Assembly (NCBI RefSeq): GCF_003123745.1
Contig: NZ_QETB01000003.1
Location: 62,001-126,000, forward strand
From: Ancrocorticia populi
GTDB taxonomy: Bacteria; Actinomycetota; Actinomycetes; Actinomycetales; Actinomycetaceae
Direction: 5' to 3'
DNA: 64,000 bases
Shown here: positions 1 to 64,000 of the stretch, piece after piece
Layout of the letters: every line of letters begins with the position of its first letter
Position numbering within the stretch: position 1 is the first letter of the stretch
Position numbers and translations under genes: made by a program
The notes under the pieces: model-generated
Databases searched by the model: none
What the model saw: the letters and a program-made list of their open reading frames with translations, nothing else
Told to the model about the DNA's origin: nothing

Positions 1-775
1 TGACCTGATTGGTTTCGTTCTGGCGTACCATGGCGCGAACGGCGAGCCAACCATCCTCATGAAGAGAGGAAACCGTTGGTGATTGCAGCCCCGGCGTGAT
101 CTTGGCTGCCTCATCAAGCACCTCGGAGCGGCAATCGTAATCCATCATCACGTACTGACGTGCTACGAGTACGCCCTCGAGGCGGCGGCTCAGCGTTGCC
201 AGGCCCTCGGGCTCCTGCCCGTCTTGACGGATGAGCACCGCCTCGGACCGCAGGATCGGTTCCTCGAACACTTCTAAGCCGGCAGCTCGTAGAGTTGTCC
301 CGGTTTCCACAACATCAGCAATCATGTCCGCTACCCCGAGCTGGACAGAAGATTCTACGGCACCATCAAGGTGCACGACGGTGGCAACGATTCCCTTACG
401 CTCCAGGTAGTGACGGACTAATCCGTCATACGCCGTAGCGATGCGCTTGCCCGATACATCGTCAAGGGTTTCACACGTGCCGATCGGGGCGGCGAACCGG
501 AAGGTTGAGCCAGCGAAACCAAGGGCACGGTGTTCCACGGCCACCGCTCCCGAATCGAGCAGAAGGTCGCGGCCGGTGATGCCAACGTCCACGGTTCCAG
601 ATCCCACGTACACCGCGATATCACGGGGCCGTAGGAAGAAGAACTCCACGTTGTTCGCCTCGTCGCGCAGCACCAGCTCTCGGCCGCCGCGGCGTTGGCG
701 GTACCCGGCCTCGCGGAGCATCTGTGAGGCGGGTTCAGACAGTGATCCCTTGTTGGGGACAGCAATACGAAGCAT
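1..775 (-). CDS. hisG: ATP phosphoribosyltransferase HisG (3' end cut by window edge)
   Basis: First enzyme of histidine synthesis; it joins ATP and PRPP to give phosphoribosyl-ATP in the cytoplasm. An open frame starts at the ATG at 775 and runs off the left edge with no stop, giving 258 residues here. The start [12 protein letters not shown], the [13 protein letters not shown] segment near residue 65, and the PRPP loop DVVETGTTL near residue 160 are typical. The length implies the long form with a C-terminal regulatory domain that binds histidine. It lies 7 bases after hisE, so the two are co-transcribed; hisE makes the next enzyme of the pathway. The last few residues are missing, and nothing suggests a broken gene. 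Confidence 0.95.
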
Positions 776-782
776 GGCGTTC

Positions 783-1058
783 CTAGAGGTAGCGGTAAAC
801 GTCTTTGAGGCTAAGGCCACGTGCGATGAGCATGACCTGAAGGTGGTAGAGGAGCTGGGAGGCTTCTTCGGCAAGGGCCTCATCGCTCTCATATTCGGAG
901 GCGATCCAGACTTCTCCGGCCTCCTCGACGATCTTCTTACCAATCGCGTGAACGCCGGCGTCTAGTTCCTCAACGGTCCCGGATCCCTCGGGCCGTTCGG
1001 CAGCCTTGCGGCTCAGTTCTTCAAACAGCTCATCAAATGTTTTCACTTGGCTAACCAT
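783..1058 (-). CDS. hisE: Phosphoribosyl-ATP pyrophosphatase HisE
   Basis: Hydrolyses phosphoribosyl-ATP to phosphoribosyl-AMP, the second step of histidine synthesis. The 91-residue product is the stand-alone HisE form. It shows the all-alpha MazG-like metal-binding pattern [12 protein letters not shown] followed by [14 protein letters not shown], whose Glu/Asp residues bind magnesium. It sits directly before hisG and 31 bases after the ribY stop, so it may be read through from the riboflavin importer operon; I see no separate promoter in the gap. In many actinobacteria hisE-hisG follow the riboflavin synthesis genes, which are absent here. Confidence 0.95.
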
Positions 1059-1089
1059 ACCTTTTGGGTTCGTGCGTTATCGGTTGCGT

Positions 1090-2118
1090 TCAAAGGTTGG
1101 CGCTGAGGTCAATGAACGCGTCATCTGCGGATACCTGAGTATCTAACAAGTCATTTTCCCACATAAATTCAGCCATTGCGTCCCAAGCCTCTACATCCTG
1201 CTCGCCAAACACACTTCCGCCGCTGTAGAGGGCAAGCGTCTGGTTTAGCGTGGTGGCAGCAACCTCACGGTTCTCCGGTTCCGCCAGATCAGGAACGTAG
1301 GATGCAGTAATATCAAGCGCCTCTTCGGGGTGGTCTTCGGCGAAGGTCACGCCCTTCTCGATGGCACCGAGGATCTTCACGTAATCGGCTTCGCGTGCAT
1401 CAAGATTCTCTTGGAGAGATCCCAACCCAACTCCTACTAGGGGAAGGCCTCCTTCGACAAGGCTGATGGTGCGCACGGGCCATTCCTCAGGCGAGGCGGC
1501 GGTATCGGCCCCAAGCGTTGCAGCAATACTCACAAGGTCCGAGTTAGAGAAGCCGATCACGGCATCCACGTCTCCAGATGACAGTGCGGCTGCCTGTGTG
1601 TACCCAACGTACTGGACATTCACGGAGGATTCGTCTATCCCGGACGCGTTAAACATCGCCAGTAGCCCAAAATAGTTCTCCCCATACGGACCCGGCAGGC
1701 CAACGGTCCCGCCTGCTAGATCCTCGGGGCTTTCGATATCCGAATCAGACGGCACGATAAGCTTGACCGGATATTGCTGATACATAGTTGCCCAGTTGAC
1801 GATATCTGTGCCCGCGGCCCGGCCCTGCATCATCTCGTCTCCCCCGGCGAAAACGATGTCCTCCTCCCCGGATTGGACTGCGCCAAGGAGAGACTCCTGT
1901 GATCCGTGGTGTCGGATCGTCACGTCAAGTCCGGCATCCTCAAAGTACCCCTCGTGTTCGGCCACATAGACGGGCGCGAACTGCACATTCGGAATGAAGG
2001 TCAGGCCCAACGTAATACTCGAAGAATCGGATGATCCAGTTGATCCGGATGAGCCCGATCCCGAGCATCCGGCCAGAAGAAGCGATACCGCTGCCAATCC
2101 AATTAGTATCTTTTTCAT
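1090..2118 (-). CDS. ribY: Riboflavin-type ABC substrate-binding lipoprotein (RibY-like, NMT1/THI5 fold)
   Basis: The 342-residue lipoprotein has a signal peptide ending LLLAGC, with the lipid-modified Cys at residue 18. A Gly/Ser linker follows, then an NMT1/THI5-type binding domain: LGLTFIPNVQFAPVYVAEHEGYF, GGDEMM, LPGPYGENYFGL. This fold binds pyrimidine or flavin-like ligands. Sequence alone would also fit ThiY (thiamine precursor), but the operon is led by an FMN riboswitch, so riboflavin is the better guess; the RibX/RibY pair has been described in that setting. The start ATG at 2118 overlaps the permease stop by 4 bases, and hisE follows. No ATPase gene is next to it. Confidence 0.8.
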   Translation of the reverse strand: MKKILIGLAAVSLLLAGCSGSGSSGSTGSSDSSSITLGLTFIPNVQFAPVYVAEHEGYFEDAGLDVTIRHHGSQESLLGAVQSGEEDIVFAGGDEMMQGRAAGTDIVNWATMYQQYPVKLIVPSDSDIESPEDLAGGTVGLPGPYGENYFGLLAMFNASGIDESSVNVQYVGYTQAAALSSGDVDAVIGFSNSDLVSIAATLGADTAASPEEWPVRTISLVEGGLPLVGVGLGSLQENLDAREADYVKILGAIEKGVTFAEDHPEEALDITASYVPDLAEPENREVAATTLNQTLALYSGGSVFGEQDVEAWDAMAEFMWENDLLDTQVSADDAFIDLSANL

Positions 2119-2909
2119 GATTCCTTCCTAGAATGTGAGAACACGCGGAAGCGGTGTTCTTTGATCTCACGGTTCACGCGCCACTCCACAAGCGAAATGA
2201 TGCCGTAGATGCTCATGGCGCTCGCCGCTAGGAGGACGATTGCGGCGAACATGCCGCGAATATCGCCAGCGCCTTGAGCGCTAATCAGGATCATGCCAAG
2301 CCCGTTTCCGCCTATGATCATCTCCCCCACCACGGCCCCTGTAATCGAGAGTGTGAATCCGGTACGCAAGCCGGCAAGGATGCCGGGCGCGGCCAGTGGA
2401 AGCTCCATCGTGCGAAACAACGTGAACCCTCCAGCGCCATCGAGTCGGGCGGCCCCGATGATGTCTTTATCAATATGCCGCACACCCACGGAGGTGGACA
2501 CCACCACTGGGAAGATCACCATGATCGTACACAGCACGACGATCGAGGAAAGCCCGTATCCGATCCAAATGGTCAACAGAGGGGCGATCGCCACCGCAGG
2601 GATCGCCTGCGAGGCGGCCACGTAGGGCTGAATGATCCTAGCAAACAGCTTAGATTTACCGATCGCGTACCCAAGCGGGATGCCCAGAACCGCCGCGAAG
2701 AAACAACCCAAAAGGGCCTCTTGGACCGTGATCCCTAGGGCGCTCGCGAGATAGCCCTGATTTAGGCCGGATATCAATCGCATGAGAGTGGATTGCGGGG
2801 TAGGCAGGAATTCTGAAGCGATCACGCCGAACGTTGTGAGCGCCCACCATAGGCATAGGAGAGCAATCCCGAATCCTACGGGTGGGAGCCATCTAAAGTG
2901 AGATCGCAA
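2115..2909 (-). CDS. ribX: Riboflavin-type ABC transporter permease (RibX-like)
   Basis: Inner-membrane permease of the BPD/ThiX family with about six membrane helices. The EAA loop, which docks the ATPase, is present as AARLDGAGGFTLFRTMELPLAAPGILAGLR. I place the start at TTG 2909 because a strong Shine-Dalgarno (GGAAAGAGG) lies 7 bases before it, giving 264 residues. A GTG at 2966 in the same frame would add 19 residues but has no Shine-Dalgarno and falls inside a leader hairpin. Translation is probably controlled by the FMN riboswitch, since this Shine-Dalgarno is one arm of a perfect hairpin. The partner ribY overlaps its 3' end. The ATPase is missing locally and may be shared from another operon. 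Confidence 0.82.
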   Translation of the reverse strand: MRSHFRWLPPVGFGIALLCLWWALTTFGVIASEFLPTPQSTLMRLISGLNQGYLASALGITVQEALLGCFFAAVLGIPLGYAIGKSKLFARIIQPYVAASQAIPAVAIAPLLTIWIGYGLSSIVVLCTIMVIFPVVVSTSVGVRHIDKDIIGAARLDGAGGFTLFRTMELPLAAPGILAGLRTGFTLSITGAVVGEMIIGGNGLGMILISAQGAGDIRGMFAAIVLLAASAMSIYGIISLVEWRVNREIKEHRFRVFSHSRKES

Positions 2910-2917
2910 TTCCGTTC

Positions 2918-2973
2918 CTCTTTCCTCATGCGGCGGGGAAAGAGACAGTTCGGCGCATGCAGACACGCCGAAC
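2918..2973 (-). promoter_or_regulatory. Expression platform: two hairpins, one hiding the ribX ribosome binding site
   Basis: Just after the riboswitch there are two perfect hairpins. The first pairs GTTCGGCG with CGCCGAAC (2973-2948, 10-base loop). The second pairs CTCTTTCC with GGAAAGAG (2944-2918, 11-base loop), and its second arm is the Shine-Dalgarno of the TTG start at 2909. Folding the second hairpin would block ribosome entry, which suggests translational control. The first, followed by a short U/C-rich run, could add some termination. Confidence 0.7.
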
Positions 2974-2980
2974 GTAGTGC

Positions 2981-3089
2981 GCCTCCCATCCGGACTTTAA
3001 CCGTCGGTAGGGGAATTTCACCTCTTCAACCACTTTCGTGGGTCGCGGACTATCACCGCCGGTTCAGACTTTCACTGACCCCGGAGCAC
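2981..3089 (-). ncRNA. FMN riboswitch (RFN element)
   Basis: Read on the minus strand, the conserved RFN blocks occur in order: GGGGTCAGTGAAAGTCTGA, ACCGGCGGTGATAGTCCGCGA, a short variable hairpin CCCACGAAAGTGG, GAGGTGAAATTCCCC, TACCGACGGTTAAAGTC, and the closing GGATGGGAG. Flanking GTGC and GCAC can close the P1 helix. It binds flavin mononucleotide and normally turns expression off when FMN is plentiful. It precedes ribX and is the main reason to call the transporter a riboflavin importer. Confidence 0.95.
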
Positions 3090-3104
3090 ATTGTGTTCGC
3101 AACA

Positions 3105-3133
3105 AGTATCGCCCTTTCACCATGCCTTTTCAA
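3105..3133 (-). promoter_or_regulatory. Promoter of the riboswitch-ribX-ribY transcript
   Basis: A -35 box TTGAAA (3133-3128) and a -10 box GATACT (3110-3105) are separated by exactly 17 bases. Transcription would start around 3098, a few bases before the riboswitch begins. Confidence 0.65.
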
Positions 3134-3219
3134 GTGTCGGTACCTTAGGCCCTGCATTAGCCCGTACGTGTCGCTATAGTATGAGCGTTGCAAACATCGT
3201 TAATTTAAGGGGCTTCCAC

Positions 3220-4260
3220 ATGCGTTCAACAACGCGCTGGTTACAGGTGTCGCTAACAATATTGGTGGGGTGTCTCGGCTTAGCCGGCTGTTCGAGCACC
3301 GCGGAAACTGCCGAGAGTTCAAGTCCGGCAACCTCTGCACCGGCGGCCACTGCGGATTTCCCGAGCGTCTCATCGGACTCGTTCCCGATCACGGTTACGG
3401 ACTGGACCGGGCACGAGGAAACGTTTGAGGAAGCACCTGAGAAGGTCGCGATCCTGTCCGGCACACCGCTCAATCTTTGGTACGACGTGTCTGGCACGGC
3501 AGTTGCCACCTCCAACCTCTCCGATAGCGTCCACGTCTCGGACGAACACGCTGAAGAAATTGAGGAACTGCCTCAGCTCGGCGAGCCTTTCAACGTGGAT
3601 GCCGAGAAACTTGTGGAACTGGATCCCGATCTAATCATCACCATGTACGGAATGCAGGACACGCTTACCTCCCAGCTCCAGGAACTAGGATTTGCCACGC
3701 TCACGGTGCGCACGAATGATCTGACTGACCTAGAGAACGTGTACGAGGTATTTGGCGCGCTCAACGGCACATCAGATGATGCCGCGGCGAAGATGGCGGA
3801 TATCCGGGAAAGCACCGATGCAGTCGCGGCGCAATGGCCAAGCGCTGATGAATCGGCGGTAATCCTGTTCCAGAGCGAGAAGGGCCTCTCGGTGAAGCTG
3901 GACAATTCAATCGCGGGTGCAATGCTCACCGAACTGGGCGTCACGAACATCGCCTCGGGCTTGCCTCGCCAGGGATCCGATTCGGCCACCTTGGATCTAG
4001 AGGAAGTAGTTAAGCAACAGCCCGATTACGTGCTCGTGACCGGACGTTTCTCCGATCCATCGCGGGCGAAGGAGATTATGGAGGGCGAATTCGCTAAGAA
4101 TGAGGCGTGGCAGAGCGTGGACGCCGTCACCGAAGGTCGCGTCACTTACCTCCCACAGGAGTACTTCCTCTATAACGCTGGTCCGGATTACCCCGCCGCC
4201 TTCGAATACCTCGCTGCTTCGCTCCATCCGGATGTCTACGGCGAGCCCGTCGCTCCCTGA
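3220..4260 (+). CDS. Iron/siderophore-type ABC transporter substrate-binding lipoprotein
   Basis: Class III (FecB/BtuF/TroA-like) binding lipoprotein of 346 residues that captures a metal chelate outside the membrane. The signal peptide ends in the lipobox LAGC with Cys 24, followed by a Ser/Thr/Ala linker. The domain has the usual two lobes joined by one long helix: PEKVAILSG, LVELDPDLIITMYG, and VKQQPDYVLVTGRF late. I chose the ATG at 3220 because AAGGGG lies 7 bases upstream and the signal peptide begins there; upstream in-frame ATGs would put a charged stretch before it. It is the first gene of a three-gene operon with a permease and an ATPase. The ligand (siderophore, haem or cobalamin) cannot be read from sequence; no cobalamin riboswitch is present. 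Confidence 0.9.
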   Translation: MRSTTRWLQVSLTILVGCLGLAGCSSTAETAESSSPATSAPAATADFPSVSSDSFPITVTDWTGHEETFEEAPEKVAILSGTPLNLWYDVSGTAVATSNLSDSVHVSDEHAEEIEELPQLGEPFNVDAEKLVELDPDLIITMYGMQDTLTSQLQELGFATLTVRTNDLTDLENVYEVFGALNGTSDDAAAKMADIRESTDAVAAQWPSADESAVILFQSEKGLSVKLDNSIAGAMLTELGVTNIASGLPRQGSDSATLDLEEVVKQQPDYVLVTGRFSDPSRAKEIMEGEFAKNEAWQSVDAVTEGRVTYLPQEYFLYNAGPDYPAAFEYLAASLHPDVYGEPVAP

Positions 4261-5231
4261 TGCACACACGGCGCTATACGGCGATAGTCTTTACCATCTT
4301 GGTGGTGTTGCTCCTCGGGTCGGTTCTGTTCGGGATAGGCTCAGGCTCAGTCTCGCTCTCTCCTACTCAGGTGATTGATGGCTTGTTCGGAGGCGCAGAG
4401 CAGCGGGTGGTCTGGGACCTGAGGTTGCCGCGAGTGATCCTCGGTGGGCTTGTGGGAATGTCGCTCGCAGTATCGGGCCTGATCCTGCAAGCCGTCATGA
4501 TGAACCCTTTGGCGGATCCCGGGATTATCGGTATCTCCTCCGGAGCCGGCCTGTTCGGCATTGTCATTCTCCTCGCCTTCCCCGCGCTCTACACCTCCGT
4601 ACCTATTTTCGCCTTTTGTGGCGCAATGCTGGCCGCAATCGTGATCTACGCGCTCGCGTGGCGCGGTGGAATCCAACCCATGCGAGTAATCCTCGCGGGC
4701 GTGGCCGTTTCGGCGTTGTGCGGAGCAGGCATCTCCGCCGTCATGGTTTTCTTCTCCGATCGGGTACAGGGTGCCCTCCTGTTCATGAATGGAAGCCTCT
4801 CGATGCGCGGTTGGAGCGAGGTTCGCCTCCTCTTGCCCTACGCCCTAATCGGCGTGCTTGCCGCCCTCGTATGTTCCCGACGCCTGAATCTTATTGTTTT
4901 GGGCGACGACGTCGCACGATCCATGGGCATGAACGTTCAAGCGAACCGGCTCTTTCTCACCGCAATCGCGGCGATGCTCGCTGCTGGCGCTGTGTCTACT
5001 GTTGGCCTCCTCGGATTCGTGGGGCTGATTGTTCCCCACCTTGTAAGGCTCATCCTCGGTAACAACCACACACTGCTGGTGCCGGCAACGGCACTTTGTG
5101 GGGCCGGACTGGTCATCTTCTCGGATACCATCGCGCGCACTCTCTTTAGTCCCACCGAGATTCCGGTGGGTATCTGCATGGCGATCCTTGGAGTACCCTT
5201 CTTCCTTTATTTCCTGCGGAAGGCGATGTAA
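4260..5231 (+). CDS. FecCD-family ABC transporter permease
   Basis: A 323-residue membrane protein of the FecCD/BtuC family. It forms a homodimeric channel of about ten helices per subunit for iron chelates or cobalamin. Family hallmarks are DLRLPRVILGGLVGMSLAVSGLILQ near residue 50 and the late block GLLGFVGLIVPHLVRLILGNNH, which touches the ATPase. The ATG overlaps the binding-protein stop by one base (TGATG), and the next gene overlaps its own stop in the same way, so all three are translationally coupled. A single permease gene means the channel is a homodimer. Confidence 0.95.
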   Translation: MHTRRYTAIVFTILVVLLLGSVLFGIGSGSVSLSPTQVIDGLFGGAEQRVVWDLRLPRVILGGLVGMSLAVSGLILQAVMMNPLADPGIIGISSGAGLFGIVILLAFPALYTSVPIFAFCGAMLAAIVIYALAWRGGIQPMRVILAGVAVSALCGAGISAVMVFFSDRVQGALLFMNGSLSMRGWSEVRLLLPYALIGVLAALVCSRRLNLIVLGDDVARSMGMNVQANRLFLTAIAAMLAAGAVSTVGLLGFVGLIVPHLVRLILGNNHTLLVPATALCGAGLVIFSDTIARTLFSPTEIPVGICMAILGVPFFLYFLRKAM

Positions 5232-5995
5232 TGCTCCAGGCACGCGATATCCGCTTGACACTCGGAAGACGGGAAATCCTGCACGGAGTGAGTGCGGACT
5301 TTGAGACTGGCCGAATCCACGCCATTCTCGGGCCGAATGGCTGCGGGAAAACCACACTGATCCGGGCCCTCACCGGCGCGTCAAAGCCCGATTCAGGCGA
5401 AGTCAAGCTAGACGGAATGCCTGTTGTCAGGATGCGCCCACGCGATATCGCACGAAAGATTGCGGTGTTGTGGCAGGCCAGCCCTGCCCCCGAGGGAATC
5501 ACGGTGGCCCGGTTGGTCTCCTACGGCCGCTATTCTTACGCCACGTGGCGCGGCATGAACCTTGCCCCTGTTGACGATGCTCTTGAGAAGGCGGGCGTGG
5601 CGCATCTGGCGGATCGTCGGGTTTCCACTCTATCGGGCGGCGAACGCCAACGCGTCTGGTTGGCAACCGCCCTTGCACAGGAGCCTGAGATCCTCATCTT
5701 GGATGAGCCAACCACATATCTGGATATCGCTCATCAGAGCGATATCTTGGACTTGGTTCGTACCCTGAACGCGCAAGGCGGACTCACAGTCATCATGGTT
5801 CTGCACGATTTGACGCAAGCTGCCCGTTACGCCCACAAGTGTCTGGTTATGCGAGAGGGCCTGATCCAACGGGTGGGACCGCCGGATCAGGCCCTCTCAC
5901 GTCAAGCGATTGCTGAGGACTTCAGTGTGGATGCGTGGATCACCAGAGACCCGTCAACCGGTGCCCCAGTGATCGCTCCGCGAGGCCGCGCCTAG
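5231..5995 (+). CDS. FecE-family ABC transporter ATP-binding protein
   Basis: A 254-residue ATPase powering the FecCD-type permease upstream. It shows Walker A GPNGCGKTT near residue 37, signature LSGGERQR, Walker B ILILDEPTTYLD and the switch His in VLHDL. The order and spacing match iron-chelate ATPases (FecE/FhuC). Its TAG stop overlaps the stop of the convergent aldo/keto reductase through a shared CTAG, so there is no room for a terminator between them. Confidence 0.95.
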   Translation: MLQARDIRLTLGRREILHGVSADFETGRIHAILGPNGCGKTTLIRALTGASKPDSGEVKLDGMPVVRMRPRDIARKIAVLWQASPAPEGITVARLVSYGRYSYATWRGMNLAPVDDALEKAGVAHLADRRVSTLSGGERQRVWLATALAQEPEILILDEPTTYLDIAHQSDILDLVRTLNAQGGLTVIMVLHDLTQAARYAHKCLVMREGLIQRVGPPDQALSRQAIAEDFSVDAWITRDPSTGAPVIAPRGRA

Positions 5996-6813
5996 AACTC
6001 TTCGTATACGGCAGGGTCCTGATCGTTGATACGCCCATCGGGTCGGCCGAGTGCCGTGATAGCCTCTATCTCCGCGGGCTCTAGCGTGAGGTCCAGTGAG
6101 GCGAGATTCTCGGCCTGGCGCTCAGGTGAAAATGCCTTCGGAATGGCTAGAACGTCGCGGGCAGTGTGCCAAGCGAGAACAACTTGCCCGGGAGTCGCAT
6201 CGTGCGCGGAAGCGATCTTGGTGATTACTGGATCCTGAAGCAGATCGCCGCGGCGAAGTGGGCTCCACGCCTCAGTGATAATCCCGTTGGCGTGACCGTA
6301 GGCGAGCTGTTCTACCTGAGGAAGGTACGGGTGGAGCTCGACTTGGTTCACCTCGGGAACCACGCCGGTTTCCTTCTTCAGCTCCTCCAGGTGCTCAGGC
6401 AGGAAGTTACAGACGCCGATGTGACGGATAAGCCCGCGCTCCTTGGCATCGATCATCGCCTGCCACGCCTCCACGTACTTCCCAACACGTGGATTCGGCC
6501 AATGAATGAGGTATAGGTCTAGGTAGTCAAAGCCGGTGCGGTACAGGGACTCCTCGATCGTTACCGTCGCATCGTCATAAGCCTGATGGCGCCCCGGAAG
6601 CTTCGAGGTGTAAATGATGTTCTCGCGCGCGGCCCCGGAGCGGCGAACGCCCTCGGCCACCGTAGCCTCGTTTTCATAGTTGAAGGCCGAATCGAGCAGG
6701 GTATATCCACGATCAATCGCGGCAGCCACCGAATCGGCGCCCTCGTTTCCCTTGAGCTTGTAAGTTCCAAACCCAATTGTTGGAAGTTGAAGGCCATCGT
6801 GAGCAATGTGCAT
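5992..6813 (-). CDS. Aldo/keto reductase
   Basis: NADPH-dependent reductase of the 2,5-diketo-D-gluconate reductase type, about 273 residues in a TIM barrel. The signatures GFGTYKLKG, LLDSAFNYENE, IHWPNP and IGVCNFLPEHL are clear. The usual catalytic tetrad Asp-Tyr-Lys-His can be placed: Asp and Tyr in the LLDSAFNYENE block, Lys in TSKLPG, His in LYLIHWP. The ATG at 6813 has AGGAG 5 bases upstream, so I prefer it to the GTG five codons earlier. It is last in the APC-DDAH-PutP set, 26 bases after PutP. The substrate is not evident; a role in detoxifying or using an aldehyde from amino-acid breakdown is only a guess. Confidence 0.92.
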   Translation of the reverse strand: MHIAHDGLQLPTIGFGTYKLKGNEGADSVAAAIDRGYTLLDSAFNYENEATVAEGVRRSGAARENIIYTSKLPGRHQAYDDATVTIEESLYRTGFDYLDLYLIHWPNPRVGKYVEAWQAMIDAKERGLIRHIGVCNFLPEHLEELKKETGVVPEVNQVELHPYLPQVEQLAYGHANGIITEAWSPLRRGDLLQDPVITKIASAHDATPGQVVLAWHTARDVLAIPKAFSPERQAENLASLDLTLEPAEIEAITALGRPDGRINDQDPAVYEEF

Positions 6814-6839
6814 TGTCTCTCCTTCCACGGTTCTCGAGT

Positions 6840-8330
6840 TTACTTGAATGAGGCAACCATGTCCTTGCTGGCAGAGAACTCGGTATCGATTTCCGCATTC
6901 GGCTTATAGGTGGCCAGGCTGACGGCGATCGCCACGACTAGGTGGACAACAAAGGCGGGAAGTAGCTCGTACAGCGGCGTATCCAGTGCGGACCATACGA
7001 ACACGGTCACCGCGCCGGAGATCATGCCTGCTAGCGCCCCGGGAACAGTGAGCTTCCGCCAGTAGAGGCTGAGCAGGATAACCGGACCGAATGAGGCACC
7101 GAAGCCTGCCCACGCGAAGCTCACCAGCCCGAGAATCGTATCGTTTGGGTTGATCGCCATCGCCATGGCGATCAGTGCAACAACCAGCACGGCAGAGCGG
7201 CCAAGCAGTACGAGGGTCCGTTCAGACGGTGGAGTCTTCTTCATGACGCGATACAGATCTTCAACCAACGCCGAGGAACACACGATCAGCTGGCTCGAGA
7301 ATGTACTCATGATCGCAGCGAGCACCGCCGCCAGCACTAAGCCTGCGATAAACGGATGGAGAAGAATAGTGGACATACGCAGAATCACGGTTTCTGAGTT
7401 TGCCAGTTCCTCCCCGCGTTGAGCGAAGAATGCGATACCGATTAGGCCGGAAAGCACCGCGCCGCCGAGCGAGATAAACTGCCAGGTGATCCCGATGCGC
7501 CGAGCGCTCTTCGCCTCACCGGAATTCCTCAACGCCATGAACCGCACAACGATATGAGGCTGGCCAAAGTACCCAAATCCCCATGATAGACCCGAAATGA
7601 TAATGAATGCTGCTGCTCCACCGGTGAACTGCCCTGAGCCGATCAAGGAGAGATTACCGGGCTGGAGTTCCTGAACCTCAGTGGCGGTCTCGCCAACACC
7701 ACCCACGGCCAAAACCGCGGCAATCGGCACCACCATGAGCGCAATCACCAGCATGAGCCCCTGCGCCACGTCAGTGAAAGATGCCCCGAGAAACCCACCA
7801 AACAACGTATAAATGAGGGTCACCGCCACAACTAGAAGCATGCCCCACATGTAGTCCATTCCAAAGGATTCCTCGAAGAACACGCCTCCAGCAACCATCC
7901 CAGAGGACACATAGATTGTGAAGAACACGAGGACTATAACGGCGGAAACGATCCGAAGCGCGTGAGACTTGTCCTTCAGCCTGTTCTCAAAGTAGCTAGG
8001 CACAGTGATGGAGTTGTTTGATACCTCCGTGTAGGCACGCAATCGTGGCGCAACGATCCTCCAGTTGAGGTAAGCACCAAGCAAAAGCCCGATCGCGATC
8101 CAGCCTTCAATGAGCCCCGTAGCATAGATGGCGCCAGGCAGGCCCATGATTAGCCATCCGGACATATCGGACGCGCCAGCACTGAGTGCGGCAACCCACG
8201 GAGGGAGGTCGCGCCCACCCAACATATAATCCTCGTGATCCTCCGTTCGTTTGAAGGCACGGTATCCAATCAGCAATAGGCCGGCGAAGTAAATGAAGAG
8301 GGCTAGATACAGGTAGATCTGATCGGGCAT
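6840..8330 (-). CDS. putP: Sodium/proline symporter (PutP family, SSS transporter)
   Basis: Membrane transporter of the sodium:solute symporter family, about 496 residues and 12-13 helices. PutP hallmarks: LGGRDLPPWVAALSAGASDMSGWLIMGLPGA near the N-terminus, a glycine-rich GLSWGFGYFGQPHIVVRFMA in the middle, and ILMSTFSSQL-type IMSTFSSQLIVCSSAL later. I start it at the ATG at 8330, 14 bases after the DDAH stop; the longer frame to 8378 would overlap DDAH and add an unlikely hydrophilic tail. Proline is the best family prediction, but the position after a dimethylarginine-type hydrolase leaves open a related amino acid. Confidence 0.92.
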   Translation of the reverse strand: MPDQIYLYLALFIYFAGLLLIGYRAFKRTEDHEDYMLGGRDLPPWVAALSAGASDMSGWLIMGLPGAIYATGLIEGWIAIGLLLGAYLNWRIVAPRLRAYTEVSNNSITVPSYFENRLKDKSHALRIVSAVIVLVFFTIYVSSGMVAGGVFFEESFGMDYMWGMLLVVAVTLIYTLFGGFLGASFTDVAQGLMLVIALMVVPIAAVLAVGGVGETATEVQELQPGNLSLIGSGQFTGGAAAFIIISGLSWGFGYFGQPHIVVRFMALRNSGEAKSARRIGITWQFISLGGAVLSGLIGIAFFAQRGEELANSETVILRMSTILLHPFIAGLVLAAVLAAIMSTFSSQLIVCSSALVEDLYRVMKKTPPSERTLVLLGRSAVLVVALIAMAMAINPNDTILGLVSFAWAGFGASFGPVILLSLYWRKLTVPGALAGMISGAVTVFVWSALDTPLYELLPAFVVHLVVAIAVSLATYKPNAEIDTEFSASKDMVASFK

Positions 8331-8344
8331 ATCTGGTGGTGTCC

Positions 8345-9115
8345 TTACGCTAGGTCCCGAATTCGGACGGAAAGGCACGTAACGCAGCCTTCCAGCTTCT
8401 CGAACTCGGTGATCGGAACAGTGGTGACAGTGTAACCGAGGCTTTCAAGAAGTGCAGTAGTTTCGGGAGCGGAAGCAGACATCAGTACATGGGTCTCAGA
8501 TAGGCATACCACGGCGGTGCCATGCGGCTCAGGGACAGGAATGAAGCGATCGAAGATGCTCGGGTTATCCACAAAGTCCGGGTATCCGATAACAGTTCCG
8601 TCGGGAAGCGCCGTTACCGCCGTTTTCAGATGCAAGGCCTTTGTAACCGGCACGCCCACCACCTTCGCGCCCAAAGGAGTCAGGATGGCGCGGAGCTGCC
8701 GGATACCCTCACCGTTGGTTCGCCCGCCACGCCCAACATACACGGTGTTCCCCACTTTGAGAATGTCGCCGCCATCAAGGGTGCCCGGTGCCTGGATCTG
8801 GTTGAGAGAGCAGCCAAGTTGGCCAGCTACTTCGCGTGTGCTGGCTACTTCGCCGCGCCGGATCTCCGCCCCTGGATAAGACGATACGGCAACGTTCTTG
8901 AACATCACCACGGAATCCTCGATGAACACACCGTCGGGACACTCATCCACTGACGCCACCTGGCGGGTTTCCCACCCGGCCTCATGCAGGGCTTTCACGT
9001 AACCTTCCCATTGAGACAACGCGAGTGGAACGTCAACGGGTACGCGTTCGATGTGGTCCACAATCCCATCGTTCAGGTTAGGGCTAGGCTTGCGGACGAG
9101 TGCAATCTTTGACAT
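8345..9115 (-). CDS. Dimethylarginine dimethylaminohydrolase (DDAH)-like enzyme
   Basis: Guanidino-modifying enzyme of 256 residues that would release (di)methylamine from N-methylated arginine to give citrulline. DDAH marks are visible: GVFIEDSVVMF, TLDGGDILKVG, a catalytic His in ALHLKTAV, and a C-terminal nucleophile Cys in GCVTCLSVRI. It is shorter than arginine deiminases and lacks their extra helical domain. The ATG at 9115 has AGGA 5 bases upstream. It lies 13 bases after a cationic amino-acid type permease and 14 bases before PutP, so uptake and hydrolysis of an arginine derivative look coupled. No ornithine transcarbamylase or carbamate kinase is nearby. Plain arginine as substrate cannot be excluded. 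Confidence 0.88.
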   Translation of the reverse strand: MSKIALVRKPSPNLNDGIVDHIERVPVDVPLALSQWEGYVKALHEAGWETRQVASVDECPDGVFIEDSVVMFKNVAVSSYPGAEIRRGEVASTREVAGQLGCSLNQIQAPGTLDGGDILKVGNTVYVGRGGRTNGEGIRQLRAILTPLGAKVVGVPVTKALHLKTAVTALPDGTVIGYPDFVDNPSIFDRFIPVPEPHGTAVVCLSETHVLMSASAPETTALLESLGYTVTTVPITEFEKLEGCVTCLSVRIRDLA

Positions 9116-9128
9116 TTCTTTCCTATTC

Positions 9129-10604
9129 TTAAACTTGGTCACCAGTGAGGTTTTCGGCTTGCGCCTGTAATCGCGCCAATTCGGAGTGTTTCCTGCTCCA
9201 CAGGAAATAGAAGACCAAGGCCACGCTAATCCACCCAACAAAGGCCTGAAGGGTAAGTGCGTGGAGGCCGGAGATCACGTAGATGCAGGCAGCCACGGAC
9301 AGGATCGGTGTTACCGGGTAACCCGGCACTCTGAAGCCACGGTGCATGTCCGGAGCCGTGCGGCGCAGCACCATCACGCCAATTGACACTAGTGCGAAGG
9401 CGCTGAGTGTGCCGATACTCGTCAAGTCCGCCAAGATGCCTAGGGGCAACAGGCCCGCCAAAATTGCCACAGCCCCAGAGACTATAAACGTATTGACGAG
9501 TGGGATCGAACGCTTGGGTGAAACCTTCGCGAACACCGGCGGGACAAGTCCGTCGCGACCCATTGAGTAGAGAATACGCGTTTGGCCGTACATGCAGATT
9601 AGCGTGACGGAGAAGATGGAGATCACGGCGCCAACAGCGAGGAGCGTTCCGGGCCATGTGGATCCCACAACGCCCTGAACGATTGTAGCCAAACTTGCCT
9701 TCTGTCCCTCGAAATCCTCCGCTGATTGAGCACCCAGTGCAGCAAATGCCACCACAACGTACACCAGCGTTACGATGCCGAGTGCCAGGATCAGCGCGCG
9801 TGGAATAGTCTTCTTCGGATCCTTAACCTCATCACCGGTGGTTGCCACTGCGTCTAAACCGATAAACGAGAAGAATAGTGAACCGGCCGCGATAGAGATG
9901 CCGTGCATGCCTTCGGGAGCGAAGTTGGCGAAATGATCAGCGTTGAAGCCAGTTAGCGCAATGGCAGCAAAGACCCCGAGAACCCCTATCTTGATGAAGA
10001 CCATGATGGCATTTGCTCGTGCTGATTCCGATGCGCCCCGCAAAAGCAGGAGCATGCACAACACAACCAGGATGACGGCTGGCAGGTTGATAATGCCCCC
10101 GGCATCGGGCGCTGCGGAAAGGGCATCCGGAAATTGGATTCCGAAAAGATTGTTCAATAAGAGATTTAGGTACTCGGACCACCCCACGGCCACCGCGGCC
10201 GCAGACACGCCATACTCCAGTATCAGGCAGGCACCTACCGCAAAAGCGGCAAGTTCCCCCATAGTTGCGTATGTATACGAGTAGGAAGAGCCAGATGACG
10301 GGATTGTTGAAGCCAACTCCGCATAACACAGCACCGTGAGCCCGGCCACCGCAGCCGCGATAAGGAACGAAACCAAGACACCGGGCCCAGCCTCAGGCAC
10401 CGCCTCGGAGAGAATGAAGAAGATTCCGGTCCCAACCGTGCCGCCTACGCCTATCATCGTGAGCTGCATGGTGGACATGGACCGCTTGAGCGAATGTGTA
10501 TCGTCCCGCTCCACTTCCATCTGGTGAATGGAGTCCGGGCATCCTTCCGTGGTAACACCAGCCGGCATACGCCTCCGGGTGAGTTGGCTGCCTAGTCCGC
10601 CCAT
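9129..10604 (-). CDS. APC-family amino acid permease (cationic amino acid transporter type)
   Basis: A 491-residue transporter with about 12 helices and a hydrophilic N-terminal tail of some 45 residues. The APC signature SMSTMQLTMIGVGGTVGTGIFFI marks helix 1 with its unwound GxGxG substrate site. FFSFIGLDAVATTGDEVKDPKKTIPRA is the conserved loop of the YfnA/CAT subgroup, which favours arginine, lysine or ornithine-like substrates. The ATG at 10604 has AGGAG 6 bases upstream. It is the first gene of the APC-DDAH-PutP-AKR operon and follows two ArgR-like direct repeats that probably control it. Confidence 0.92.
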   Translation of the reverse strand: MGGLGSQLTRRRMPAGVTTEGCPDSIHQMEVERDDTHSLKRSMSTMQLTMIGVGGTVGTGIFFILSEAVPEAGPGVLVSFLIAAAVAGLTVLCYAELASTIPSSGSSYSYTYATMGELAAFAVGACLILEYGVSAAAVAVGWSEYLNLLLNNLFGIQFPDALSAAPDAGGIINLPAVILVVLCMLLLLRGASESARANAIMVFIKIGVLGVFAAIALTGFNADHFANFAPEGMHGISIAAGSLFFSFIGLDAVATTGDEVKDPKKTIPRALILALGIVTLVYVVVAFAALGAQSAEDFEGQKASLATIVQGVVGSTWPGTLLAVGAVISIFSVTLICMYGQTRILYSMGRDGLVPPVFAKVSPKRSIPLVNTFIVSGAVAILAGLLPLGILADLTSIGTLSAFALVSIGVMVLRRTAPDMHRGFRVPGYPVTPILSVAACIYVISGLHALTLQAFVGWISVALVFYFLWSRKHSELARLQAQAENLTGDQV

Positions 10605-10629
10605 AAGGAGCTCCTTGTCCGATGCGTAC

Positions 10630-10662
10630 TAACTATGCACAATACTCAATAATTATGCACTG
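10630..10662. promoter_or_regulatory. Two direct repeats before the APC-DDAH operon, candidate ArgR sites
   Basis: TAACTATGCAC (10630-10640) and TAATTATGCAC (10650-10660) match at 10 of 11 positions and start exactly 20 bases apart, i.e. two helical turns on the same DNA face. The TATGCA/TGCATA core resembles actinobacterial ARG box half-sites. They lie 26-56 bases before the permease ATG, overlapping where its promoter must be. Confidence 0.5.
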
Positions 10663-10707
10663 AATGTCGCTAGCAGAATGATCCGTTCACCTGATGGACG
10701 GCCCCGC

Positions 10708-11586
10708 TTACACTTCCTCAGGAGTTGCCCCCAACCCTTCGTCCTCGCGGTCCACATACTTCTCAACTGTCTCCTCCACAGCAAGTGAACCCGCATAGTC
10801 CGGCACCTCTTGCTGCAGGCTGCGCGACGTCCGCTGATAACCGGTGGACTTGGGCCTTTTCGGGAACTTCAGCTCGGGCCGCTCGATATGCTCGTAGGGA
10901 ATCTGAGAGAGCAGATGATGAATCATATTGATACGCGCCTTGCGCTTGTCCTCGGATTCCACCACGTGCCACGGTGCCTCGTGGATGTCCGTGTGCACAA
11001 ACATCTCGTCTTTAGCGCGCGAATAATCCTCCCACCTAGTGATTGACTCAAGATCCGTGGGTGAGAGCTTCCAGCGCCGCATGGGATCGGTGAGCCGCGA
11101 CTTGAAGCGCTTGAGCTGCTCCTTATCGGACACAGAGAACCAATACTTCAGGAGAATAATTCCATCTTCTACCAGCATCCGTTCGAAGATCGGCGCCTGT
11201 GCCAAGAACCTACGATGCTCTTCGGGCGTGCAGTAGCCCATCACGCGCTCTACTCCCCCACGGTTGTACCACGAGCGGTCAAAGAGCCGGATCTCGCCAG
11301 CCGCCGGAAGATGCTCGACGTACTTCTGGAAGTACCACTGCGTTCGCTGCCGCTCTGTCGGCGCTGGCAGAGCAACCACGCGCGCGATACGGGGATTGAG
11401 GTACTCGGTGATCCGCTTAATGGCGCCGCCCTTACCGGCCGCATCACGCCCTTCGAAAATCACGACCACCCGCGCGCCTGTGGCTTTCACCCATTCCTGC
11501 ATCTCTACGAGTTCAGCTTGGAGCCGCTGAAGTTCGGCTTCGTAGAGATCCTTGTTCATCTTTGGAGTCTTCTTTTTCTTCGCCAT
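10708..11586 (-). CDS. ppk2: Polyphosphate kinase 2 (PPK2)
   Basis: Transfers phosphate between polyphosphate and nucleotides; most enzymes of this group make GTP or ATP from polyphosphate. The 292-residue, single-domain length fits a one-domain PPK2. Walker A is VIFEGRDAAGKGGAIKR near residue 45, Walker B is RLFDRSWYNRGGVERVMG near residue 100, and the lid region follows. Lysine-rich N-terminus MAKKKKTPK and acidic C-terminus are usual. It stands alone, with no polyP-forming ppk1 nearby. The ribosome binding site is weak. Exact nucleotide preference cannot be read from sequence. Confidence 0.95.
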   Translation of the reverse strand: MAKKKKTPKMNKDLYEAELQRLQAELVEMQEWVKATGARVVVIFEGRDAAGKGGAIKRITEYLNPRIARVVALPAPTERQRTQWYFQKYVEHLPAAGEIRLFDRSWYNRGGVERVMGYCTPEEHRRFLAQAPIFERMLVEDGIILLKYWFSVSDKEQLKRFKSRLTDPMRRWKLSPTDLESITRWEDYSRAKDEMFVHTDIHEAPWHVVESEDKRKARINMIHHLLSQIPYEHIERPELKFPKRPKSTGYQRTSRSLQQEVPDYAGSLAVEETVEKYVDREDEGLGATPEEV

Positions 11587-11646
11587 GGGCCCAGACTAGC
11601 GGAGAAGTGTGAAGTGGGCCACGAGTTTTTTTGAACGACGACGACC

Positions 11647-11883
11647 CTACTGCCCTCGGTGCCGCCTTATGAACTCCTTGCATCGATCCAATTGACGGAA
11701 GCCCCATTCCTTCACGCGGGCAGCACCTTCGAACTCAGTCGCGAGGATGGCGAAACCGCCCAACACGATGAGCGTGCCGGGACCCGGTAAGGGCATGAGG
11801 ATTACGCCAAGTACCACGACTCCGCCGCCGATCAACCCAATAACCAGGCGCCGCGAATTCTTCCATATGATTGCCACGCTCAT
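11647..11883 (-). CDS. Small PGPGW-family membrane protein
   Basis: A 78-residue protein of the PGPGW family (formerly TIGR02611), whose function is unknown. It has two hydrophobic helices around LVIGLIGGGVVVLGVILMPLPGPGTLIVLGGFAILATEF, with the PLPGPGT turn between them that defines the family, then a basic amphipathic tail (KEWGFRQLDRCKEFIRRH). It is a likely inner-membrane hairpin with its tail in the cytoplasm. It lies 58 bases after the S41 peptidase stop and 60 before PPK2. Confidence 0.85.
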   Translation of the reverse strand: MSVAIIWKNSRRLVIGLIGGGVVVLGVILMPLPGPGTLIVLGGFAILATEFEGAARVKEWGFRQLDRCKEFIRRHRGQ

Positions 11884-11933
11884 GAGAATAGAACGGTCGC
11901 TTGCATCTTGGAAGGGTTTTCAGGGATGAATCA

Positions 11934-11954
11934 GGGTCTTTTCAGGGGCAGCCC
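11934..11954. repeat. 21-bp direct repeat, left copy
   Basis: GGGTCTTTTCAGGGG, then C, then AGCCC. It recurs with one difference at 13703-13723. Here it overlaps the last codons and stop of the S41 peptidase gene. The two copies bracket the peptidase and the toxin-antitoxin genes. A looser related string (AGGGTTTTCAGGG) lies about 20 bases further left. Confidence 0.75.
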
Positions 11955-12922
11955 TCGTCAGACAGCCACTCGACAGCGACGTCAAACGTCAGACTTGGGC
12001 TCGAAGCGACATCCGGCTCCAGTGGTACCCCTTCGGTATTGTTTCCTGAACGGTCAGCATACGTGGCTTCTGTTAAGACGATTTGTGCGCCGTCCGCAAG
12101 TGTATAAACAGAATTCGCTGAACTATATCCCGCACTGGCTTCACCAAAGGTTCTTACCTTTGGCAGGTCCTTGAACGCGAGCAGCACGGCTTCGCCGCTA
12201 GATGCAGTGTCCTTATCTTGTAACACAGCAATGGGGGTGTCGATAACCTTCTTGACGTCGGGGCCCTCCGAGAGAACCTCACCGTTCAAGGCCGTTGCCG
12301 CACCGTCGATTGCCACTGAGGAGGACTGACCGTCCGACGTCACAAACGCCATGGCAGGGCCGTTCGGTAACAACGGAGAAACGGCGGCAAGCATAGGCCA
12401 CATATTCCCGCCACGGTTACCACGCAGATCCACAACCCAACCACAGGTCTGTGCAGAGGCATTATCGATACCAAATGCGGCCTCATTCACGTACGCTGTT
12501 TCTTCCTCTGCCGACGCCGAGGAAATCATCGGTATTGAAACTACCGTGACCCCGGTATTGGTGGTCACCTTCGGAAGCTCGAAGCGTTCGGCACTCTGGT
12601 TTTGAAACTCGAGAGCTTTCTCTGGTGTCTGAAACGACGAGTGCTTGCCACCTGCAACTCTAGTGGCCTCTATGAGAGGTACATAGAGTTCTTCGATAGA
12701 TTCTGCTTCTGAAACGGAATCGAGGACATTGGCTTTGGCATTATCCCAGTCCTCACCTTGTGCATAGTATCCGTTTGCGAGAATAGCTAACGCATCCTCA
12801 GCATAATCCGAGGGAGAGGATGGCCTATGCGATATCCACAAAGAGCCCAATCCGGCAAACACCAGCAGTAGTAGGAGTGCCACAACAGTGTTCGCCTTAG
12901 CCCGACAGATACGCTTGCCCAT
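11942..12922 (-). CDS. S41-family serine peptidase, membrane-anchored
   Basis: Secreted or membrane-bound peptidase of about 326 residues. One N-terminal helix (VVALLLLLVFAGLGSLWI) anchors it outside. The C-terminal S41 core has WVVDLRGNRGGNMWPML and the nucleophile block DTASSGEAVLLAFKDLP, followed by GEASAGYSSAN. The latter replaces the GKG lysine of CtpA, as in the subgroup of S41 enzymes with GEPTAGYSSAN. There is no PDZ domain. The ATG at 12922 has GGGAGG 5 bases before it. Base composition looks lower in GC than flanking genes, and the segment is bracketed by 21-bp repeats, which suggests acquisition. Substrate unknown. Confidence 0.85.
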   Translation of the reverse strand: MGKRICRAKANTVVALLLLLVFAGLGSLWISHRPSSPSDYAEDALAILANGYYAQGEDWDNAKANVLDSVSEAESIEELYVPLIEATRVAGGKHSSFQTPEKALEFQNQSAERFELPKVTTNTGVTVVSIPMISSASAEEETAYVNEAAFGIDNASAQTCGWVVDLRGNRGGNMWPMLAAVSPLLPNGPAMAFVTSDGQSSSVAIDGAATALNGEVLSEGPDVKKVIDTPIAVLQDKDTASSGEAVLLAFKDLPKVRTFGEASAGYSSANSVYTLADGAQIVLTEATYADRSGNNTEGVPLEPDVASSPSLTFDVAVEWLSDEGCP

Positions 12923-12975
12923 TGGTGCCTCCCAACGCTGCAGTAGCCAACTTCCGGCCTTCAATAGCCAAACTC

Positions 12976-13000
12976 TTTACAGAAGCCTCAAATCTGTAAA
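12976..13000. promoter_or_regulatory. Inverted repeat upstream of the S41 peptidase gene
   Basis: TTTACAGA (12976-12983) and TCTGTAAA (12993-13000) form perfect 8-base arms around a 9-base spacer, 54 bases before the peptidase start. This could be an operator or a small RNA hairpin in the leader. The rest of the 156-base gap to the toxin gene holds no gene that I can see. Confidence 0.4.
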
Positions 13001-13120
13001 CACCTTAGAACGGAAACGAGACACCCATCTGGTTGAATCGCTGCCTTCTAGTCAGGTTTCGACCCGGTCGCGCCAATAGCTAGGCCGCCGCCGCTGGTGC
13101 GCATAAGCCAAGATAAAGAT

Positions 13121-13372
13121 TCAGGAATCATGCTCGATCGAGTAAACAACCCGGTACGGGTAGCCGCGAACGTTCTTACTGCGGATGACGGTTCCATCTT
13201 CGCCGATCATTAACGACGGTGCAGCACTTGGCCACTGTGAAATGCTCTTACGCGCTTCAGCGGTACGATCGATGAATCTAAGGCCGACACCAGATTCTTG
13301 TTCCTCGTACCAACCAACGGCGGCATCGAACTCAGCAACCGCCTCAGGATGCTCGCGCTGTGACGGCTTCAT
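13121..13372 (-). CDS. RelE/ParE-family toxin
   Basis: An 83-residue toxin of the RelE/ParE superfamily. It opens with the amphipathic helix typical of ParE (EAVAEFDAAVGWYEEQESGVGLRFIDRT) and ends with the conserved strand pair KNVRGYPYRVVYSIE. ParE members poison gyrase, RelE members cut mRNA; sequence does not decide which. Its ATG overlaps the antitoxin stop by 4 bases, the normal antitoxin-first order. The pair sits between two 21-bp direct repeats together with a peptidase gene. Confidence 0.88.
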   Translation of the reverse strand: MKPSQREHPEAVAEFDAAVGWYEEQESGVGLRFIDRTAEARKSISQWPSAAPSLMIGEDGTVIRSKNVRGYPYRVVYSIEHDS

Positions 13373-13605
13373 GTGCCGAGAGAAGCCCGAAGACGAGCAA
13401 AGTGCTCATCCGCATCAATAAGTTCAACCGTTCCTGAGCGCAGCTCATCGAGTCGCTTGGCGACTTCGATGCGCCATGTATCATCAACGCCATCAGCGTT
13501 ACCGGAATCGTGGATGCTTGCAAGTAAGGTGTTCGCGACAAGCGCGCGTTGGTCAACATCCAGTGCGAGAGCCTCGCGAATCAGTGTTGCAGTATCCGGT
13601 TCCAT
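13369..13605 (-). CDS. Antitoxin of the addiction-module CHP02574 family
   Basis: A 78-residue acidic protein that should neutralise the toxin encoded next to it. It matches the CHP02574 antitoxin pattern: an N-terminal helix with ALALDVDQRALVANTLLASI, then D..W..E..KRLDELRSG and a C-terminal segment LIDADEHFARLRAS that wraps the toxin. There is no clear DNA-binding domain, so autoregulation is uncertain. The ribosome binding site is weak. It is the first gene of the TA pair; the 89 bases before it hold no other gene. Confidence 0.88.
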   Translation of the reverse strand: MEPDTATLIREALALDVDQRALVANTLLASIHDSGNADGVDDTWRIEVAKRLDELRSGTVELIDADEHFARLRASLGT

Positions 13606-13694
13606 ATCCGAATTCTACCTGAGCTAAGGCGATACTTACAGAATCGAGCGTCTAGGAGATAAGCTTTGGGCAACATGGACACGCCGAATAGCGG

Positions 13695-14912
13695 TCAAGC
13701 GAGGGTCTTTTCAGGGGTAGCCCGTACCCGACGTTTCGTGCCAGCAATGCGCAGCGCCACGCCTATCACGACGATGATAAGGGCTGCCACACCGGCGAAC
13801 ATGTACGAGTAACCGGCGCCGCTTAGCGCGAGCTTGCCGCCCACGCTGGACCCGATCGAAATTCCGATGGTGATTGCCGATTGCATTGACGTCATGGCCA
13901 CAGCCGTTCCACCGCGCGGGGCGAGCTTCTCAGTAACTCCGAATGCCGTCACCATCGTGGGCCCAACAAAGAGTCCCGTGAGGAGCAGTGCGGCAGCCGT
14001 GAAGAGAAGGGAGTGAGTGGCCGTCGTCGTTACTAAAATAAAGAGCGTCATACCCAGTCCGCCAACGAAGACGCGGGAGGAAATTCTAACGGAATCCGGG
14101 ATGGCCACAGCCATAAGAGCCATGAAGGCCGAGCCCACGCCCATCACCGCGTAGACGAGCCCCGCAACAGAGGGTGAACCCAGCTCGAGCGCACGCTCCG
14201 TGGTGCCGGTCTGAACCGAACCGAAGAACATACCGATGCAGAACATCACGCCTATGGCGGGAGCAACCGCCCAGAGGATTCTCATGATCGATGGGCGTTC
14301 GGCATCTTCCTGCGGCTGATCAATGGGCGCGGGCGCCGTGAGGGCAAAGGGAACTCCCGCCAGAAGCACAAGCACCGCGGCAAGAATTAGGGGTGCCACC
14401 GGGACCGCAGCGGAGGCCGCGATCCCCACAAGGGCCGGGCCGAGCACGAACACCATCTCGTCCACGGTGGATTCGTAGGAGAGCGCAGTATTAAGCTCAC
14501 GCTGGTTCTTGACCACCGTGACCCAACGGGTCCTAGTGAAGGAGCCGATCGGCAGGGAGGTGCCGCCCGCGAGGATGCAGGACAGCCAAAGGAGCGGGCC
14601 GTCGTTGCCCGTTGCGCTCGTGTATACGAGCAAGGCCAGTGCCGCAGCGTTGATTGGGGTGAGGAGGCTCAGGACGAACCTCTGCCCTTGATGATCTGCC
14701 CAGCGGCCAATGAGTGGGGAGGCAATCGCTAGGGCGATGGAGACAAATGCTGTTGCGAGGCCGCCTGTGGCCACGCTTGTGGTCGATGCCGTTACGGCTG
14801 TCATCGTACCAAGGGGAATCATGGCGTATGGTGCGCGTGCGGCAACTGCTAAGGCCATGGCCGATCCACTAGAAATCTGTGGAAGGACTTTGTATTGGGC
14901 GAGAATGCTCAT
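13695..14912 (-). CDS. MFS transporter
   Basis: A 405-residue major facilitator with about 12 helices. The loop 2-3 motif appears as GRWADHQGQRFVLSL (usual G-x3-D-x2-G-x2-R), and a long central loop around PAPIDQPQEDAERPS splits the two halves. It looks like a drug or metabolite exporter; substrate unknown. The promoter region contains a perfect 17-bp palindrome that overlaps its likely -10 box, so it is probably controlled by a repressor not encoded in this window. Its last codons contain the right-hand 21-bp direct repeat. Confidence 0.9.
   Translation of the reverse strand: MSILAQYKVLPQISSGSAMALAVAARAPYAMIPLGTMTAVTASTTSVATGGLATAFVSIALAIASPLIGRWADHQGQRFVLSLLTPINAAALALLVYTSATGNDGPLLWLSCILAGGTSLPIGSFTRTRWVTVVKNQRELNTALSYESTVDEMVFVLGPALVGIAASAAVPVAPLILAAVLVLLAGVPFALTAPAPIDQPQEDAERPSIMRILWAVAPAIGVMFCIGMFFGSVQTGTTERALELGSPSVAGLVYAVMGVGSAFMALMAVAIPDSVRISSRVFVGGLGMTLFILVTTTATHSLLFTAAALLLTGLFVGPTMVTAFGVTEKLAPRGGTAVAMTSMQSAITIGISIGSSVGGKLALSGAGYSYMFAGVAALIIVVIGVALRIAGTKRRVRATPEKTLA
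13703..13723. repeat. 21-bp direct repeat, right copy
   Basis: GGGTCTTTTCAGGGG, then T, then AGCCC; 20 of 21 bases match the copy at 11934-11954. Read on the minus strand it encodes the final ATPEKT of the MFS transporter, in a different reading frame from the peptidase copy, so shared protein ancestry cannot explain the match. Confidence 0.75.
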
Positions 14913-14946
14913 TTCTCTATGCTCTCAAATGGACTCCCCGCAAGGA

Positions 14947-14963
14947 TTCTGCATTATGCAGAA
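14947..14963. promoter_or_regulatory. Perfect 17-bp palindrome, likely operator of the MFS gene
   Basis: TTCTGCAT and ATGCAGAA flank a single central base. On the minus strand it contains CATAAT, a good -10 box 34 bases before the MFS ATG, with TGGACG 18 bases further up as a possible -35. A protein bound here would block transcription. It touches the rpe terminator. Confidence 0.6.
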
Positions 14964-15004
14964 GCAGGCGGGGTCTCGTCCATTATAGGTGAGACTCCGC
15001 CTGC
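14964..15004 (-). terminator. Strong hairpin terminator after rpe
   Basis: GCAGGCGGGGTCTC (14964-14977) pairs with GAGACTCCGCCTGC (14991-15004) over 14 bases with one G-T wobble, around a 13-base loop. It lies 19 bases after the rpe stop. There is no long U run, so it may work as an L-shaped actinobacterial terminator; it could act in both directions. Confidence 0.8.
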
Positions 15005-15022
15005 TACCGATGTGAGCTTCGA

Positions 15023-15682
15023 CTACAAGTGAGCATCGGCGAGGCGGCGTAGCTCAGCAATTTCGGCCACAGCGTCCTCCGCCTTGAATACGGCGGAACC
15101 AGCTACGAAGTTGTTGGCTCCTGCCTCCGCGGCGCGCTCGATGGTTTCACGAGAGACTCCACCATCCACCTGAATCCACAGGTCTAGGCCCGCATCCTCG
15201 ATCGCCTTCCGAGTGCGCTGAATCTTCGGCAGCGTGAGGTCAAGGAACTTCTGGCCCCCGAATCCTGGCTCCACGGTCATGACAAGGATCTGATCAAATT
15301 CGGGCAGGAGATCAATGTAGGGTTCAATCGGCGTGCCCGGACGCAGCGCGAGGCTGGCGCGTACTCCCATGGCGTGAAGCTCGCGGGCCAGCTTCACCGG
15401 GGCCATCGCGGCCTCGGCGTGGAACGTGACCGATGCGAATCCGAGTTCTGCGTATGCGGGCGCCCAGCGATCCGGCTGCTCAATCATAAGGTGTGCGTCG
15501 CACGGGACGGATGAGTTGGCAACTGCTGCCTCGGCGATGGGCAGGCCAAGGGCGAGATTCGGGACAAAGTGATTGTCCATGATGTCAATGTGGGCGTAAT
15601 CCGCGGTCGCGATCTTGTCCATTTCGTCAGCGAGATGGCCAAAATCGCAGTTGAGGATCGAGGGCGAAATCAGTGCAGTCAT
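15023..15682 (-). CDS. rpe: Ribulose-phosphate 3-epimerase
   Basis: Interconverts ribulose 5-phosphate and xylulose 5-phosphate in the pentose phosphate pathway. The 219-residue TIM barrel shows [16 protein letters not shown], the metal-site block [35 protein letters not shown] and QVDGGVS. All metal ligands (two His, two Asp) are present. Its ATG overlaps the rsmB stop by 4 bases. It ends the priA-fmt-rsmB-rpe operon and is followed by a strong terminator. In many actinobacteria ribD and other riboflavin genes follow rpe; here they do not. Confidence 0.98.
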
Positions 15683-17097
15683 GACGCCATCTTACTCACC
15701 ATGGCAATGAACATCGCATCACTTTGCTCCGTGTCCGGCCAGAGCTGCATCATGCCTTGGTGACTATCTACAGGCCGCAACGCCACCTGTGCCACGGTTG
15801 GAGCTGGATCAATGAGGCTCGCCTGCGGGTTCCCGTCGAGGAAGGCTTGGACCACACCGCGAGTTTCTGCCAACGCCGGGGTACACGTGGAATACAGGAG
15901 GATTCCGCCCGGGCGCAGCGCCTTAAACGCTGAAGTAAGGAGCTGGGTTTGGAGTCGGGTCAGCTCCAAGATGTCTTCCGGATGTTTGTTCCACCTGGAT
16001 TCGGGACGCCTGCGTAGCGAGCCCAACCCGCTACACGGCGCATCTACCAGAACACGGTCGTAGGCGTTCGGTTCCTCCTCGCCGATCGATTCGCCCGTGC
16101 CGAGGCGTAGATCCACGAGATCGGCGAACGGATCCACCGCGTTGGCAACTAGGTCTAGCCGGTGTTCATGCGGCTCATTGGCATGGATGCGCGCGCCCCG
16201 CTCGAGTGCGTAGGACGCTAACGTGGCCGTCTTGCCACCGGGACCAGCGCACATATCCAGCCACAGGTTGTCACTGCCTGACAGCGGTGCTTCGGCTAGG
16301 AGCGCGGCGATCAGCTGAGAGCCCTCGTCTTGCACGCCCGCGGCGCCACTTTGGATCATGCGTAGCTGATGCGGGTCACCAGATTCGAGCAGCAGAGCGT
16401 TCGGCATGAGCGCCGGCTGGGCGTATTCGAGGCCTTCGCTAACTAGGGCGCGGCGAAGCTGGCGCTTCGTAACATCACGGGGAACTAGCGCGACTTTGGG
16501 CGGTGTGTTGTTAGCGGCCAGAATGCTCTCAACGTCTGAGGCCATGCGCCCGTTGGCCTCCAGAGACCTTTCGAACTCCTCGACTATCCAGCGTGGGTGC
16601 GAATGCCACATTGCCAAGAACTCTGCCTGCGTGGCGGCGCTCTTGTGTAGGATCTCCTCCCATTGGCCCGCCTTTTCATCCACTCGGCGCAGTACGGCGT
16701 TCACGAAACCGCCTCTGTTCTGGCTGAGTTCGTTGCGCGTGAGTGTCACCATCTCGTAGAGGGCGGCGTGAGGTGGCGTCTCCAGCTCCAGAAGCTGGTG
16801 GGCGCCCAGACGGAGGATGTCGAGCAACTCGGGATCAATGTCCGAGAGCTCACGGCCCTGAGTGCAACGCGAGATGATCGCGTCCCAGCGGCCCTGTAGG
16901 CGCAGGGTGCCATACGCCAGATTCGTGGCGAATGCGGCGTCACGGCCCGAGAGGCGTGCCTTCCTTAGAAGCTGGGGCAGGATCAGGTTCGCGTACGCGC
17001 CGTCCTCATGCACCGCGCGGAGCACATCGTATGCCACGAGGCGGGAGGGATCCGATTGATCACGCCGAGGGCGCCAACTTGAATTGCGTGTATCCAT
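15679..17097 (-). CDS. rsmB: 16S rRNA (cytosine-967 C5) methyltransferase RsmB
   Basis: SAM-dependent methylase of 472 residues that modifies C967 of 16S rRNA. The N-terminal third is an RNA-binding NusB-like helical domain ([24 protein letters not shown]...). The C-terminal Rossmann domain has the SAM motif [15 protein letters not shown], the PC motif [16 protein letters not shown] and the second catalytic cysteine in LLYSTCT. The start ATG overlaps the fmt stop by one base (TAATG). It is co-transcribed with priA, fmt and rpe. Confidence 0.97.
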
Positions 17098-18008
17098 TAA
17101 GCCTTCTCCTCAAAACGTGTCCCGGGTGTTAGGCGCGCACCTCGGAGCCAATCGCGGGCGTCCATCGTCCGCTTGCCAGCTGGCGCAACTGTGCCAAGAC
17201 GAACTGCGTGACTGCCGGTACCCACGAAACCATCACGGATTTCCCCCGGCGCGAGGTCTGTGACATCGGGAGCGAGCGAGACAGGACCAACTTTCACGCG
17301 GGCACCCTCGAGTGCCGTCCATGGCCCTGGCTCTGGGGTGTGGGCACGGATTTGCCGGTCAATCGCAACCGCTGGATGACTCCACGCGATTTGGGCATCC
17401 GCCGGATGAATCATGTGGGCGAAGGTGGCATCGCCGTCTTGAGGCTGCGCGATGGCGGCTCCCGATTCCAATAGAGCGAAAGTGCGCGAAAGAAGCTCGG
17501 CACCAGATTCGGCGAGTCGGCCCAAAAGCTCCCCTGACGTATCGTCGGAATGAATCTCTTCGGTGAGCGCGCCGTAAACCGGGCCAGTGTCTAGTCCTTC
17601 TTCGATCCTGAAGGTAGAGGCCCCGGTGATGTTATCTCCATGCCAGATCGCGTACTGGACGGGGGCTGCACCGCGCCATGCAGGAAGAAGCGAGAAATGG
17701 AGGTTGATCCACGGGGTGTCGAGGAGTGCTCTAGGAACGATCAGACCGTAAGCCACCACTGCGACGGCGTCTGCATCCAACTCGCGTATTTGTGTTTGAA
17801 CCTCAGGGTCTTTGAGAGTTCGCGGCGTGAGGACTGGTAATCCAAGGGATTCGGCGGCATCGTGCACGGCGGATTGAACTAGCTTGTGTTTGCGGCCAGC
17901 ACGGGCGGGGGCTCGCGTGAGGACGGCCGCGACATCGTGGCCATCCGCGACGAGTCGGCGCAGTGAGGGTACGGCTGTTTCAGGGGTTCCAGCAAAGAGA
18001 ATTCGCAC
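17097..18008 (-). CDS. fmt: Methionyl-tRNA formyltransferase
   Basis: Formylates the initiator Met-tRNA using 10-formyltetrahydrofolate, as bacterial initiation requires. The 303-residue protein has FAGTPETAVPSL at the N-terminus, the folate and catalytic block SLLPAWRGAAPVQYAI, and D in EGLDTGPVY, followed by the C-terminal tRNA-binding barrel. It starts with GTG at 18008, 9 bases after the priA stop, and its stop overlaps rsmB. peptide deformylase (def), often adjacent in other bacteria, is not here. Confidence 0.97.
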   Translation of the reverse strand: MRILFAGTPETAVPSLRRLVADGHDVAAVLTRAPARAGRKHKLVQSAVHDAAESLGLPVLTPRTLKDPEVQTQIRELDADAVAVVAYGLIVPRALLDTPWINLHFSLLPAWRGAAPVQYAIWHGDNITGASTFRIEEGLDTGPVYGALTEEIHSDDTSGELLGRLAESGAELLSRTFALLESGAAIAQPQDGDATFAHMIHPADAQIAWSHPAVAIDRQIRAHTPEPGPWTALEGARVKVGPVSLAPDVTDLAPGEIRDGFVGTGSHAVRLGTVAPAGKRTMDARDWLRGARLTPGTRFEEKA

Positions 18009-18017
18009 CCGACTATC

Positions 18018-20093
18018 TTACATACTCGGATCGGCCTCAATCTTGAGAGGTTTGCCAACATTGGAAGCCGAATAGGACCTGTAGGACCGGCGCAGTATAC
18101 GTGCAAGCTCACCAGCATTGTCGTGTGGTGTGCGCACGTACATCGAGATTTCCCCAGCGCGGGTTGCGGGAGTTGGTCCCAAGAGGTCTACGCCGGGAAC
18201 GAGACTCTGCACGCCGGAAGAGAGGAGATCAACCTCCTGCTTGTCAGGCGCTGGGCCTTGCCCCATGCGGACCAATGCGAGGAAACGCCTAATATCACGG
18301 GGTACACCGGTCACTCCGAACCAGCGGTTAACCGGTGGAAGCTGGAGTGCATCGCGTTCTTTCAAGAGCTCATAGGAGAACCTGCCCAACTGCCACGTTT
18401 GAAGCGCCGTGACAATACTGGGATCGGCTCCCCCCGCGATCATGACATGCCCACCTGGTCGCACACGCACGATCACACGCGCGCAACGCCGCACAAACTG
18501 CGTTTCCGCGCCTAAGCCGCTTCCCATGAGATAGCGAGCATCAAGGACCAAGGCTGCGGAATAGCCTCCGGCAGCTGCGGGTTCGGAGCCCGGCGTGGCA
18601 ACGATCAATCGCCGCTTTGAACTCACCGTTTGGGAGATGCCTTCGGCGGCACCTGACATGACGATGCCCGTACCCGGAAATGCTCGGCCAAGCTCCTCTG
18701 CGGTGCGGTGGGAGCCAATGCGCGCAGCCTTCAGCCGAGTACCTTGGCACTCCCCACACACCCAGCCCGCCGCAACGGCACCGCACCGGGTACAAACCGG
18801 CGCTTCCCCATCACGGCGAATGGAAAGCGTTCCGCCACATTGAGTACATGTGGCAAGTTCACCGCACTGTGCGCAAGCGATGATCGGCAAGTAACCGGCC
18901 CGCGGGACAAGAATGAGGACGGGGCCACGAGTCAGGCCATCGCGAACCACCCGGAAAGCCGCATCGGGGAGCCGTGCCAAGTGGGCGTGTTCATGATCCC
19001 ATTGGTCCGGGATAGTGACGCGTGGAAGCTGCGTCTGTATGCCCTCCAGTAGCGCAGCCTGACCCGTCATGACCATTCCAGCGGATTCCTCGCTCACGTA
19101 AGGCGAGTACACCAAGAAGGCCGCACCTTCGCGTTCGGCCCGCAGTGCGAGGGCATCACGAGTATTGACGTACGGCGAACGCGGTTCGCGTAACGTGTCC
19201 GCGACATCGTCTATGACCACACACAGGCCGAGTTTTGCCAGAGGCGCCCACATTGCACCTCGCGTACCAACCACTATGGAGTGCCTCCCGCTCAGGATCT
19301 CCAAGAAGGTTCGATAGCGTTCGGAGCTCTGTGCATCGCCCAAATAGAGCGAAACACCCACCCCGGTCAGCTCCCTGAGGCGCTCGGCCAGTCGATAGGC
19401 ATCTCGTGAGGTCGGTGCAACCAGCAGAGCTGACCGCCCGGACGCGATCGCCGCCGAGCAAGCAGTGGCAAGAACTCGAATGCTGCCGGCCTTGCCTGGC
19501 AGTGCGGCACAGATCGCCTGAGGCCCCTCGCCAGCCGCTATCCGGGCGATGAAGGCCTGCCCTCCGCGATAGTTCTCCCACAGCCCAGGATCCACTGCGG
19601 TCTCTGTATTCTCTATTCCGGTGTGGCTCGATCCATGACCTTGCTCGAACTCTTTCTCGGCCCTCGCGTGACGTGGCGGAACCGCAAGACGTAGAACATC
19701 CGCCACAGAGGAAGCCTGGCGGGCCGCGATCTCTTGACAGAACTCATACATACGCTCCGAAAGCACGGGTATGGGTGAGACCACGCGGCGAAGCGGACGC
19801 AACTGAGCGCCTACGCCCGCGGACGAATCGCGGGCCACAATGAAACCGGCAACTTGCCGCGCACCAACGTCCACCATCACGCGCGTGCCAACCCGCGCAG
19901 ACTCATCGAACTTCTTAGGGATAAGGTAATCGAAAACACGGTCCATGTGTGGCTGTGGCATCTCTAGTTGCACGTGAGCCACGGGGGCTACCACATCACC
20001 GATGACATCCCTCGTGGACGAGGCAGCATCGAGAAGGGAGCCCTGTTCGCCAAACTCTGGCAGCTCCCCCAGTCCCGGTAGTGTCTCTTCCAT
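18018..20093 (-). CDS. priA: Primosomal protein N' (PriA), helicase motifs degenerate
   Basis: Replication restart factor by family, 691 residues. The N-terminal 3' DNA-binding domain (VQLEMPQPHMDRVFDYLIP...) and the zinc-binding region with four CxxC pairs (CAQCGELATCTQCGG ... CTRCGAVAAGWVCGEC, residues about 405-455) are intact. The helicase core is not: the Walker A site reads LPGKAGSI instead of GxxGSGKT, and the DEEH box reads VIDDVADT. It should therefore not hydrolyse ATP. Such PriA proteins are known across actinobacteria and probably load other proteins at forks without unwinding. It heads the priA-fmt-rsmB-rpe operon. Confidence 0.93.
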   Translation of the reverse strand: MEETLPGLGELPEFGEQGSLLDAASSTRDVIGDVVAPVAHVQLEMPQPHMDRVFDYLIPKKFDESARVGTRVMVDVGARQVAGFIVARDSSAGVGAQLRPLRRVVSPIPVLSERMYEFCQEIAARQASSVADVLRLAVPPRHARAEKEFEQGHGSSHTGIENTETAVDPGLWENYRGGQAFIARIAAGEGPQAICAALPGKAGSIRVLATACSAAIASGRSALLVAPTSRDAYRLAERLRELTGVGVSLYLGDAQSSERYRTFLEILSGRHSIVVGTRGAMWAPLAKLGLCVVIDDVADTLREPRSPYVNTRDALALRAEREGAAFLVYSPYVSEESAGMVMTGQAALLEGIQTQLPRVTIPDQWDHEHAHLARLPDAAFRVVRDGLTRGPVLILVPRAGYLPIIACAQCGELATCTQCGGTLSIRRDGEAPVCTRCGAVAAGWVCGECQGTRLKAARIGSHRTAEELGRAFPGTGIVMSGAAEGISQTVSSKRRLIVATPGSEPAAAGGYSAALVLDARYLMGSGLGAETQFVRRCARVIVRVRPGGHVMIAGGADPSIVTALQTWQLGRFSYELLKERDALQLPPVNRWFGVTGVPRDIRRFLALVRMGQGPAPDKQEVDLLSSGVQSLVPGVDLLGPTPATRAGEISMYVRTPHDNAGELARILRRSYRSYSASNVGKPLKIEADPSM

Positions 20094-20134
20094 GGTTCTA
20101 TTTCACCACGTGGCTCCCACAGAATTCTTGTTGG

Positions 20135-20968
20135 TTAACGCAGCGATGTCCGCCGTTCGATGGAGCGGATGCCCCACCACACGAGCCACACCGTCAGTAG
20201 CGTTGCAGTGATCAGCATGCCAAGCCCAAGTACATCAGGCATTGCCTCTTCAGCTTGGGCAGGGATTGCCTTGACAACGCTATCCCACATTCCTTCCGCC
20301 ACCAGTTTCCCGGCATTCGGTCCGCCCATAAAGATTCCGATCGGAATGAACATCATGGCCACGAGGGAGGTCAGCTGATACGTAAGGTACAGCAGGATCG
20401 CACCAATGATCGGAGCTCCCACACCGAGGTGGTTGAACCGGGCCTGCGCGCTTATTGACATCACGGCCGGTAACGCCAAGACAAAGAGCACGATTTGGAC
20501 AATGATGATGAGGGTCAGCGGGAGCGCAGCCGTTCCGTAAATTTCTGTTATAACCTCCCATGCGCTTCCCAGAGTGGTCCCAATCGGCAGACGGGATCCA
20601 ATATCATTGGCAAACGTGGCCACCGCAAGGCTAGCGGCAGAAACGACAATGCCTGCGGCTACCACCATTAGCGCGTACAGAACCTTCGTCCAGTAGATCA
20701 TTCGTCCGCGCACCGGGATCGTCATAGTGAAGTATCCAAGGCGTCCGTACATCGTGTGCCAGTAGCTAAAGATCAGGTACCCGAGGAGCGCTGGCGTGAG
20801 CCCGACGAAACAGACTATCGCGATAACGAGGCTTACCGGCCCCACAATGGGGATCGGTACCGCTGCTGGAATGAGCCCCACAAACCCAACCAAACACAGC
20901 CATCCGGCGATCACGGCTAATGGCTTGCGAGTTGAAAGGTACTCGTGCCGGAAGAGTTCGCGCATCAT
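20135..20968 (-). CDS. ABC-2 type membrane protein of a GntR-linked exporter
   Basis: A 277-residue membrane protein with about six helices. It has no conserved motif that I recognise beyond the general ABC-2 pattern, with a hydrophilic start (MMRELFRHEYLSTRKP), a first helix, and a long extracytoplasmic segment before helix 3-4. It is the membrane partner of the ATPase just upstream, which overlaps it by 4 bases, and together with GntR forms a small regulated export set like B. subtilis Ytr. Substrate unknown; cell-envelope stress or peptide antibiotics are the usual theme for such sets. priA begins 41 bases after its stop in the same direction. Confidence 0.8.
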   Translation of the reverse strand: MMRELFRHEYLSTRKPLAVIAGWLCLVGFVGLIPAAVPIPIVGPVSLVIAIVCFVGLTPALLGYLIFSYWHTMYGRLGYFTMTIPVRGRMIYWTKVLYALMVVAAGIVVSAASLAVATFANDIGSRLPIGTTLGSAWEVITEIYGTAALPLTLIIIVQIVLFVLALPAVMSISAQARFNHLGVGAPIIGAILLYLTYQLTSLVAMMFIPIGIFMGGPNAGKLVAEGMWDSVVKAIPAQAEEAMPDVLGLGMLITATLLTVWLVWWGIRSIERRTSLR

Positions 20969-21660
20969 GAGTTATACACCTTCCTAAAGATTGCATCGAG
21001 GCCGCAGCCGTACTCTTCGCGTAGGGCGTCCGCCTCACCTTGTAGTAGCACTCTGCCCTCGTGGAGGAACACGGCTGAATCGAGCACCGGTTCCACGTCG
21101 TGGATGAGATGAGTAGAGATGAGCAGGAGCGATTCCGGATCTAGACCGTCCAGAATCCCGCGCAGAATGACCTCGCGTGAGGCAGGATCTACACCGGATA
21201 TGGGTTCGTCCAGAAGATAAACACGAGCGTTGCGGGACATCGCGAGAGCCACTTGAAGCTTCTCCCGCATGCCTTTGGACATCTCCTTCAGGCTCCGATC
21301 CTCCGGCAACTTGAAGAACCTGATCATCTCCCATGCACGCTCTGCTTCGAAATCTTCGAAGAACAACCGATACTGGTTCACCGCGCGCTCACAGGTGGAG
21401 CTATCCGCGAGGAACGAGGCGTCAGGAAGGAATGAGACCAAGGCCTTGGTTTCCGGCCCAGGTACACGCCCCAAGACAGTGACTTCCCCAGTCCAATCGG
21501 CAAGCACGCCTGCGAGGATCTTCAGGAGAGTAGTCTTTCCCGACCCGTTATCGCCCACAAGCCCAACGATCTGTCCGATCTCCAGCCTCAGGCTCAGTTC
21601 GTCGAGGGCTGGCCTGCCCCGATAGCGTTTCGTCAGATGACGTACCTCGATTGCATTCAT
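20965..21660 (-). CDS. ABC transporter ATP-binding protein (YtrB-like)
   Basis: A 231-residue ATPase: Walker A GDNGSGKTTLLK near residue 36, Q-loop VSFLPDAS, signature LKEMSKGMREKLQVAL, Walker B VYLLDEPISGVDP, switch His in ISTHLIHDVE. The modified signature (MSKGMREK in place of LSGGQ) is common in the ABC-2 exporter subfamily that includes YtrB and SkfE-like ATPases. It overlaps gntR upstream and the membrane gene downstream by 4 bases each, so all three are made together. Confidence 0.93.
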   Translation of the reverse strand: MNAIEVRHLTKRYRGRPALDELSLRLEIGQIVGLVGDNGSGKTTLLKILAGVLADWTGEVTVLGRVPGPETKALVSFLPDASFLADSSTCERAVNQYRLFFEDFEAERAWEMIRFFKLPEDRSLKEMSKGMREKLQVALAMSRNARVYLLDEPISGVDPASREVILRGILDGLDPESLLLISTHLIHDVEPVLDSAVFLHEGRVLLQGEADALREEYGCGLDAIFRKVYNS

Positions 21661-22034
21661 GCCTGCCGCCTCCTCGGCTCAGTGGGCCACCGATCAGTGA
21701 TCATCGCAATGATGTTGTCTAGTTCCATGTCTAGCCCCGTACATGCACTAGTTAACGCGTCTACTGCCTCCTCGGCGATAGCGCGCCGGACCCCGCTAAT
21801 GACAGCAGCATCCTCAGTCACGAACCGACCCGAGGTTCTTGCAGTTACGGTCAGTTCGGTCCGATCCAATTCACCCAACGCGCGCTGGATAGTATTGGGG
21901 TTAACTCCGATTTCTGCGGCAAGTTCGCGAACGCTGGGCACCCGTGAGCCGCTTGGCCATTCGCCCACGGCTATTCGGCGCCGAAACTCGCTTTCCAATT
22001 GCAGCCATAAGGGCCGCGATTCGTCGATCCGCAT
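21657..22034 (-). CDS. GntR-family regulator, YtrA subfamily
   Basis: A 125-residue repressor. The N-terminal winged helix-turn-helix is complete: PLWLQLESEFRRRIAVGEWPSGSRVPSVRELAAEIGVNPNTIQRALGELDR. The short C-terminal helical tail of about 50 residues, with no ligand domain, is typical of YtrA. It probably represses its own operon through the inverted repeat 11 bases before the start. I use the ATG at 22034; a GTG one codon earlier is possible. GGAGG lies 3 bases before, which is tight, so the leader is very short. It is the first of the three genes inserted between metK and priA. Confidence 0.93.
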   Translation of the reverse strand: MRIDESRPLWLQLESEFRRRIAVGEWPSGSRVPSVRELAAEIGVNPNTIQRALGELDRTELTVTARTSGRFVTEDAAVISGVRRAIAEEAVDALTSACTGLDMELDNIIAMITDRWPTEPRRRQA

Positions 22035-22045
22035 CACCCTCCGAT

Positions 22046-22067
22046 CTGTATTAGCTAGTTAATACAG
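22046..22067. promoter_or_regulatory. Operator of the GntR-ABC operon
   Basis: A perfect inverted repeat: CTGTATTA (22046-22053), 6-base centre GCTAGT, TAATACAG (22060-22067). It ends 11 bases before the gntR ATG, where the promoter must lie. Size and spacing suit a dimer of a YtrA-type GntR protein, so autoregulation is very likely. Confidence 0.8.
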
Positions 22068-22097
22068 TAACACAAGAGAGCGAGTGACGTCGTCGTC

Positions 22098-22135
22098 AAA
22101 AAAAACGAGGCCGCACCACAACTGGGCACGGCCTC
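22098..22135 (-). terminator. Rho-independent terminator after metK
   Basis: On the minus strand GAGGCCGTGCC pairs with GGTGCGGCCTC (22135-22107) and is followed by eight T (22105-22098). It starts 19 bases after the metK stop and closes the long efp-to-metK transcript. Confidence 0.93.
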
Positions 22136-22153
22136 TTCAAAGAAATATCAACG

Positions 22154-23347
22154 CTACAAAGCGCGCAGGAGCTCCTCAACGCGATCCGTACGCTCCCAAG
22201 TAAAATCGGGAAGTTCGCGGCCGAAGTGGCCGTAGGCCGAGGTCTGGGCATAGATTGGCCGGAGCAGATCCAACTGCTCGATAATCGCCGCTGGGCGCAG
22301 ATCGAATACCTTATTCACGGCGTTCTGAATGCGGTCAATCGTGGTTGTCTCGGTGCCGAAAGTCTCCACGCGGATTGAAACCGGGCGGGCGCGGCCAATG
22401 GCGTAGGCCACCTGAATCTCGCAGCGGCCCGCGAGCCCTGCGGCTACGACGTTCTTGGCCACCCAACGTGCCGCGTAGGCTGCGGAGCGATCCACCTTTG
22501 AAGGATCCTTACCGGAGAAGGCGCCGCCGCCGTGACGCGCCATACCCCCGTAAGTATCCACAATGATCTTTCGGCCGGTGAGCCCGGCATCTCCCATGGG
22601 CCCGCCCACAACGAACTTGCCTGAGGGATTAACGATAAGCTTCGTGTTTGAGGTGTCCAAGTCCAAACCTTCGGCCTCGAGCACTGGCTCCAACACATGT
22701 TCGCCAAGGGCGGTCTGGAGCCACTGCCGCTCAACCTCAGGCTCATGCTGAGTGGAGATCACCACGGTATCTAGGGCCACCGGTTTGTCATCCTCATAGG
22801 TCACGGTGACCTGAGTCTTTCCATCGGGACGCAGGCCGGGGACGATCTCGTGCTTGCGCGCGTTCGCAAGGCGCTCTGCCAGACGGTGCGAGAGCTGCGC
22901 AGGAACCGGCATCAGGACGCGGGTCTCATCACTCGCGTATCCGAACATGAGGCCCTGATCGCCCGCACCCTGCGCATCGTAGCGATCCGTTGTGGCACTC
23001 TCGCGTGCCTCTAGAGACTGGCTCACTCCCCCGGCGATATCTGGGGACTGCTGTCCGATAGAGAGCGTCACGCCGCACGAGGCACCGTCGAAGCCAACCT
23101 CGGAGGAGGTGTAGCCGATCCCTTGAATGGTCTCGCGCACTAGGTGGGGAATCTCCACGTATGCATCGGTTGTGACCTCGCCAGCCACGTGAATGAGGCC
23201 TGTTGTTGCCATGGTCTCCACAGCAACCCGGGCTGCTGGATCCTCAGAGATGATGGCGTCAAGGATCGTATCCGAAATCCGATCACACACCTTGTCCGGA
23301 TGCCCTTCGGTTACGGATTCGGATGTGAATGGCTGACGGTAGGTCAC
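22154..23347 (-). CDS. metK: S-adenosylmethionine synthetase
   Basis: Makes SAM from methionine and ATP. About 397 residues in three similar domains: [16 protein letters not shown], the [12 protein letters not shown] hexapeptide region near residue 110, and [23 protein letters not shown] near residue 255, all with the ATP, phosphate and metal ligands. I choose GTG 23347 because AGGAG lies 5 bases upstream and its GTGA overlaps the coaBC stop; a GTG five codons earlier lacks a Shine-Dalgarno. It is the last gene of the long operon and ends in a strong terminator. No SAM riboswitch is present. Confidence 0.97.
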
Positions 23348-24555
23348 TTGCTCTCCTGCCACTGAAGGATCGTATCGAATAAAACACCGGCCATCTCGGC
23401 TTTGGTACCTTGGCCATTCCCGTGAATATTTCCGGCTCGATCGATAATAGTAATCGCCGTGTCCACATTGCCGAAGCCGCGTGTCACGCCCACTTCGTTA
23501 ATGACCATGAGATCGGCACCTTTGCGTGCGGCCTTTGCGCGCCCATATTCGAGGACGCTTCCGGATTCATCGCCTGTTTCTGCGGCGAACCCGATGACAA
23601 CTTGGTTCTTGCCACTGCGATCATGCGCTAGGCCTGCGAGAATATCTGGGTTCTCAACTAGCTCGAGCGTGCGCTTCTCCGTGCCGTCCTTCTTCTGTTT
23701 ATGGGAAGATTCACTGGCCGGGCGGAAATCGGCCACCGCGGAGGCCATGATCACGATGTCTGCCGAAAGTGCGGCCTGCTGCATCTGCCCTTGGAGGTCA
23801 CGGGCGGAAACTACGGGTTTGACGGCAACCCCGCGGGCTTCCTTGAGTACGTTAGTATCAACGTTGGCTGCCACGAGTGTGACGGTTGCTCCGCGGCGCT
23901 GAGCCTCGCGGGCCAGTGCCACGCCGAAGCGGCCCGAAGAATTATTCCCGATGAACCGCACGGGATCGATCGCCTCGTGGGTTCCACCCGCGGAAATGGC
24001 AACATTCTGCCCCGCCAGCGAATCGTCCGTGTTGAGTGAGCACAAGACCGCCTCACACAGATCCTCGGGTTCGGGCAGCCGTCCGGGTCCGCTGTCCCCG
24101 CCGGTGAGCCTGCCGGAGGCGGGTTCGATGATCTGGAAACCGCGATCAGCCAAGACTGCGGCGTTCTCTTGGGTTGCAGGATTGACCCACATCTCGGTGT
24201 GCATTGCGGGCGCCAACATTACCGGGCAGCGGGCAGCCAAGACCGTGGAGGTGAGCAGATTGTCCGCTACTCCAGCACGAAGTTTGGCCATCGTGTTTGC
24301 TGTTGCGGGCGCCACGATGATGAGATCTGCCTCGTGGCCAAGCCGCACGTGGGTGACATTGGCTGCGTCATCCTCCACGTTGGTATAGACGGGATTCCCA
24401 CTGAGGGCCTCCCACGTTGTTTTCCCCACCATGTCCAGAGCCGCAGTGGTGGGTATGACTACAACGTCAATATTCGCCTTGCGGAGCAACCGCACGAGAA
24501 TGCAAGCCTTATAGGCCGCGATCCCGCCGGTCACCCCAACAACAACACGGCTCAC
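23344..24555 (-). CDS. coaBC: Bifunctional phosphopantothenoylcysteine decarboxylase/synthetase
   Basis: Two steps of coenzyme A synthesis in one protein of about 403 residues. The N-terminal flavoprotein (CoaC) has [16 protein letters not shown], a His in [12 protein letters not shown], and [18 protein letters not shown]. The usual PAMN motif reads PAMHTEMW here. The C-terminal CoaB domain has [25 protein letters not shown] and the ligase site near residue 280 KKDGTEKR. Start GTG 24555 overlaps the rpoZ stop (GTGA), preferred over a GTG six codons earlier. Its own stop overlaps metK in the same way. Confidence 0.95.
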
Positions 24556-24821
24556 TCTTGCTCGGTTCTCCACTCGAGCTTTTCATCCGCAACCTCGCGC
24601 AGAGCGATTGAGAGCGGCTTATCCTCGGGGCCCGCGTCAACGAGCGGCCCGAAGTGAGTGATATTTCCATCAGCCCGGGTCATTTCCTGTCGATAGGAAT
24701 TGATCTGGCGGGCGCGCTGGGATCCGTAAACAGCGAGGGCATACTTTGAATCAACAGTCCGCAGCAGATCATCGATCGGCGGATTGGTGATGCCTTCGGG
24801 TTCCGGAACAGTTCCAAACAT
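24552..24821 (-). CDS. rpoZ: RNA polymerase omega subunit
   Basis: Small subunit that helps assemble beta' into RNA polymerase. The 89 residues contain the conserved core [30 protein letters not shown] and a late [12 protein letters not shown] helix. It follows gmk after 35 bases, the usual actinobacterial order gmk-rpoZ-coaBC-metK, and overlaps coaBC. Confidence 0.96.
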
Positions 24822-24856
24822 GTGTTACCTCTTCATTCGGCGTGCAAGCCTATATT

Positions 24857-25420
24857 CTACTGGTCTATCCCCATGATGTGGAGCAGCTCATCCGTGGCAC
24901 CGGACACGGAATTGTTCACCACGGTGGCGTCAAATTCACTTTCGGCCGCCATTTCCACGCGAGCAGTCTGAATCCGGCGAGCAATCTGCTCCTCCGATTC
25001 AGTCCCCCGCCCGCGCAGCCGGTGCACAAGCTCCTCCCACGAGGGTGGCTTGAGAAATACTTGGAAGACCTCCGGCATCGACTTACGAATCTGCCGCGCT
25101 CCATCGAGATCAAGTTCCAAGATTGCAATATGCCCATCGCGCACGGCCTGCTCTACAGGTTCGCGAGGGGTACCGTACCGGTGTTTGCCGTGAACGATCG
25201 CCCATTCGAGCATCTGGCCACCGGCCACGAGCTCGTCAAACTGAGCGTCTGTCACGAAATGATAGTGCACCCCATCGATCTCTCCCGGTCTCGGTGGCCG
25301 AGTCGTGGCAGATACAGAAATCCAGCATTCAGGATCCCTTGCCCGCAGTTCCGCGAGCACGGTTCCCTTTCCAACGCCAGAGGGACCCGCCAAGAGGAAG
25401 ACGCGATGAGACTGAACCAT
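24857..25420 (-). CDS. gmk: Guanylate kinase
   Basis: Phosphorylates GMP to GDP. The 187-residue protein shows the P-loop GPSGVGKGT near residue 12, the GMP-binding SATTRPPRPGEIDGVHYHFV block, and ILELDLDGARQIRKSMP. It starts 10 bases after the pyrF stop and precedes rpoZ, joining pyrimidine and purine nucleotide supply in one transcript. Length is at the short end of normal. Confidence 0.97.
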   Translation of the reverse strand: MVQSHRVFLLAGPSGVGKGTVLAELRARDPECWISVSATTRPPRPGEIDGVHYHFVTDAQFDELVAGGQMLEWAIVHGKHRYGTPREPVEQAVRDGHIAILELDLDGARQIRKSMPEVFQVFLKPPSWEELVHRLRGRGTESEEQIARRIQTARVEMAAESEFDATVVNNSVSGATDELLHIMGIDQ

Positions 25421-25430
25421 GCCGCCTATC

Positions 25431-26252
25431 TTAGCCCCCTACGGAATCCAGCGTGCGCGCCAGCCCCTGGCGTAGCCCCTCTTCCGAAGGCCCACCACCA
25501 AGAATCGAGCGCGAAGCCGAAGCCAGCACTCTTGCATTCCCAAAGACTTCCCGTACGTCGCTACCGCTCGCGCCCTGCGCGCCGACACCCGGAGCCAGAT
25601 AAATCCCGGGAAATCCCCCTAGATCAATCCCGAGTTCGCGGGCAGCGCCCCCGATCGTGGCGCCAACAACTAAGCCAAACGGCCCCACCTCACCTGGTGC
25701 GAGAGCTTGATTCCACGCAGAAACGGACCGAATCACTTCTCCGGCAACGCTGGCTCCCTTTCCCCCAACGTGCTGGAGTTGCGCGCCTTCCGGATTTGAG
25801 GTGAGGGCAAGGACGAAAAGTCCTTGCCCGCCCGCAGCCGCGCGCCGCGCCGTGGCCTCAAGCGAACCGGGTCCGAGGTAGGGCGAAATGGTAATCGCAT
25901 CGGCCCGCAACGGCCCAGACAGGTAGGCATCGGCATAACCGTCCATGGTGGATCCGATATCGCCGCGCTTAACGTCCAGAATGGTTGGCACGCCCGATTG
26001 GCGGCAGTGCTCCATGACATCTTCAAGGGCGGCCACGCCGGCCGCCGCATGCCGCTCAAAGAACGCGGACTGCGGCTTGAAGGCCGCCGCCCGTTCCCAG
26101 AGCGCGTCGACAGTGCGCAACCCGAACTCCCGCACTCCAGCGGCAGTATCGGGCAGTCCCCATGAATCCAAGAGACCCGCGTGAGGATCGATCCCAACGG
26201 CCACGGGCCCAAGATCGTCCATCCGCAGGGCTAGCCTCTCACCGAAGTTCAT
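25431..26252 (-). CDS. pyrF: Orotidine 5'-phosphate decarboxylase, type 2
   Basis: Last step of UMP synthesis. The 273-residue barrel is the longer actinobacterial type 2 form: [33 protein letters not shown], and the catalytic Asp-Lys-Asp block [22 protein letters not shown] use the ATG at 26252, which overlaps the carB stop (ATGA) and has GGAGGGG just upstream. It is the last pyrimidine gene of the operon, followed by gmk. Confidence 0.96.
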
Positions 26253-29200
26253 CTCCCCTCCGTCCATTCCTGGAGGCTCTTGACGCCCAGAGGTTCGCGC
26301 CCGGAGGCCGCCATGGCCTGTACGGCCGCTGCGAACTCCTTGACGGTTGTGATGATTGGCTTGTCCGCGGCAGTAGTTGCCGCACGGATCGCATAACCGT
26401 CACGGCGGGCCTCTCGCGTCCCGGGGGTGTTCAGCACCATGTCGATAGCCCCCGAGTTGATCAGATCCACGATCGTGGGCTCACCGTTTGGCCCTATACC
26501 TTCGGATTCCTTGCGCACAGTCGTGGCGGGAATCCCGTAGCGGGTGAGCACCGATGCGGTCCCCTCGGTGGCGAACACCTCGAAGCCGTGTTCCACCAAG
26601 TACAGGATCGGATGGATAGCCGAACCCTTATCGTTATCGGCCAGCGAAACAAAGATCGTACCTTCGTGCGGCAGCCCACCGTAGGCTGCCATCTGTGCCT
26701 TCGCGAACGCTACGGGGAACGTGGCATCGAAGCCCATGACTTCGCCCGTGGAGCGCATCTCCGGCCCCAAGATCGTATCCACAATCCCGCCGGTCTTGGT
26801 TTGGAACCGCTTGAAGGGCAGCACCACTTCCTTCACGGCCATCGGCGCGCGTAGATCTAGGACCGTGGCGTCGTGATCCGGCAATATGCCTTCTTCGCGA
26901 AGGTCAGCGATGGAACGCCCGGCCATCACCCAAGACGCTGCCCGCGCCAGCGGCACTCCGGTGGCCTTGGACACGAACGGAACAGTACGCGAAGCGCGCG
27001 GATTGGCTTCGATTACGTACAAGACATCGTTCATTAGCCCGAACTGGATGTTGAGGAGCCCTCGAACGCCCACACCGTCTGCGATGGCCTCGGTGGCCGC
27101 ACGGATCCGCTCCATGACTGATTGGGAAAGGGTGATGGGAGGTAGCACGCACGCGGAATCCCCAGAGTGGATACCGCATTCCTCGATGTGCTCCATGACG
27201 CCACCAAGGAACAGCTCATTGCCGTCATACAGCCCATCCACGTCAATCTCCGTAGCTGCGTCTAAGAAGCGATCCACCAGAAGCGGCGCCTTGCGCCGGG
27301 AGGCATCGGTGCGGGAATCCTCGTGCCGCCCCAGATAGTCATGAAGCTGGTTTTCCGAGTAGACGATCTCCATGCCCCGCCCGCCCAGCACATACGAGGG
27401 GCGAACCAGCACGGGATACCCGATGCGATTGGCGATTTCGGTCGTCTGCTCGTCCGTGGTGGCCGTGCCGTAGGCCGGCGCATCCAGCCCAGCGCTTGCC
27501 AACACGCCCCCGAACAAACCGCGATCCTCGGCTGCATCGATGGCCTCGGGAGGCGTCCCGATAATGGGAACTCCAGCGTTTTGAAGGTCCTTGGCAAGCG
27601 AGAGCGGGGTCTGCCCGCCCAGCTGAACGATCATTCCGGCGATTGGCCCGGCAGCCTTCTCGGCTTCGTACACTTCCAGCACATCCTCAAGTGTGAGTGG
27701 CTCGAAGTACAAGCGATCCGAGATGTCGTAATCAGTGGAGACGGTTTCGGGATTGCAGTTCACCATGATGGTTTCATAGTGATCGGCCAGCGTTTGGCTG
27801 GCGTGCACGCACGAGTAATCGAACTCGATGCCCTGCCCAATCCTGTTTGGACCGGAGCCAAGAATGATGATCGCCTCGCGCTCGCGCGGGCGCACCTCGC
27901 TCGATTCATCGTAGCTGGAGTAGTGATACGGGGTCTTCGCCGCGAACTCACCCGCGCACGTATCTACCGTCTTGAAAACGGGGTGCAGACCGTAGGAGCG
28001 GCGAATTTCCCGCACGGTTTCTTCTCCCAGCCCGCGAATCTGTGCGATCTGAGCGTCCGAAAAACCGTGTCGCTTCGCGTGGGCCAGCAAGTCTTCGTCC
28101 AGCGTGGGGCTGGATGCAATCTCCTCGGCAACCTCGTTGATGAGGCAGATTTGGTCCAAGAACCACGGATCGATTTTCGTTGAATCGAAAAGTTGCTCCA
28201 GGCTTGCCCCGGAATAGAGCGCCTGCTGAACCTGACCCAGCCGCCCATCGGTGGGGATTGCGGCATCGGCGATGAGCTTAGTCAGCTCATCCCCCACCAG
28301 CTTCTCGCCCCAAGTGAAGACGGATCCCGTCTTGTCAATGGATCGCATAGCCTTTTGAAGGGCTTCGGAGAAGTTGCGACCGATGGCCATTGCTTCGCCC
28401 ACGGATTTCATCGTGGTGGTCAGTACCGGATCGGCCGAGGGGAACTTTTCGAACGCGAACCGCGGAACCTTGACCACCACGTAGTCGAGCGTTGGCTCGA
28501 AGGAGGCTGGCGTGGACTGCGTGATGTCGTTCGGAATCTCGTCCAGCGTATAGCCGAGAGCCAAGCGCGCCGCCAGCTTTGCGATCGGGAAGCCCGTCGC
28601 CTTAGAAGCCAGTGCCGAAGAGCGCGAGACGCGCGGGTTCATTTCGATAACGATGATTCGCCCGGTTGCCGGGTCCACGGCGAATTGGATATTACATCCG
28701 CCCGTATCCACGCCCACTTCCCGAATAATCGCGATTCCGATGTCTCGGAGTTTCTGGTACTCCCTGTCCGTAAGGGTCAGGGCCGGGGCCACCGTGATCG
28801 AATCCCCGGTATGTACGCCCACCGGATCTACGTTCTCGATAGAACAGACGACGACGACGTTATCCGCCTGATCGCGCATGATCTCTAACTCGTATTCTTT
28901 CCATCCGAGGATGGACTCTTCTAGGAGTACCTCAGTGGTTGCGGAGTAGTGCAGGCCTTGGCCCGCGATACGGTCAAGATCCTCGGGGGTATAAGCAAAA
29001 CCTGAGCCGAGCCCGCCCATCGTGAAGGAGGGGCGCACCACCAGAGGATATCCGAGATCTTCAGCCGCGGCGTGGCAATCAGCCAACGTGTGGCAGATGA
29101 TCGATCGTGCGGATTCAGCGCCGCATTTCTCCACGACTTTCTTGAACTCGTCGCGATCCTCGCCCTTGGTGATGGCCTCGGCGCGAGCACCGATCAGTTC

Positions 29201-29539
29201 AACACCGTAGCGTTCCAGCACGCCGGATTCTTCGAGGGCCATCGCTGTGTTCAGCGCCGTCTGGCCGCCAAGTGTGGGCAGGAGTGCGTCGGGCTGTTCC
29301 TTCGCGATCACAGATTCGACGAACTCGGGCGTGATCGGCTCAACGTACGTGGCGTCGGCCATCTCCGGATCAGTCATGATCGTGGCGGGGTTTGAGTTAA
29401 CGAGGATTACTCGCAGTCCCTCTTGGCGCAGGATCTTGCAGGCTTGGGTACCTGAGTAGTCGAATTCGCAGGCTTGACCGATAACGATCGGACCGGAGCC
29501 GATGACTAGAACGGAGGAAATGTCTTGACGTCGTGGCAT
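26249..29539 (-). CDS. carB: Carbamoyl-phosphate synthase large subunit
   Basis: Makes carbamoyl phosphate from bicarbonate, ATP and ammonia delivered by CarA, for both pyrimidines and arginine. The 1096 residues hold two homologous ATP-grasp halves ([17 protein letters not shown] near residue 14; [19 protein letters not shown] near residue 557) and a C-terminal MGS-like regulatory domain ([10 protein letters not shown]... TEGTASVL). This is the full-length form. It overlaps carA by one base and pyrF by four. Feedback would act at the MGS domain. Confidence 0.98.
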
Positions 29540-30693
29540 CAGTTGGCCCCCATCAGCTTAATAAAACGGTCGAAGAGGTAATCAGCATCGTGCGGTCCCG
29601 CTGCGGCCTCAGGATGATACTGGACAGAGAACGCTGGGATATCGAGGCACTTCAGTCCCTCAACAACGCCATCATTCAGGCCGATGTGTGATACTTCGAC
29701 GTTGCCGTATTGACCGTTGTTGAAGGGCGCGAGCGATGCCTCAGTAGTTGGCGCATCAACGGCGAACCCGTGGTTATGCGCGGTGATTTCCACCTTGCCG
29801 GTGGCCCGGTCAAGAACCGGCTGGTTCACTCCCCTGTGCCCGTATTCGAGCTTGTAGGTTCCGTAGCCCAAGGCCCGCCCTAGGAGCTGATTTCCGAAGC
29901 AGATGCCGAAGAACGGGTATCCAGCGTCAAGCACCTGACGCAGAAGCTCCACTTCCGCTTCGGATGCCTCCGGATCACCCGGCCCATTTGAGAAGAAAAC
30001 ACCGTCTGGATTAAGAGCTTCGATCTGAGCGAAAGTGACCGATTGAGGAACAACAATCACCCGTGCTCCGCGCTGGGCAAGTCGCGACGGCGTTCGCGCC
30101 TTGATACCTAGGTCAACGGCCACAACTGTTGCCAATGGCTCGCCTTCAGGTTCTACAGTGTAGGTTTCCGATGTGGTGACCTCGCGGGCCAGATTCGCGC
30201 CGGCCATGGATGGCTCGGCACGCACGATATCCACGAGCACCTCCACTGCCGCAGGGTTCTTGTTTTCGGCACCGGCAGGTAATGCGCCACCCGAGAAGAT
30301 TCCGGCGCGCATCACTCCCCGATCACGCAGATGAAGGGTGAGGGCCCGGGTATCAACGTCTGAGATACCCACAACTTTCTGGTTAACGAGTTCCTCATCA
30401 AGCGTGCCAGTGGCTCGCCAGTTAGATGCTCTGCGCGCGGGGTCACGCACAACAATCCCGGCCGCCCAAATCTGCGTGGATTCGGGATCTTCCATATTGA
30501 CACCGGTGTTGCCAATGTGCGGGGCGGTCATCACAATGATCTGGCGATGATAGGAAGGATCCGTGAAGGTCTCTTGATACCCGGTCATGCCCGTGGAGAA
30601 AACAACCTCTCCGAGGGCCCGGCCACGAGCCCCATAGGCATGCCCGCGGAAAACCGTTCCATCTTCAAGAACGATCAGAGCTGGTTCTCTCAC
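29539..30693 (-). CDS. carA: Carbamoyl-phosphate synthase small (glutaminase) subunit
   Basis: Releases ammonia from glutamine for CarB. The 384 residues comprise the CarA-specific N-terminal domain ([34 protein letters not shown]) and a class I glutaminase with nucleophile Cys in [14 protein letters not shown] and His/Glu in [12 protein letters not shown] start it at GTG 30693: AAGGAG lies 5 bases upstream and GTGA overlaps the pyrC stop. A much longer frame to 30783 runs back into pyrC without support. Confidence 0.97.
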
Positions 30694-31985
30694 TGCATCT
30701 CCTTTAGCTTGCCTTGCCATACCGTGGGTTTGCCGCGAAGGAAGGTGTACTGGACGGTGCCGGCCACCTCGCGGTCCTCCCACGGAGTGTTGTTAGCGCT
30801 TGAATACTGGTTTGCGGCGTGGACCGTGCGCTTTGTGGAGGGATCGAACAGGCAGATGTTGGCTGGTTCGCCCGCCTCTATTGGCCGGCCCTGGCCCGCG
30901 TTCTGGCACAGTTTCGCCGGCTCAAAACTCATGAGCCGAGCAATATCCTCCCACGTGCAGATACCCGTTTCCACGAGCGATTCGTTCACGATCGAGAGCG
31001 CGGTTTCCAGCCCAATCATTCCGTTAGCACCGGCGTCCCACTCCACGTCCTTCTCCTCGATGGCGTGCGGCGCATGGTCCGTACCGATCACATCGATCGT
31101 TCCATCGGCGATACCCTCCCGCAGTGCCTGGACATCGTCCTGAGTGCGCAGAGGCGGATTCACCTTGAATCGCGGATCGTATGACCGTGCCTCGGTGTGA
31201 TCGAGGCTCATGTGATGCGGGGTGGCCTCTGCCGTGACTGGAAAACCCCGTTTCTTAGCCCAGCGGACAATCTCCACCGAACCACGCGTGGACAAGTGCA
31301 GGATGTGCACACGCGAACCCACGTGATTTGCTAATAGGCAATCGCGGGCCACGATAGATTCCTCGGCAACCGAGGGCCAGCCAGCCAACCCGAGTTCGGA
31401 AGCTACCTCGCCTTCGTGCATCTGCGCGCCCTTTGTCAGGTCAGGATCCTGAGCGTGCTGAGCAATCACACCGTCGAAGGTCTTCACATATGCCAGCGCC
31501 CGCCGCATGAGCACCGGATCAGATACGCACTTTCCGTCGTCCGAAAAATACCGTGTTTGGGCCGCAGATTCGGCCATCGCACCCAACTCAGCAAGCTGCT
31601 TACCCGCAAGCCCGCGCGAAACCGCTCCAACCGGGCGAACGTCCGCGTATCCAGCATCCACACCCATGCGAAGCACCTGCTCTACAACCGCCGCGTTGTC
31701 TTGAACCGGGTTGGTGTTGGGCATAGCGTTCACGCAGGTGTACCCACCGGCGGCCGCCGCACGCGTCCCCGACAGGACGGTCTCCTGATCCTCGCGGCCT
31801 GGCTCACGCAAGTGCGTGTGTGGATCGACAAGGCCCGGCAGGGCGATGAGACCCTCGGCATTTACCTCTGTGGCGTCACCCGCCCCAAGGTTTCGTCCAA
31901 CTTCCTGAATGATGCCATCAGCGATGCGGATATCAACTGGTCCGTTTCCAAGAACGTCTGCGCCCCGGATGATGTAGTTGCTCAT
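30690..31985 (-). CDS. pyrC: Dihydroorotase
   Basis: Third step of pyrimidine synthesis, closing carbamoyl aspartate to dihydroorotate. The 431-residue amidohydrolase has the metal motif [24 protein letters not shown], further ligands in the HILHLS region, and [13 protein letters not shown] with the catalytic Asp. It belongs to the long class I type. Start and stop overlap pyrB and carA by 4 bases. Confidence 0.97.
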
Positions 31986-32935
31986 GCTGAAATCTCCTCG
32001 CCATGCGCCAGCAGCAAATAGAGCGCGGCCATTCTGATTGAAACTCCGTTAGTCACCTGTTCGGTTACCACGGCCTGTGGGGAATCCGCCGCCTCGGCAG
32101 TTATCTCCAGGCCTCGATTCATCGGCCCGGGGTGCATCACGAGTGCTTGTTCACCGGCGCTCTTTAGGCGCTTGGCATCAAGGCCATAGGCACGCTGGTA
32201 CTCCTTCGCTGAGGGGAAGAAGCCGCCCGAGTTCATACGTTCGTGCTGGATGCGCAGCATCATGACAACGTCCGGTTGGGTGGCCAGAACCTCGTCAAAA
32301 TCGAATGATACGGCGCATGGCCACGTCTCAATCCCCATCGGGAGGAGCGTGGGAGGGGCAACAAGAGTGACGTTTGCTCCCAGCCGGTTAAGTAGACTGA
32401 CGTCCGAACGCGCCACACGCGAATGCAGGATATCTCCAACGATTGCCACGTTTATCCCCTGAAGGTCCTTCCCAAGCGGATCATCGATGAAGTGGCGCCG
32501 AATCGTGAAGGCATCCAGAAGTGCCTGACTCGGGTGGGCGTGGGTGCCGTCTCCGGCATTGAGGATTGGGACATCCACCCAGCCCGCGGTGGCCAGCCGT
32601 CGGGGCGCGCCCGAGGCGTTGTGGCGGACGATGAGCGCCTCAGAACCCATCGAGACCAGGGTTTGAGCGGTATCTTTGAGAGATTCTCCCTTGGAAACGG
32701 ACGATCCCTTCGCGGAGAAGGAGATGACGTCCATGGAAAGCCGCTCGGCCGCGGTCTCAAAGGAGAGACGGGTACGAGTGGAGTCCTCGAAGAAAACTGT
32801 TGCCAAAGTGTGGCCACGAAGGACCGGCAGTGTCTTGATCGTGCGCGCCTGCGTGGCAGCGATGGCCTCGGCCGTATCTAACAGCGTCATGATCTCTTCG
32901 TTAGACAGGGACTTGATATCGAGTAGGTGCTTCAT
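31982..32935 (-). CDS. pyrB: Aspartate carbamoyltransferase catalytic subunit
   Basis: Second step of pyrimidine synthesis. The 317-residue protein has the carbamoyl-phosphate motif [19 protein letters not shown] near residue 47, the [12 protein letters not shown] block near residue 125 and the late MHPGPMNRG loop. No pyrI regulatory subunit is present, as expected for actinobacteria. The ATG at 32935 has GAGGAGG 6 bases before it and lies one base after the pyrR stop. Confidence 0.97.
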
Positions 32936-32936
32936 G

Positions 32937-33458
32937 TTAGTCCTCCTCAATCCGAACACCGTCAGTATCATCGGTTTCAGAGAGGGTGACCATCACGCGC
33001 TCACTGGTAGATGTGGGCAGGTTCTTGCCCACATAATCGGCTCGGATGGGTAGCTCGCGATGTCCCCGATCTACAAGGACTGCCAGTTGCACTGCCTGCG
33101 GCCGGCCCAGATCCGAGAGAGCCTCTAGTGCCGCGCGAATCGTTCTCCCGGAGAAGAGTACGTCATCTACAAGGACTACGATTTTTCCATCTATACTCTC
33201 AGGAATCACGGTTGGGCCGAGGCCACGGGTGGGTTGAGAGCGAAGATCATCACGGTACATCGTGATGTCGAGGGTGCCCAGTAGGGCATTGCCTCCTACC
33301 TCGGCCAGCGTATCGTGCAATCGCTTCGCCAGTGGCACCCCGCGTGTGGGGATGCCCAGGAGCATGATGTTTTCAGCTCCCTTGTTATGCTCGATAATCT
33401 CATATGCGATACGCCGAAGCGATCTCGAGATATCAGCAGAATCCAATATTTGTGCCAC
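32937..33458 (-). CDS. pyrR: PyrR, pyrimidine operon RNA-binding regulator
   Basis: Binds operon mRNA when UMP/UTP is high and lowers expression; also has weak uracil phosphoribosyltransferase activity. The 173 residues show the PRPP motif [18 protein letters not shown] near residue 98 and the Arg-rich RNA face ([14 protein letters not shown]). It starts with GTG 33458, AGGAGG just upstream. A PyrR binding loop lies immediately before that Shine-Dalgarno, so PyrR probably represses its own and downstream translation. It follows nusB by 50 bases. Confidence 0.96.
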
Positions 33459-33462
33459 AAGG

Positions 33463-33490
33463 GCCTCCTTTCCCGCCTCACAGGACGGGG
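33463..33490 (-). promoter_or_regulatory. PyrR binding loop beside the pyrR Shine-Dalgarno
   Basis: On the minus strand CCCCGTCCTGTGAGGCGGG forms a short stem-loop whose loop TCCTGTGAGG fits the PyrR recognition pattern UCCxGxGAGG. The Shine-Dalgarno AAAGGAGG follows one base later and the GTG start 13 bases later. No terminator stem is seen, so PyrR binding should block translation rather than cause attenuation, as shown for mycobacteria. Confidence 0.8.
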
Positions 33491-33508
33491 ATTAAAGGAC
33501 AGGATTAT

Positions 33509-33934
33509 TCAGTTATGTGTTTCGCGTGCGCGAATATCTGCCACCTTGTTGAGAACTCCCATCACAAACCCTACTGAGCGGTCTGTAGAAAGCTCTCGGG
33601 CGATGCTTGCCCACTGCGATACCACTGCGGCGCGTTCGGTGTGCAGAACCGTAAGCTCTGCGGTACCGAGGCGGAGGATTGAACGATCCACCGTGTTCAT
33701 ACGGTCGAGCGCCCAATCTTCGCTCGCGGCCTCAATGAGGGTATCAACGTTGATCATGTCGCTCGCGTAGGCGCGCACAATCTGAGATCCGAACTCTCCG
33801 ATTGGCACCTGAGCCGTTGATACCAACTGACGCTCTTCGAGAAGGCTAAGAACGCCCTCCTCATCGAGGAGTTCCCTCTCATCCGCCTCAAAAATGACGT
33901 CGAGCGCCCGACGCCTCTGTGTTGTTCGTGCCAT
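33509..33934 (-). CDS. nusB: Transcription antitermination protein NusB
   Basis: Works with NusE on rRNA boxA to prevent early termination. The 141-residue all-helical protein shows RRRALDVIFEADERE at the start and the typical DWALDRMNTVDRSILRLGTAEL helix near residue 75, then VLNKVADI near the end. Its ATG directly follows the efp stop, with no spacer. It is the second gene of the efp-to-metK transcript. Confidence 0.95.
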   Translation of the reverse strand: MARTTQRRRALDVIFEADERELLDEEGVLSLLEERQLVSTAQVPIGEFGSQIVRAYASDMINVDTLIEAASEDWALDRMNTVDRSILRLGTAELTVLHTERAAVVSQWASIARELSTDRSVGFVMGVLNKVADIRARETHN

Positions 33935-34510
33935 TTACTCTGTTACTCGCGAGATGTAATCGCCAGTGCGTGTATCTACCTTGATCCTGTCATCCTGATT
34001 GATGAACAGGGGGACCTGGGCGATGTAGCCGGTCTCCAGCGTGGCCGGCTTCGTGCCAGCAGATGAACGATCACCCTGAAGGCCGGGCTCAGTGTAGGTC
34101 ACGGTAAGGGTAACGGAGGCCGGAAGCTCAACGAAGAGCACTTGCCCATCGTTGGAAGCAACGATCACTTCCTGATTCTCGAGGAGGAAGTTTGCAGCTT
34201 CACCCACTAGCTCAGGAGCAACGGGGATCTGGTTGTAATCGTCCATATCCATGAAGATGTAGTCCGTGCCATCGTTGTACAGGTACTGCATATTGCGGCG
34301 ATCAACGGTAGCGGTCTCAACCTTGACACCGGCGTTGAGCGTACGATCCACAGTCTTACCCGTCAGGATGTTCTTCATCTTGGTACGGACGAAGGCGGGG
34401 CCTTTGCCAGGCTTGACGTGCTGGAACTCAACAATGCTCCAGAGTTGGCCTTCAATACGCAGGACCATGCCGTTCTTTAGCTCATTTGTGGTTGCCACAC
34501 GAATTCCCAT
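33935..34510 (-). CDS. efp: Elongation factor P
   Basis: Rescues ribosomes stalled at proline runs. The 191 residues form the three barrel domains: the N-terminal domain carries the loop [14 protein letters not shown], with Lys 34 or so at its tip, and the C-terminal domain ends LVIN-type [23 protein letters not shown]. The PGKGP loop is the actinobacterial type thought to work with an unmodified Lys; no epmA/epmB is here. It leads the long nucleotide operon and has its own promoter, with a very short leader. Confidence 0.97.
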
Positions 34511-34528
34511 CTGATCAGTTTTATACCG

Positions 34529-34557
34529 TGTATAGAATACCGCGTCTTTACTAGCAA
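34529..34557 (-). promoter_or_regulatory. Promoter of the efp-nusB-pyr operon
   Basis: A -35 box TTGCTA (34557-34552) and -10 box TATACA (34534-34529) are spaced by exactly 17 bases. Transcription would start near 34522, leaving a leader of only about 12 bases before the efp ATG, which lacks a clear Shine-Dalgarno. Confidence 0.65.
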
Positions 34558-34571
34558 TCGGGACATCGCCA

Positions 34572-35102
34572 TTATGAAACGCGTCCTAGAACTTCCTCGG
34601 CCACGTCGCTAGGCGTCCGGTCCGACGTATCGATGGTGATTGAGGATGCCTGCTCATAGAGCGGTGCACGCGCAGTCATCTGTGTAAAGAAGATGCGACG
34701 AGGCGAGGTAACTGCCGCTAGCCTAGGCCCGTCAAGACCGTTTCGATGGGACAGTGCCTTGAGGCTAGCGGTAAGGTGTACAACGGACGCACCCGCTTCG
34801 TTCAAGCGGGCCAGCAACGTACGAACATCGGCGAAATCCGCATCCTCCCGTGAGTTGCCAAGGCACCCGGATCCTAACGCAAGGATTCGATTCTCATCGG
34901 GCGTGAGCTCGGAGAGAACTGCGAATGCAACATCGTGCTCCACTGATCGGGCGCGCTCCTCCGTGTAGGAGTCCGGCCCCGTTCCACCCACAAGCCGGTC
35001 TATCGCCACCTGTGCATCGGCGAATTCCTGCCCGGTCAGCTGGGATAGCTCGGCCGCCACCTCGGGGGCAAGGCTGCCCGGAGGGCCCACAAGGATAATC
35101 AC
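34572..35102 (-). CDS. Shikimate kinase-like protein with broken P-loop
   Basis: A 176-residue protein that aligns with AroK along its length: MIILVGPPG at the start, [25 protein letters not shown] (kinase GGG loop), and a late block [28 protein letters not shown] matching the AroK end. But the Walker A site reads GPPGSLAPE where AroK has GPPGSGKST, so ATP binding must be lost, and the shikimate-binding Arg residues are not clearly kept. It follows the intact aroK with a 4-base overlap, in the slot where aroB is expected. A pseudoenzyme partner of AroK is possible; I see no proven function. Confidence 0.7.
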
Positions 35103-35602
35103 GCAAGCACCTCCAAAACGGCGGCAACCACGCCAGCGACGGGTGTTTCATCGGAGGAGACAGTATGGCGGGCAACCTCGCGATACAGATGCTCGCGCTG
35201 TTCACGCAGTTCGCGAAGACGAAGCTCCGGATCATCAACCAAGAGTGGGCGCACTGTGCGGGACTTCGTCACTCTGCGCAATAGCTCTTCGGGGGCAACA
35301 TCTATGAGGAACACGGGATGTCCCTTGAGCGCGGCGCGCGTGGATTCGGTGAGAACGGCGCCTCCTCCGAGGGAGAGCACGCCGTCGTAACCATCAAGCG
35401 CCTCTTGGATCACAGCGGCCTCAATATCCCGGAAACCGGATTCGCCTCCATCCTCAAAGATCTGAGGGATCGTACGTCCCGTCGTTTCCTCAATCAGCGC
35501 ATCCGAATCCCGGAACTCGGTGCCCAGCTGGCGGGCAACGTTCCGCCCCACAGTTGATTTGCCCGAACCGGGCATACCCACGAACACAGCTTTGACGCTC
35601 AC
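35099..35602 (-). CDS. aroK: Shikimate kinase
   Basis: Phosphorylates shikimate on the way to aromatic amino acids. The 167 residues carry an intact Walker [10 protein letters not shown] near residue 9, shikimate-binding D-S-D in [16 protein letters not shown] with its Arg, the GGG loop [10 protein letters not shown], and the lid SRTVRPLL. Overlaps aroC upstream and the AroK-like gene downstream by 4 bases each. Complete and probably active, in contrast to its neighbour. Confidence 0.96.
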
Positions 35603-36810
35603 TTACGCACCTCCGGGATGGATCCGATATAGGAAGCTAGTGCCGATTGCATCTGCGTCACTGAATCTCCGCCGAACTTCTGTGTGAGTGCGTCGGCAAC
35701 GATCAACGATGCCATTGCCTCGGCCACCACGGCACCGGGAACCACCGCAGTGGTGTCACTGCGCTGGTGCAAGGCTGTTGCAGCTTCACCTGTTTCAGTA
35801 TCGATCGTGCGAAGCGCACGCGGTACGGTGGATATCGGCTTAAGTGCCACACGCACGCGGATAGGCTCACCGTTAGACATGCCGCCCTCAATGCCGCCAG
35901 CTCGATTAGTTACACGGTGAACGCGGCCGTCCTCGCGGACGATCTCATCGTGAGCGGCGCTTCCTGGGCGGCGGGCAGTTGTGAAGCCGTCGCCGATCTC
36001 CACTCCCTTAACGGACTGAATGGACATCATGGCCGCTGCGAGCTGAGAATCCAGCCGCCCGAATGGAGTGGCATAGGTGCCCAGTCCAGTCGGAACGTTG
36101 TAGAGCACTACCTCGATAACCCCGCCAAGCGTGTCCCCCGCCTTCTTGGCTTCATCAACCGTGTCGATCATCTGTTGGGCCGAGTCCGGATCGAGACATC
36201 GCACGGGAGAAGCGTCCAAAGCCTCTGAATCTTCGGGAGTTGGAAGATATCCGGAGGTATCTTCTGCCTGACCGAGCGAAACCACGTGGGATACCACGTT
36301 GATTCCCGCAACTTCACTATTGATGGCGCCCGCAAGGGCACCGAGCGCCACGCGTGCGGCAGTTTCGCGTGCCGAGGCACGCTCTAGGACTGGCCGAGCA
36401 TCGTCGAACCCATACTTGTTCATTCCCGTCAGGTCAGCGTGACCCGGGCGGGGCTTGGTGAGCGGGCGATTGCGAGCCACCTCTCGTTCGTCGCCCGTTC
36501 CGGCATCGATAAGCAAGGACTCTCTGGGCACTGGATCGGGAGACATCACGGTCTCCCACTTCGGCCATTCTGAGTTGGCAATCTCCAGTGCCACCGGCGA
36601 TCCTATTGACACGCCGTGCCGAAACCCGGATAACACGGTGAGTTCGTCTTGCTCCCACTTTTGGCGGGCGCCGCGCCCATACCCGGCCCGGCGCCGTGCC
36701 AGCGCGGCGCGCACCTCCTCACTGGTGAGGTGCACGCCGGCCGGGACGCCCTCCAAGAGGGCAATCAGGGCACGTCCGTGGGATTCTCCAGCAGTACTCC
36801 AACGCAACAT
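35599..36810 (-). CDS. aroC: Chorismate synthase
   Basis: Last common step of aromatic synthesis, FMN-dependent. The 403 residues include the signature stretches [55 protein letters not shown], the central [16 protein letters not shown] (His replaced locally, but the Arg/Glu pattern is kept) and [24 protein letters not shown]. It heads the aroC-aroK-(AroK-like) operon. Because it needs reduced FMN, it depends on flavin supply, which links it to the riboflavin importer. Confidence 0.96.
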
Positions 36811-36825
36811 GCCCCGATTGTATAG

Positions 36826-38538
36826 TTAACCGACGATGTCGGGTGCCTGCGTACGCTCAGCAGACGCCGCCGCGTCGTTGCTTTGCGCCTCGGCGGCAAG
36901 CTCCGAAGCGATCCTTGCGCGGTAGTTATCCTTCTCTGCTTCGGTCTGCTCGGCACTCCATCCCAAAGCAGCCGCCGCGATCTCTGCAATCTCATCTACT
37001 GCTGCGCCGCCGCGATCACGCGCCTCCGAGTTCAACCGAACACGAGCGACGAAGATGTCCTCAAGATGCAACGCGCCCTCCACGGTGCAGGCCCGATGGA
37101 CCTCCGCGCGGATGAACTGCGGTGCCGCTTCGAGTGGCGTGGCAAGTGTGGGATCTTCATCGATTGTGGCAAGGACCTCACCAATCTCACTGCCGTAACG
37201 TGAGAGCAGATGCTTCATGCGATCTGCGTCGAAGCCGTACTTGGCGCCTAGGCGCTCCGACTGATTGACGGCAGCCTGATAGCCGGCTGCACCGGCTAAT
37301 GGCAGGCTAGACGTCACCGATGGCCGGCGTTTTGCTTCCTCCTCGCCTAGCGCAAAGTCAACGGCATCTTCGGCCATGACGCGGTAGGTTGTGAGCTTGC
37401 CTCCCGCGATTGCCACCATGCCCGGAATAACCTCAGTCACGGTGTGCTCCCGTGATACCTTTGTGGACTTCGATTCGTCCAAGACCTTCGGCTGTAGAAG
37501 CGGGCGCAAGCCAGCATAGGTGCCGATGATATCCTCGCGAGTAAGAGGACGATCAAGGATCTTGTTCGCCTGCTCCAAGATGTAATCGATGTCTTCACTA
37601 GTTGGCACCGGATGCTTGAGCTGTTCGTGCCAAGCAGTATCGGTAGTGCCAATCACCCAGTAGTGCTGCCACGGAATGATGAACAGGACTGATTTCTCCG
37701 TGCGCAGGAAGATACCCGTCTGCGCCGTGAAGCGTTCGCGCGGAATGACGATATGCACGCCCTTGCTCGCAAGAACCTTGAGGCCGCCCGTGCCTCCTGC
37801 CATGTCCTGTGTTTCCTCAGTCCAGATCCCCGTGGCGTTGATGACACGCTTGGCGTGGACCGTGATCTCATTGCCAGTCTCCAAATCGGTGGCAACCACA
37901 CCAGCTGCGTGCCCGCGAGAATCCTTGAGGAACTCGTGTACACGCGTGCGACTGGCAGCTTCGGCACCATAGGACAAGGCCGTACGAATAAGGGTGATGA
38001 CTAGTCGGGCGTCGTCCACACGGGCGTCATAGAATTCGATCGCACCGTTCAGAGCCGAGGGCTTAATCTCCGGGAACCGCTTGAGTGCGCCCTTCTTCGT
38101 ATGGTGCTGCTGGATGGGAACCGTCTTGTGCCCGCCTGCGCCAGCAACTGCTAGAGCGTCGTACATACCCACACCAACAGCGGAGTAGGCGCGTTCGATC
38201 ACAGGTGTCTTGAGCGGCCACAAGAAGGGCTGGGCTTCAACGAGATGAGGCGCGATGGTGGTGAGGAGGTTGCCCCGTTCGCGCAGGGCCTCGGCTACAA
38301 GTTTGAAGTCGAGATTATAGAGGTAGCGCAGGCCACCATGGACCAGACGGGAGGAACGTGAAGAGGTTCCTGATGCCCAGTCTTGGGCTTCGATCACGGC
38401 TGTGCGAAGCCCGCGGGAGGCTGCATCGAGCGCGATTCCGGCGCCCGTGACGCCGCCGCCCACAACCAGCACGTCGTATTCGCCGTCTTGAAGAGCTTCA
38501 AGAGAAGACGCGCGTTGTTCAAGGGAAAGAACAGACAT
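36826..38538 (-). CDS. glpD: Glycerol-3-phosphate dehydrogenase, FAD-dependent
   Basis: Oxidises glycerol 3-phosphate to dihydroxyacetone phosphate at the membrane and passes electrons to the respiratory chain or, in related anaerobes, directly to oxygen. About 570 residues: FAD-binding DVLVVGGGVTGAGIALDAASRG near residue 20, SSRSSRLVHGGLRYL, GTTDTAWHEQLKHP, and the C-terminal helical DUF-type domain. I use ATG 38538 with AAAGGA upstream. It lies between aroC and the prepilin peptidase, interrupting the conserved mltG-aro order. No glpF or glpK is near it. Confidence 0.95.
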   Translation of the reverse strand: MSVLSLEQRASSLEALQDGEYDVLVVGGGVTGAGIALDAASRGLRTAVIEAQDWASGTSSRSSRLVHGGLRYLYNLDFKLVAEALRERGNLLTTIAPHLVEAQPFLWPLKTPVIERAYSAVGVGMYDALAVAGAGGHKTVPIQQHHTKKGALKRFPEIKPSALNGAIEFYDARVDDARLVITLIRTALSYGAEAASRTRVHEFLKDSRGHAAGVVATDLETGNEITVHAKRVINATGIWTEETQDMAGGTGGLKVLASKGVHIVIPRERFTAQTGIFLRTEKSVLFIIPWQHYWVIGTTDTAWHEQLKHPVPTSEDIDYILEQANKILDRPLTREDIIGTYAGLRPLLQPKVLDESKSTKVSREHTVTEVIPGMVAIAGGKLTTYRVMAEDAVDFALGEEEAKRRPSVTSSLPLAGAAGYQAAVNQSERLGAKYGFDADRMKHLLSRYGSEIGEVLATIDEDPTLATPLEAAPQFIRAEVHRACTVEGALHLEDIFVARVRLNSEARDRGGAAVDEIAEIAAAALGWSAEQTEAEKDNYRARIASELAAEAQSNDAAASAERTQAPDIVG

Positions 38539-38669
38539 ATGGAGTTCCTTTGCAAAATGCGACACACCCTCGCACGGCGGTTTCCCGCCCCTGCACCCCA
38601 ATGAATATTTACGGAGATTCTAGCTATAAATAGGGGTGGCGCGAAACTCATATGAACAAGCGTGCGCGG

Positions 38670-39206
38670 CTAGGTTGGCCAGCCGATAAATGTGCAGGTT
38701 GCCCCGCCCACCAGCCACGGGCCAAGCGGGAGGGCAGTTGCCATTGTGGCGCGCCGGGTCAGCAGGAGAAACCCTGACCATAGTCCTGCGCCAATTACCG
38801 CTATAAGTAGCGCCAATACGAGGTCCACTCCGAGCCAAAGCCCTAACACACCCAAAAGTTTCGCGTCGCCACGCCCCAGAGAGGTGACCAAGCTAGCCGC
38901 ATATCCCACTACCAACCCACACGCCGCGGCAAGCACAGATTCGAGCCCTAGGCGCCCGTCGAGGATGCCCCCAAACAGAACCATGCACGCCGCGACGGCA
39001 AGAAGCGGATCTGGCAATAGATGCCGTATCGAATCCACGTATGCGGCAACAACAAGCGGCGCCACGGCAAGAGCTGAGAAGCACATCGCGCCCGACACGA
39101 AGTAGCTGGCGAGAAACAGTATGCTCCCCCATACCAAGCCCAGTATGCTGGCCTGGACAGGCCGAAGCGTCCCGCGCAGGAGCCGTTCCCTTCCCCAGAA
39201 TTCCAT
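38670..39206 (-). CDS. A24-family prepilin peptidase, short form
   Basis: Membrane aspartic peptidase of 178 residues that would clip class III signal peptides of type IV pilins or related proteins. The two catalytic Asp are placed in AAYVDSIRHLLPDP and SLGRGDAKLLGVLGLWLG (GxGD motif). It has about six helices but lacks the N-terminal methyltransferase domain with its zinc cysteines, as in TadV/FlaK-like enzymes. No pilus genes are in the window. It follows the AroE-like gene by 39 bases; this position (near mltG/aroE) is common for such genes in actinobacteria. Confidence 0.85.
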   Translation of the reverse strand: MEFWGRERLLRGTLRPVQASILGLVWGSILFLASYFVSGAMCFSALAVAPLVVAAYVDSIRHLLPDPLLAVAACMVLFGGILDGRLGLESVLAAACGLVVGYAASLVTSLGRGDAKLLGVLGLWLGVDLVLALLIAVIGAGLWSGFLLLTRRATMATALPLGPWLVGGATCTFIGWPT

Positions 39207-39245
39207 GGGGGCAGGCTACACAGAGGCCTCTTCTAACTGCAGAAG

Positions 39246-39869
39246 TTATCCACAGGCCGCCATCATGGCCCCGATATCGGGCTCGCGGCTGGTGAGTAGC
39301 CTGATCTGTGCGCCAGCCGTGTACAGCTCTACACGCTCGTTACTCGCGCGAGCTCCGTCCCATCGGAATCCGGTTGGACCGAATTCTATGGTGGGCTCGT
39401 GCTGAGGAGGTGTAACGGTAATCCCGAGCCGGTGGGCCACCGCACCCACCAGTGCATCAGGTGTACTTTCGATCCTCTCTACCCGTAACTGAGTGAGAGC
39501 AGCCAAAGCCGCCCATGCTTCGGGCCCGGTCGCATTCACACGCGCATAGCCTGCCAAATATTCTTGGCCGCTCGCTTGGCGCACGGCCTCGACCATCCCG
39601 GCCACCCGCGACAAGAAACCGAACGCCCCGGGAAGGCCGCCGGCGAATGCCAACGTATCGGCGAATCCCACGGCTTTCGCCAAACCATCTGAGTTCTCCG
39701 CGAGCCGCAGGGCGCCAGTTCCCGGTGGCACGGCTACGCCGGACCAAGCCGGTTCGCGCAGTGAAAGAACCTCGCCTAGATCCCCGCTCTTGGCGATCAC
39801 GTGCTCGGTAGTGCCCGCGGCTAATAACCGATACCCAAGGTCCTCCTGAGAACCAGCCCAAACGATCAT
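39246..39869 (-). CDS. Unrecognised protein, possibly a decayed shikimate dehydrogenase (AroE-like)
   Basis: A 207-residue soluble protein with no family I can name with confidence. It overlaps the mltG stop by 4 bases (ATGA), the slot where aroE is usual. Its first third resembles AroE in order and spacing: GSQEDLGYRLLAAG against the GSPxxHSxSPxxHNAA block, WSGVAVPPGTGAL against GxNVTxPxKxAxL, and AKAVGFADTL against AxxGAVNTL. But the catalytic Lys of the VTxPxK motif and the NTDG Asp are absent, and no clear Rossmann GAGG motif follows. If related, it is a pseudoenzyme. Start fixed at ATG 39869 by the overlap. Confidence 0.6.
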   Translation of the reverse strand: MIVWAGSQEDLGYRLLAAGTTEHVIAKSGDLGEVLSLREPAWSGVAVPPGTGALRLAENSDGLAKAVGFADTLAFAGGLPGAFGFLSRVAGMVEAVRQASGQEYLAGYARVNATGPEAWAALAALTQLRVERIESTPDALVGAVAHRLGITVTPPQHEPTIEFGPTGFRWDGARASNERVELYTAGAQIRLLTSREPDIGAMMAACG

Positions 39870-40951
39870 CCTTGCGGATTCTCCTCTAGCCACTCCCGGA
39901 ACTCCTTAACGTACTTTTGGTGCTCCTCGTATGTGGAGGAGAACTTTGTCTCTCCGGTATCAAGGTTCACCGTGACGAAGTAGAGCCAGTCGCCCTTGGC
40001 AGGGTTAGCTACCGCTTCAAGTGCATCCAGTCCAGTCGCCCCGATCGGTGACGGCGGCAGTCCAGCGTGAAGGTACGTATTGTACGGAGTATCTTCCTTG
40101 AGCTGTTTGGCAGTCGGCACGCCGCTATCGATACCAAGGCCATACAGCACACTGGAATCCATTTGAAGTTTGCCGTTCACATCGTCCTCATCGGCAAGCC
40201 GGTTATCGATTACCCTAGCCACCTTATTCAGATCGGCCGAGTTCCCCGCTTCTCGTTCCAAGATAGAGCCCTTGATGAGGTCCTCCTGCCACTGATCCCG
40301 ATCAATGTCCAGCTCTTCGAGCTGGTAGATCCTGGCATCAATCATCTCGGCTAATGCCTCTTCAACAGTGGTATCGGATTCGAACGTGTAGGTCAGGGGT
40401 GCGTACCAGCCTTCGGGGTCTCCTTCGGCCTCCTCCGGGAGCCCTATATCGCCCTCTTCGGCTGCCTCTTCACTCGTGCCTGGTTCGAGGCCTAGGACGG
40501 TGTCGAGCCGTTCATAAACACGCCACTTTGGCCAACCCTCGGGAATCGTCACCCTCTGTTCGGCCCGGGCCGCGGGATCGAGCAGCGCAGAAACTGCTCC
40601 GGTTGCGGACATCTCCTTCTTCAGCGTGTAGACCCCCGGCTGAATTGAGCCTGAACGCGAATCGTTATTAAAGGCATCCACGAACGCCTTCTCCGTGGCA
40701 ACTACGTCTTCATCCACGAGGATCGCGGCCATACTCTTGCCGCTACTGCCTTCGGGAATTTCAACGGTCACGCTACCTGTTCCGGGTCCCGGATAATCGG
40801 AGACCCGATCCGACCCTGAAAAGAACTGCGGAACGAGGAACACCAATGCCGCGGTGAGCACCATGACGATGAACGAGACAAGAACGGGAGTAACCCATCG
40901 CCTCTTCTTTCGGGCTGGAACAACTTCTAGCTCTTCGAAGATGTCGCTCAT
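39866..40951 (-). CDS. mltG: Endolytic transglycosylase MltG (YceG family)
   Basis: Cuts nascent peptidoglycan strands and so ends their growth. The 361-residue protein has a short cytoplasmic tail, one membrane helix (VLVSFIVMVLTAALVFLVP), a LysM-like VTVEIPEGSSGKSMAAIL segment, and the catalytic part with Glu in KGSILEREAGN, then LQMDSSVLYGLG and the TPYNTYLHAGLPPSPIG block. An acidic, Glu-rich insert near residue 160 is unusual but not damaging. It is coupled to ruvX (ATGA) and to the AroE-like gene. Confidence 0.95.
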   Translation of the reverse strand: MSDIFEELEVVPARKKRRWVTPVLVSFIVMVLTAALVFLVPQFFSGSDRVSDYPGPGTGSVTVEIPEGSSGKSMAAILVDEDVVATEKAFVDAFNNDSRSGSIQPGVYTLKKEMSATGAVSALLDPAARAEQRVTIPEGWPKWRVYERLDTVLGLEPGTSEEAAEEGDIGLPEEAEGDPEGWYAPLTYTFESDTTVEEALAEMIDARIYQLEELDIDRDQWQEDLIKGSILEREAGNSADLNKVARVIDNRLADEDDVNGKLQMDSSVLYGLGIDSGVPTAKQLKEDTPYNTYLHAGLPPSPIGATGLDALEAVANPAKGDWLYFVTVNLDTGETKFSSTYEEHQKYVKEFREWLEENPQG

Positions 40952-41412
40952 TCCGTCCTCTCTGTCTGGACCAGTTCACCTGGTTCGCGGCCAGTTTGGC
41001 GTTCGATATCTAAAGCAGTCTCTAAAATGATGATCGCTGCAGCCTGATCAACCACCGAACGGTGGTTGCGGGAGCTTCGTCCCGAGGCTGACAGCTGGGC
41101 ATGCGCCGTCACTGTAGACAAGCGTTCATCAACCAAACGCACCGGGACAGGAGCGATCCTGTTGGCCAGCTTACCTGCCCATGACCGTGCGTGGCGCGCA
41201 GAAGCTCCCTCAGTACCATCCATGTTTAAGGGAAGCCCCACGATCACCTCGATGATGCTTTCGCGTTTCACCATCTGGGCGGCCCGCCGGATATCCGATC
41301 CGTTTCGGGCTAGTGTTTCAACCGGCGTGGCGAGGATCGCGTCCGGGTCACATGTGGCAACCCCGAGGCGAGCCTGACCAACGTCGATGGAGAGTCTCTT
41401 ACCGCGGCGCAT
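40948..41412 (-). CDS. ruvX: RuvX/YqgF nuclease-like protein (pre-16S rRNA processing)
   Basis: RNase H-fold protein of 154 residues involved in maturing the 5' end of 16S rRNA; originally called a Holliday junction resolvase. It has SIDVGQARLGVATCDPD at the start, VGLPLNMDGTEG, DERLSTVTA and the end helix VDQAAAIIILETAL, with the acidic metal ligands intact. Its ATG overlaps the alaS stop by one base, and it is coupled to mltG. The order alaS-ruvX-mltG is general in Gram-positives. Confidence 0.96.
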   Translation of the reverse strand: MRRGKRLSIDVGQARLGVATCDPDAILATPVETLARNGSDIRRAAQMVKRESIIEVIVGLPLNMDGTEGASARHARSWAGKLANRIAPVPVRLVDERLSTVTAHAQLSASGRSSRNHRSVVDQAAAIIILETALDIERQTGREPGELVQTERTE

Positions 41413-44072
41413 TACCCGAGTTGCGACTCGATTGCGGCCTGAGCGGCGTCAATCTTTGAGGCATCTGTACCGCCGCCTTGGGCAATGTCATCGCGGCCAC
41501 CACCGCCACCGCCAAGGACCTTTGCGGCCACGGAGACCAGACGTCCAGCACGGATTCCGTGCTCACGGCCGCCTTCGGTGGTGGTCACAACGATGGAGGG
41601 CCGGCCATTGACCACACCGGTGATTACCACCACCGAGTTAGAGTGATCATCAAGGCGTCCGCGCACATCGTTTGCGAAGGTACGTACATCATCTGCGGAA
41701 TCAACTTCACCAAGCGCACTCACGTAAAGATCAGCATCACCGACATGCCGCGGGGTCTTCACCACGGCATCTACGCCTCCAGCCAAGCGCTCACGGCGCA
41801 TCGTGCCGATAAGCTTCTCGGCTGTCTTCAACCGTCCCAGCATCGAGTCGATACGGTCCGGAAGTTCATCGGCCCGAACTCCCATCATGGAAGAGATCTG
41901 AGAGACGAGTGCGCGCTCCTTGGCTCCTTGCTCATATGCCCGATCTCCCACAAGCGCATCGATTCGGCGCACTCCAGAACCAATCGAGGCTTCGCCCAGA
42001 ACACTCACAAGTCCGATCTGCCCAGTCTCATGGACATGTGTACCCGCGCAGAGCTCCTTGGACCAATCGCCGCCAACGGAGACTACACGGACTTCCTTAC
42101 CGTATTTCTCCCCGAACAGGGCCATTGCACCGGCCTTTCGAGCATCATCGATGTCCATAATTTCGTCAGTGACTTCAAGATTGTCCTGCAGCCGATCGTT
42201 GACTCGTGCCTCGATGTCCGAAAGCACCTCGGCCGGAACGGCGGAACCGTGCCGGAAATCGAAACGCATACGCGACGGCGAATTCTCTGAACCCGCTTGC
42301 GTGGCCTGTTCCCCGAGGAACTCGTGGAGCGCCTTGTGCACCATGTGCGTAGAGGTATGCGACCGCGCAATATCAATACGACGCTGCGTATCGATCGAGG
42401 CGACAACCTGATCGTCCAGAGCGATCGTGCCCTCACTGAGGTAGCTGCGATGGACGTGCAGCCCCTTCAGCGGCGCCTGAACATCCTGAACCTCAAGGAA
42501 GCCGCCACCGGCCACCTGAATGGTGCCATGATCGGCGAGCTGGCCACCCATCTCTGCGTAGAAAGGCGTCTGATCCAGGATCACGTCCACTTCACCGGGT
42601 TCGGTGACCACGGGAACGGATTGGCCGTCCTTAAGCAGCGCCACAACCTTCGCCTGAACACTCGCCTCGGTGTACCCGAGGAAACGCGTGAGCCCGCTCT
42701 GTCCCTGAATCTCGTGGTAAACGTGGGCATCCACGTGACCGGTTTTCTTTGCCTGAGCGTCGGCCCGAGCGCGATCCCGCTGCTCCTGCATGAGCGTGCG
42801 GAAGCCCTTTTCGTCAACCTTAATACCCTTTTCCTCCGCCATCTCGAGCGTGAGGTCAATCGGGAAACCGTAGGTATCGTGAAGTGTGAATGCGTCGCTA
42901 CCGGAAAGCGTCTTGTTCTTCGCGCGCCCCACAGCAAGATCGAAGATCTGCGTGCCCGCGGTGAGGGTGCGGCGGAACGCCTCCTCTTCCTCGCTGGCAA
43001 CCTGCAGGATCTGCCCGAATCCAGATTCAAGCTCTGGGTAGGACTCCTTCATCGCGTCCTTTGAGGCGGTGATGAGGGTAGGTACCACAACGTCGTCGAC
43101 CCCAAGAAGGCGAACCGAACGTACGGAACGGCGCAACAACCGCCGCAAAACATAACCGCGCCCATCGTTGCCCGGGCGCACTCCGTCGCCAATCAGCATC
43201 ATAGAAGAACGGATGTGATCCGCAATCACACGCATGAGGACGTCATCGTGACCGCCCTTGCCGTACGCCTTACCCGTAATTTCTTCAGTGGCGGTGATAA
43301 CAGGCAGGACCTGATCGGTCTCATACATGTTGGGCTTGTCCTGCAGCAGGAATGCAATGCGCTCCAACCCGGCGCCCGTATCAATGGCCGTCTGATCCAG
43401 ATCGCCGAGAAGCTCATAGTCCTTGCCCTGCCCGGGACCACGCATGTACTGATCGAAAACGAGGTTCCAGATCTCAAGATAGCGATCACCGCCAGGATCT
43501 ACGGTGCCGCCTACGGCTTCGGGTCCATATTCAGGTCCGCGATCGTAGTGGATTTCGGCGCACGGACCCGCGGGGCCAGGCTGTCCCGTGTCCCAGAAGA
43601 TCTCCTCGCGCGTGAGCTTCACGACGTGCTTGGGGTCCAAGCCAATACGCTTGGTCCACGTCTCGTAGCTGGCATCGTCGTGTTCCCAGATGGTGACCCA
43701 GATGCGATCGCCATCTAATCCGTATCCGCCCTCGGAGATCGGGGAGGTCAGGAGCCCCCACGCTAGATCGATGGCGCCTTCCTTGAAGTAATCGCCAAAG
43801 GAGAAGTTGCCGCACATCTGGAAGAACGTGCCGTGGCGCGTTGTGTTGCCGACGTTTTCAATATCGTTGGTGCGGATGCACTTTTGGACCGAGGCAACGC
43901 GCGGCCAGGGAGCCTGTTCCGTTCCCACAATGTAGGGGATAAACGGGACCATGCCGGCTATGGTGAATAGAACCGATGGGTCCGGCGATACCAGCGGTAC
44001 CGACGGCGCAATATGATGATCGTTCTTCTCGAAGTAATCGAGCCAACGCTGGCGAATCTCAGCGGTGCGCAT
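41412..44072 (-). CDS. alaS: Alanyl-tRNA synthetase
   Basis: Charges tRNA-Ala. The full 886-residue enzyme has the class II catalytic core (IRQRWLDYFEKNDHHIAPSVPLVSPDPSVLFTIAGMVPF), an editing domain with the zinc motifs HTSTHMVHKALHEFLG (HxxxH) and CAGTHVHETGQIG, and a C-terminal domain ending in a glycine-rich GGGGGRDDIAQGGG loop that resembles DHHA1. It starts the ruvX-mltG run and lies 23 bases after a DUF948 gene. No T-box leader is seen. Confidence 0.98.
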   Translation of the reverse strand: MRTAEIRQRWLDYFEKNDHHIAPSVPLVSPDPSVLFTIAGMVPFIPYIVGTEQAPWPRVASVQKCIRTNDIENVGNTTRHGTFFQMCGNFSFGDYFKEGAIDLAWGLLTSPISEGGYGLDGDRIWVTIWEHDDASYETWTKRIGLDPKHVVKLTREEIFWDTGQPGPAGPCAEIHYDRGPEYGPEAVGGTVDPGGDRYLEIWNLVFDQYMRGPGQGKDYELLGDLDQTAIDTGAGLERIAFLLQDKPNMYETDQVLPVITATEEITGKAYGKGGHDDVLMRVIADHIRSSMMLIGDGVRPGNDGRGYVLRRLLRRSVRSVRLLGVDDVVVPTLITASKDAMKESYPELESGFGQILQVASEEEEAFRRTLTAGTQIFDLAVGRAKNKTLSGSDAFTLHDTYGFPIDLTLEMAEEKGIKVDEKGFRTLMQEQRDRARADAQAKKTGHVDAHVYHEIQGQSGLTRFLGYTEASVQAKVVALLKDGQSVPVVTEPGEVDVILDQTPFYAEMGGQLADHGTIQVAGGGFLEVQDVQAPLKGLHVHRSYLSEGTIALDDQVVASIDTQRRIDIARSHTSTHMVHKALHEFLGEQATQAGSENSPSRMRFDFRHGSAVPAEVLSDIEARVNDRLQDNLEVTDEIMDIDDARKAGAMALFGEKYGKEVRVVSVGGDWSKELCAGTHVHETGQIGLVSVLGEASIGSGVRRIDALVGDRAYEQGAKERALVSQISSMMGVRADELPDRIDSMLGRLKTAEKLIGTMRRERLAGGVDAVVKTPRHVGDADLYVSALGEVDSADDVRTFANDVRGRLDDHSNSVVVITGVVNGRPSIVVTTTEGGREHGIRAGRLVSVAAKVLGGGGGGRDDIAQGGGTDASKIDAAQAAIESQLG

Positions 44073-44095
44073 GTGTTCCTCAGTCCTTGAAAGTC

Positions 44096-44443
44096 TTATT
44101 TACCGAAAGCAGATTTTACCTTGTTGGTTCCCTTGCGCACAGCCAAGATCGGTGCGGCCAAGGTGGAGCTCACAAGAGTGGTGAGCGCGGAAACGTCCTC
44201 CGCGGTGCGGGCGGCGGCAGCCGTGATCGTATCGATCCGTGCGATCTGACCGTTTGCGTCCCGGACGGTCTGCGCGGCCTCATCGATGGCCGGCAACGTA
44301 TGCTCCGTAATCCGCGTGACCGTATCCGCTAACTGATCCACAACGCCCGAAAGCTTAGCGATGGGCCGGATGAGTGCAATGACAAGAGCAACAAACGCAA
44401 GTGCGGCAACGATGCCAGCAATCCCGCCAAGTGTGATCTCCAC
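44096..44443 (-). CDS. DUF948 membrane protein
   Basis: A 115-residue protein with one N-terminal helix (IAGIVAALAFVALVIALIRPIAKL) followed by a coiled-coil-prone tail (LSGVVDQLADTVTRITEHTLPAIDEAAQTVRDANGQIARI). This is the DUF948 pattern, general in Gram-positives and often found before alaS, as here. Function unknown; a membrane-tethered scaffold is likely from its shape. It lies 54 bases after rpsD, past a terminator-like hairpin, and 23 bases before alaS. Confidence 0.85.
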   Translation of the reverse strand: MEITLGGIAGIVAALAFVALVIALIRPIAKLSGVVDQLADTVTRITEHTLPAIDEAAQTVRDANGQIARIDTITAAAARTAEDVSALTTLVSSTLAAPILAVRKGTNKVKSAFGK

Positions 44444-44461
44444 AATAACCTCCTAATAGCA

Positions 44462-44487
44462 AGAACGCGCCCCGGAGGGCGCGTTCT
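44462..44487 (-). terminator. Hairpin after rpsD
   Basis: AGAACGCGCCC and GGGCGCGTTCT form an 11-base perfect stem around a 4-base loop, 11 bases after the rpsD stop. The following T run is poor, so termination may be partial, allowing some read-through into DUF948-alaS. Confidence 0.75.
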
Positions 44488-44497
44488 CTTATGCTGA

Positions 44498-45121
44498 CTA
44501 GCGCGAGTAGTGCTCGACGACCATCTGGACGTCGCAGGTCACGGGGACCTCAACACGCTTCGGGCGCCGAACCAATGAGAACTTTAGCTTCTCCAGCTCA
44601 ACATCCAAGTATTCCGGAACCTTGGGCAGAACGTCGCGATGAACACCCTCGGCAGCCATAAGGAACTGCGGGGATGCCTGCGAATGAGCCTTGACCTGAA
44701 CAACCTGCCCGGGCTTTACGCGGAAGGAGGGGCGGTCAACGATCTGTCCATCAACCAGAATGTGGCGGTGAACCACGGCCTGACGGGCCTGAGCGGTGGT
44801 GCGGGCGAAGCCTGCACGGAGCACGAGCGCATCGAGACGCATCTCGAGAAGCTCAACGAGGTTCTCACCAGCAAGACCATCTTGACGGCGAGCCTCTTCC
44901 CACACGCGGCGCATCTGCGCCTCGCGGATTCCGTACTGTGCACGCAGGCGCTGCTTTTCCTTCAGACGTACCGAGTAGTCCGAATCCTTTGTGCGGCCGC
45001 GGCCATGCTCGCCTGGACGGTAGGGGCGCTTCTGCATGTAGCGCTCTGCCTTCGGGGTAAGAGCTAGGCCAAGGGCGCGCGACTGGCGCACCTGCTTGCG
45101 ATTACGGTTGCTTGCAGACAT
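44498..45121 (-). CDS. rpsD: 30S ribosomal protein S4
   Basis: Primary binder of 16S rRNA in 30S assembly. The 207 residues include the basic N-terminal part (NRKQVRQSRALGLALTPKAERYMQKRPYRPGEHG) and the S4 RNA-binding domain at about 97-160 (RLDALVLRAGFARTTAQARQAVVHRHILVDGQIV). It is the zinc-free form: the N-terminal cysteines of other S4 proteins are missing. As a lone gene rather than in the alpha operon, this matches actinobacteria. A hairpin terminator follows. Confidence 0.97.
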   Translation of the reverse strand: MSASNRNRKQVRQSRALGLALTPKAERYMQKRPYRPGEHGRGRTKDSDYSVRLKEKQRLRAQYGIREAQMRRVWEEARRQDGLAGENLVELLEMRLDALVLRAGFARTTAQARQAVVHRHILVDGQIVDRPSFRVKPGQVVQVKAHSQASPQFLMAAEGVHRDVLPKVPEYLDVELEKLKFSLVRRPKRVEVPVTCDVQMVVEHYSR

Positions 45122-45169
45122 GAATCTCCTGTCGATCTATGCACAACGCTTTCCTGATGAATGCGCTGC

Positions 45170-45196
45170 GGGGCCAACTCAAACGGCTAAGGCCCC
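45170..45196 (-). terminator. Weak hairpin after rarA
   Basis: On the minus strand GGGGCC (45196-45191) can pair with GGCCCC (45175-45170) around a 15-base loop, 8 bases after the rarA stop. No T run follows, so this is only a possible terminator. Confidence 0.35.
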
Positions 45197-45203
45197 AGGG
45201 TAG

Positions 45204-46556
45204 CTAGCCAAGACTACCATCACTGCCGTCCAGCACGTCCCGGATGCGGGCCAGCCGCGGTGTGATGTTCGCTTCGTACCCGCGATCCGTAGGCTCGTAA
45301 TACCGGGTTCCCTCCATGCCCTCGGGCATGAACTCCACCTGAGCAACCCCGCCCGGGTAATCGTGAGCATACTTGTAGCCTTCGCTGTATCCGAGGTCTT
45401 TCGCCCCGGAGAAGGCATCGTTGCGCAGCTGTAGCGGCACGGGAGCGGCCTTGCCAGCCTGCACATCCGCCATCGCGGAGTTGATCGCGTTATAGGCTCG
45501 ATTGGATTTAGGGGCGGTAGCCAGATGTACCACGGCCTCGGCCAGAATGATCCGCGCCTCCGGCATCCCAACGAGGGCCACCGCCTGGGCCGCCGCCGTT
45601 GCAGTCTGTAGCGCTGATGGATCGGCCATCCCCACGTCCTCTGCCGCGGAAATCATAAGCCGGCGCGCCACAAACCGCGGGTCCTCCCCCGCCGCCAGCA
45701 TTCGCGCTAGATAGTGCATGGCCGCATCCACATTTGAGCCGCGAATCGACTTAATGAACGCGGAGATCACGTCATAGTGCTGATCCCCCGCACGGTCGTA
45801 TCGAACCGTGGCGCCGTCCGCGGCCTGGGCGATGTCTTCCACCTCGATCACTCTAACGCCCCGGGCACGTGCCCCATCGGCCGCCGCTTCCAGCAACGTC
45901 AGCGACCGTCTGGCATCCTGCCCGGCGATCCGCACTAGATTGTCTTCGGCCGCTTCCCCTAGCTCGTACCGCCCGGCTAGCCCACGCTCATCGTTCAGCG
46001 CGCGTTCCACCACCGTCCGAACATCCGCGTCGGTAAGCCCGTGCAGCGTAATAAGAAGGGATCGCGAAAGCAGTGGCGAAACAACCGAAAACGCTGGATT
46101 CTCCGTAGTGGCCGCCACGAGGATCACCCACCCGTTCTCCACGGCGGGCAGTAGCGCGTCCTGCTGGGTCTTGGAAAAGCGGTGCACCTCGTCAATAAAG
46201 AGCACGGTCTCCTCACCCTGCGCGGAAAGCCGGTGACGAGCGGTGGAGATGACAGCCCGAATGTCCTTAACTCCGGCCGAAACGGCGGAGACTTCCTCGA
46301 AGTGTCGCTCCCCCGCCCTCGCAATTAGGTAGGCCAGCGTGGTCTTGCCGGTTCCCGGAGGCCCCCACAAGAAGACGGACGAGGGCACGCTACCCTCTGG
46401 ATCCATCAGCCTGCGCATCGGCGATCCAGCCGCCAGAATTTGGTCCTGGCCCACTACCTCGTCAAGGCTGCGCGGGCGCATCCGCACCGCCAACGGGCCG
46501 TGTTCGCCGGTTGGTACTCCCTGATTGTCCGTTCCCAGGCTCTCGAAAAGATCCAT
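45204..46556 (-). CDS. rarA: Replication-associated recombination protein RarA (MgsA)
   Basis: AAA+ ATPase that acts at stalled forks with SSB and RecQ-type proteins. About 450 residues: Walker [17 protein letters not shown] near residue 70, Walker [21 protein letters not shown], sensor 1 [13 protein letters not shown], and the C-terminal tetramer domain ([23 protein letters not shown]). I use ATG 46556, which follows the GNAT stop after four bases; the long frame to 46697 adds a basic stretch inside the GNAT gene. The order aspS-rarA is usual; here a GNAT gene lies between. Confidence 0.96.
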
Positions 46557-46560
46557 AGCT

Positions 46561-47292
46561 TTAGTGTGGACCAATCGGGGTCGAGTCCGCGATGGTCTGG
46601 GCGCCACCATGGATATAGCCAAGCGAATCGTAGAGGTGACGCGCCGGATTCTCCGCCCACATCCCGAAGGTGACAAGTGAGTGGGTTTCAAGCTCAAAGG
46701 CGGTCACGGCCGTCATGATATCCCCGGCCAACCCACGCCCCCGATACTCCGGGAGCGTCCCCAAACCGCCCAGATAGGAGTTGCGACGCCCAGCCACGTC
46801 CGTATCGTCCTTTGCGCCTATGACACTTGCCAGCACCCCGGCGCTCCAGATTCCATACCAGCGATACGACTCGAAATCATCGAATGCCTCACTCCGAGGG
46901 TTGGCAGCGGCCACGACGGGACGCGCGTCCTCCGCGGTAATGTCCCGCACTGCTTTGGCACCCGCGCGCTCGTGAAGCGGATCCTTAGTCCAATAGAAGT
47001 CCCAGTCATTTCCCCAGTATTCAGGGAGCCACGCCGCAAGCTCCGGGCTCAGCGTCAAGCCCCGAGATAGCATTGCCCACGCAGGCTCTGGGACGCCTGC
47101 CCGGCGCGCCTGGTCCAGAACGAGGCTGAGCCGCTCCGGATCTCCGTGCCCAAGTAGTTCTACCCGCCCGTCAGTATTTTTTTCGACGACGACGGCAGCG
47201 TCCCGCTCCTCCACTCGAAAGAGCTCATCGCCGGCCAAAGAAGCAGTGTGGGCCTGCCAAAAGACAGACCCACACCCGAGAATCTCACTCAC
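46561..47292 (-). CDS. GNAT-family N-acetyltransferase
   Basis: A 243-residue protein whose C-terminal half carries the acetyl-CoA fold: [52 protein letters not shown], with the R-G-x-G-L-A pyrophosphate loop, then [25 protein letters not shown]. The N-terminal half is not recognisable and may be a second, decayed GNAT repeat. Substrate unknown. The start (GTG) overlaps the aspS stop (GTGA), and rarA starts 4 bases after its stop, so it is tightly built into this operon. Confidence 0.88.
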
Positions 47293-49085
47293 TCAGCGGA
47301 TTCCTCGTTCTTCTCAGCCTTCTTGGGCTTGGCATCAACGCCGGCTTCCTTGCGCTGCTCCGGGGTGATAGCTGCTGGCGCGTCCGTGAGCGGGTCCCAG
47401 CCGTTACCGATCTTCGGGAACGCGATGACGTCACGGATGGACGGGGCCTTGGTCAGCAGGGACACGATACGGTCCCAGCCGAAGGCGATGCCGCCGTGGG
47501 GCGGTGCGCCGTACTGGAAAGCATTAAGCAGGAAGCCGAATTTCGTTTGTGCTTCCTCTTCCGAGAGCCCCATGACCTTGAAGACGCGCTCTTGGACATC
47601 CCGGCGATGAATACGGACGGAACCGCCGCCGATTTCGTTGCCGTTGCAGACGATATCGTAAGCGTAGGCCAGAGCGTTGCCAGGATCGGTATCGAAGTTG
47701 TCCATGCACTCGGGCTTGGGCGAGGTAAATGCGTGATGCACCGCGGTCCATGCCGAATGCCCCAACGCAACGTCGCCCTCGGCCTTGGCGGCACCGGACG
47801 GCTTGAACAGAGGAGCGTCCACAACCCAGGTGAAGGCCCAAGCATCGGGATCGATCAGGCCGCAGCGTTCCCCGATCTCCACGCGGGCCGCCCCAAGCAG
47901 CTCGCGTGAAGCGGTGGTCTCACCGGCGGCGAAGAAGATGCAGTCACCGGGCTTTGCGCCGGTCGCGGCGGCAAGTCCGTCGCGCTCTGAATCGGAGATG
48001 TTCTTTGAGACTGGTCCACCCATCGTGCCGTCGTCGGCAATCGTGACGTACGCGAGGCCCTTGGCGCCGCGCGCCCGTGCCCACTCTTGCCACTTGTCGA
48101 AGGTACGGCGAGGCTGCGAACCGCCACCGGGCATCACCACGGCGCCCACGTAATCCTGCTGGAACAGCCGGAACGGAGTCTCCTTGAAGAACTCGGTAAG
48201 GTCGGTCAGCTCGTAACCGAAGCGCAGATCGGGCTTATCCGAACCGAAGCGCGCCATCGCATCATTGAACGTGATGCGGGGAATCGGGGTCTGGATCTCG
48301 TAGCCGATCAGCGACCAGACTTCCTTAAGAATGTCCTCGGATACGGCGATCACATCGTCCTGATCAACGAAGGACATCTCGACGTCCAGCTGGGTGAACT
48401 CCGGCTGACGGTCAGCACGGAAATCCTCGTCGCGGTAGCAGCGGGCAATCTGGTAGTACCGTTCCATGCCGCCCACCATGAGGAGCTGCTTGAACAGCTG
48501 CGGTGACTGCGGCAGCGCGTACCACGAACCCGGGTTCAAACGGGCTGGCACAAGGAAATCGCGGGCACCCTCAGGAGTGGAACGGGTCAGGGTTGGGGTC
48601 TCAACCTCAACAAAGTCATGGCCATCAAGCACGCGGCGCGCAGCCTGAGAAACCTTGTGGCGCAGTCGGATCGCGTGCTGCTCGGGGGCTCGGCGAAGAT
48701 CGAGGTAACGGTACTTGAGGCGAACATCCTCGCCCACCTGGCCGCCATCTTCAGCGTGCTGAGAAACCTGGAACGGAAGAGGCGCCGAAGGATTCAGCAC
48801 TTCCACATCATCGGACTCAACTTCGATTTCGCCTGTTGGCAACGCGGCGTTGGCGTTTCCTTCGGGGCGCTCACGAACGATGCCAGTCACGCGTACGCAA
48901 TATTCATTGCGCAACTCGTGGGCCACTTCTTCGCGAATCGTAATTTGTGCGATGCCGCTGGCATCTCTCAGATCGATGAATGCAATGCCGCCATGATCGC
49001 GGCGCCGATCCACCCATCCGGTCAGGGTAACGGTTTTGCCGATGTCGGCAGACCGTAGCGATCCTGCATTTCGGGTGCGAAGCAC
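47289..49085 (-). CDS. aspS: Aspartyl-tRNA synthetase
   Basis: Charges tRNA-Asp, and in many actinobacteria also tRNA-Asn for later amidation. The 598 residues are the bacterial type: N-terminal OB anticodon domain ([22 protein letters not shown]), class II core with [18 protein letters not shown] and [18 protein letters not shown], a GAD insert, motif 3 [10 protein letters not shown], and a Lys/Glu-rich tail. Whether it is non-discriminating cannot be told; no gatCAB lies here. It is first in the aspS-GNAT-rarA transcript. A -10 like TATAAC lies about 30 bases upstream. Confidence 0.97.
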
Positions 49086-49114
49086 GCTGAACCTCTTTCT
49101 ATTCGTTATATCAC

Positions 49115-49162
49115 CCGCGAGACGAGCGGGTTCTAGGCTCCCACTAGACGAGTGAGAGCCGC
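49115..49162. promoter_or_regulatory. Two tandem hairpins between aspS and the divergent MFS gene
   Basis: CCCGC/GCGGG (49115-49131) and GGCTCCCACT/AGTGAGAGCC (49138-49162, one mismatch) form two stem-loops. The second, read on the plus strand, is followed by CGCCTTTTC and could be a weak terminator, though no plus-strand gene precedes it. Read on the minus strand both lie upstream of the aspS promoter-like TATAAC. Confidence 0.4.
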
Positions 49163-49223
49163 CTTTTCATGCTACTCCCAGCCAGTGTGTGACTAAACCG
49201 GCAGGAGCGCGGCACTCCTCACA

Positions 49224-50645
49224 ATGTTGGCGGTGGTTACGATGAGCATCATGGCAAAGATTTCACAGACGCATGAGCGGTTTCTGATGTGGATATCGGT
49301 TGGTCTCATCACCGTCATTGCGTTCGAAACCCTCGCCGTGAACACTGCCATGCCAACCGTGGTCAAATCGCTGGATGGGCAAAACCTGTACGCGTTGGCG
49401 ATGGGCGTTGTGATGGCCACCCAGCTCATGACCACCGCTTTAGCCGGACCGTGGTCCGATCATAAAAGTCCGCAAACCTGCCTGTATACGGGTGTCGTGC
49501 TGTTCGCGACGGGCCTTGTCATGTGCACAGCAGCCCAAGATATGACGTTCTTCGTTTGCGGACGCGCGATCCAGGGCCTTGGCGGCGGGTTGTGCGTAGT
49601 ACCGCTCTACACGCTGGTGGGTTCGAGTGTGCGTTCCTCCCTCCAGCCAGCGTTCTTCGCGGCATTTGCGGTCGCGTGGGTTCTGCCGTCGCTGGTGGGC
49701 CCAGCAATTTCCGGTTTTATCGTGGAGCATGCCTCGTGGCGCATTGTCTTCGGGATCGTACCTCTGGTTTTGCTTCTAGCGGCGCCGAGCCTAGTCAGCA
49801 TCACCCGGAAGATTCCCCATGAGGCCAGCCCAGCCGACGGTTCGCGCATTCGTCTGACGATCGGCTGCGCAATTGCCGCGGGGATTGGGGCGGCAGCCCT
49901 CCAAGTGATCTCCGGGTCCCAGCCAGAATCCTTCGGCCCCACCGTGTACGTAGCGATTGCCATGCTGGCCGTGTGGACCTTCGCTTTCGCCCGCCCGCTG
50001 CTACCACCTGGTACTTCGGTGGCCAGGAGAGGACTCCCGGCAACTGTTCTTCTGCGCGGCATTATTAATGGCACGTTTATCGGGGTTGAAACGTTCCTTC
50101 CCCTGCTCTTGCAGGATATTCATGGGTGGAGGCCCTTCCAAGCCGGTCTGGTGCTCACCGTTGGTTCTGTCACATGGGCTCTGGGTTCTGCCGTTCAGGG
50201 GCGTCTTTCTGGGCCGGTGTGGCGCGCGCGAATCCCGATGATCGGTACCGCCTTGCAAACTATCGGCATCGCCCTCACCATCGCGGGTGCCTTCTCCGAG
50301 GTAAGCGGCCTCGTTATCCTCTCGGCTTGGACCATCTCGGGCCTCGGGATCGGTCTGAACTATCCGGCTATGACCGTGCACGGGCTCGCGATGAGTGCAC
50401 CTACAAATCACGGCAGAACCTCCTCTTCCCTGCAGATTGCAGATACTCTGGGCGCTTCACTGGCCGTAGCCGCCGCCGGCATCACGTACGCGGTTATACT
50501 TCCTGCCCAATCCCCCGCGTTCGCCGCAGCAATTGGGCTCATGGCCCTCCTGATCTTCTCTGGTTTCCTCATGTCCGGGCGTACCCAGCCCGTGGCGGGC
50601 ACCAAGGAGGCGGCGCGCCTAGAGGCGAGCTTTGCCGAGGAGTAA
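49224..50645 (+). CDS. MFS transporter, multidrug-efflux type
   Basis: A 473-residue transporter with about 12-14 helices. It resembles the DHA2-like group: FETLAVNTAMPTVVKSLDG in helix 1 and AGPWSDHKSPQTCLYTGVV for the loop 2-3 motif, then FFVCGRAIQGLGGGLCVVPLYTLVGSSV in place of motif B, and WVLPSLVGPAISGFIVEHASWRIVF as motif C, a mark of exporters. Substrate unknown. The start is uncertain: ATG at 49224, 49242 or 49251; none has a good Shine-Dalgarno. It is one of few plus-strand genes and stands alone. Confidence 0.9.
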   Translation: MLAVVTMSIMAKISQTHERFLMWISVGLITVIAFETLAVNTAMPTVVKSLDGQNLYALAMGVVMATQLMTTALAGPWSDHKSPQTCLYTGVVLFATGLVMCTAAQDMTFFVCGRAIQGLGGGLCVVPLYTLVGSSVRSSLQPAFFAAFAVAWVLPSLVGPAISGFIVEHASWRIVFGIVPLVLLLAAPSLVSITRKIPHEASPADGSRIRLTIGCAIAAGIGAAALQVISGSQPESFGPTVYVAIAMLAVWTFAFARPLLPPGTSVARRGLPATVLLRGIINGTFIGVETFLPLLLQDIHGWRPFQAGLVLTVGSVTWALGSAVQGRLSGPVWRARIPMIGTALQTIGIALTIAGAFSEVSGLVILSAWTISGLGIGLNYPAMTVHGLAMSAPTNHGRTSSSLQIADTLGASLAVAAAGITYAVILPAQSPAFAAAIGLMALLIFSGFLMSGRTQPVAGTKEAARLEASFAEE

Positions 50646-50779
50646 GTAGCCGATCTCATACTGCGACCTTCCTTCTTTTCCCACTACACTTCTTAAGGCG
50701 CATCTAGCGCCCCCAGCTGCTGCCGCCAAGTGAGTTTGTTTGCGTTTGCGGCCCTGCTGGCCAATGTGAAAGTAGATTC

Positions 50780-52660
50780 ATGACAAACGCCTCTGGCGCA
50801 GATATTAATTCCACCGACCTCACCTTCTCGGATCTGGACCTTCCCGAAGATCTTCATCAGGCAGTTCAAGACATGGGGTTCGTGCATCCCACGGCCGTTC
50901 AAGCTGCCGCGATCCCGCTCTTGCTAGCTGGCCGCGACGTGGTGGGCGTTGCTCAGACCGGAACCGGCAAGACGGCCGCGTTCGGCCTGCCCCTTCTGGC
51001 ACACGTAGATCCCGATGCGCGCCGTGTTCAGGCCCTAGTCCTAGCCCCCACTCGCGAACTCGCGATGCAGGGCGCTGCGGCCATCGATGATTTCGCCTCG
51101 CACTCCCACGACCTAGATGTCGTGGCCGTGTACGGCGGTTCTTCCTACACCCCTCAGCTTCGCGCGTTAGAGCGCGGCGCTCAGGTAGTGGTGGGGACCC
51201 CGGGCCGCATCATGGATCTCATGGAGCGTGGAGCCCTCAAGCTAGAGCACGTCAGCTACTTTGTGCTGGACGAGGCCGATGAGATGCTCCGCATGGGGTT
51301 TGCCGAGGATGTTGAAACCATCGCGTCCAAGCTCCCCACTGAGCGCATTTCCGCGCTGTTCTCTGCCACGATGCCGCCAGCGATCCGCCGCGTTGCCGAT
51401 CAGCACATGAACAACCCCGAGGCAGTGACGATCTCCCGTCCCGCTTCCACCGTGTCCACGGTTCACCAGACCTTCGCCGTTGTTCCCGAGCGTCATAAGA
51501 TCGGCGCCTTGGCCCGCGTGCTGGCTGTGACGGACGCGGAGGCAGCCCTCGTGTTCGTGCGCACCCGTGCCACAGCCGAGGAACTGGCCATCGAGCTCGG
51601 CTCCCGAGGCGTCTCAACCGCCGCCCTTTCCGGTGATGTCGCACAGCGCGACCGTGAGCGCCTCGTTTCGCGACTAAAGGACGGCACCCTTGACGTCTTG
51701 GTTGCCACGGACGTTGCAGCCCGCGGCCTAGACGTGGAGCGCATCGGCCTCGTTGTGAACTTCGACGTGCCACGCGAAACTGACACCTACGTGCATCGCA
51801 TCGGCCGTACCGGCCGCGCGGGCCGGGCCGGAGAGTCCCTCACCTTCGTGACTCCGAAGGAGCGGGCACGCCTTCGCCGCATCGAAAAGCAGACGAACTC
51901 CCACATGGACCAGATCGAGCTGCCAACCCCAGCCGAGGTGTCCAAGCTCCGCGCATCAAAGCTCGTGGAAACCGCACGCACACGTTTCGCAAACGGCCGC
52001 CTCTCGGTTTACCGGGATGTCCTCCGCGAGTTTGATAATGCTGATACCCCCGAGGGCACCGAGCCGATGTCCCGCGAGGATCTCATCTTCGCGCTTCTCG
52101 CGCTGGGCGTCCGCGATCCAGGTCCGGTCAAGGGTGAGGAGCCGGATAAGCTGACCGTTGATGCGGATGAATCGCGCGGTGGACGCTACGAACGTGATCG
52201 GGGCGGACGTGGAGACCGCGGCCGTGACCGTGGTGGCCGTGGCGGTAAGCGCTCGATGGAAGGCTCCACTCGCTATCGCGTTGAAGTTGGCCACAAGGAC
52301 CGCGTGAAGCCGGGCGCTATCGTTGGTGCGATTACCCACGAGGGCGGGCTCAGCGGATCGGACCTGGGCCAGATTGATATCTATCCGTCCTTCTCTCTCG
52401 TGGAGATTGGTGTGCCTCTCTCCCGCGAGATGCGCGAGCGTATTTCCGAGGCTCGCGTCTCTGGCCGCCAGCTACGAATCTCCGAGGATCGCGGCCCGCG
52501 CCACGATGATCGGGACCGCCGCCATGACGATCGCCGTCACGATGGCCGCGGATACCGCCCCTCTGCCTCGGATCAGGCGGGACGTGGCAAGAGCTACGTG
52601 GGTGACCGCGACCGCCGCTACCGCGATGATCGCCGCAACGATCGGTTCGGCCGCCGCTAG
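50780..52660 (+). CDS. deaD: DEAD-box RNA helicase (DeaD/CsdA type)
   Basis: RNA helicase for ribosome assembly and cold-time mRNA unfolding, 626 residues. All motifs are there: Q motif near residue 25 (FVHPTAVQ), AQTGTGKT at about 57-64, PTRELAMQ, TPGRIMD, VLDEADEML, SAT, and VHRIGRTGRAG. After about residue 490 comes a DbpA-type RNA-binding domain (RYRVEVGHKDRVKPGAIVGAITHEGGLSGSDLGQIDIYPSFSLVEI). Arg/Asp/Gly-rich tracts before and after it give disordered RNA-binding arms. The 134 bases upstream hold no gene; promoter not clear. Convergent with the SDR gene. Confidence 0.96.
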   Translation: MTNASGADINSTDLTFSDLDLPEDLHQAVQDMGFVHPTAVQAAAIPLLLAGRDVVGVAQTGTGKTAAFGLPLLAHVDPDARRVQALVLAPTRELAMQGAAAIDDFASHSHDLDVVAVYGGSSYTPQLRALERGAQVVVGTPGRIMDLMERGALKLEHVSYFVLDEADEMLRMGFAEDVETIASKLPTERISALFSATMPPAIRRVADQHMNNPEAVTISRPASTVSTVHQTFAVVPERHKIGALARVLAVTDAEAALVFVRTRATAEELAIELGSRGVSTAALSGDVAQRDRERLVSRLKDGTLDVLVATDVAARGLDVERIGLVVNFDVPRETDTYVHRIGRTGRAGRAGESLTFVTPKERARLRRIEKQTNSHMDQIELPTPAEVSKLRASKLVETARTRFANGRLSVYRDVLREFDNADTPEGTEPMSREDLIFALLALGVRDPGPVKGEEPDKLTVDADESRGGRYERDRGGRGDRGRDRGGRGGKRSMEGSTRYRVEVGHKDRVKPGAIVGAITHEGGLSGSDLGQIDIYPSFSLVEIGVPLSREMRERISEARVSGRQLRISEDRGPRHDDRDRRHDDRRHDGRGYRPSASDQAGRGKSYVGDRDRRYRDDRRNDRFGRR

Positions 52661-52670
52661 GACAAGCTAG

Positions 52671-53462
52671 CTATTCGAAGTCCGTCAGCCGGAGGCGCCG
52701 CGAGTTTTCTCCCACGCCTTCGGCTGATCGCTTTTTCAGGTCATCTAGGGAATCGCTGCCTGCCCGTACCTGACATCCCGACAGTCCATCGAGTTCCCCG
52801 TCTGCAAACGAGGCTGCGATCTTGGCGGCCTCGCTTGGCTCTGTCCACTCGGTACGTCCGATGTGCATCTTGGCGTCCTTGGTCATGTCCGTGTAGACGA
52901 CACCCGGGGCAAGTTCTAGGACGCGCAGTCCCTGATCGTAGCCCGCAAGGTGCAGCGAACCGCCCAGCCGCATGAGCGCCGTCTTGGATACGTAATAGGC
53001 CGAAGTATCGGGACGATCCTTGATCGCGGCACCGGAGGATAGATCGATGATTCGCCCGCCTCCGCGCTCCAGCATGCCGGGTACCAGAGAGTGCTGGATC
53101 AAGTAGGGCGCACGCACGTTGACGAGCTGGGTGTACCACCAATCCTCGGGATCGGCCTCCCACGGGTTTTCTTCGCTGCCGAATACACCGGCACAGTTGA
53201 CCACCATGTCAACGCCGCCGTCGGTTCTAATGATTTCGAGCATCTGGGCGAGGCGATCCCGCTTTTCTAGGAGGCACGCCATCGAGCAGACGATCGCGCC
53301 CTTCTCTTCGCACGCTGCAACGGTGTTCGTCAAAGCCTTCTGCGTGCGCGCCACAAGAATCAGGGTGCGGCCGGGCCGCGCCAGCTCAACTGCCATGCGT
53401 TGGCCGATCCCGCGCGATGCCCCGGTGATGAGGATGTGCTCGGCCGCTGGAACTGTAGTCAT
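52671..53462 (-). CDS. Short-chain dehydrogenase/reductase
   Basis: A 263-residue NAD(P)-dependent oxidoreductase. The cofactor motif is ITGASRGIGQRMA near residue 12, followed by NCAG, and the catalytic triad Ser in IIDLSSGAA, Tyr and Lys in SAYYVSKTAL (YxxxK). The early Arg in LVARTQ suggests NADP. Substrate unknown. It lies 33 bases after pheT's stop on the same side, facing the DEAD-box gene, and may be transcribed alone. Confidence 0.92.
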   Translation of the reverse strand: MTTVPAAEHILITGASRGIGQRMAVELARPGRTLILVARTQKALTNTVAACEEKGAIVCSMACLLEKRDRLAQMLEIIRTDGGVDMVVNCAGVFGSEENPWEADPEDWWYTQLVNVRAPYLIQHSLVPGMLERGGGRIIDLSSGAAIKDRPDTSAYYVSKTALMRLGGSLHLAGYDQGLRVLELAPGVVYTDMTKDAKMHIGRTEWTEPSEAAKIAASFADGELDGLSGCQVRAGSDSLDDLKKRSAEGVGENSRRLRLTDFE

Positions 53463-53495
53463 GAGATAACGCTACAACTCCAGCGGCCCATCGTA

Positions 53496-56048
53496 CTAAC
53501 TGCGCAGCTCGGCGCCCAGCTTCTTCTTGGTCTGCTTAACGATCTTCTTGCGCAGTCCGGCGGTCTCCTCGGCGCTCAACGTGTGGTCTGCGCGAAGGCG
53601 CAGGGCATAGGCCAGAGACTTCTTACCCTCCGGCACCTGCTCCCCTGTGTACACATCGAAGAGGCGCAGATCCTCCAGCAGATCGCCGCCTGCCTTGCGG
53701 ATGACGGCTTCAAGATCCGCGTTGGTTACTGACTCATCCACAACGAGCGCAAGGTCCTCCTTGGCTGCTGGGTGCGTAAGCACCGGTGCCACCTGAGCCG
53801 GTTCGGTCCCGCGAGCCCCAAACAGCGCATCGGAATCGATCTCGAATGCAACAGAACGCGTGGGAAGCTCGAAGGCCTTGCACACGGCGGGCGCCAGTTC
53901 GCCGGCATATCCGATCGGCAGCGTGCCAGCAAGAATCTGTGCACAACGCCCCGGGTGCCATGGCGCCTGCTCTGCGGAAACCACAGTGACGTCTAAGCCA
54001 ACTGTACGGCCCATGGAAGCCACTGCCTCGATCGCATCGCGCCAGTCCCACAAAACCGCGGGGAGCTCAGCCTGAGCCTCGGAGACCGCCCCACACGCCA
54101 CGCCGGCGATGTGATGTGGCTGGGACGGGATGGCACCCATGAGTCCGTTCAGAGTCTCCTCGCTCGGACGCTCCCCGACGGGCGCAGGGTCAGCGGGAAC
54201 TACTCCATCGGGACGGCCCACGAGGCTCGCCTCGCACACGGCCACCGCAGGATTACCACGGGACACATTCAGACGCGCGGTATCCAGCAGCGAATCCAAG
54301 ATGCTCGTGCGCAAGTAGGGCGCCTCATCCTGCAACGGATTAGCTAGACGAATCGCTGTGCGCCGCTTATCGTCAATCCCCTGCTTATCAAACGTATCCA
54401 CACCAACGAACGGGTAGGAAAGTACCTGTACCCAGCCTGCCTCGGCCAACGTCCGAAGCACGTCGCGCCGCTGGCGCTGGACGGGAGTTAGTCCCCCGCC
54501 CGCGCGCGCCATCGGCAGCTCCACCGGGATCTCGTCGTAGCCAACAAGCCGCGCGATTTCCTCAACGAAGTGCGCTGGGCCCACAAGATCGGGGCGCCAG
54601 GTTGGCGGAGTAACGGACAGGACCTCGCCCTCGCCCTCGACCGCACAGCCAATGTCAGTCAAGATCTCCCGGATGCGATCCTCGGCCACAACAAGCCCGG
54701 TCAGGCGCTCCACCTCAGCCACAGGGAAGTCTTGCGCCGCGGGCGCCACCGTGTTGTTGAGATCGAACACCTCGTTGCCGGCCTCGCCGCCGCCATACTG
54801 GACCAGCAGATCCACCACGGCCTGCGCGGCCACGGGCCCGAGTTCGGGATCCACCCCGCGCTCGAAACGCTTGGCGGCCTCGCTGGGAAGCTTATGCCGG
54901 CGGGCCATGCGCGCCACGGACACCTGATCGAAGTGCGCGGCCTCAACTAGCACGTTCACAGTTTCCTTGGTGATCTCCGTATCGAAGCCACCCATCGTCC
55001 CGGCAAGCCCCAGAACCCGATCGCCGTCAGTATCGGTGATCAGCAAGTCCTCGGCGCCGAGCTTGCGCTCCACCTCGTCCAGCGTCACAAGCTTCTCGCC
55101 AGCCCGGGCGCGCCGCACGATGATCGGCCCGTTGACCTTATCCAGATCGTAGGCGTGCAGTGGCTGGCCCAAATCGAACATCACGTAATTCGTAGCGTCA
55201 ACGGCCAGAGAGATCGGCCGCATCCCGGCCGCCGTAAGGCGATCGCGCAGCCATTTGGGAGACTCCGCATTCGGATCCACCCCGCGCACCACGCGCGTGA
55301 CGAAACGATCGCAGCCCGCGACCCCGTGAATCGGGGCACCGTCGCGGACCTCAACCGGGTAGCCATCCGAATTAGGCTCGGGTAGCCCCTGTTCCAACGC
55401 AGGATCCGTGAATACAGCGCCCGTCGAATGGTGATACTCGCGGGCCACCCCACGCATGGCAAAGCAGTAGCCACGATCGGGGGTGATATTGATTTCGAGG
55501 GTCCGCCCCGCGATACCCAAGATGGGCCGCGCGTCCGTTCCAACTGCGGGAAGGGAGGCGATCGCTTCGTCGTCGTCACCCTTCGCCAAAACAATAATCC
55601 CGGAGGCGTCCCCACCGATCCCCAACTCTGTAGCCGAACAAATCATGCCGTCGGAGGTGTGGCCGTACGTCTTACGGGCGGCAATAGCGAATCCGCCCGG
55701 TAGAACTGCGCCCGGAAGCGAGACCACCACGTAGTCCCCCGCCTCGAAGTTGTGCGCGCCGCAGATGATGCCGCGCGAGGGAAGATCGGAGGGCTCCTTG
55801 CCGGTGCCGGGAGCATCGTTGTGATCGCCTACATCCACGCGGCAGTAGTTGATCACCTTGCCGTTGGACTGCTCTTTGGCCTCCAACGTCAGGACCTTGC
55901 CCACAACAACCGGACCCTGAACCTCGGCCTCGTGGATCTCTTCTTCTTCAAGGCCAACGCGCACCAGATCGGCCGCGAGCTGCTCCGGGGTCAGATCCTC
56001 GGGGACCTCAACGTGATTGGCCAGCCAATCGATTGGAATGAGTGGCAT
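53496..56048 (-). CDS. pheT: Phenylalanyl-tRNA synthetase beta subunit
   Basis: Large subunit of the (alpha-beta)2 enzyme. About 850 residues: N-terminal tRNA-binding domain (VVVGKVLTLEAKEQSNGKVINYCRVDVGD), B3/B4 editing domain, B5 domain (VAEVERLTGLVVAEDRIREILTDIGC), a catalytic-like core and the C-terminal FDX-ACB anticodon domain (PVLTHPAAKEDLALVVDESV). I use ATG 56048, one base after the pheS stop; the longer frame to 56096 reads back into pheS. Arginine genes, which follow pheT in many actinobacteria, are not here. Confidence 0.97.
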   Translation of the reverse strand: MPLIPIDWLANHVEVPEDLTPEQLAADLVRVGLEEEEIHEAEVQGPVVVGKVLTLEAKEQSNGKVINYCRVDVGDHNDAPGTGKEPSDLPSRGIICGAHNFEAGDYVVVSLPGAVLPGGFAIAARKTYGHTSDGMICSATELGIGGDASGIIVLAKGDDDEAIASLPAVGTDARPILGIAGRTLEINITPDRGYCFAMRGVAREYHHSTGAVFTDPALEQGLPEPNSDGYPVEVRDGAPIHGVAGCDRFVTRVVRGVDPNAESPKWLRDRLTAAGMRPISLAVDATNYVMFDLGQPLHAYDLDKVNGPIIVRRARAGEKLVTLDEVERKLGAEDLLITDTDGDRVLGLAGTMGGFDTEITKETVNVLVEAAHFDQVSVARMARRHKLPSEAAKRFERGVDPELGPVAAQAVVDLLVQYGGGEAGNEVFDLNNTVAPAAQDFPVAEVERLTGLVVAEDRIREILTDIGCAVEGEGEVLSVTPPTWRPDLVGPAHFVEEIARLVGYDEIPVELPMARAGGGLTPVQRQRRDVLRTLAEAGWVQVLSYPFVGVDTFDKQGIDDKRRTAIRLANPLQDEAPYLRTSILDSLLDTARLNVSRGNPAVAVCEASLVGRPDGVVPADPAPVGERPSEETLNGLMGAIPSQPHHIAGVACGAVSEAQAELPAVLWDWRDAIEAVASMGRTVGLDVTVVSAEQAPWHPGRCAQILAGTLPIGYAGELAPAVCKAFELPTRSVAFEIDSDALFGARGTEPAQVAPVLTHPAAKEDLALVVDESVTNADLEAVIRKAGGDLLEDLRLFDVYTGEQVPEGKKSLAYALRLRADHTLSAEETAGLRKKIVKQTKKKLGAELRS

Positions 56049-56049
56049 A

Positions 56050-57135
56050 TCAGTTACCCCTTCCGGTAGTTCCGAACTGGAGCGAGAAGCGGACATCGCC
56101 CTCGACCATATCGCGCATATCCGCGATTCCGTGGCGCAGCATCAGGGTGCGCTCGATCCCCATGCCGAACGCGAACCCGGAATACACATCGGGATCAATC
56201 CCGGCATTCTTCAGCACCTCGGGGTTCACCATGCCGCAGCCGCCCCATTCGATCCAGCCTGGGCCGCCCTTCTTCTGAGGGAACCACAGGTCCATCTCCG
56301 CGGACGGCTCGGTGAATGGGAAGAAAGAGGGGCGCAGGCGGGTCTTGGCCTCAGGCCCGAACATAGCGCGCGCGAAGTGATCCAGCGTGCCCTTCAGGTG
56401 TGCCATCGTCAGGTGCTTATCCACCGCGAGGCCCTCGACCTGATTGAACACAGGCGTGTGCGTGGAATCCAGCGCATCCGTACGGAACACGCGGCCCGGG
56501 CACGCGATATACAGTGGCGCTCCGCGCTCCAACATCGTGTGGGACTGGACGGGCGAGGTGTGGGTGCGCAGCACGAGGTTCGGCTGGGCCTCCAGCGTTT
56601 CGCGATCGCCGGCCTGCTCCACACCCTCCACATAGAAGGTGTCCTGCATCTGGCGCGCGGGGTGATCCGGCCCGAAGTTCAGCGCATCGAAGTTGAACCA
56701 CTCGTGCTCTACCTCGGGGCCCTCGGCGATGTCCCATCCCATGCTGACGAAAAAGTCCGCCACGTCCTCCATCAGGACGGTGAGCGGGTGACGCGCTCCC
56801 TGCGGGTTGCGGCGAGTGGGTAGCGTGACGTCCACGCGCTCCTCCGCCATGGCGCGAGCCTCCGCCTCGGCCTCGAGGCGCTCAGTTGCGTTGGCCAATG
56901 CCGCCTGAATCTGCTTGCGCGCCCCGCCCATGAGCTTGCCCGCCGTGGGCTTCTCGGACTTATCGAGCGTACGGATTAGGGCGTTGGCGTGCGTGATCGG
57001 GGCATGATCTCCGCTATGTGCCAAGCGTGCCGCCTTGAGTTCTTCGAGCGTTCCCGCCGCTGCAAACGCGGACTTTGCCGCCTCAACTGCTGCGGCGATG
57101 CCCGCCTCATCGAGCGGGCTCAGTTCCTCAGACAT
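56050..57135 (-). CDS. pheS: Phenylalanyl-tRNA synthetase alpha subunit
   Basis: Catalytic subunit, 361 residues. The N-terminal coiled coil is at residues 1-85. The class II core has the motifs [24 protein letters not shown]-type [13 protein letters not shown], the [14 protein letters not shown] motif 2, [37 protein letters not shown] and [18 protein letters not shown]. It leads pheST. Upstream a SpoU methylase is usual in actinobacteria; here that gene is found 6.4 kb away, with an accessory block between. Confidence 0.97.
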
Positions 57136-57237
57136 GTCTGCCTTTCGCTTAGATGACCACGCTACAGTCTAGTCAATAGCGTGTGATCGTATCCGCACCG
57201 CCCACCACGTTGCGTGCATTTTCACTAAGGTGGGGCC

Positions 57238-58089
57238 ATGCGCACCGTGTTTTGTGGCCTGACAACCATCGATTTGGTCCAGCGAGTTGAGCGGGTACCC
57301 GGCCCCAACGAGAAGGTCGTGTCCGATTCCGCGCTCCTTGATGTGGGTGGCCCCGCCGCAAACGCCGCCCGAACCGCGGGAGCACTTGGCGCCTTCCCCA
57401 CCTTGGTCTCCCCCATCGGTCCCGGGGTGTTCGGCTCGCTGGCAAGTGAGTGGTTGCGTTCGAGTGGAGTTTCCATTGTGGATATTTGTGCCGACGACGG
57501 CGACCCCGCCATCTCCTCCGTCTCCATCGACTCTGATGGGAATCGAGCCGTTATCTCCTCGAACAATACGGGGCGTACCCACGGTTTCCCCGATGAGGAC
57601 ATCCTAGATGGCGCCACCGCGCTCATGGTGGACGGGCATCTGTTGGACGTTCAGATCGCATTGGCACGAACTGCCGAAAGTCTGGGCATTCCGGTAGTCC
57701 TTGACGGCGGGTCGTACAAGCCGGGTCTCGATGCGCTGCTGGGTCACGTGACGCACGCGGTTGTTTCCGCCGATTTTCACCTGCCTGGGGCGGAGGACGC
57801 TCAGGTTCTCGAGACCCTCGTAGGTGCTGGTGCCCAGTTCGCCGCCCGCACCCACGGCGGCGGGGCGATCGAGGCCATCGTGGACGGCAAGCTTTACAAG
57901 CTCCCTATCCAAAAGGCGGCACACGTGGCGGATTCGCTCGGTGCGGGCGATGTTCTGCATGGTGCCTTCACGGCCGCGCTCGGAGCCGGTCAGGATCCGC
58001 TCTCCTCGCTGGCCGCCGCAGCTCAGTTAGCCACGTTGTCTGTCCAGAGCGCTGGCGCCATGGGATGGACCGAAAACCTAGAGGACTAG
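57238..58089 (+). CDS. PfkB-family sugar/nucleoside kinase
   Basis: A 283-residue kinase of the ribokinase/PfkB group. The first signature is VGGPAANAARTAGALGAFPTLVSPIG near residue 37, and the ATP site and catalytic Asp lie in ADSLGAGDVLHGAF near residue 235. It is somewhat short, and the usual lid strands are slim. Substrate unknown; some relatives act on ribose, fructose phosphates or sulfofructose. It has a good AAGGTGGGG upstream. Its stop overlaps that of the convergent SGNH gene by the shared CTAG. It begins 102 bases from the divergent pheS. Confidence 0.9.
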   Translation: MRTVFCGLTTIDLVQRVERVPGPNEKVVSDSALLDVGGPAANAARTAGALGAFPTLVSPIGPGVFGSLASEWLRSSGVSIVDICADDGDPAISSVSIDSDGNRAVISSNNTGRTHGFPDEDILDGATALMVDGHLLDVQIALARTAESLGIPVVLDGGSYKPGLDALLGHVTHAVVSADFHLPGAEDAQVLETLVGAGAQFAARTHGGGAIEAIVDGKLYKLPIQKAAHVADSLGAGDVLHGAFTAALGAGQDPLSSLAAAAQLATLSVQSAGAMGWTENLED

Positions 58090-58895
58090 ATCCCCTTCCA
58101 AGTCGGGACGGCACTCATGTCCACACGTGTGAACTCAAGCCGGTCACTGATCTGGTCCATGAATAGCTGCGACCACCGGTGATACCACGGGGTGTTCGGA
58201 TGGAACATATCCCCCGCGTGATACTCGTTCATATACACCCACGTGGTGAAAGTGTTCGAGAGCTTTTGCAGCTCGATGAGACCCGCCCCGCTCTCCCGTG
58301 AGGCGCGAGCGATCTCGGCAGACATTTCCGCCGCGCGTGGCTCCGTCTTCAACGGTTTGAACGTGGGAATGTCCGCCACGAATGTGGGCGCAGAGATTCG
58401 CCCGAGGATCGCGTCCATGCGCCGCCCAAACTCGGGGACGGTTAGGCCCGCGACGCCCACGTCATTGCCACCGATGTCCAGTGTCACAACGTCAGGAACA
58501 AGCGGCTTGCCACCGATCGTCAGCCCCTCCAATTGAGGGATCTGGGTGCCCAAAACAGAGGCGGCGGTTCCGCCGGAGAGCGAGATGTTGAGCAACGCCA
58601 CGTCGCGCCCAGTGGCCGCTTTCAGACCAGCTGCTATGCGCGGAACATACCCATCCTCGAAGCGTGCAGCACCCAGCCCTTGCGCCGCAGAATCGCCAAG
58701 CGCCACGTAGATCAGCGGGAGTTCGCCGCCCGATTGCGCGGTCTTCTCTAGCCGAGCCATCGTGGCGAGAAGGTTTTCCTCCCAGCGCCGCCTGAACGGG
58801 GTGTTCTGCTTTGCCACCGCCTTAGCGCGCCGATAAATCGTCAGCGTTCCTGCGCCGATACCCAATCCTGTTAATCCGCGTGCTGCCCTATTCAT
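58086..58895 (-). CDS. SGNH/GDSL-type hydrolase
   Basis: Lipase/esterase-fold protein of 269 residues. Block I is YVALGDSAAQGLGA near residue 62, with nucleophile Ser; block III has DIGGNDVGVAGL, and the final Asp-His is in DMFHPN near residue 235. The N-terminal 25 residues may be a weak membrane helix (GLTGLGIGAGTLTIY), so it could be at the cell surface; no clear signal cleavage site. Substrate unknown: an ester or acyl group. The gene is last after the ferredoxin oxidoreductase set, 15 bases past its flavoprotein gene. Confidence 0.88.
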   Translation of the reverse strand: MNRAARGLTGLGIGAGTLTIYRRAKAVAKQNTPFRRRWEENLLATMARLEKTAQSGGELPLIYVALGDSAAQGLGAARFEDGYVPRIAAGLKAATGRDVALLNISLSGGTAASVLGTQIPQLEGLTIGGKPLVPDVVTLDIGGNDVGVAGLTVPEFGRRMDAILGRISAPTFVADIPTFKPLKTEPRAAEMSAEIARASRESGAGLIELQKLSNTFTTWVYMNEYHAGDMFHPNTPWYHRWSQLFMDQISDRLEFTRVDMSAVPTWKGI

Positions 58896-58910
58896 ACTCT
58901 CAAGTTACAG

Positions 58911-60545
58911 CTAAATCTCCTCCGGAATCATCTCGATCGCACCACATGGACACTCCGCGGCACACACTCCGCATCCCTTGCAATAGTCATACTTGAACTC
59001 GTAGCTTCCGGGCTCCAGCTTGGTGATGGCATTGTCCGGGCACACGCCGAAGCAGTTGTCGCAACCAAAGCAGTTACCGCAGCTCATGCACCGCCGGGCC
59101 TCGAACAGTGCCGAATTCTCGTCGAGTCCCTGCACAACCTCCGCGAAGGTGGACGCCCTTCGGGCCCCTTCGATGCGCTCGCGCACCTGATGGGGAGCAT
59201 CCGAGTAATACCACGTCTCCATGCGGTCCAAACCGGCATCCCCCGGCTTGGGTGCGGGGTTGTACTCGGTTCCACGCAGGTAGCCATCGATGTAGCGGGC
59301 TGCCTTCTTGCCGTGGCCGATCGCCATGGTCACGTTCTTCTCGGACGGAACCATGTCACCGCCGGCAAACAGGCCGGGGCGTCCCGTGCGCATCTGGCGA
59401 TCCACCTCGACGATCCCGTCCTTGACCGCAACGTCGGGCATGCCATCAAGCAAGCCCAGATCAGACTCCTGACCGAGCGCCATGACCACTGAATCAGCTT
59501 CAAGCTGCTCGTATTCGCCGGTGGGCTGAGGGAAACCGTTTTCGTCGAGCTCCATCTTTTCGATCATGAGCTCCGCTGAATCAATGTGCTTGATCGTCGA
59601 AAGCCAGCGCATCTTGATACCTTCTTCTTCGGCCTCAGTGACCTCGGAATCGTTGGCAGGCATACGATCGCGTGTGCGCCGGTACAGGATGACAGAATCG
59701 GTGGCACCCAAGCGCTTTGCGGTGCGCGCGGCATCGATGGCCGTGTTTCCACCGCCGTATACCACTACGCGACGGCCAAGCAAAGGCTGTGCCTCGCCGC
59801 CTTCCTGAGACGTCTCAACACCGCGCAGCATCTCCACTGCGTCCAGCACGTGTGAGGCCGAACCGGCCGGGATGTTCACATGCTTGCCGATCTGGGCGCC
59901 AACAGCGAGGAATACGGAATCGAATTCGGCCAGAGCCGCCTCCAGATCGGTGACCTTGGTGTTCATCTCGAAGGTCACGCCCATGTCTTCGATCCGCTTG
60001 ATCTCGCCGTCAAGGATTCCCCGTGGTAGGCGGTAGGACGGAATGCCATAGCGCATCATCCCGCCGGGTAGTTCGCCGTCGTCCCTCACCGTCACCTTGT
60101 GTCCCAACCTGGCGAGGTGGTACGCGGCCGAAAGCCCAGAAGGCCCGGCGCCCACAATCAGTACCGTCTTTCCGGAGGCCGGCCCCATCGGCTTCACGCT
60201 CCAGCCTTCCTGAAGTGCCTTATCTCCTAGGAAGCGCTCGATGGCGTTGATGCCCACGGCCTCGTCCACCTGTGCCCGGTTACAAGCGGTCTGGCACGTG
60301 TGGTAGCACACGCGGCCCATGACTGCTGGGAGCGGGTTATTTACCATGATCTCGCGCCAAGCGGCCTCGTAATCGCCTTCTTCGGCGTGGTAGAGCCACT
60401 GCTGGATGTTCTCCCCGGCGGGGCACTCCTTGTTGCAGGGAGGCATGAGGTTCACGTACACCGGGCGCTCGGTGCGCCACGATCCGGTTCGATTAGCGGC
60501 GGAGCTCCCCACCGGGAGCATCACCGCGAATGGTAGATTCTGCAT
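58911..60545 (-). CDS. GltD-like NAD(P)H flavoprotein fused to a ferredoxin domain, partner of the 2-oxoacid oxidoreductase
   Basis: A 544-residue protein in three parts. An N-terminal helical domain with two iron-sulfur cysteine sets (PPCNKECPAG near residue 36; CYHTCQTACNRAQ near residue 80). A GltD-type core with FAD site VLIVGAGPSGLSAAYHLA near residue 128 and NAD(P) site VVVYGGGNTAIDAARTAKRL near residue 260. A C-terminal domain with two 4Fe-4S motifs (CGNCFGCDNCFGVCP and CKGCGVCAAECPCGAIE) in the role of PorD. It follows porB by 3 bases. It should pass electrons between pyruvate oxidation and NAD(P)H; direction is unknown. Confidence 0.9.
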   Translation of the reverse strand: MQNLPFAVMLPVGSSAANRTGSWRTERPVYVNLMPPCNKECPAGENIQQWLYHAEEGDYEAAWREIMVNNPLPAVMGRVCYHTCQTACNRAQVDEAVGINAIERFLGDKALQEGWSVKPMGPASGKTVLIVGAGPSGLSAAYHLARLGHKVTVRDDGELPGGMMRYGIPSYRLPRGILDGEIKRIEDMGVTFEMNTKVTDLEAALAEFDSVFLAVGAQIGKHVNIPAGSASHVLDAVEMLRGVETSQEGGEAQPLLGRRVVVYGGGNTAIDAARTAKRLGATDSVILYRRTRDRMPANDSEVTEAEEEGIKMRWLSTIKHIDSAELMIEKMELDENGFPQPTGEYEQLEADSVVMALGQESDLGLLDGMPDVAVKDGIVEVDRQMRTGRPGLFAGGDMVPSEKNVTMAIGHGKKAARYIDGYLRGTEYNPAPKPGDAGLDRMETWYYSDAPHQVRERIEGARRASTFAEVVQGLDENSALFEARRCMSCGNCFGCDNCFGVCPDNAITKLEPGSYEFKYDYCKGCGVCAAECPCGAIEMIPEEI

Positions 60546-60548
60546 TCC

Positions 60549-61607
60549 TCAGTCCTCCTCGTGCTTCACGAACGGGTCTAGGCCCTCTTCGTCGATAAGC
60601 CCGTACCGTCGGATGTTCTTGTCCGCGACTCCCTGCAGGCGCTCCAACACGCTCTGATCAGCGCCCTTCTTGAACAAGTGGGCGAACCTCCGCTGGGGGC
60701 GCAGATACTCCTCCACGGCTACGGGCCGGCGAATCTTCGTCACGGCCGTGACCTCACCTTCTTCGGCTTCAAACACCGGGAACAGTCCCGATTGGGTAGC
60801 AAGCCGGGCCAGCTTAATCGTCACGTTGGAAGCCGATCCCCAGCCGAGCGGGCACGGTACCAGCACGTGGATGTAGCGCGCCCCGCGATACTTCATCGCC
60901 TTATCCACCTTGTATTCAAGATCGGATAGATCCGCCACGGTTGCGGTAGCCACGTAAGGGATTTCGTGGGCCATGGCAATGCGCGGCATGTCCTTGCCCT
61001 GCCCCCACACGTTTCCAGGGTTGGGCCCAACGGGTTGCGTTGTTGCCGTGCGAGCTGTTGGAGGTGTTGCTCCAGAACGCTGCACGCCTGTGTTCATATA
61101 GCCCTGATTGTCGTAGCAAATGTAGAGCACATCGTCATTGCGCTCGAACATGCCGGAAAGGGCACCCATGCCGATATCAACGGTTCCGCCGTCGCCGCCC
61201 TGTGCGATCACGCGGGTTTCGGTCTTGCCCTTGGCACGGAGTGCGGCCTGCACACCCGTCGCTACAGCTGGGGCGTTGCCAAAGAGTGAATGGATCCACG
61301 GAAGCTTCCATGAAGTTTCCGGGTAAGGCGTAGAGAACACTTCGAGGCAGCCAGTAGCGTTGACCGCGATAACGTTATTCCCCGCGGCGTTCATCGCCGC
61401 ATCCACGGCGTACCGGGCGCCCAGCGCCTCGCCGCATCCCTGACAGGCGCGGTGTCCCGAGGTCAGCGAGTTCGCGCGGTCTGCCTCAGACTGGACAGAT
61501 CGCAGTGCTTCGGGAACCAGACGGTTTCCCACCGCGAACGAACCAACTTGGTAATACTTCACCTCGTTGCGCGCGGCTGCATCCTTTTCGAGTGGCTGCG
61601 TACTCAT
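60549..61607 (-). CDS. porB: 2-oxoacid (pyruvate):ferredoxin oxidoreductase beta subunit
   Basis: TPP-binding subunit of 352 residues. It shows a cluster-binding CQGCGEALG near residue 56, the TPP motif AQGGDGGTVDIGMGALSGMFERNDDVLYICYDNQGYMNTG near residue 135 and a late LVPCPLGWG. PorB normally holds one 4Fe-4S cluster through four Cys, of which two CxxC partners and C-terminal Cys are visible. Its ATG overlaps the porA stop by one base. Pyruvate is the best-known substrate for this type, but a 2-oxoglutarate or branched-chain substrate is possible. Confidence 0.93.
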   Translation of the reverse strand: MSTQPLEKDAAARNEVKYYQVGSFAVGNRLVPEALRSVQSEADRANSLTSGHRACQGCGEALGARYAVDAAMNAAGNNVIAVNATGCLEVFSTPYPETSWKLPWIHSLFGNAPAVATGVQAALRAKGKTETRVIAQGGDGGTVDIGMGALSGMFERNDDVLYICYDNQGYMNTGVQRSGATPPTARTATTQPVGPNPGNVWGQGKDMPRIAMAHEIPYVATATVADLSDLEYKVDKAMKYRGARYIHVLVPCPLGWGSASNVTIKLARLATQSGLFPVFEAEEGEVTAVTKIRRPVAVEEYLRPQRRFAHLFKKGADQSVLERLQGVADKNIRRYGLIDEEGLDPFVKHEED

Positions 61608-62863
61608 TATTCAGCCTCCTGCAACACCATTTCGGTGATGTCTTTAATCATGTTCTCGGGCGTTGACCCGGACCTACGGGTACCGCGCTGACGCTCGAGC
61701 TCCTTCTCCACCAGCTCACGGTTCAAATCCAAGAATGTGAAGCGCTTCTGCTTGCCCGCCTTTAGCTCGTCTAGGTAGCCGTGCAGCGAAGCTGAGGTAA
61801 TGTCGCGTCCGCCCAAGCCAGCGATAAGTTCGTAGTGATCTACGTTTTCGTCCAGAAGCGCCGTGCGAACGTTTGAGGAGACGATGCCTCCGATACCTAC
61901 GGAGAACGCCTTTTCAAGAACGACGACGGTCTTCGCTCGTGCCAAGGCCCTCCTCACAGCGAGACGAGGGAACGGGCGGAAGGACACGAGAGAAACAACG
62001 CCGATCTTCTCGCCAGCTTCCCGGCGCTGATCGATTACGTCACGGAGCGTTCCGGTAACCGAACCGAGGCAGAGAACAATGGTTTCCGCGTCCTCCGTCC
62101 GGTACTCATGGAGCAGGCCTCCCGAATCGCGGCCGAACACCTCTTGGAATTCCTTCTGTACCTGCGGGATCAGCTCTAGCGCCTGCATCTGCTTGTGGTG
62201 GGCAAGGTACTTCACCTCGGTGAACGCCTCAGGCCCCACCATCGCGCCCATGGAGAGCGGGTTCTCCGGGTCAAGGACCACGCGCGGCTCATAGGACGGG
62301 AGGAACGTCGCGATGTCCTCAGCATCGGGAACATCTACCTGCTCCACGGCGTGGGTCAGAATAAACCCATCCATGCATACCATGACGGGCAGTGAGAGCT
62401 CCTCGGCAATCTTGAAAGCCTGAACATGTAGATCTGCGGCCTCCTGATTGTCCTTGGCGTAGAGCTGGAGCCAGCCGGAATCACGCTGCGACATTGCATC
62501 CGAGTGGTCATTCCAGATGTTGATGGGGCCGCCGATGGCGCGATTGGCCACCGTCATGACGATGGGCAGACCAAGTCCCGAGGCGTTGTAGACCGCCTCG
62601 ACCATAAACAGAAGTCCCTGCGATGCAGTTGCGGTGTAGGCCCGGGCGCCGGCCGCCGACGCGCCGATGCAAGCGGACATGGCCGCGAACTCGGACTCCA
62701 CGTTCACGTACTCGCAGCCTTCGAGCTCGCCTGCCTTCACTTGGCGGGACAGCTCCTCCACGATGTGCGTCTGTGGCGAAATCGGGTAGGCCGAAATTAC
62801 CTCCGGGTGGCACCCGGCCACCGCATGGGCAATTGCCTTAGACCCCTCAATTTGCTGCAGCAT
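61607..62863 (-). CDS. porA: 2-oxoacid (pyruvate):ferredoxin oxidoreductase alpha subunit
   Basis: Substrate-binding subunit of 418 residues with the transketolase-type N-terminal domain. YPISPQTHIVEELS near residue 26 and FAAMSACIGASAAGARAYTATASQGLLFMVEAVYNASG near residue 62 are typical of PorA; the TASQGL block contacts TPP. NRAIGGPINIWNDHSDAMSQRDSGWLQLYA follows. It overlaps porG by 17 bases and porB by one. Together the three subunits oxidise pyruvate to acetyl-CoA and CO2 with reduced ferredoxin, useful under low oxygen. Confidence 0.94.
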   Translation of the reverse strand: MLQQIEGSKAIAHAVAGCHPEVISAYPISPQTHIVEELSRQVKAGELEGCEYVNVESEFAAMSACIGASAAGARAYTATASQGLLFMVEAVYNASGLGLPIVMTVANRAIGGPINIWNDHSDAMSQRDSGWLQLYAKDNQEAADLHVQAFKIAEELSLPVMVCMDGFILTHAVEQVDVPDAEDIATFLPSYEPRVVLDPENPLSMGAMVGPEAFTEVKYLAHHKQMQALELIPQVQKEFQEVFGRDSGGLLHEYRTEDAETIVLCLGSVTGTLRDVIDQRREAGEKIGVVSLVSFRPFPRLAVRRALARAKTVVVLEKAFSVGIGGIVSSNVRTALLDENVDHYELIAGLGGRDITSASLHGYLDELKAGKQKRFTFLDLNRELVEKELERQRGTRRSGSTPENMIKDITEMVLQEAE

Positions 62864-63428
62864 GCTCTACCTCCTTCGCCACCAGGGCGTACGCGGCCTC
62901 CGCGGCCGCCACGTTCTTTTCTCCCACTGCCCCGGGGAAGCGCTCGCGAACAGCGCCTTCAACTGATTCCAATTGGAACGGGTGTGCCAGTGCGGCCATC
63001 CCTCCCAGAAGCACAGCGTTGGGGACCGTGCGTCCCGTGTGCTCGCGGGCAATGTCCGTTGCGGGAATGGACATAACGTGCCCGGCTGGCTGCTGGGTGA
63101 CCAGCCAATCTAGCCCAAGCTCGCTGGGCGATTTCGAGGAGTTGATGAGGGCATAACCGTCCTTGGTTAAGCCCGAGAACACATCGAGGATCGGCAGGAG
63201 GGTGGGGTCCTGAACAATAATAAGATCAGGGGACAAAACAGGTTCTCGCGTGCGGATCTCTGTGTCTCGAATCCGCGCGTAGGCAACAACTGGTGCGCCC
63301 GTCCGCTCAGATCCAAACGACGGGAAAGCTTGCGCGTGGCGGCCCTCATGGAAGGCTGCCATAGCCACCATGTCGGCGGCCGTGACCACTCCCTGTCCGC
63401 CTCGTCCATGAATGCGTACTTCGACCAT
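62847..63428 (-). CDS. porG: 2-oxoacid (pyruvate):ferredoxin oxidoreductase gamma subunit
   Basis: A 193-residue subunit with the family start VEVRIHGRGGQGVVTAADMVAMAAFHEGRHAQAFPSFGSERTGAPV, AYARIRD and the central LVIV-type VLSPDLIIVQDPTLL. It binds the coenzyme A side of the complex. It is the first gene of the operon; 117 bases upstream contain an inverted repeat that probably controls it. Confidence 0.94.
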   Translation of the reverse strand: MVEVRIHGRGGQGVVTAADMVAMAAFHEGRHAQAFPSFGSERTGAPVVAYARIRDTEIRTREPVLSPDLIIVQDPTLLPILDVFSGLTKDGYALINSSKSPSELGLDWLVTQQPAGHVMSIPATDIAREHTGRTVPNAVLLGGMAALAHPFQLESVEGAVRERFPGAVGEKNVAAAEAAYALVAKEVEHAAAN

Positions 63429-63483
63429 GTCCTCAGACTAGGACTCCGTGAAAATACGTGCGTCGCTATCCGCGCCTATGAAA

Positions 63484-63511
63484 CACGTTTCGTTTTATGC
63501 AACGAAACTCG
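63484..63511. promoter_or_regulatory. Inverted repeat upstream of the por operon
   Basis: GTTTCGTT (63487-63494) and AACGAAAC (63501-63508) are perfect arms around TTATGC; outer CACG and CTCGTG extend the symmetry. It lies about 60 bases before the porG ATG. On the minus strand TTGCAT near the centre could be a -35 with CATAGG 16 bases on, so a protein bound here would control transcription. A hairpin in RNA is the other reading. Confidence 0.55.
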
Positions 63512-63545
63512 TGCGAATTGATGCGGCAATAGCAGGACCCTAGTC

Positions 63546-64000
63546 CTACGAAACGGTGCGTTGCGCCATTGCGGTTGTATACAGACAAATGGATGCTGCC
63601 ACCGAGACATTGAGGGACTCAGCTTGCCCATAGAGCGGTATGGCCACCTTGGCATCTACCTCTGAGAGATCCACGCCATCGAAGCCGCGCGCCTCATTGC
63701 CCACAACCCATAGAGTTGAGCGAGAAATGTCCGGTCCACCAGTTACTCCCGCGCCATATGCCGCCTGTACGAGGGCCGGAAGGTCCCACTCCCCCGTACC
63801 TTCCGCAGCCAGTACCTGCATGCCCGCGGCATGCGCCTGAGCAATGATTTCAGCGAGGTCTAGGTTCGTTGCAGCAGGGACGTGAAAAAGGGAACCGACC
63901 GTTGAGCGGACCACCTTGGGCGCCGTCAATTCGGCGCATCCCTTGGTCAAGAGCACTGCGCCTGCACCCGCCGCATCGGCGCTGCGCACGATGGTCCCTA
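63546..64000 (-). CDS. SpoU/TrmH-family RNA 2'-O-ribose methyltransferase (5' end outside window)
   Basis: C-terminal 151 residues of a SAM-dependent RNA methylase with a trefoil-knot fold. The frame is open up to the right edge; a GTG at 63989 is an internal Val, since the codons before it read G-T-I and complete the motif 1 GTIVRSADAAGAGAV. Motifs 2 and 3 are WVVGNEARGF and the final PLYGQAESLNVSVAASICLY, with the knot Asn and SAM contacts. It is probably the rRNA methylase (TsnR/RlmB-like) that precedes pheS in many actinobacteria. Confidence 0.93.
   Translation of the reverse strand, partial: GTIVRSADAAGAGAVLLTKGCAELTAPKVVRSTVGSLFHVPAATNLDLAEIIAQAHAAGMQVLAAEGTGEWDLPALVQAAYGAGVTGGPDISRSTLWVVGNEARGFDGVDLSEVDAKVAIPLYGQAESLNVSVAASICLYTTAMAQRTVS

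Follow-up and report, generated by a model that had tools for sequence, protein, structure and literature searches.

The locus

The window analysed here is a stretch of 64,000 nucleotides (G000:C3:62001-126000) from the genome of Ancrocorticia populi, which comprises 2.65 Mb in 8 contigs and has a completeness rated at 100%. On its minus strand, an FMN riboswitch is followed by the permease gene ribX, the lipoprotein gene ribY, hisE and hisG (Table 1). An earlier note on this DNA had described a complete FMN riboswitch ahead of a RibX/RibY-type importer and then hisE-hisG, and this description agrees with the Rfam match (RF00050, 90.1 bits) and the gene family matches; the span that it gave, 2115-3133, covers the riboswitch and ribX but leaves out RibY (1090-2118), which is part of the same unit. 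The ribX and ribY genes overlap by 4 bases, 31 bases separate ribY from hisE, and hisE and hisG are probably carried on the same transcript as ribXY. Where it was found in relatives, hisG is 59-79% identical to the hisG of locus L112. The rpe gene, the upstream anchor of what we call the rpe-hisE slot, lies about 12 kb from the riboswitch in this genome. The named loci nearest to RibY all belong to Actinomycetaceae (isolate RGIG7097, Actinomyces sp., Ancrocorticia, Actinotignum, Actinobaculum, Trueperella and Arcanobacterium).

A longer reading frame of ribX runs from a GTG at 2966 to 2115. The TTG at 2909 is the likelier start, judging from the purine-rich stretch that precedes it and from the leaders and N-termini of relatives. 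The weak promoter candidate just upstream of the aptamer was the single one returned by the promoter scan, against a shuffle mean of 0.3.

Table 1. Features of the putative riboflavin importer locus and its anchors, in window coordinates.
Feature	Position	Strand	Basis and remarks
Sigma-70-like promoter candidate, just 5' of the aptamer	3105..3133	-	TTGAAA-17-GATACT, 9/12; weak
FMN riboswitch aptamer (RFN element)	2974..3092	-	RF00050, 90.1 bits, full length
11-bp hairpin immediately 3' of the aptamer	2948..2973	-	putative part of the expression platform
Candidate Shine-Dalgarno sequestor hairpin	2918..2944	-	8-bp perfect stem, SD-like purine stretch in 3' arm
ribX, predicted riboflavin ABC-type permease	2115..2909	-	264 aa from TTG; PF00528 E 1.9e-28
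ribY, substrate-binding lipoprotein, NMT1/THI5-like fold	1090..2118	-	PF09084 E 6.5e-37; pLDDT 90.2; best fold match 3ix1
hisE, phosphoribosyl-ATP pyrophosphohydrolase	783..1058	-	NCBIfam equivalog, 152 bits
hisG, 5' part	1..776	-	extends beyond window; read from L112
rpe, upstream anchor of the slot	15023..15682	-	PF00834 E 3.4e-66

The FMN riboswitch and its leader

The aptamer (3092-2974, minus strand) matches the RF00050 model over its full length (model positions 1-138), scoring 90.1 bits where the gathering score is 66.2 (E 2.7e-19). Nothing else in the window matches Rfam at gathering score, and no second FMN riboswitch was found in the genome. As an aptamer it is ordinary, being the same full-length element as other RF00050 riboswitches; the platform behind it is here a candidate Shine-Dalgarno (SD) sequestor.

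Two hairpins make up the fold of the leader 3' of the aptamer (z -2.37; 3 of 200 shuffles equally stable); the folding of the leader as a whole is unremarkable (z -0.75; 39/200 shuffles). The hairpin at 2948..2973 scored as terminator-like, with the tail TGTCTCTTTC (1 found, against a shuffle mean of 0.5), and could act either as an anti-sequestor or as a weak intrinsic terminator. The hairpin at 2918..2944 spans the SD-like stretch before TTG 2909, and none of 100 dinucleotide shuffles produced one as long. Among the family leaders, 23 of 32 have a hairpin with a purine-rich 3' arm (the shuffles that reached its length made up a mean fraction of 0.16), as do 3 of 7 Propionibacteriaceae leaders; this criterion was fixed only after the leaders had been read. 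A CCCC motif is present in 24/32 family leaders versus 12.6 expected. We rely on this hairpin test for the window hairpin only. In a test of SD pairing, ribXY leaders could not be told apart from shuffled controls (4 of 38 beat 95 of 100 shuffles; 39 loci were kept, G005 having no usable SD, and L182 was dropped for its short leader), and the pairing of the SD chosen in the window was equalled by 21 of 100 shuffles.

We consider it likely that the riboswitch controls ribX at the level of translation. When FMN is scarce, the leader would expose the ribosome-binding site of ribX, and RibX and RibY would be made; when FMN is plentiful, the aptamer would close and the hairpin 2944-2918 would hide this site. 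If control is indeed translational, hisE and hisG need not follow FMN. Transcriptional control through the hairpin 2948..2973, in its terminator-like reading, is a less likely alternative.

Absence of riboflavin synthesis genes

The earlier note had remarked that rpe and hisE both lie in the window and that no riboflavin synthesis gene accompanies them there, and had named a full synthesis operon elsewhere in the genome as the finding that would overturn its reading. Searches of the whole genome revealed no rib synthesis gene, and a rib operon elsewhere was rejected: the family models of RibH, RibB, RibE and RibA found nothing, and the full RibD query matched only a 154-aa frame (34% over 121 residues) that resembles a different kind of deaminase. 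RibF is retained (C5:170837). The genome has thus the gene content of a riboflavin auxotroph, with ribA, ribB, ribD, ribE and ribH absent and ribF present. RibU was also considered as a second importer and rejected, as a search for its family in the genome found no member.

Since no synthesis gene was found, RibF is kept and the importer stands under an FMN riboswitch, this genome is best read as that of an organism dependent on outside riboflavin. We regard this dependence as well supported by gene content, and the organism would be expected to behave as an auxotroph in growth. Synthesis genes might have been missed in gaps of the assembly, which is in 8 contigs, or as divergent enzymes; divergent or replaced riboflavin enzymes exist in other lineages. 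This would surprise us greatly, because the four family models and the RibD query were all negative on a genome whose completeness is given as 100%, whereas the same models detect most of 14 control genomes (RibH and RibB in 14, RibE in 11, RibA in 10), and because RibH is also absent from 26 of 36 relatives in the family.

The importer and its probable ligand

The gene pair has the composition of a RibXY transporter. A BPD_transp_1 permease of COG0600 type adjoins an NMT1-type binding protein of COG0715 type, the FMN riboswitch stands directly upstream, and the unit has no ATPase gene, hisE following ribY. The differences lie in sequence, RibY being 27-33% identical to homologues of the Chloroflexota type, and in position, the pair here occupying the rpe-hisE slot and probably sharing its transcript with hisEG. 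Outside the family, an FMN riboswitch was found upstream of ribXY at all 15 loci scanned, out of 30 such loci; these 15 come from Propionibacteriaceae, Chloroflexota and one MAG labelled as a cyanobacterium (8 and 7 loci in two scans).

RibY carries a lipobox, read in the sequence as LLAGC, and its structure is predicted with confidence (pLDDT 90.2). Its fold neighbours are the pyrimidine-binding protein 3ix1, which is the nearest, and the thiamin-bound 4nmy. With 3ix1, the ThiY of a ThiXYZ system, it shares the binding-protein fold and family (TM 0.72 by query, 0.81 by target; sequence match E 4e-17), but the two are 25% identical and differ in the first-strand motif. T40, Q46 and F47 are invariant in RibY across 28 of 28 aligned homologues, in place of the D, V/N and H found at these positions in 3ix1 and 4nmy, and the D-W..P-N..H motif of both structures is absent from RibY. 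The locus departs from ThiXYZ also in that its riboswitch is of the FMN instead of the TPP type, with no thiamine-type riboswitch reaching the gathering score in the window, and in that no ATPase gene lies beside ribXY.

We infer that the ligand of RibXY is riboflavin. RibY, tethered as a lipoprotein, would capture the vitamin, RibX would import it and RibF would convert it to FMN and FAD. It is conceivable instead that the lipoprotein and permease take up a thiamine precursor or some other NMT1-type ligand, the FMN riboswitch being misread or incidental, and the nearest solved relatives do bind thiamine or its pyrimidine precursor. We nevertheless hold this to be very unlikely. A 90-bit FMN aptamer precedes ribX, an FMN riboswitch stands before it in 32 of 37 family genomes and at all 15 loci elsewhere, and the RibY motif is unlike that of thiamine-type binders. 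Moreover, riboflavin transport has been shown for a RibXY homologue: according to PMC4418817, an Escherichia coli riboflavin auxotroph regained growth with RibXY of Chloroflexus aurantiacus, and the RibY of this pair is said there to bind flavins. Binding of a thiamine precursor rather than a flavin, the other outcome that the earlier note had set against itself, is thus disfavoured, albeit indirectly, by the riboswitch type and the first-strand motif.

The rpe-hisE slot in Actinomycetaceae and beyond

We surveyed 37 genomes of Actinomycetaceae, mostly one per genus (36 relatives and the window genome; G035 is 79% complete). RibH is present in 10 of them and absent from 27. RibB and RibE matches fall in exactly the ten RibH genomes, and RibA matches in these ten and in G007, the gene lying away from the rib operon in G008 and G013. 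FMN riboswitches occur in 36 of the 37, the exception being G006, and a slot-type RibY (E < 1e-38) in 31. All 27 genomes without RibH keep FMN-ribX, and 26 of them also RibY; in G035, the riboswitch and the end of ribX stand at the edge of a cut contig. Five genomes hold both systems (G003, G008, G013, G021 and G028), with a separate rib operon under its own, second FMN riboswitch, and five hold rib genes only (G006, G011, G026, G027 and G033). RibH is present in each of the five genomes that have no slot-type RibY and no cut ribX, and every one of the 37 has synthesis, the importer or both. The rpe-hisE slot is usually filled by [FMN]-ribXY in Actinomycetaceae, and the arrangement in the window is ordinary there.

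The common order in the family, read from 20-kb surroundings, is priA-fmt-rsmB-rpe-[FMN]-ribX-ribY-hisE-hisG; for aptamers overlooked by the motif scan of these surroundings, coordinates were taken from the riboswitch search, and six were confirmed. Among the 31 ribXY genomes, rpe and hisEG flank the pair on both sides in 19, including the window genome, and rpe is present with hisEG unmatched within the stretch in 8. G021 has hisEG beside ribXY and rpe about 9 kb upstream, just beyond the stretch, G013 has hisEG beside ribXY and a distant rpe, and in G003 and G019 the region is rearranged. Four genomes, G006, G011, G027 and G033, have hisE 23 to 134 bases after rpe and cleanly lack ribXY, and in G026 hisE does not follow rpe within the flank examined.

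The order rpe, riboflavin synthesis genes, hisE, hisG, which the earlier note had given for many actinobacteria, does occur in related families of the same order, but the slot in the window's own family usually holds [FMN]-ribXY. These genes are contiguous in 8 of the 22 relatives examined from elsewhere in the order (G039, G040, G044, G050, G052, G056, G057 and G058). The flanking genes are the same as in the window and a riboswitch of the same type stands in the same place, behind rpe, in 6 of these 8, whereas the genes behind it are ribDEBAH there and an importer here; in the slots of G044 and G056 an FMN aptamer was not found even at a loose threshold. G047 and G049 carry rib-hisE-hisG on contigs that end before rpe. 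Other contents were also seen. In G046, rpe and a riboswitch are followed by a PnuC/RibM-type gene (PF04973), hisE and hisG, and in G048 the stretch examined ends with rpe-[FMN]-ribX; both genomes have the rib operon elsewhere. In G037 and G055, hisE lies 51 and 78 bases after rpe and the rib genes are elsewhere, and in G038 and G054 an FMN riboswitch stands just before RibU-type genes.

Evolutionary history of the slot

A tree was built with a quick method from five concatenated proteins of 50 genomes, and 23 of its 47 inner branches are weak. The outgroup does not form one side of a branch, and G043 and G048, which are assigned to other families, fall with five family rows, so that G048 is weak as an outgroup. 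On this tree, at least 9 changes are required to explain the presence of rib genes, and at least 3 to explain where ribXY is present in the family; these counts give no direction. A single clade of the family's rib proteins was rejected with nine rows (p-AU 0.0003) and not rejected with the seven rows that remain without G003 and G028 (p-AU 0.144). The rib proteins of G006 have a very long branch and were left out of this test; they may be contamination. It is simplest to suppose that transfer restored synthesis to G003, G028 and perhaps G006, and that G008, G013 and G021 kept it beside ribXY, their rib genes being compatible with vertical descent.

The aptamers themselves were compared in a tree of 71 sequences and about 130 columns, in which the deep branches are not resolved. 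The window aptamer lies inside a clade (98/96) of nine ribXY aptamers of relatives, including that of G028, apart from the rib aptamer of the same G028. Within genomes that have two aptamers, the pair is 72% identical in G028, 66% in G003 and 80-88% in G008, G013 and G021. A single clade of all aptamers before XY genes was rejected (p-AU 0.015 with Chloroflexota, 0.007 without), and a single clade of the order's aptamers was not (p-AU 0.256, or 0.611 without two that look transferred); the groups for the order and for XY without Chloroflexota were named after the first tree had been seen. A clade of the family's XY aptamers with the slot rib aptamers was rejected as well (p-AU 0.004), although this group omits the rib aptamers outside the slot and is an unfair test of retention. 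Given the short alignment and the post hoc groups, these results mildly favour a riboswitch that stayed in place while the genes behind it changed. That the riboswitch was kept, as the earlier note had proposed, is therefore possible, but the aptamer tree on its own cannot decide between retention and co-transfer. In the RibXY protein tree, also made with a quick method, placing the rows of the order in a single clade gave a p-AU of 0.054, and the Propionibacteriaceae rows L031 and L037 fall inside them; transfer of ribXY between families is likely, but not firm.

The earlier note had favoured a history in one step, in which the slot lost its rib genes as synthesis itself was lost, and the riboswitch left behind took over control of an importer, turning the locus to uptake. 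Several observations are in keeping with it: 8 of 22 order-level relatives retain the rib genes between rpe and hisE, 6 of them with an FMN aptamer; the AU tests suggest that riboswitches tend to group by organism and not by the gene behind them; and the rib genes look regained in two or three of the dual or rib-carrying genomes. It fits poorly, however, with the five dual genomes, which pair [FMN]-ribXY with a separate, riboswitch-bearing rib operon and of which three have vertically compatible rib genes, with G048, where rpe-[FMN]-ribX coexists with rib genes elsewhere, and with the grouping of the window aptamer with ribXY aptamers and not with the rib aptamer of G028. We consider a one-step history improbable. 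Because the dual genomes carry, apart from [FMN]-ribXY, a rib operon that has an FMN riboswitch of its own, it appears most likely that ribXY entered the rpe-hisE slot first and that synthesis was lost later from a different locus. In the lineage of the window genome, ribXY would have taken the slot before the loss, and the rib operon, by then elsewhere, would have disappeared.

The combined proposal of a RibXY-type riboflavin importer under FMN riboswitch control, in a bacterium that does not synthesize the vitamin and in which the slot was swapped before synthesis was lost, is one that we hold with considerable confidence. A broader scenario can be drawn for the whole order, and we put it forward tentatively, expecting that some part of it may well fail. 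The rpe-hisE interval would be a swap site at which the riboswitch stays fixed and its cargo is exchanged (rib operon, ribM, ribXY or nothing); the importer would have come first and made synthesis dispensable, rib genes would have been lost repeatedly and regained by transfer in two or three lineages, and a shared ATPase encoded elsewhere would drive RibXY.

Relation to known systems and the missing ATPase

Rodionova et al. 2014 is among the references cited for the RibXY riboflavin transporter. RibXY and FMN riboswitches are described for Actinobacteria with the pathway present or absent, and a ribZ ATPase gene is mentioned in a few Chloroflexi (both in PMC4418817); RibXY was published as a system without an ATPase gene (PMC3766115) and as occurring in prototrophs and auxotrophs alike (PMC6593275). 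RibXY under FMN riboswitch control is thus already known, and what may be new here is the history of swaps at the slot and the question of the ATPase partner. The slot is not described in the titles and abstract openings listed for the open-licence literature on RibXY, on the genera of the family and on hisE, hisG or rpe with riboflavin, which is weak evidence of novelty, and a term search did not find riboflavin in the main text of two genomics papers on the family. Our survey predicts that most sampled genera of Actinomycetaceae need environmental riboflavin, taken up via one RNA-regulated importer. With most sampled genera lacking synthesis, the history of the slot merits one comparative study, and the genomes with importer only, synthesis only or both systems form a set for asking whether gain of an importer precedes loss of a vitamin pathway.

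The ribXY pair also offers a case for asking which ATPase powers an ABC-type importer that has none of its own. As the unit has no ATPase gene, either an ATPase encoded elsewhere would drive the importer or it would operate ATPase-free. At L125 and L137, an ATPase lies nearby (searched with one ATPase query), inside a second NMT1-type system. The window genome contains an SsuB/TauB-like ATPase (C1:364569, 57% to the G021 query) beside another NMT1-type binding protein; in the other four of the five genomes searched, SsuB/TauB-like matches reach at most 43% among the matches listed, and no ATPase was assigned as the RibXY partner. Of 30 ATPase loci examined, 2 of them without a frame, some form a group that spans all five genomes, with lengths of 376-428 residues (stop to stop) and identities of 63-77%; the length suggests a shared ATPase of the sugar type.

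Genomic context of the importer locus

The stretch that separates rpe from the FMN riboswitch spans about 12 kb in the window, whereas the two lie within about 1 kb of each other in many relatives. It carries unrelated genes, encoding an iron importer, an aldo-keto reductase, an SSF symporter, an ADI-like protein, an amino acid permease, PPK2, an S41 peptidase and an MFS protein. An SSF-like match also occurs between rpe and the riboswitch in two sampled genomes (G017 and G007) and at locus L014. The three-gene importer and the riboswitch are divergently oriented.

Features of the window and of the A. populi genome (G000)
Feature	Position	Strand	Content
Rpe-to-riboswitch gap	window 3134-15022		unrelated genes, ~12 kb
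Iron- or haem-type ABC importer, three genes	window 3220-5995	plus	Peripla_BP_2, FecCD, ATPase
Second NMT1-type binding protein with adjoining ATPase	G000:C1:363932-365351		SsuB/TauB-like ATPase

Eight members of the Actinomycetaceae keep the order rpe, FMN riboswitch and ribXY, with no hisE/hisG shown beside it (loci L118, L119, L120, L122, L123, L134, L136 and L140). The abstract of a published study (PMC5404923) refers to histidine synthesis having been lost in the family.

Other riboflavin genes and importers

Six importer-only genomes (G018, G022, G023, G025, G029 and G030), in which ribXY is present and rib synthesis genes were not found, encode a strong RibU-family gene and have a single FMN riboswitch each, ahead of ribXY. 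Judging from this gene content, two riboflavin importers, RibXY and a RibU-family protein, may thus coexist in these organisms.

In G028 (L143 and G028:C2:921-1493), the rib operon showed no RibE between RibD and RibBA; its RibE sits on a separate contig. In G006, the rib genes (L158) are very divergent and located on a 6.6-kb contig, and searches of this genome for ribXY, RibF and an FMN riboswitch found none. These genes could reflect either regain by transfer or contamination. Finally, the SsuB/TauB-like ATPase next to the second NMT1-type binding protein in A. populi is 57% identical to an ATPase of G021.
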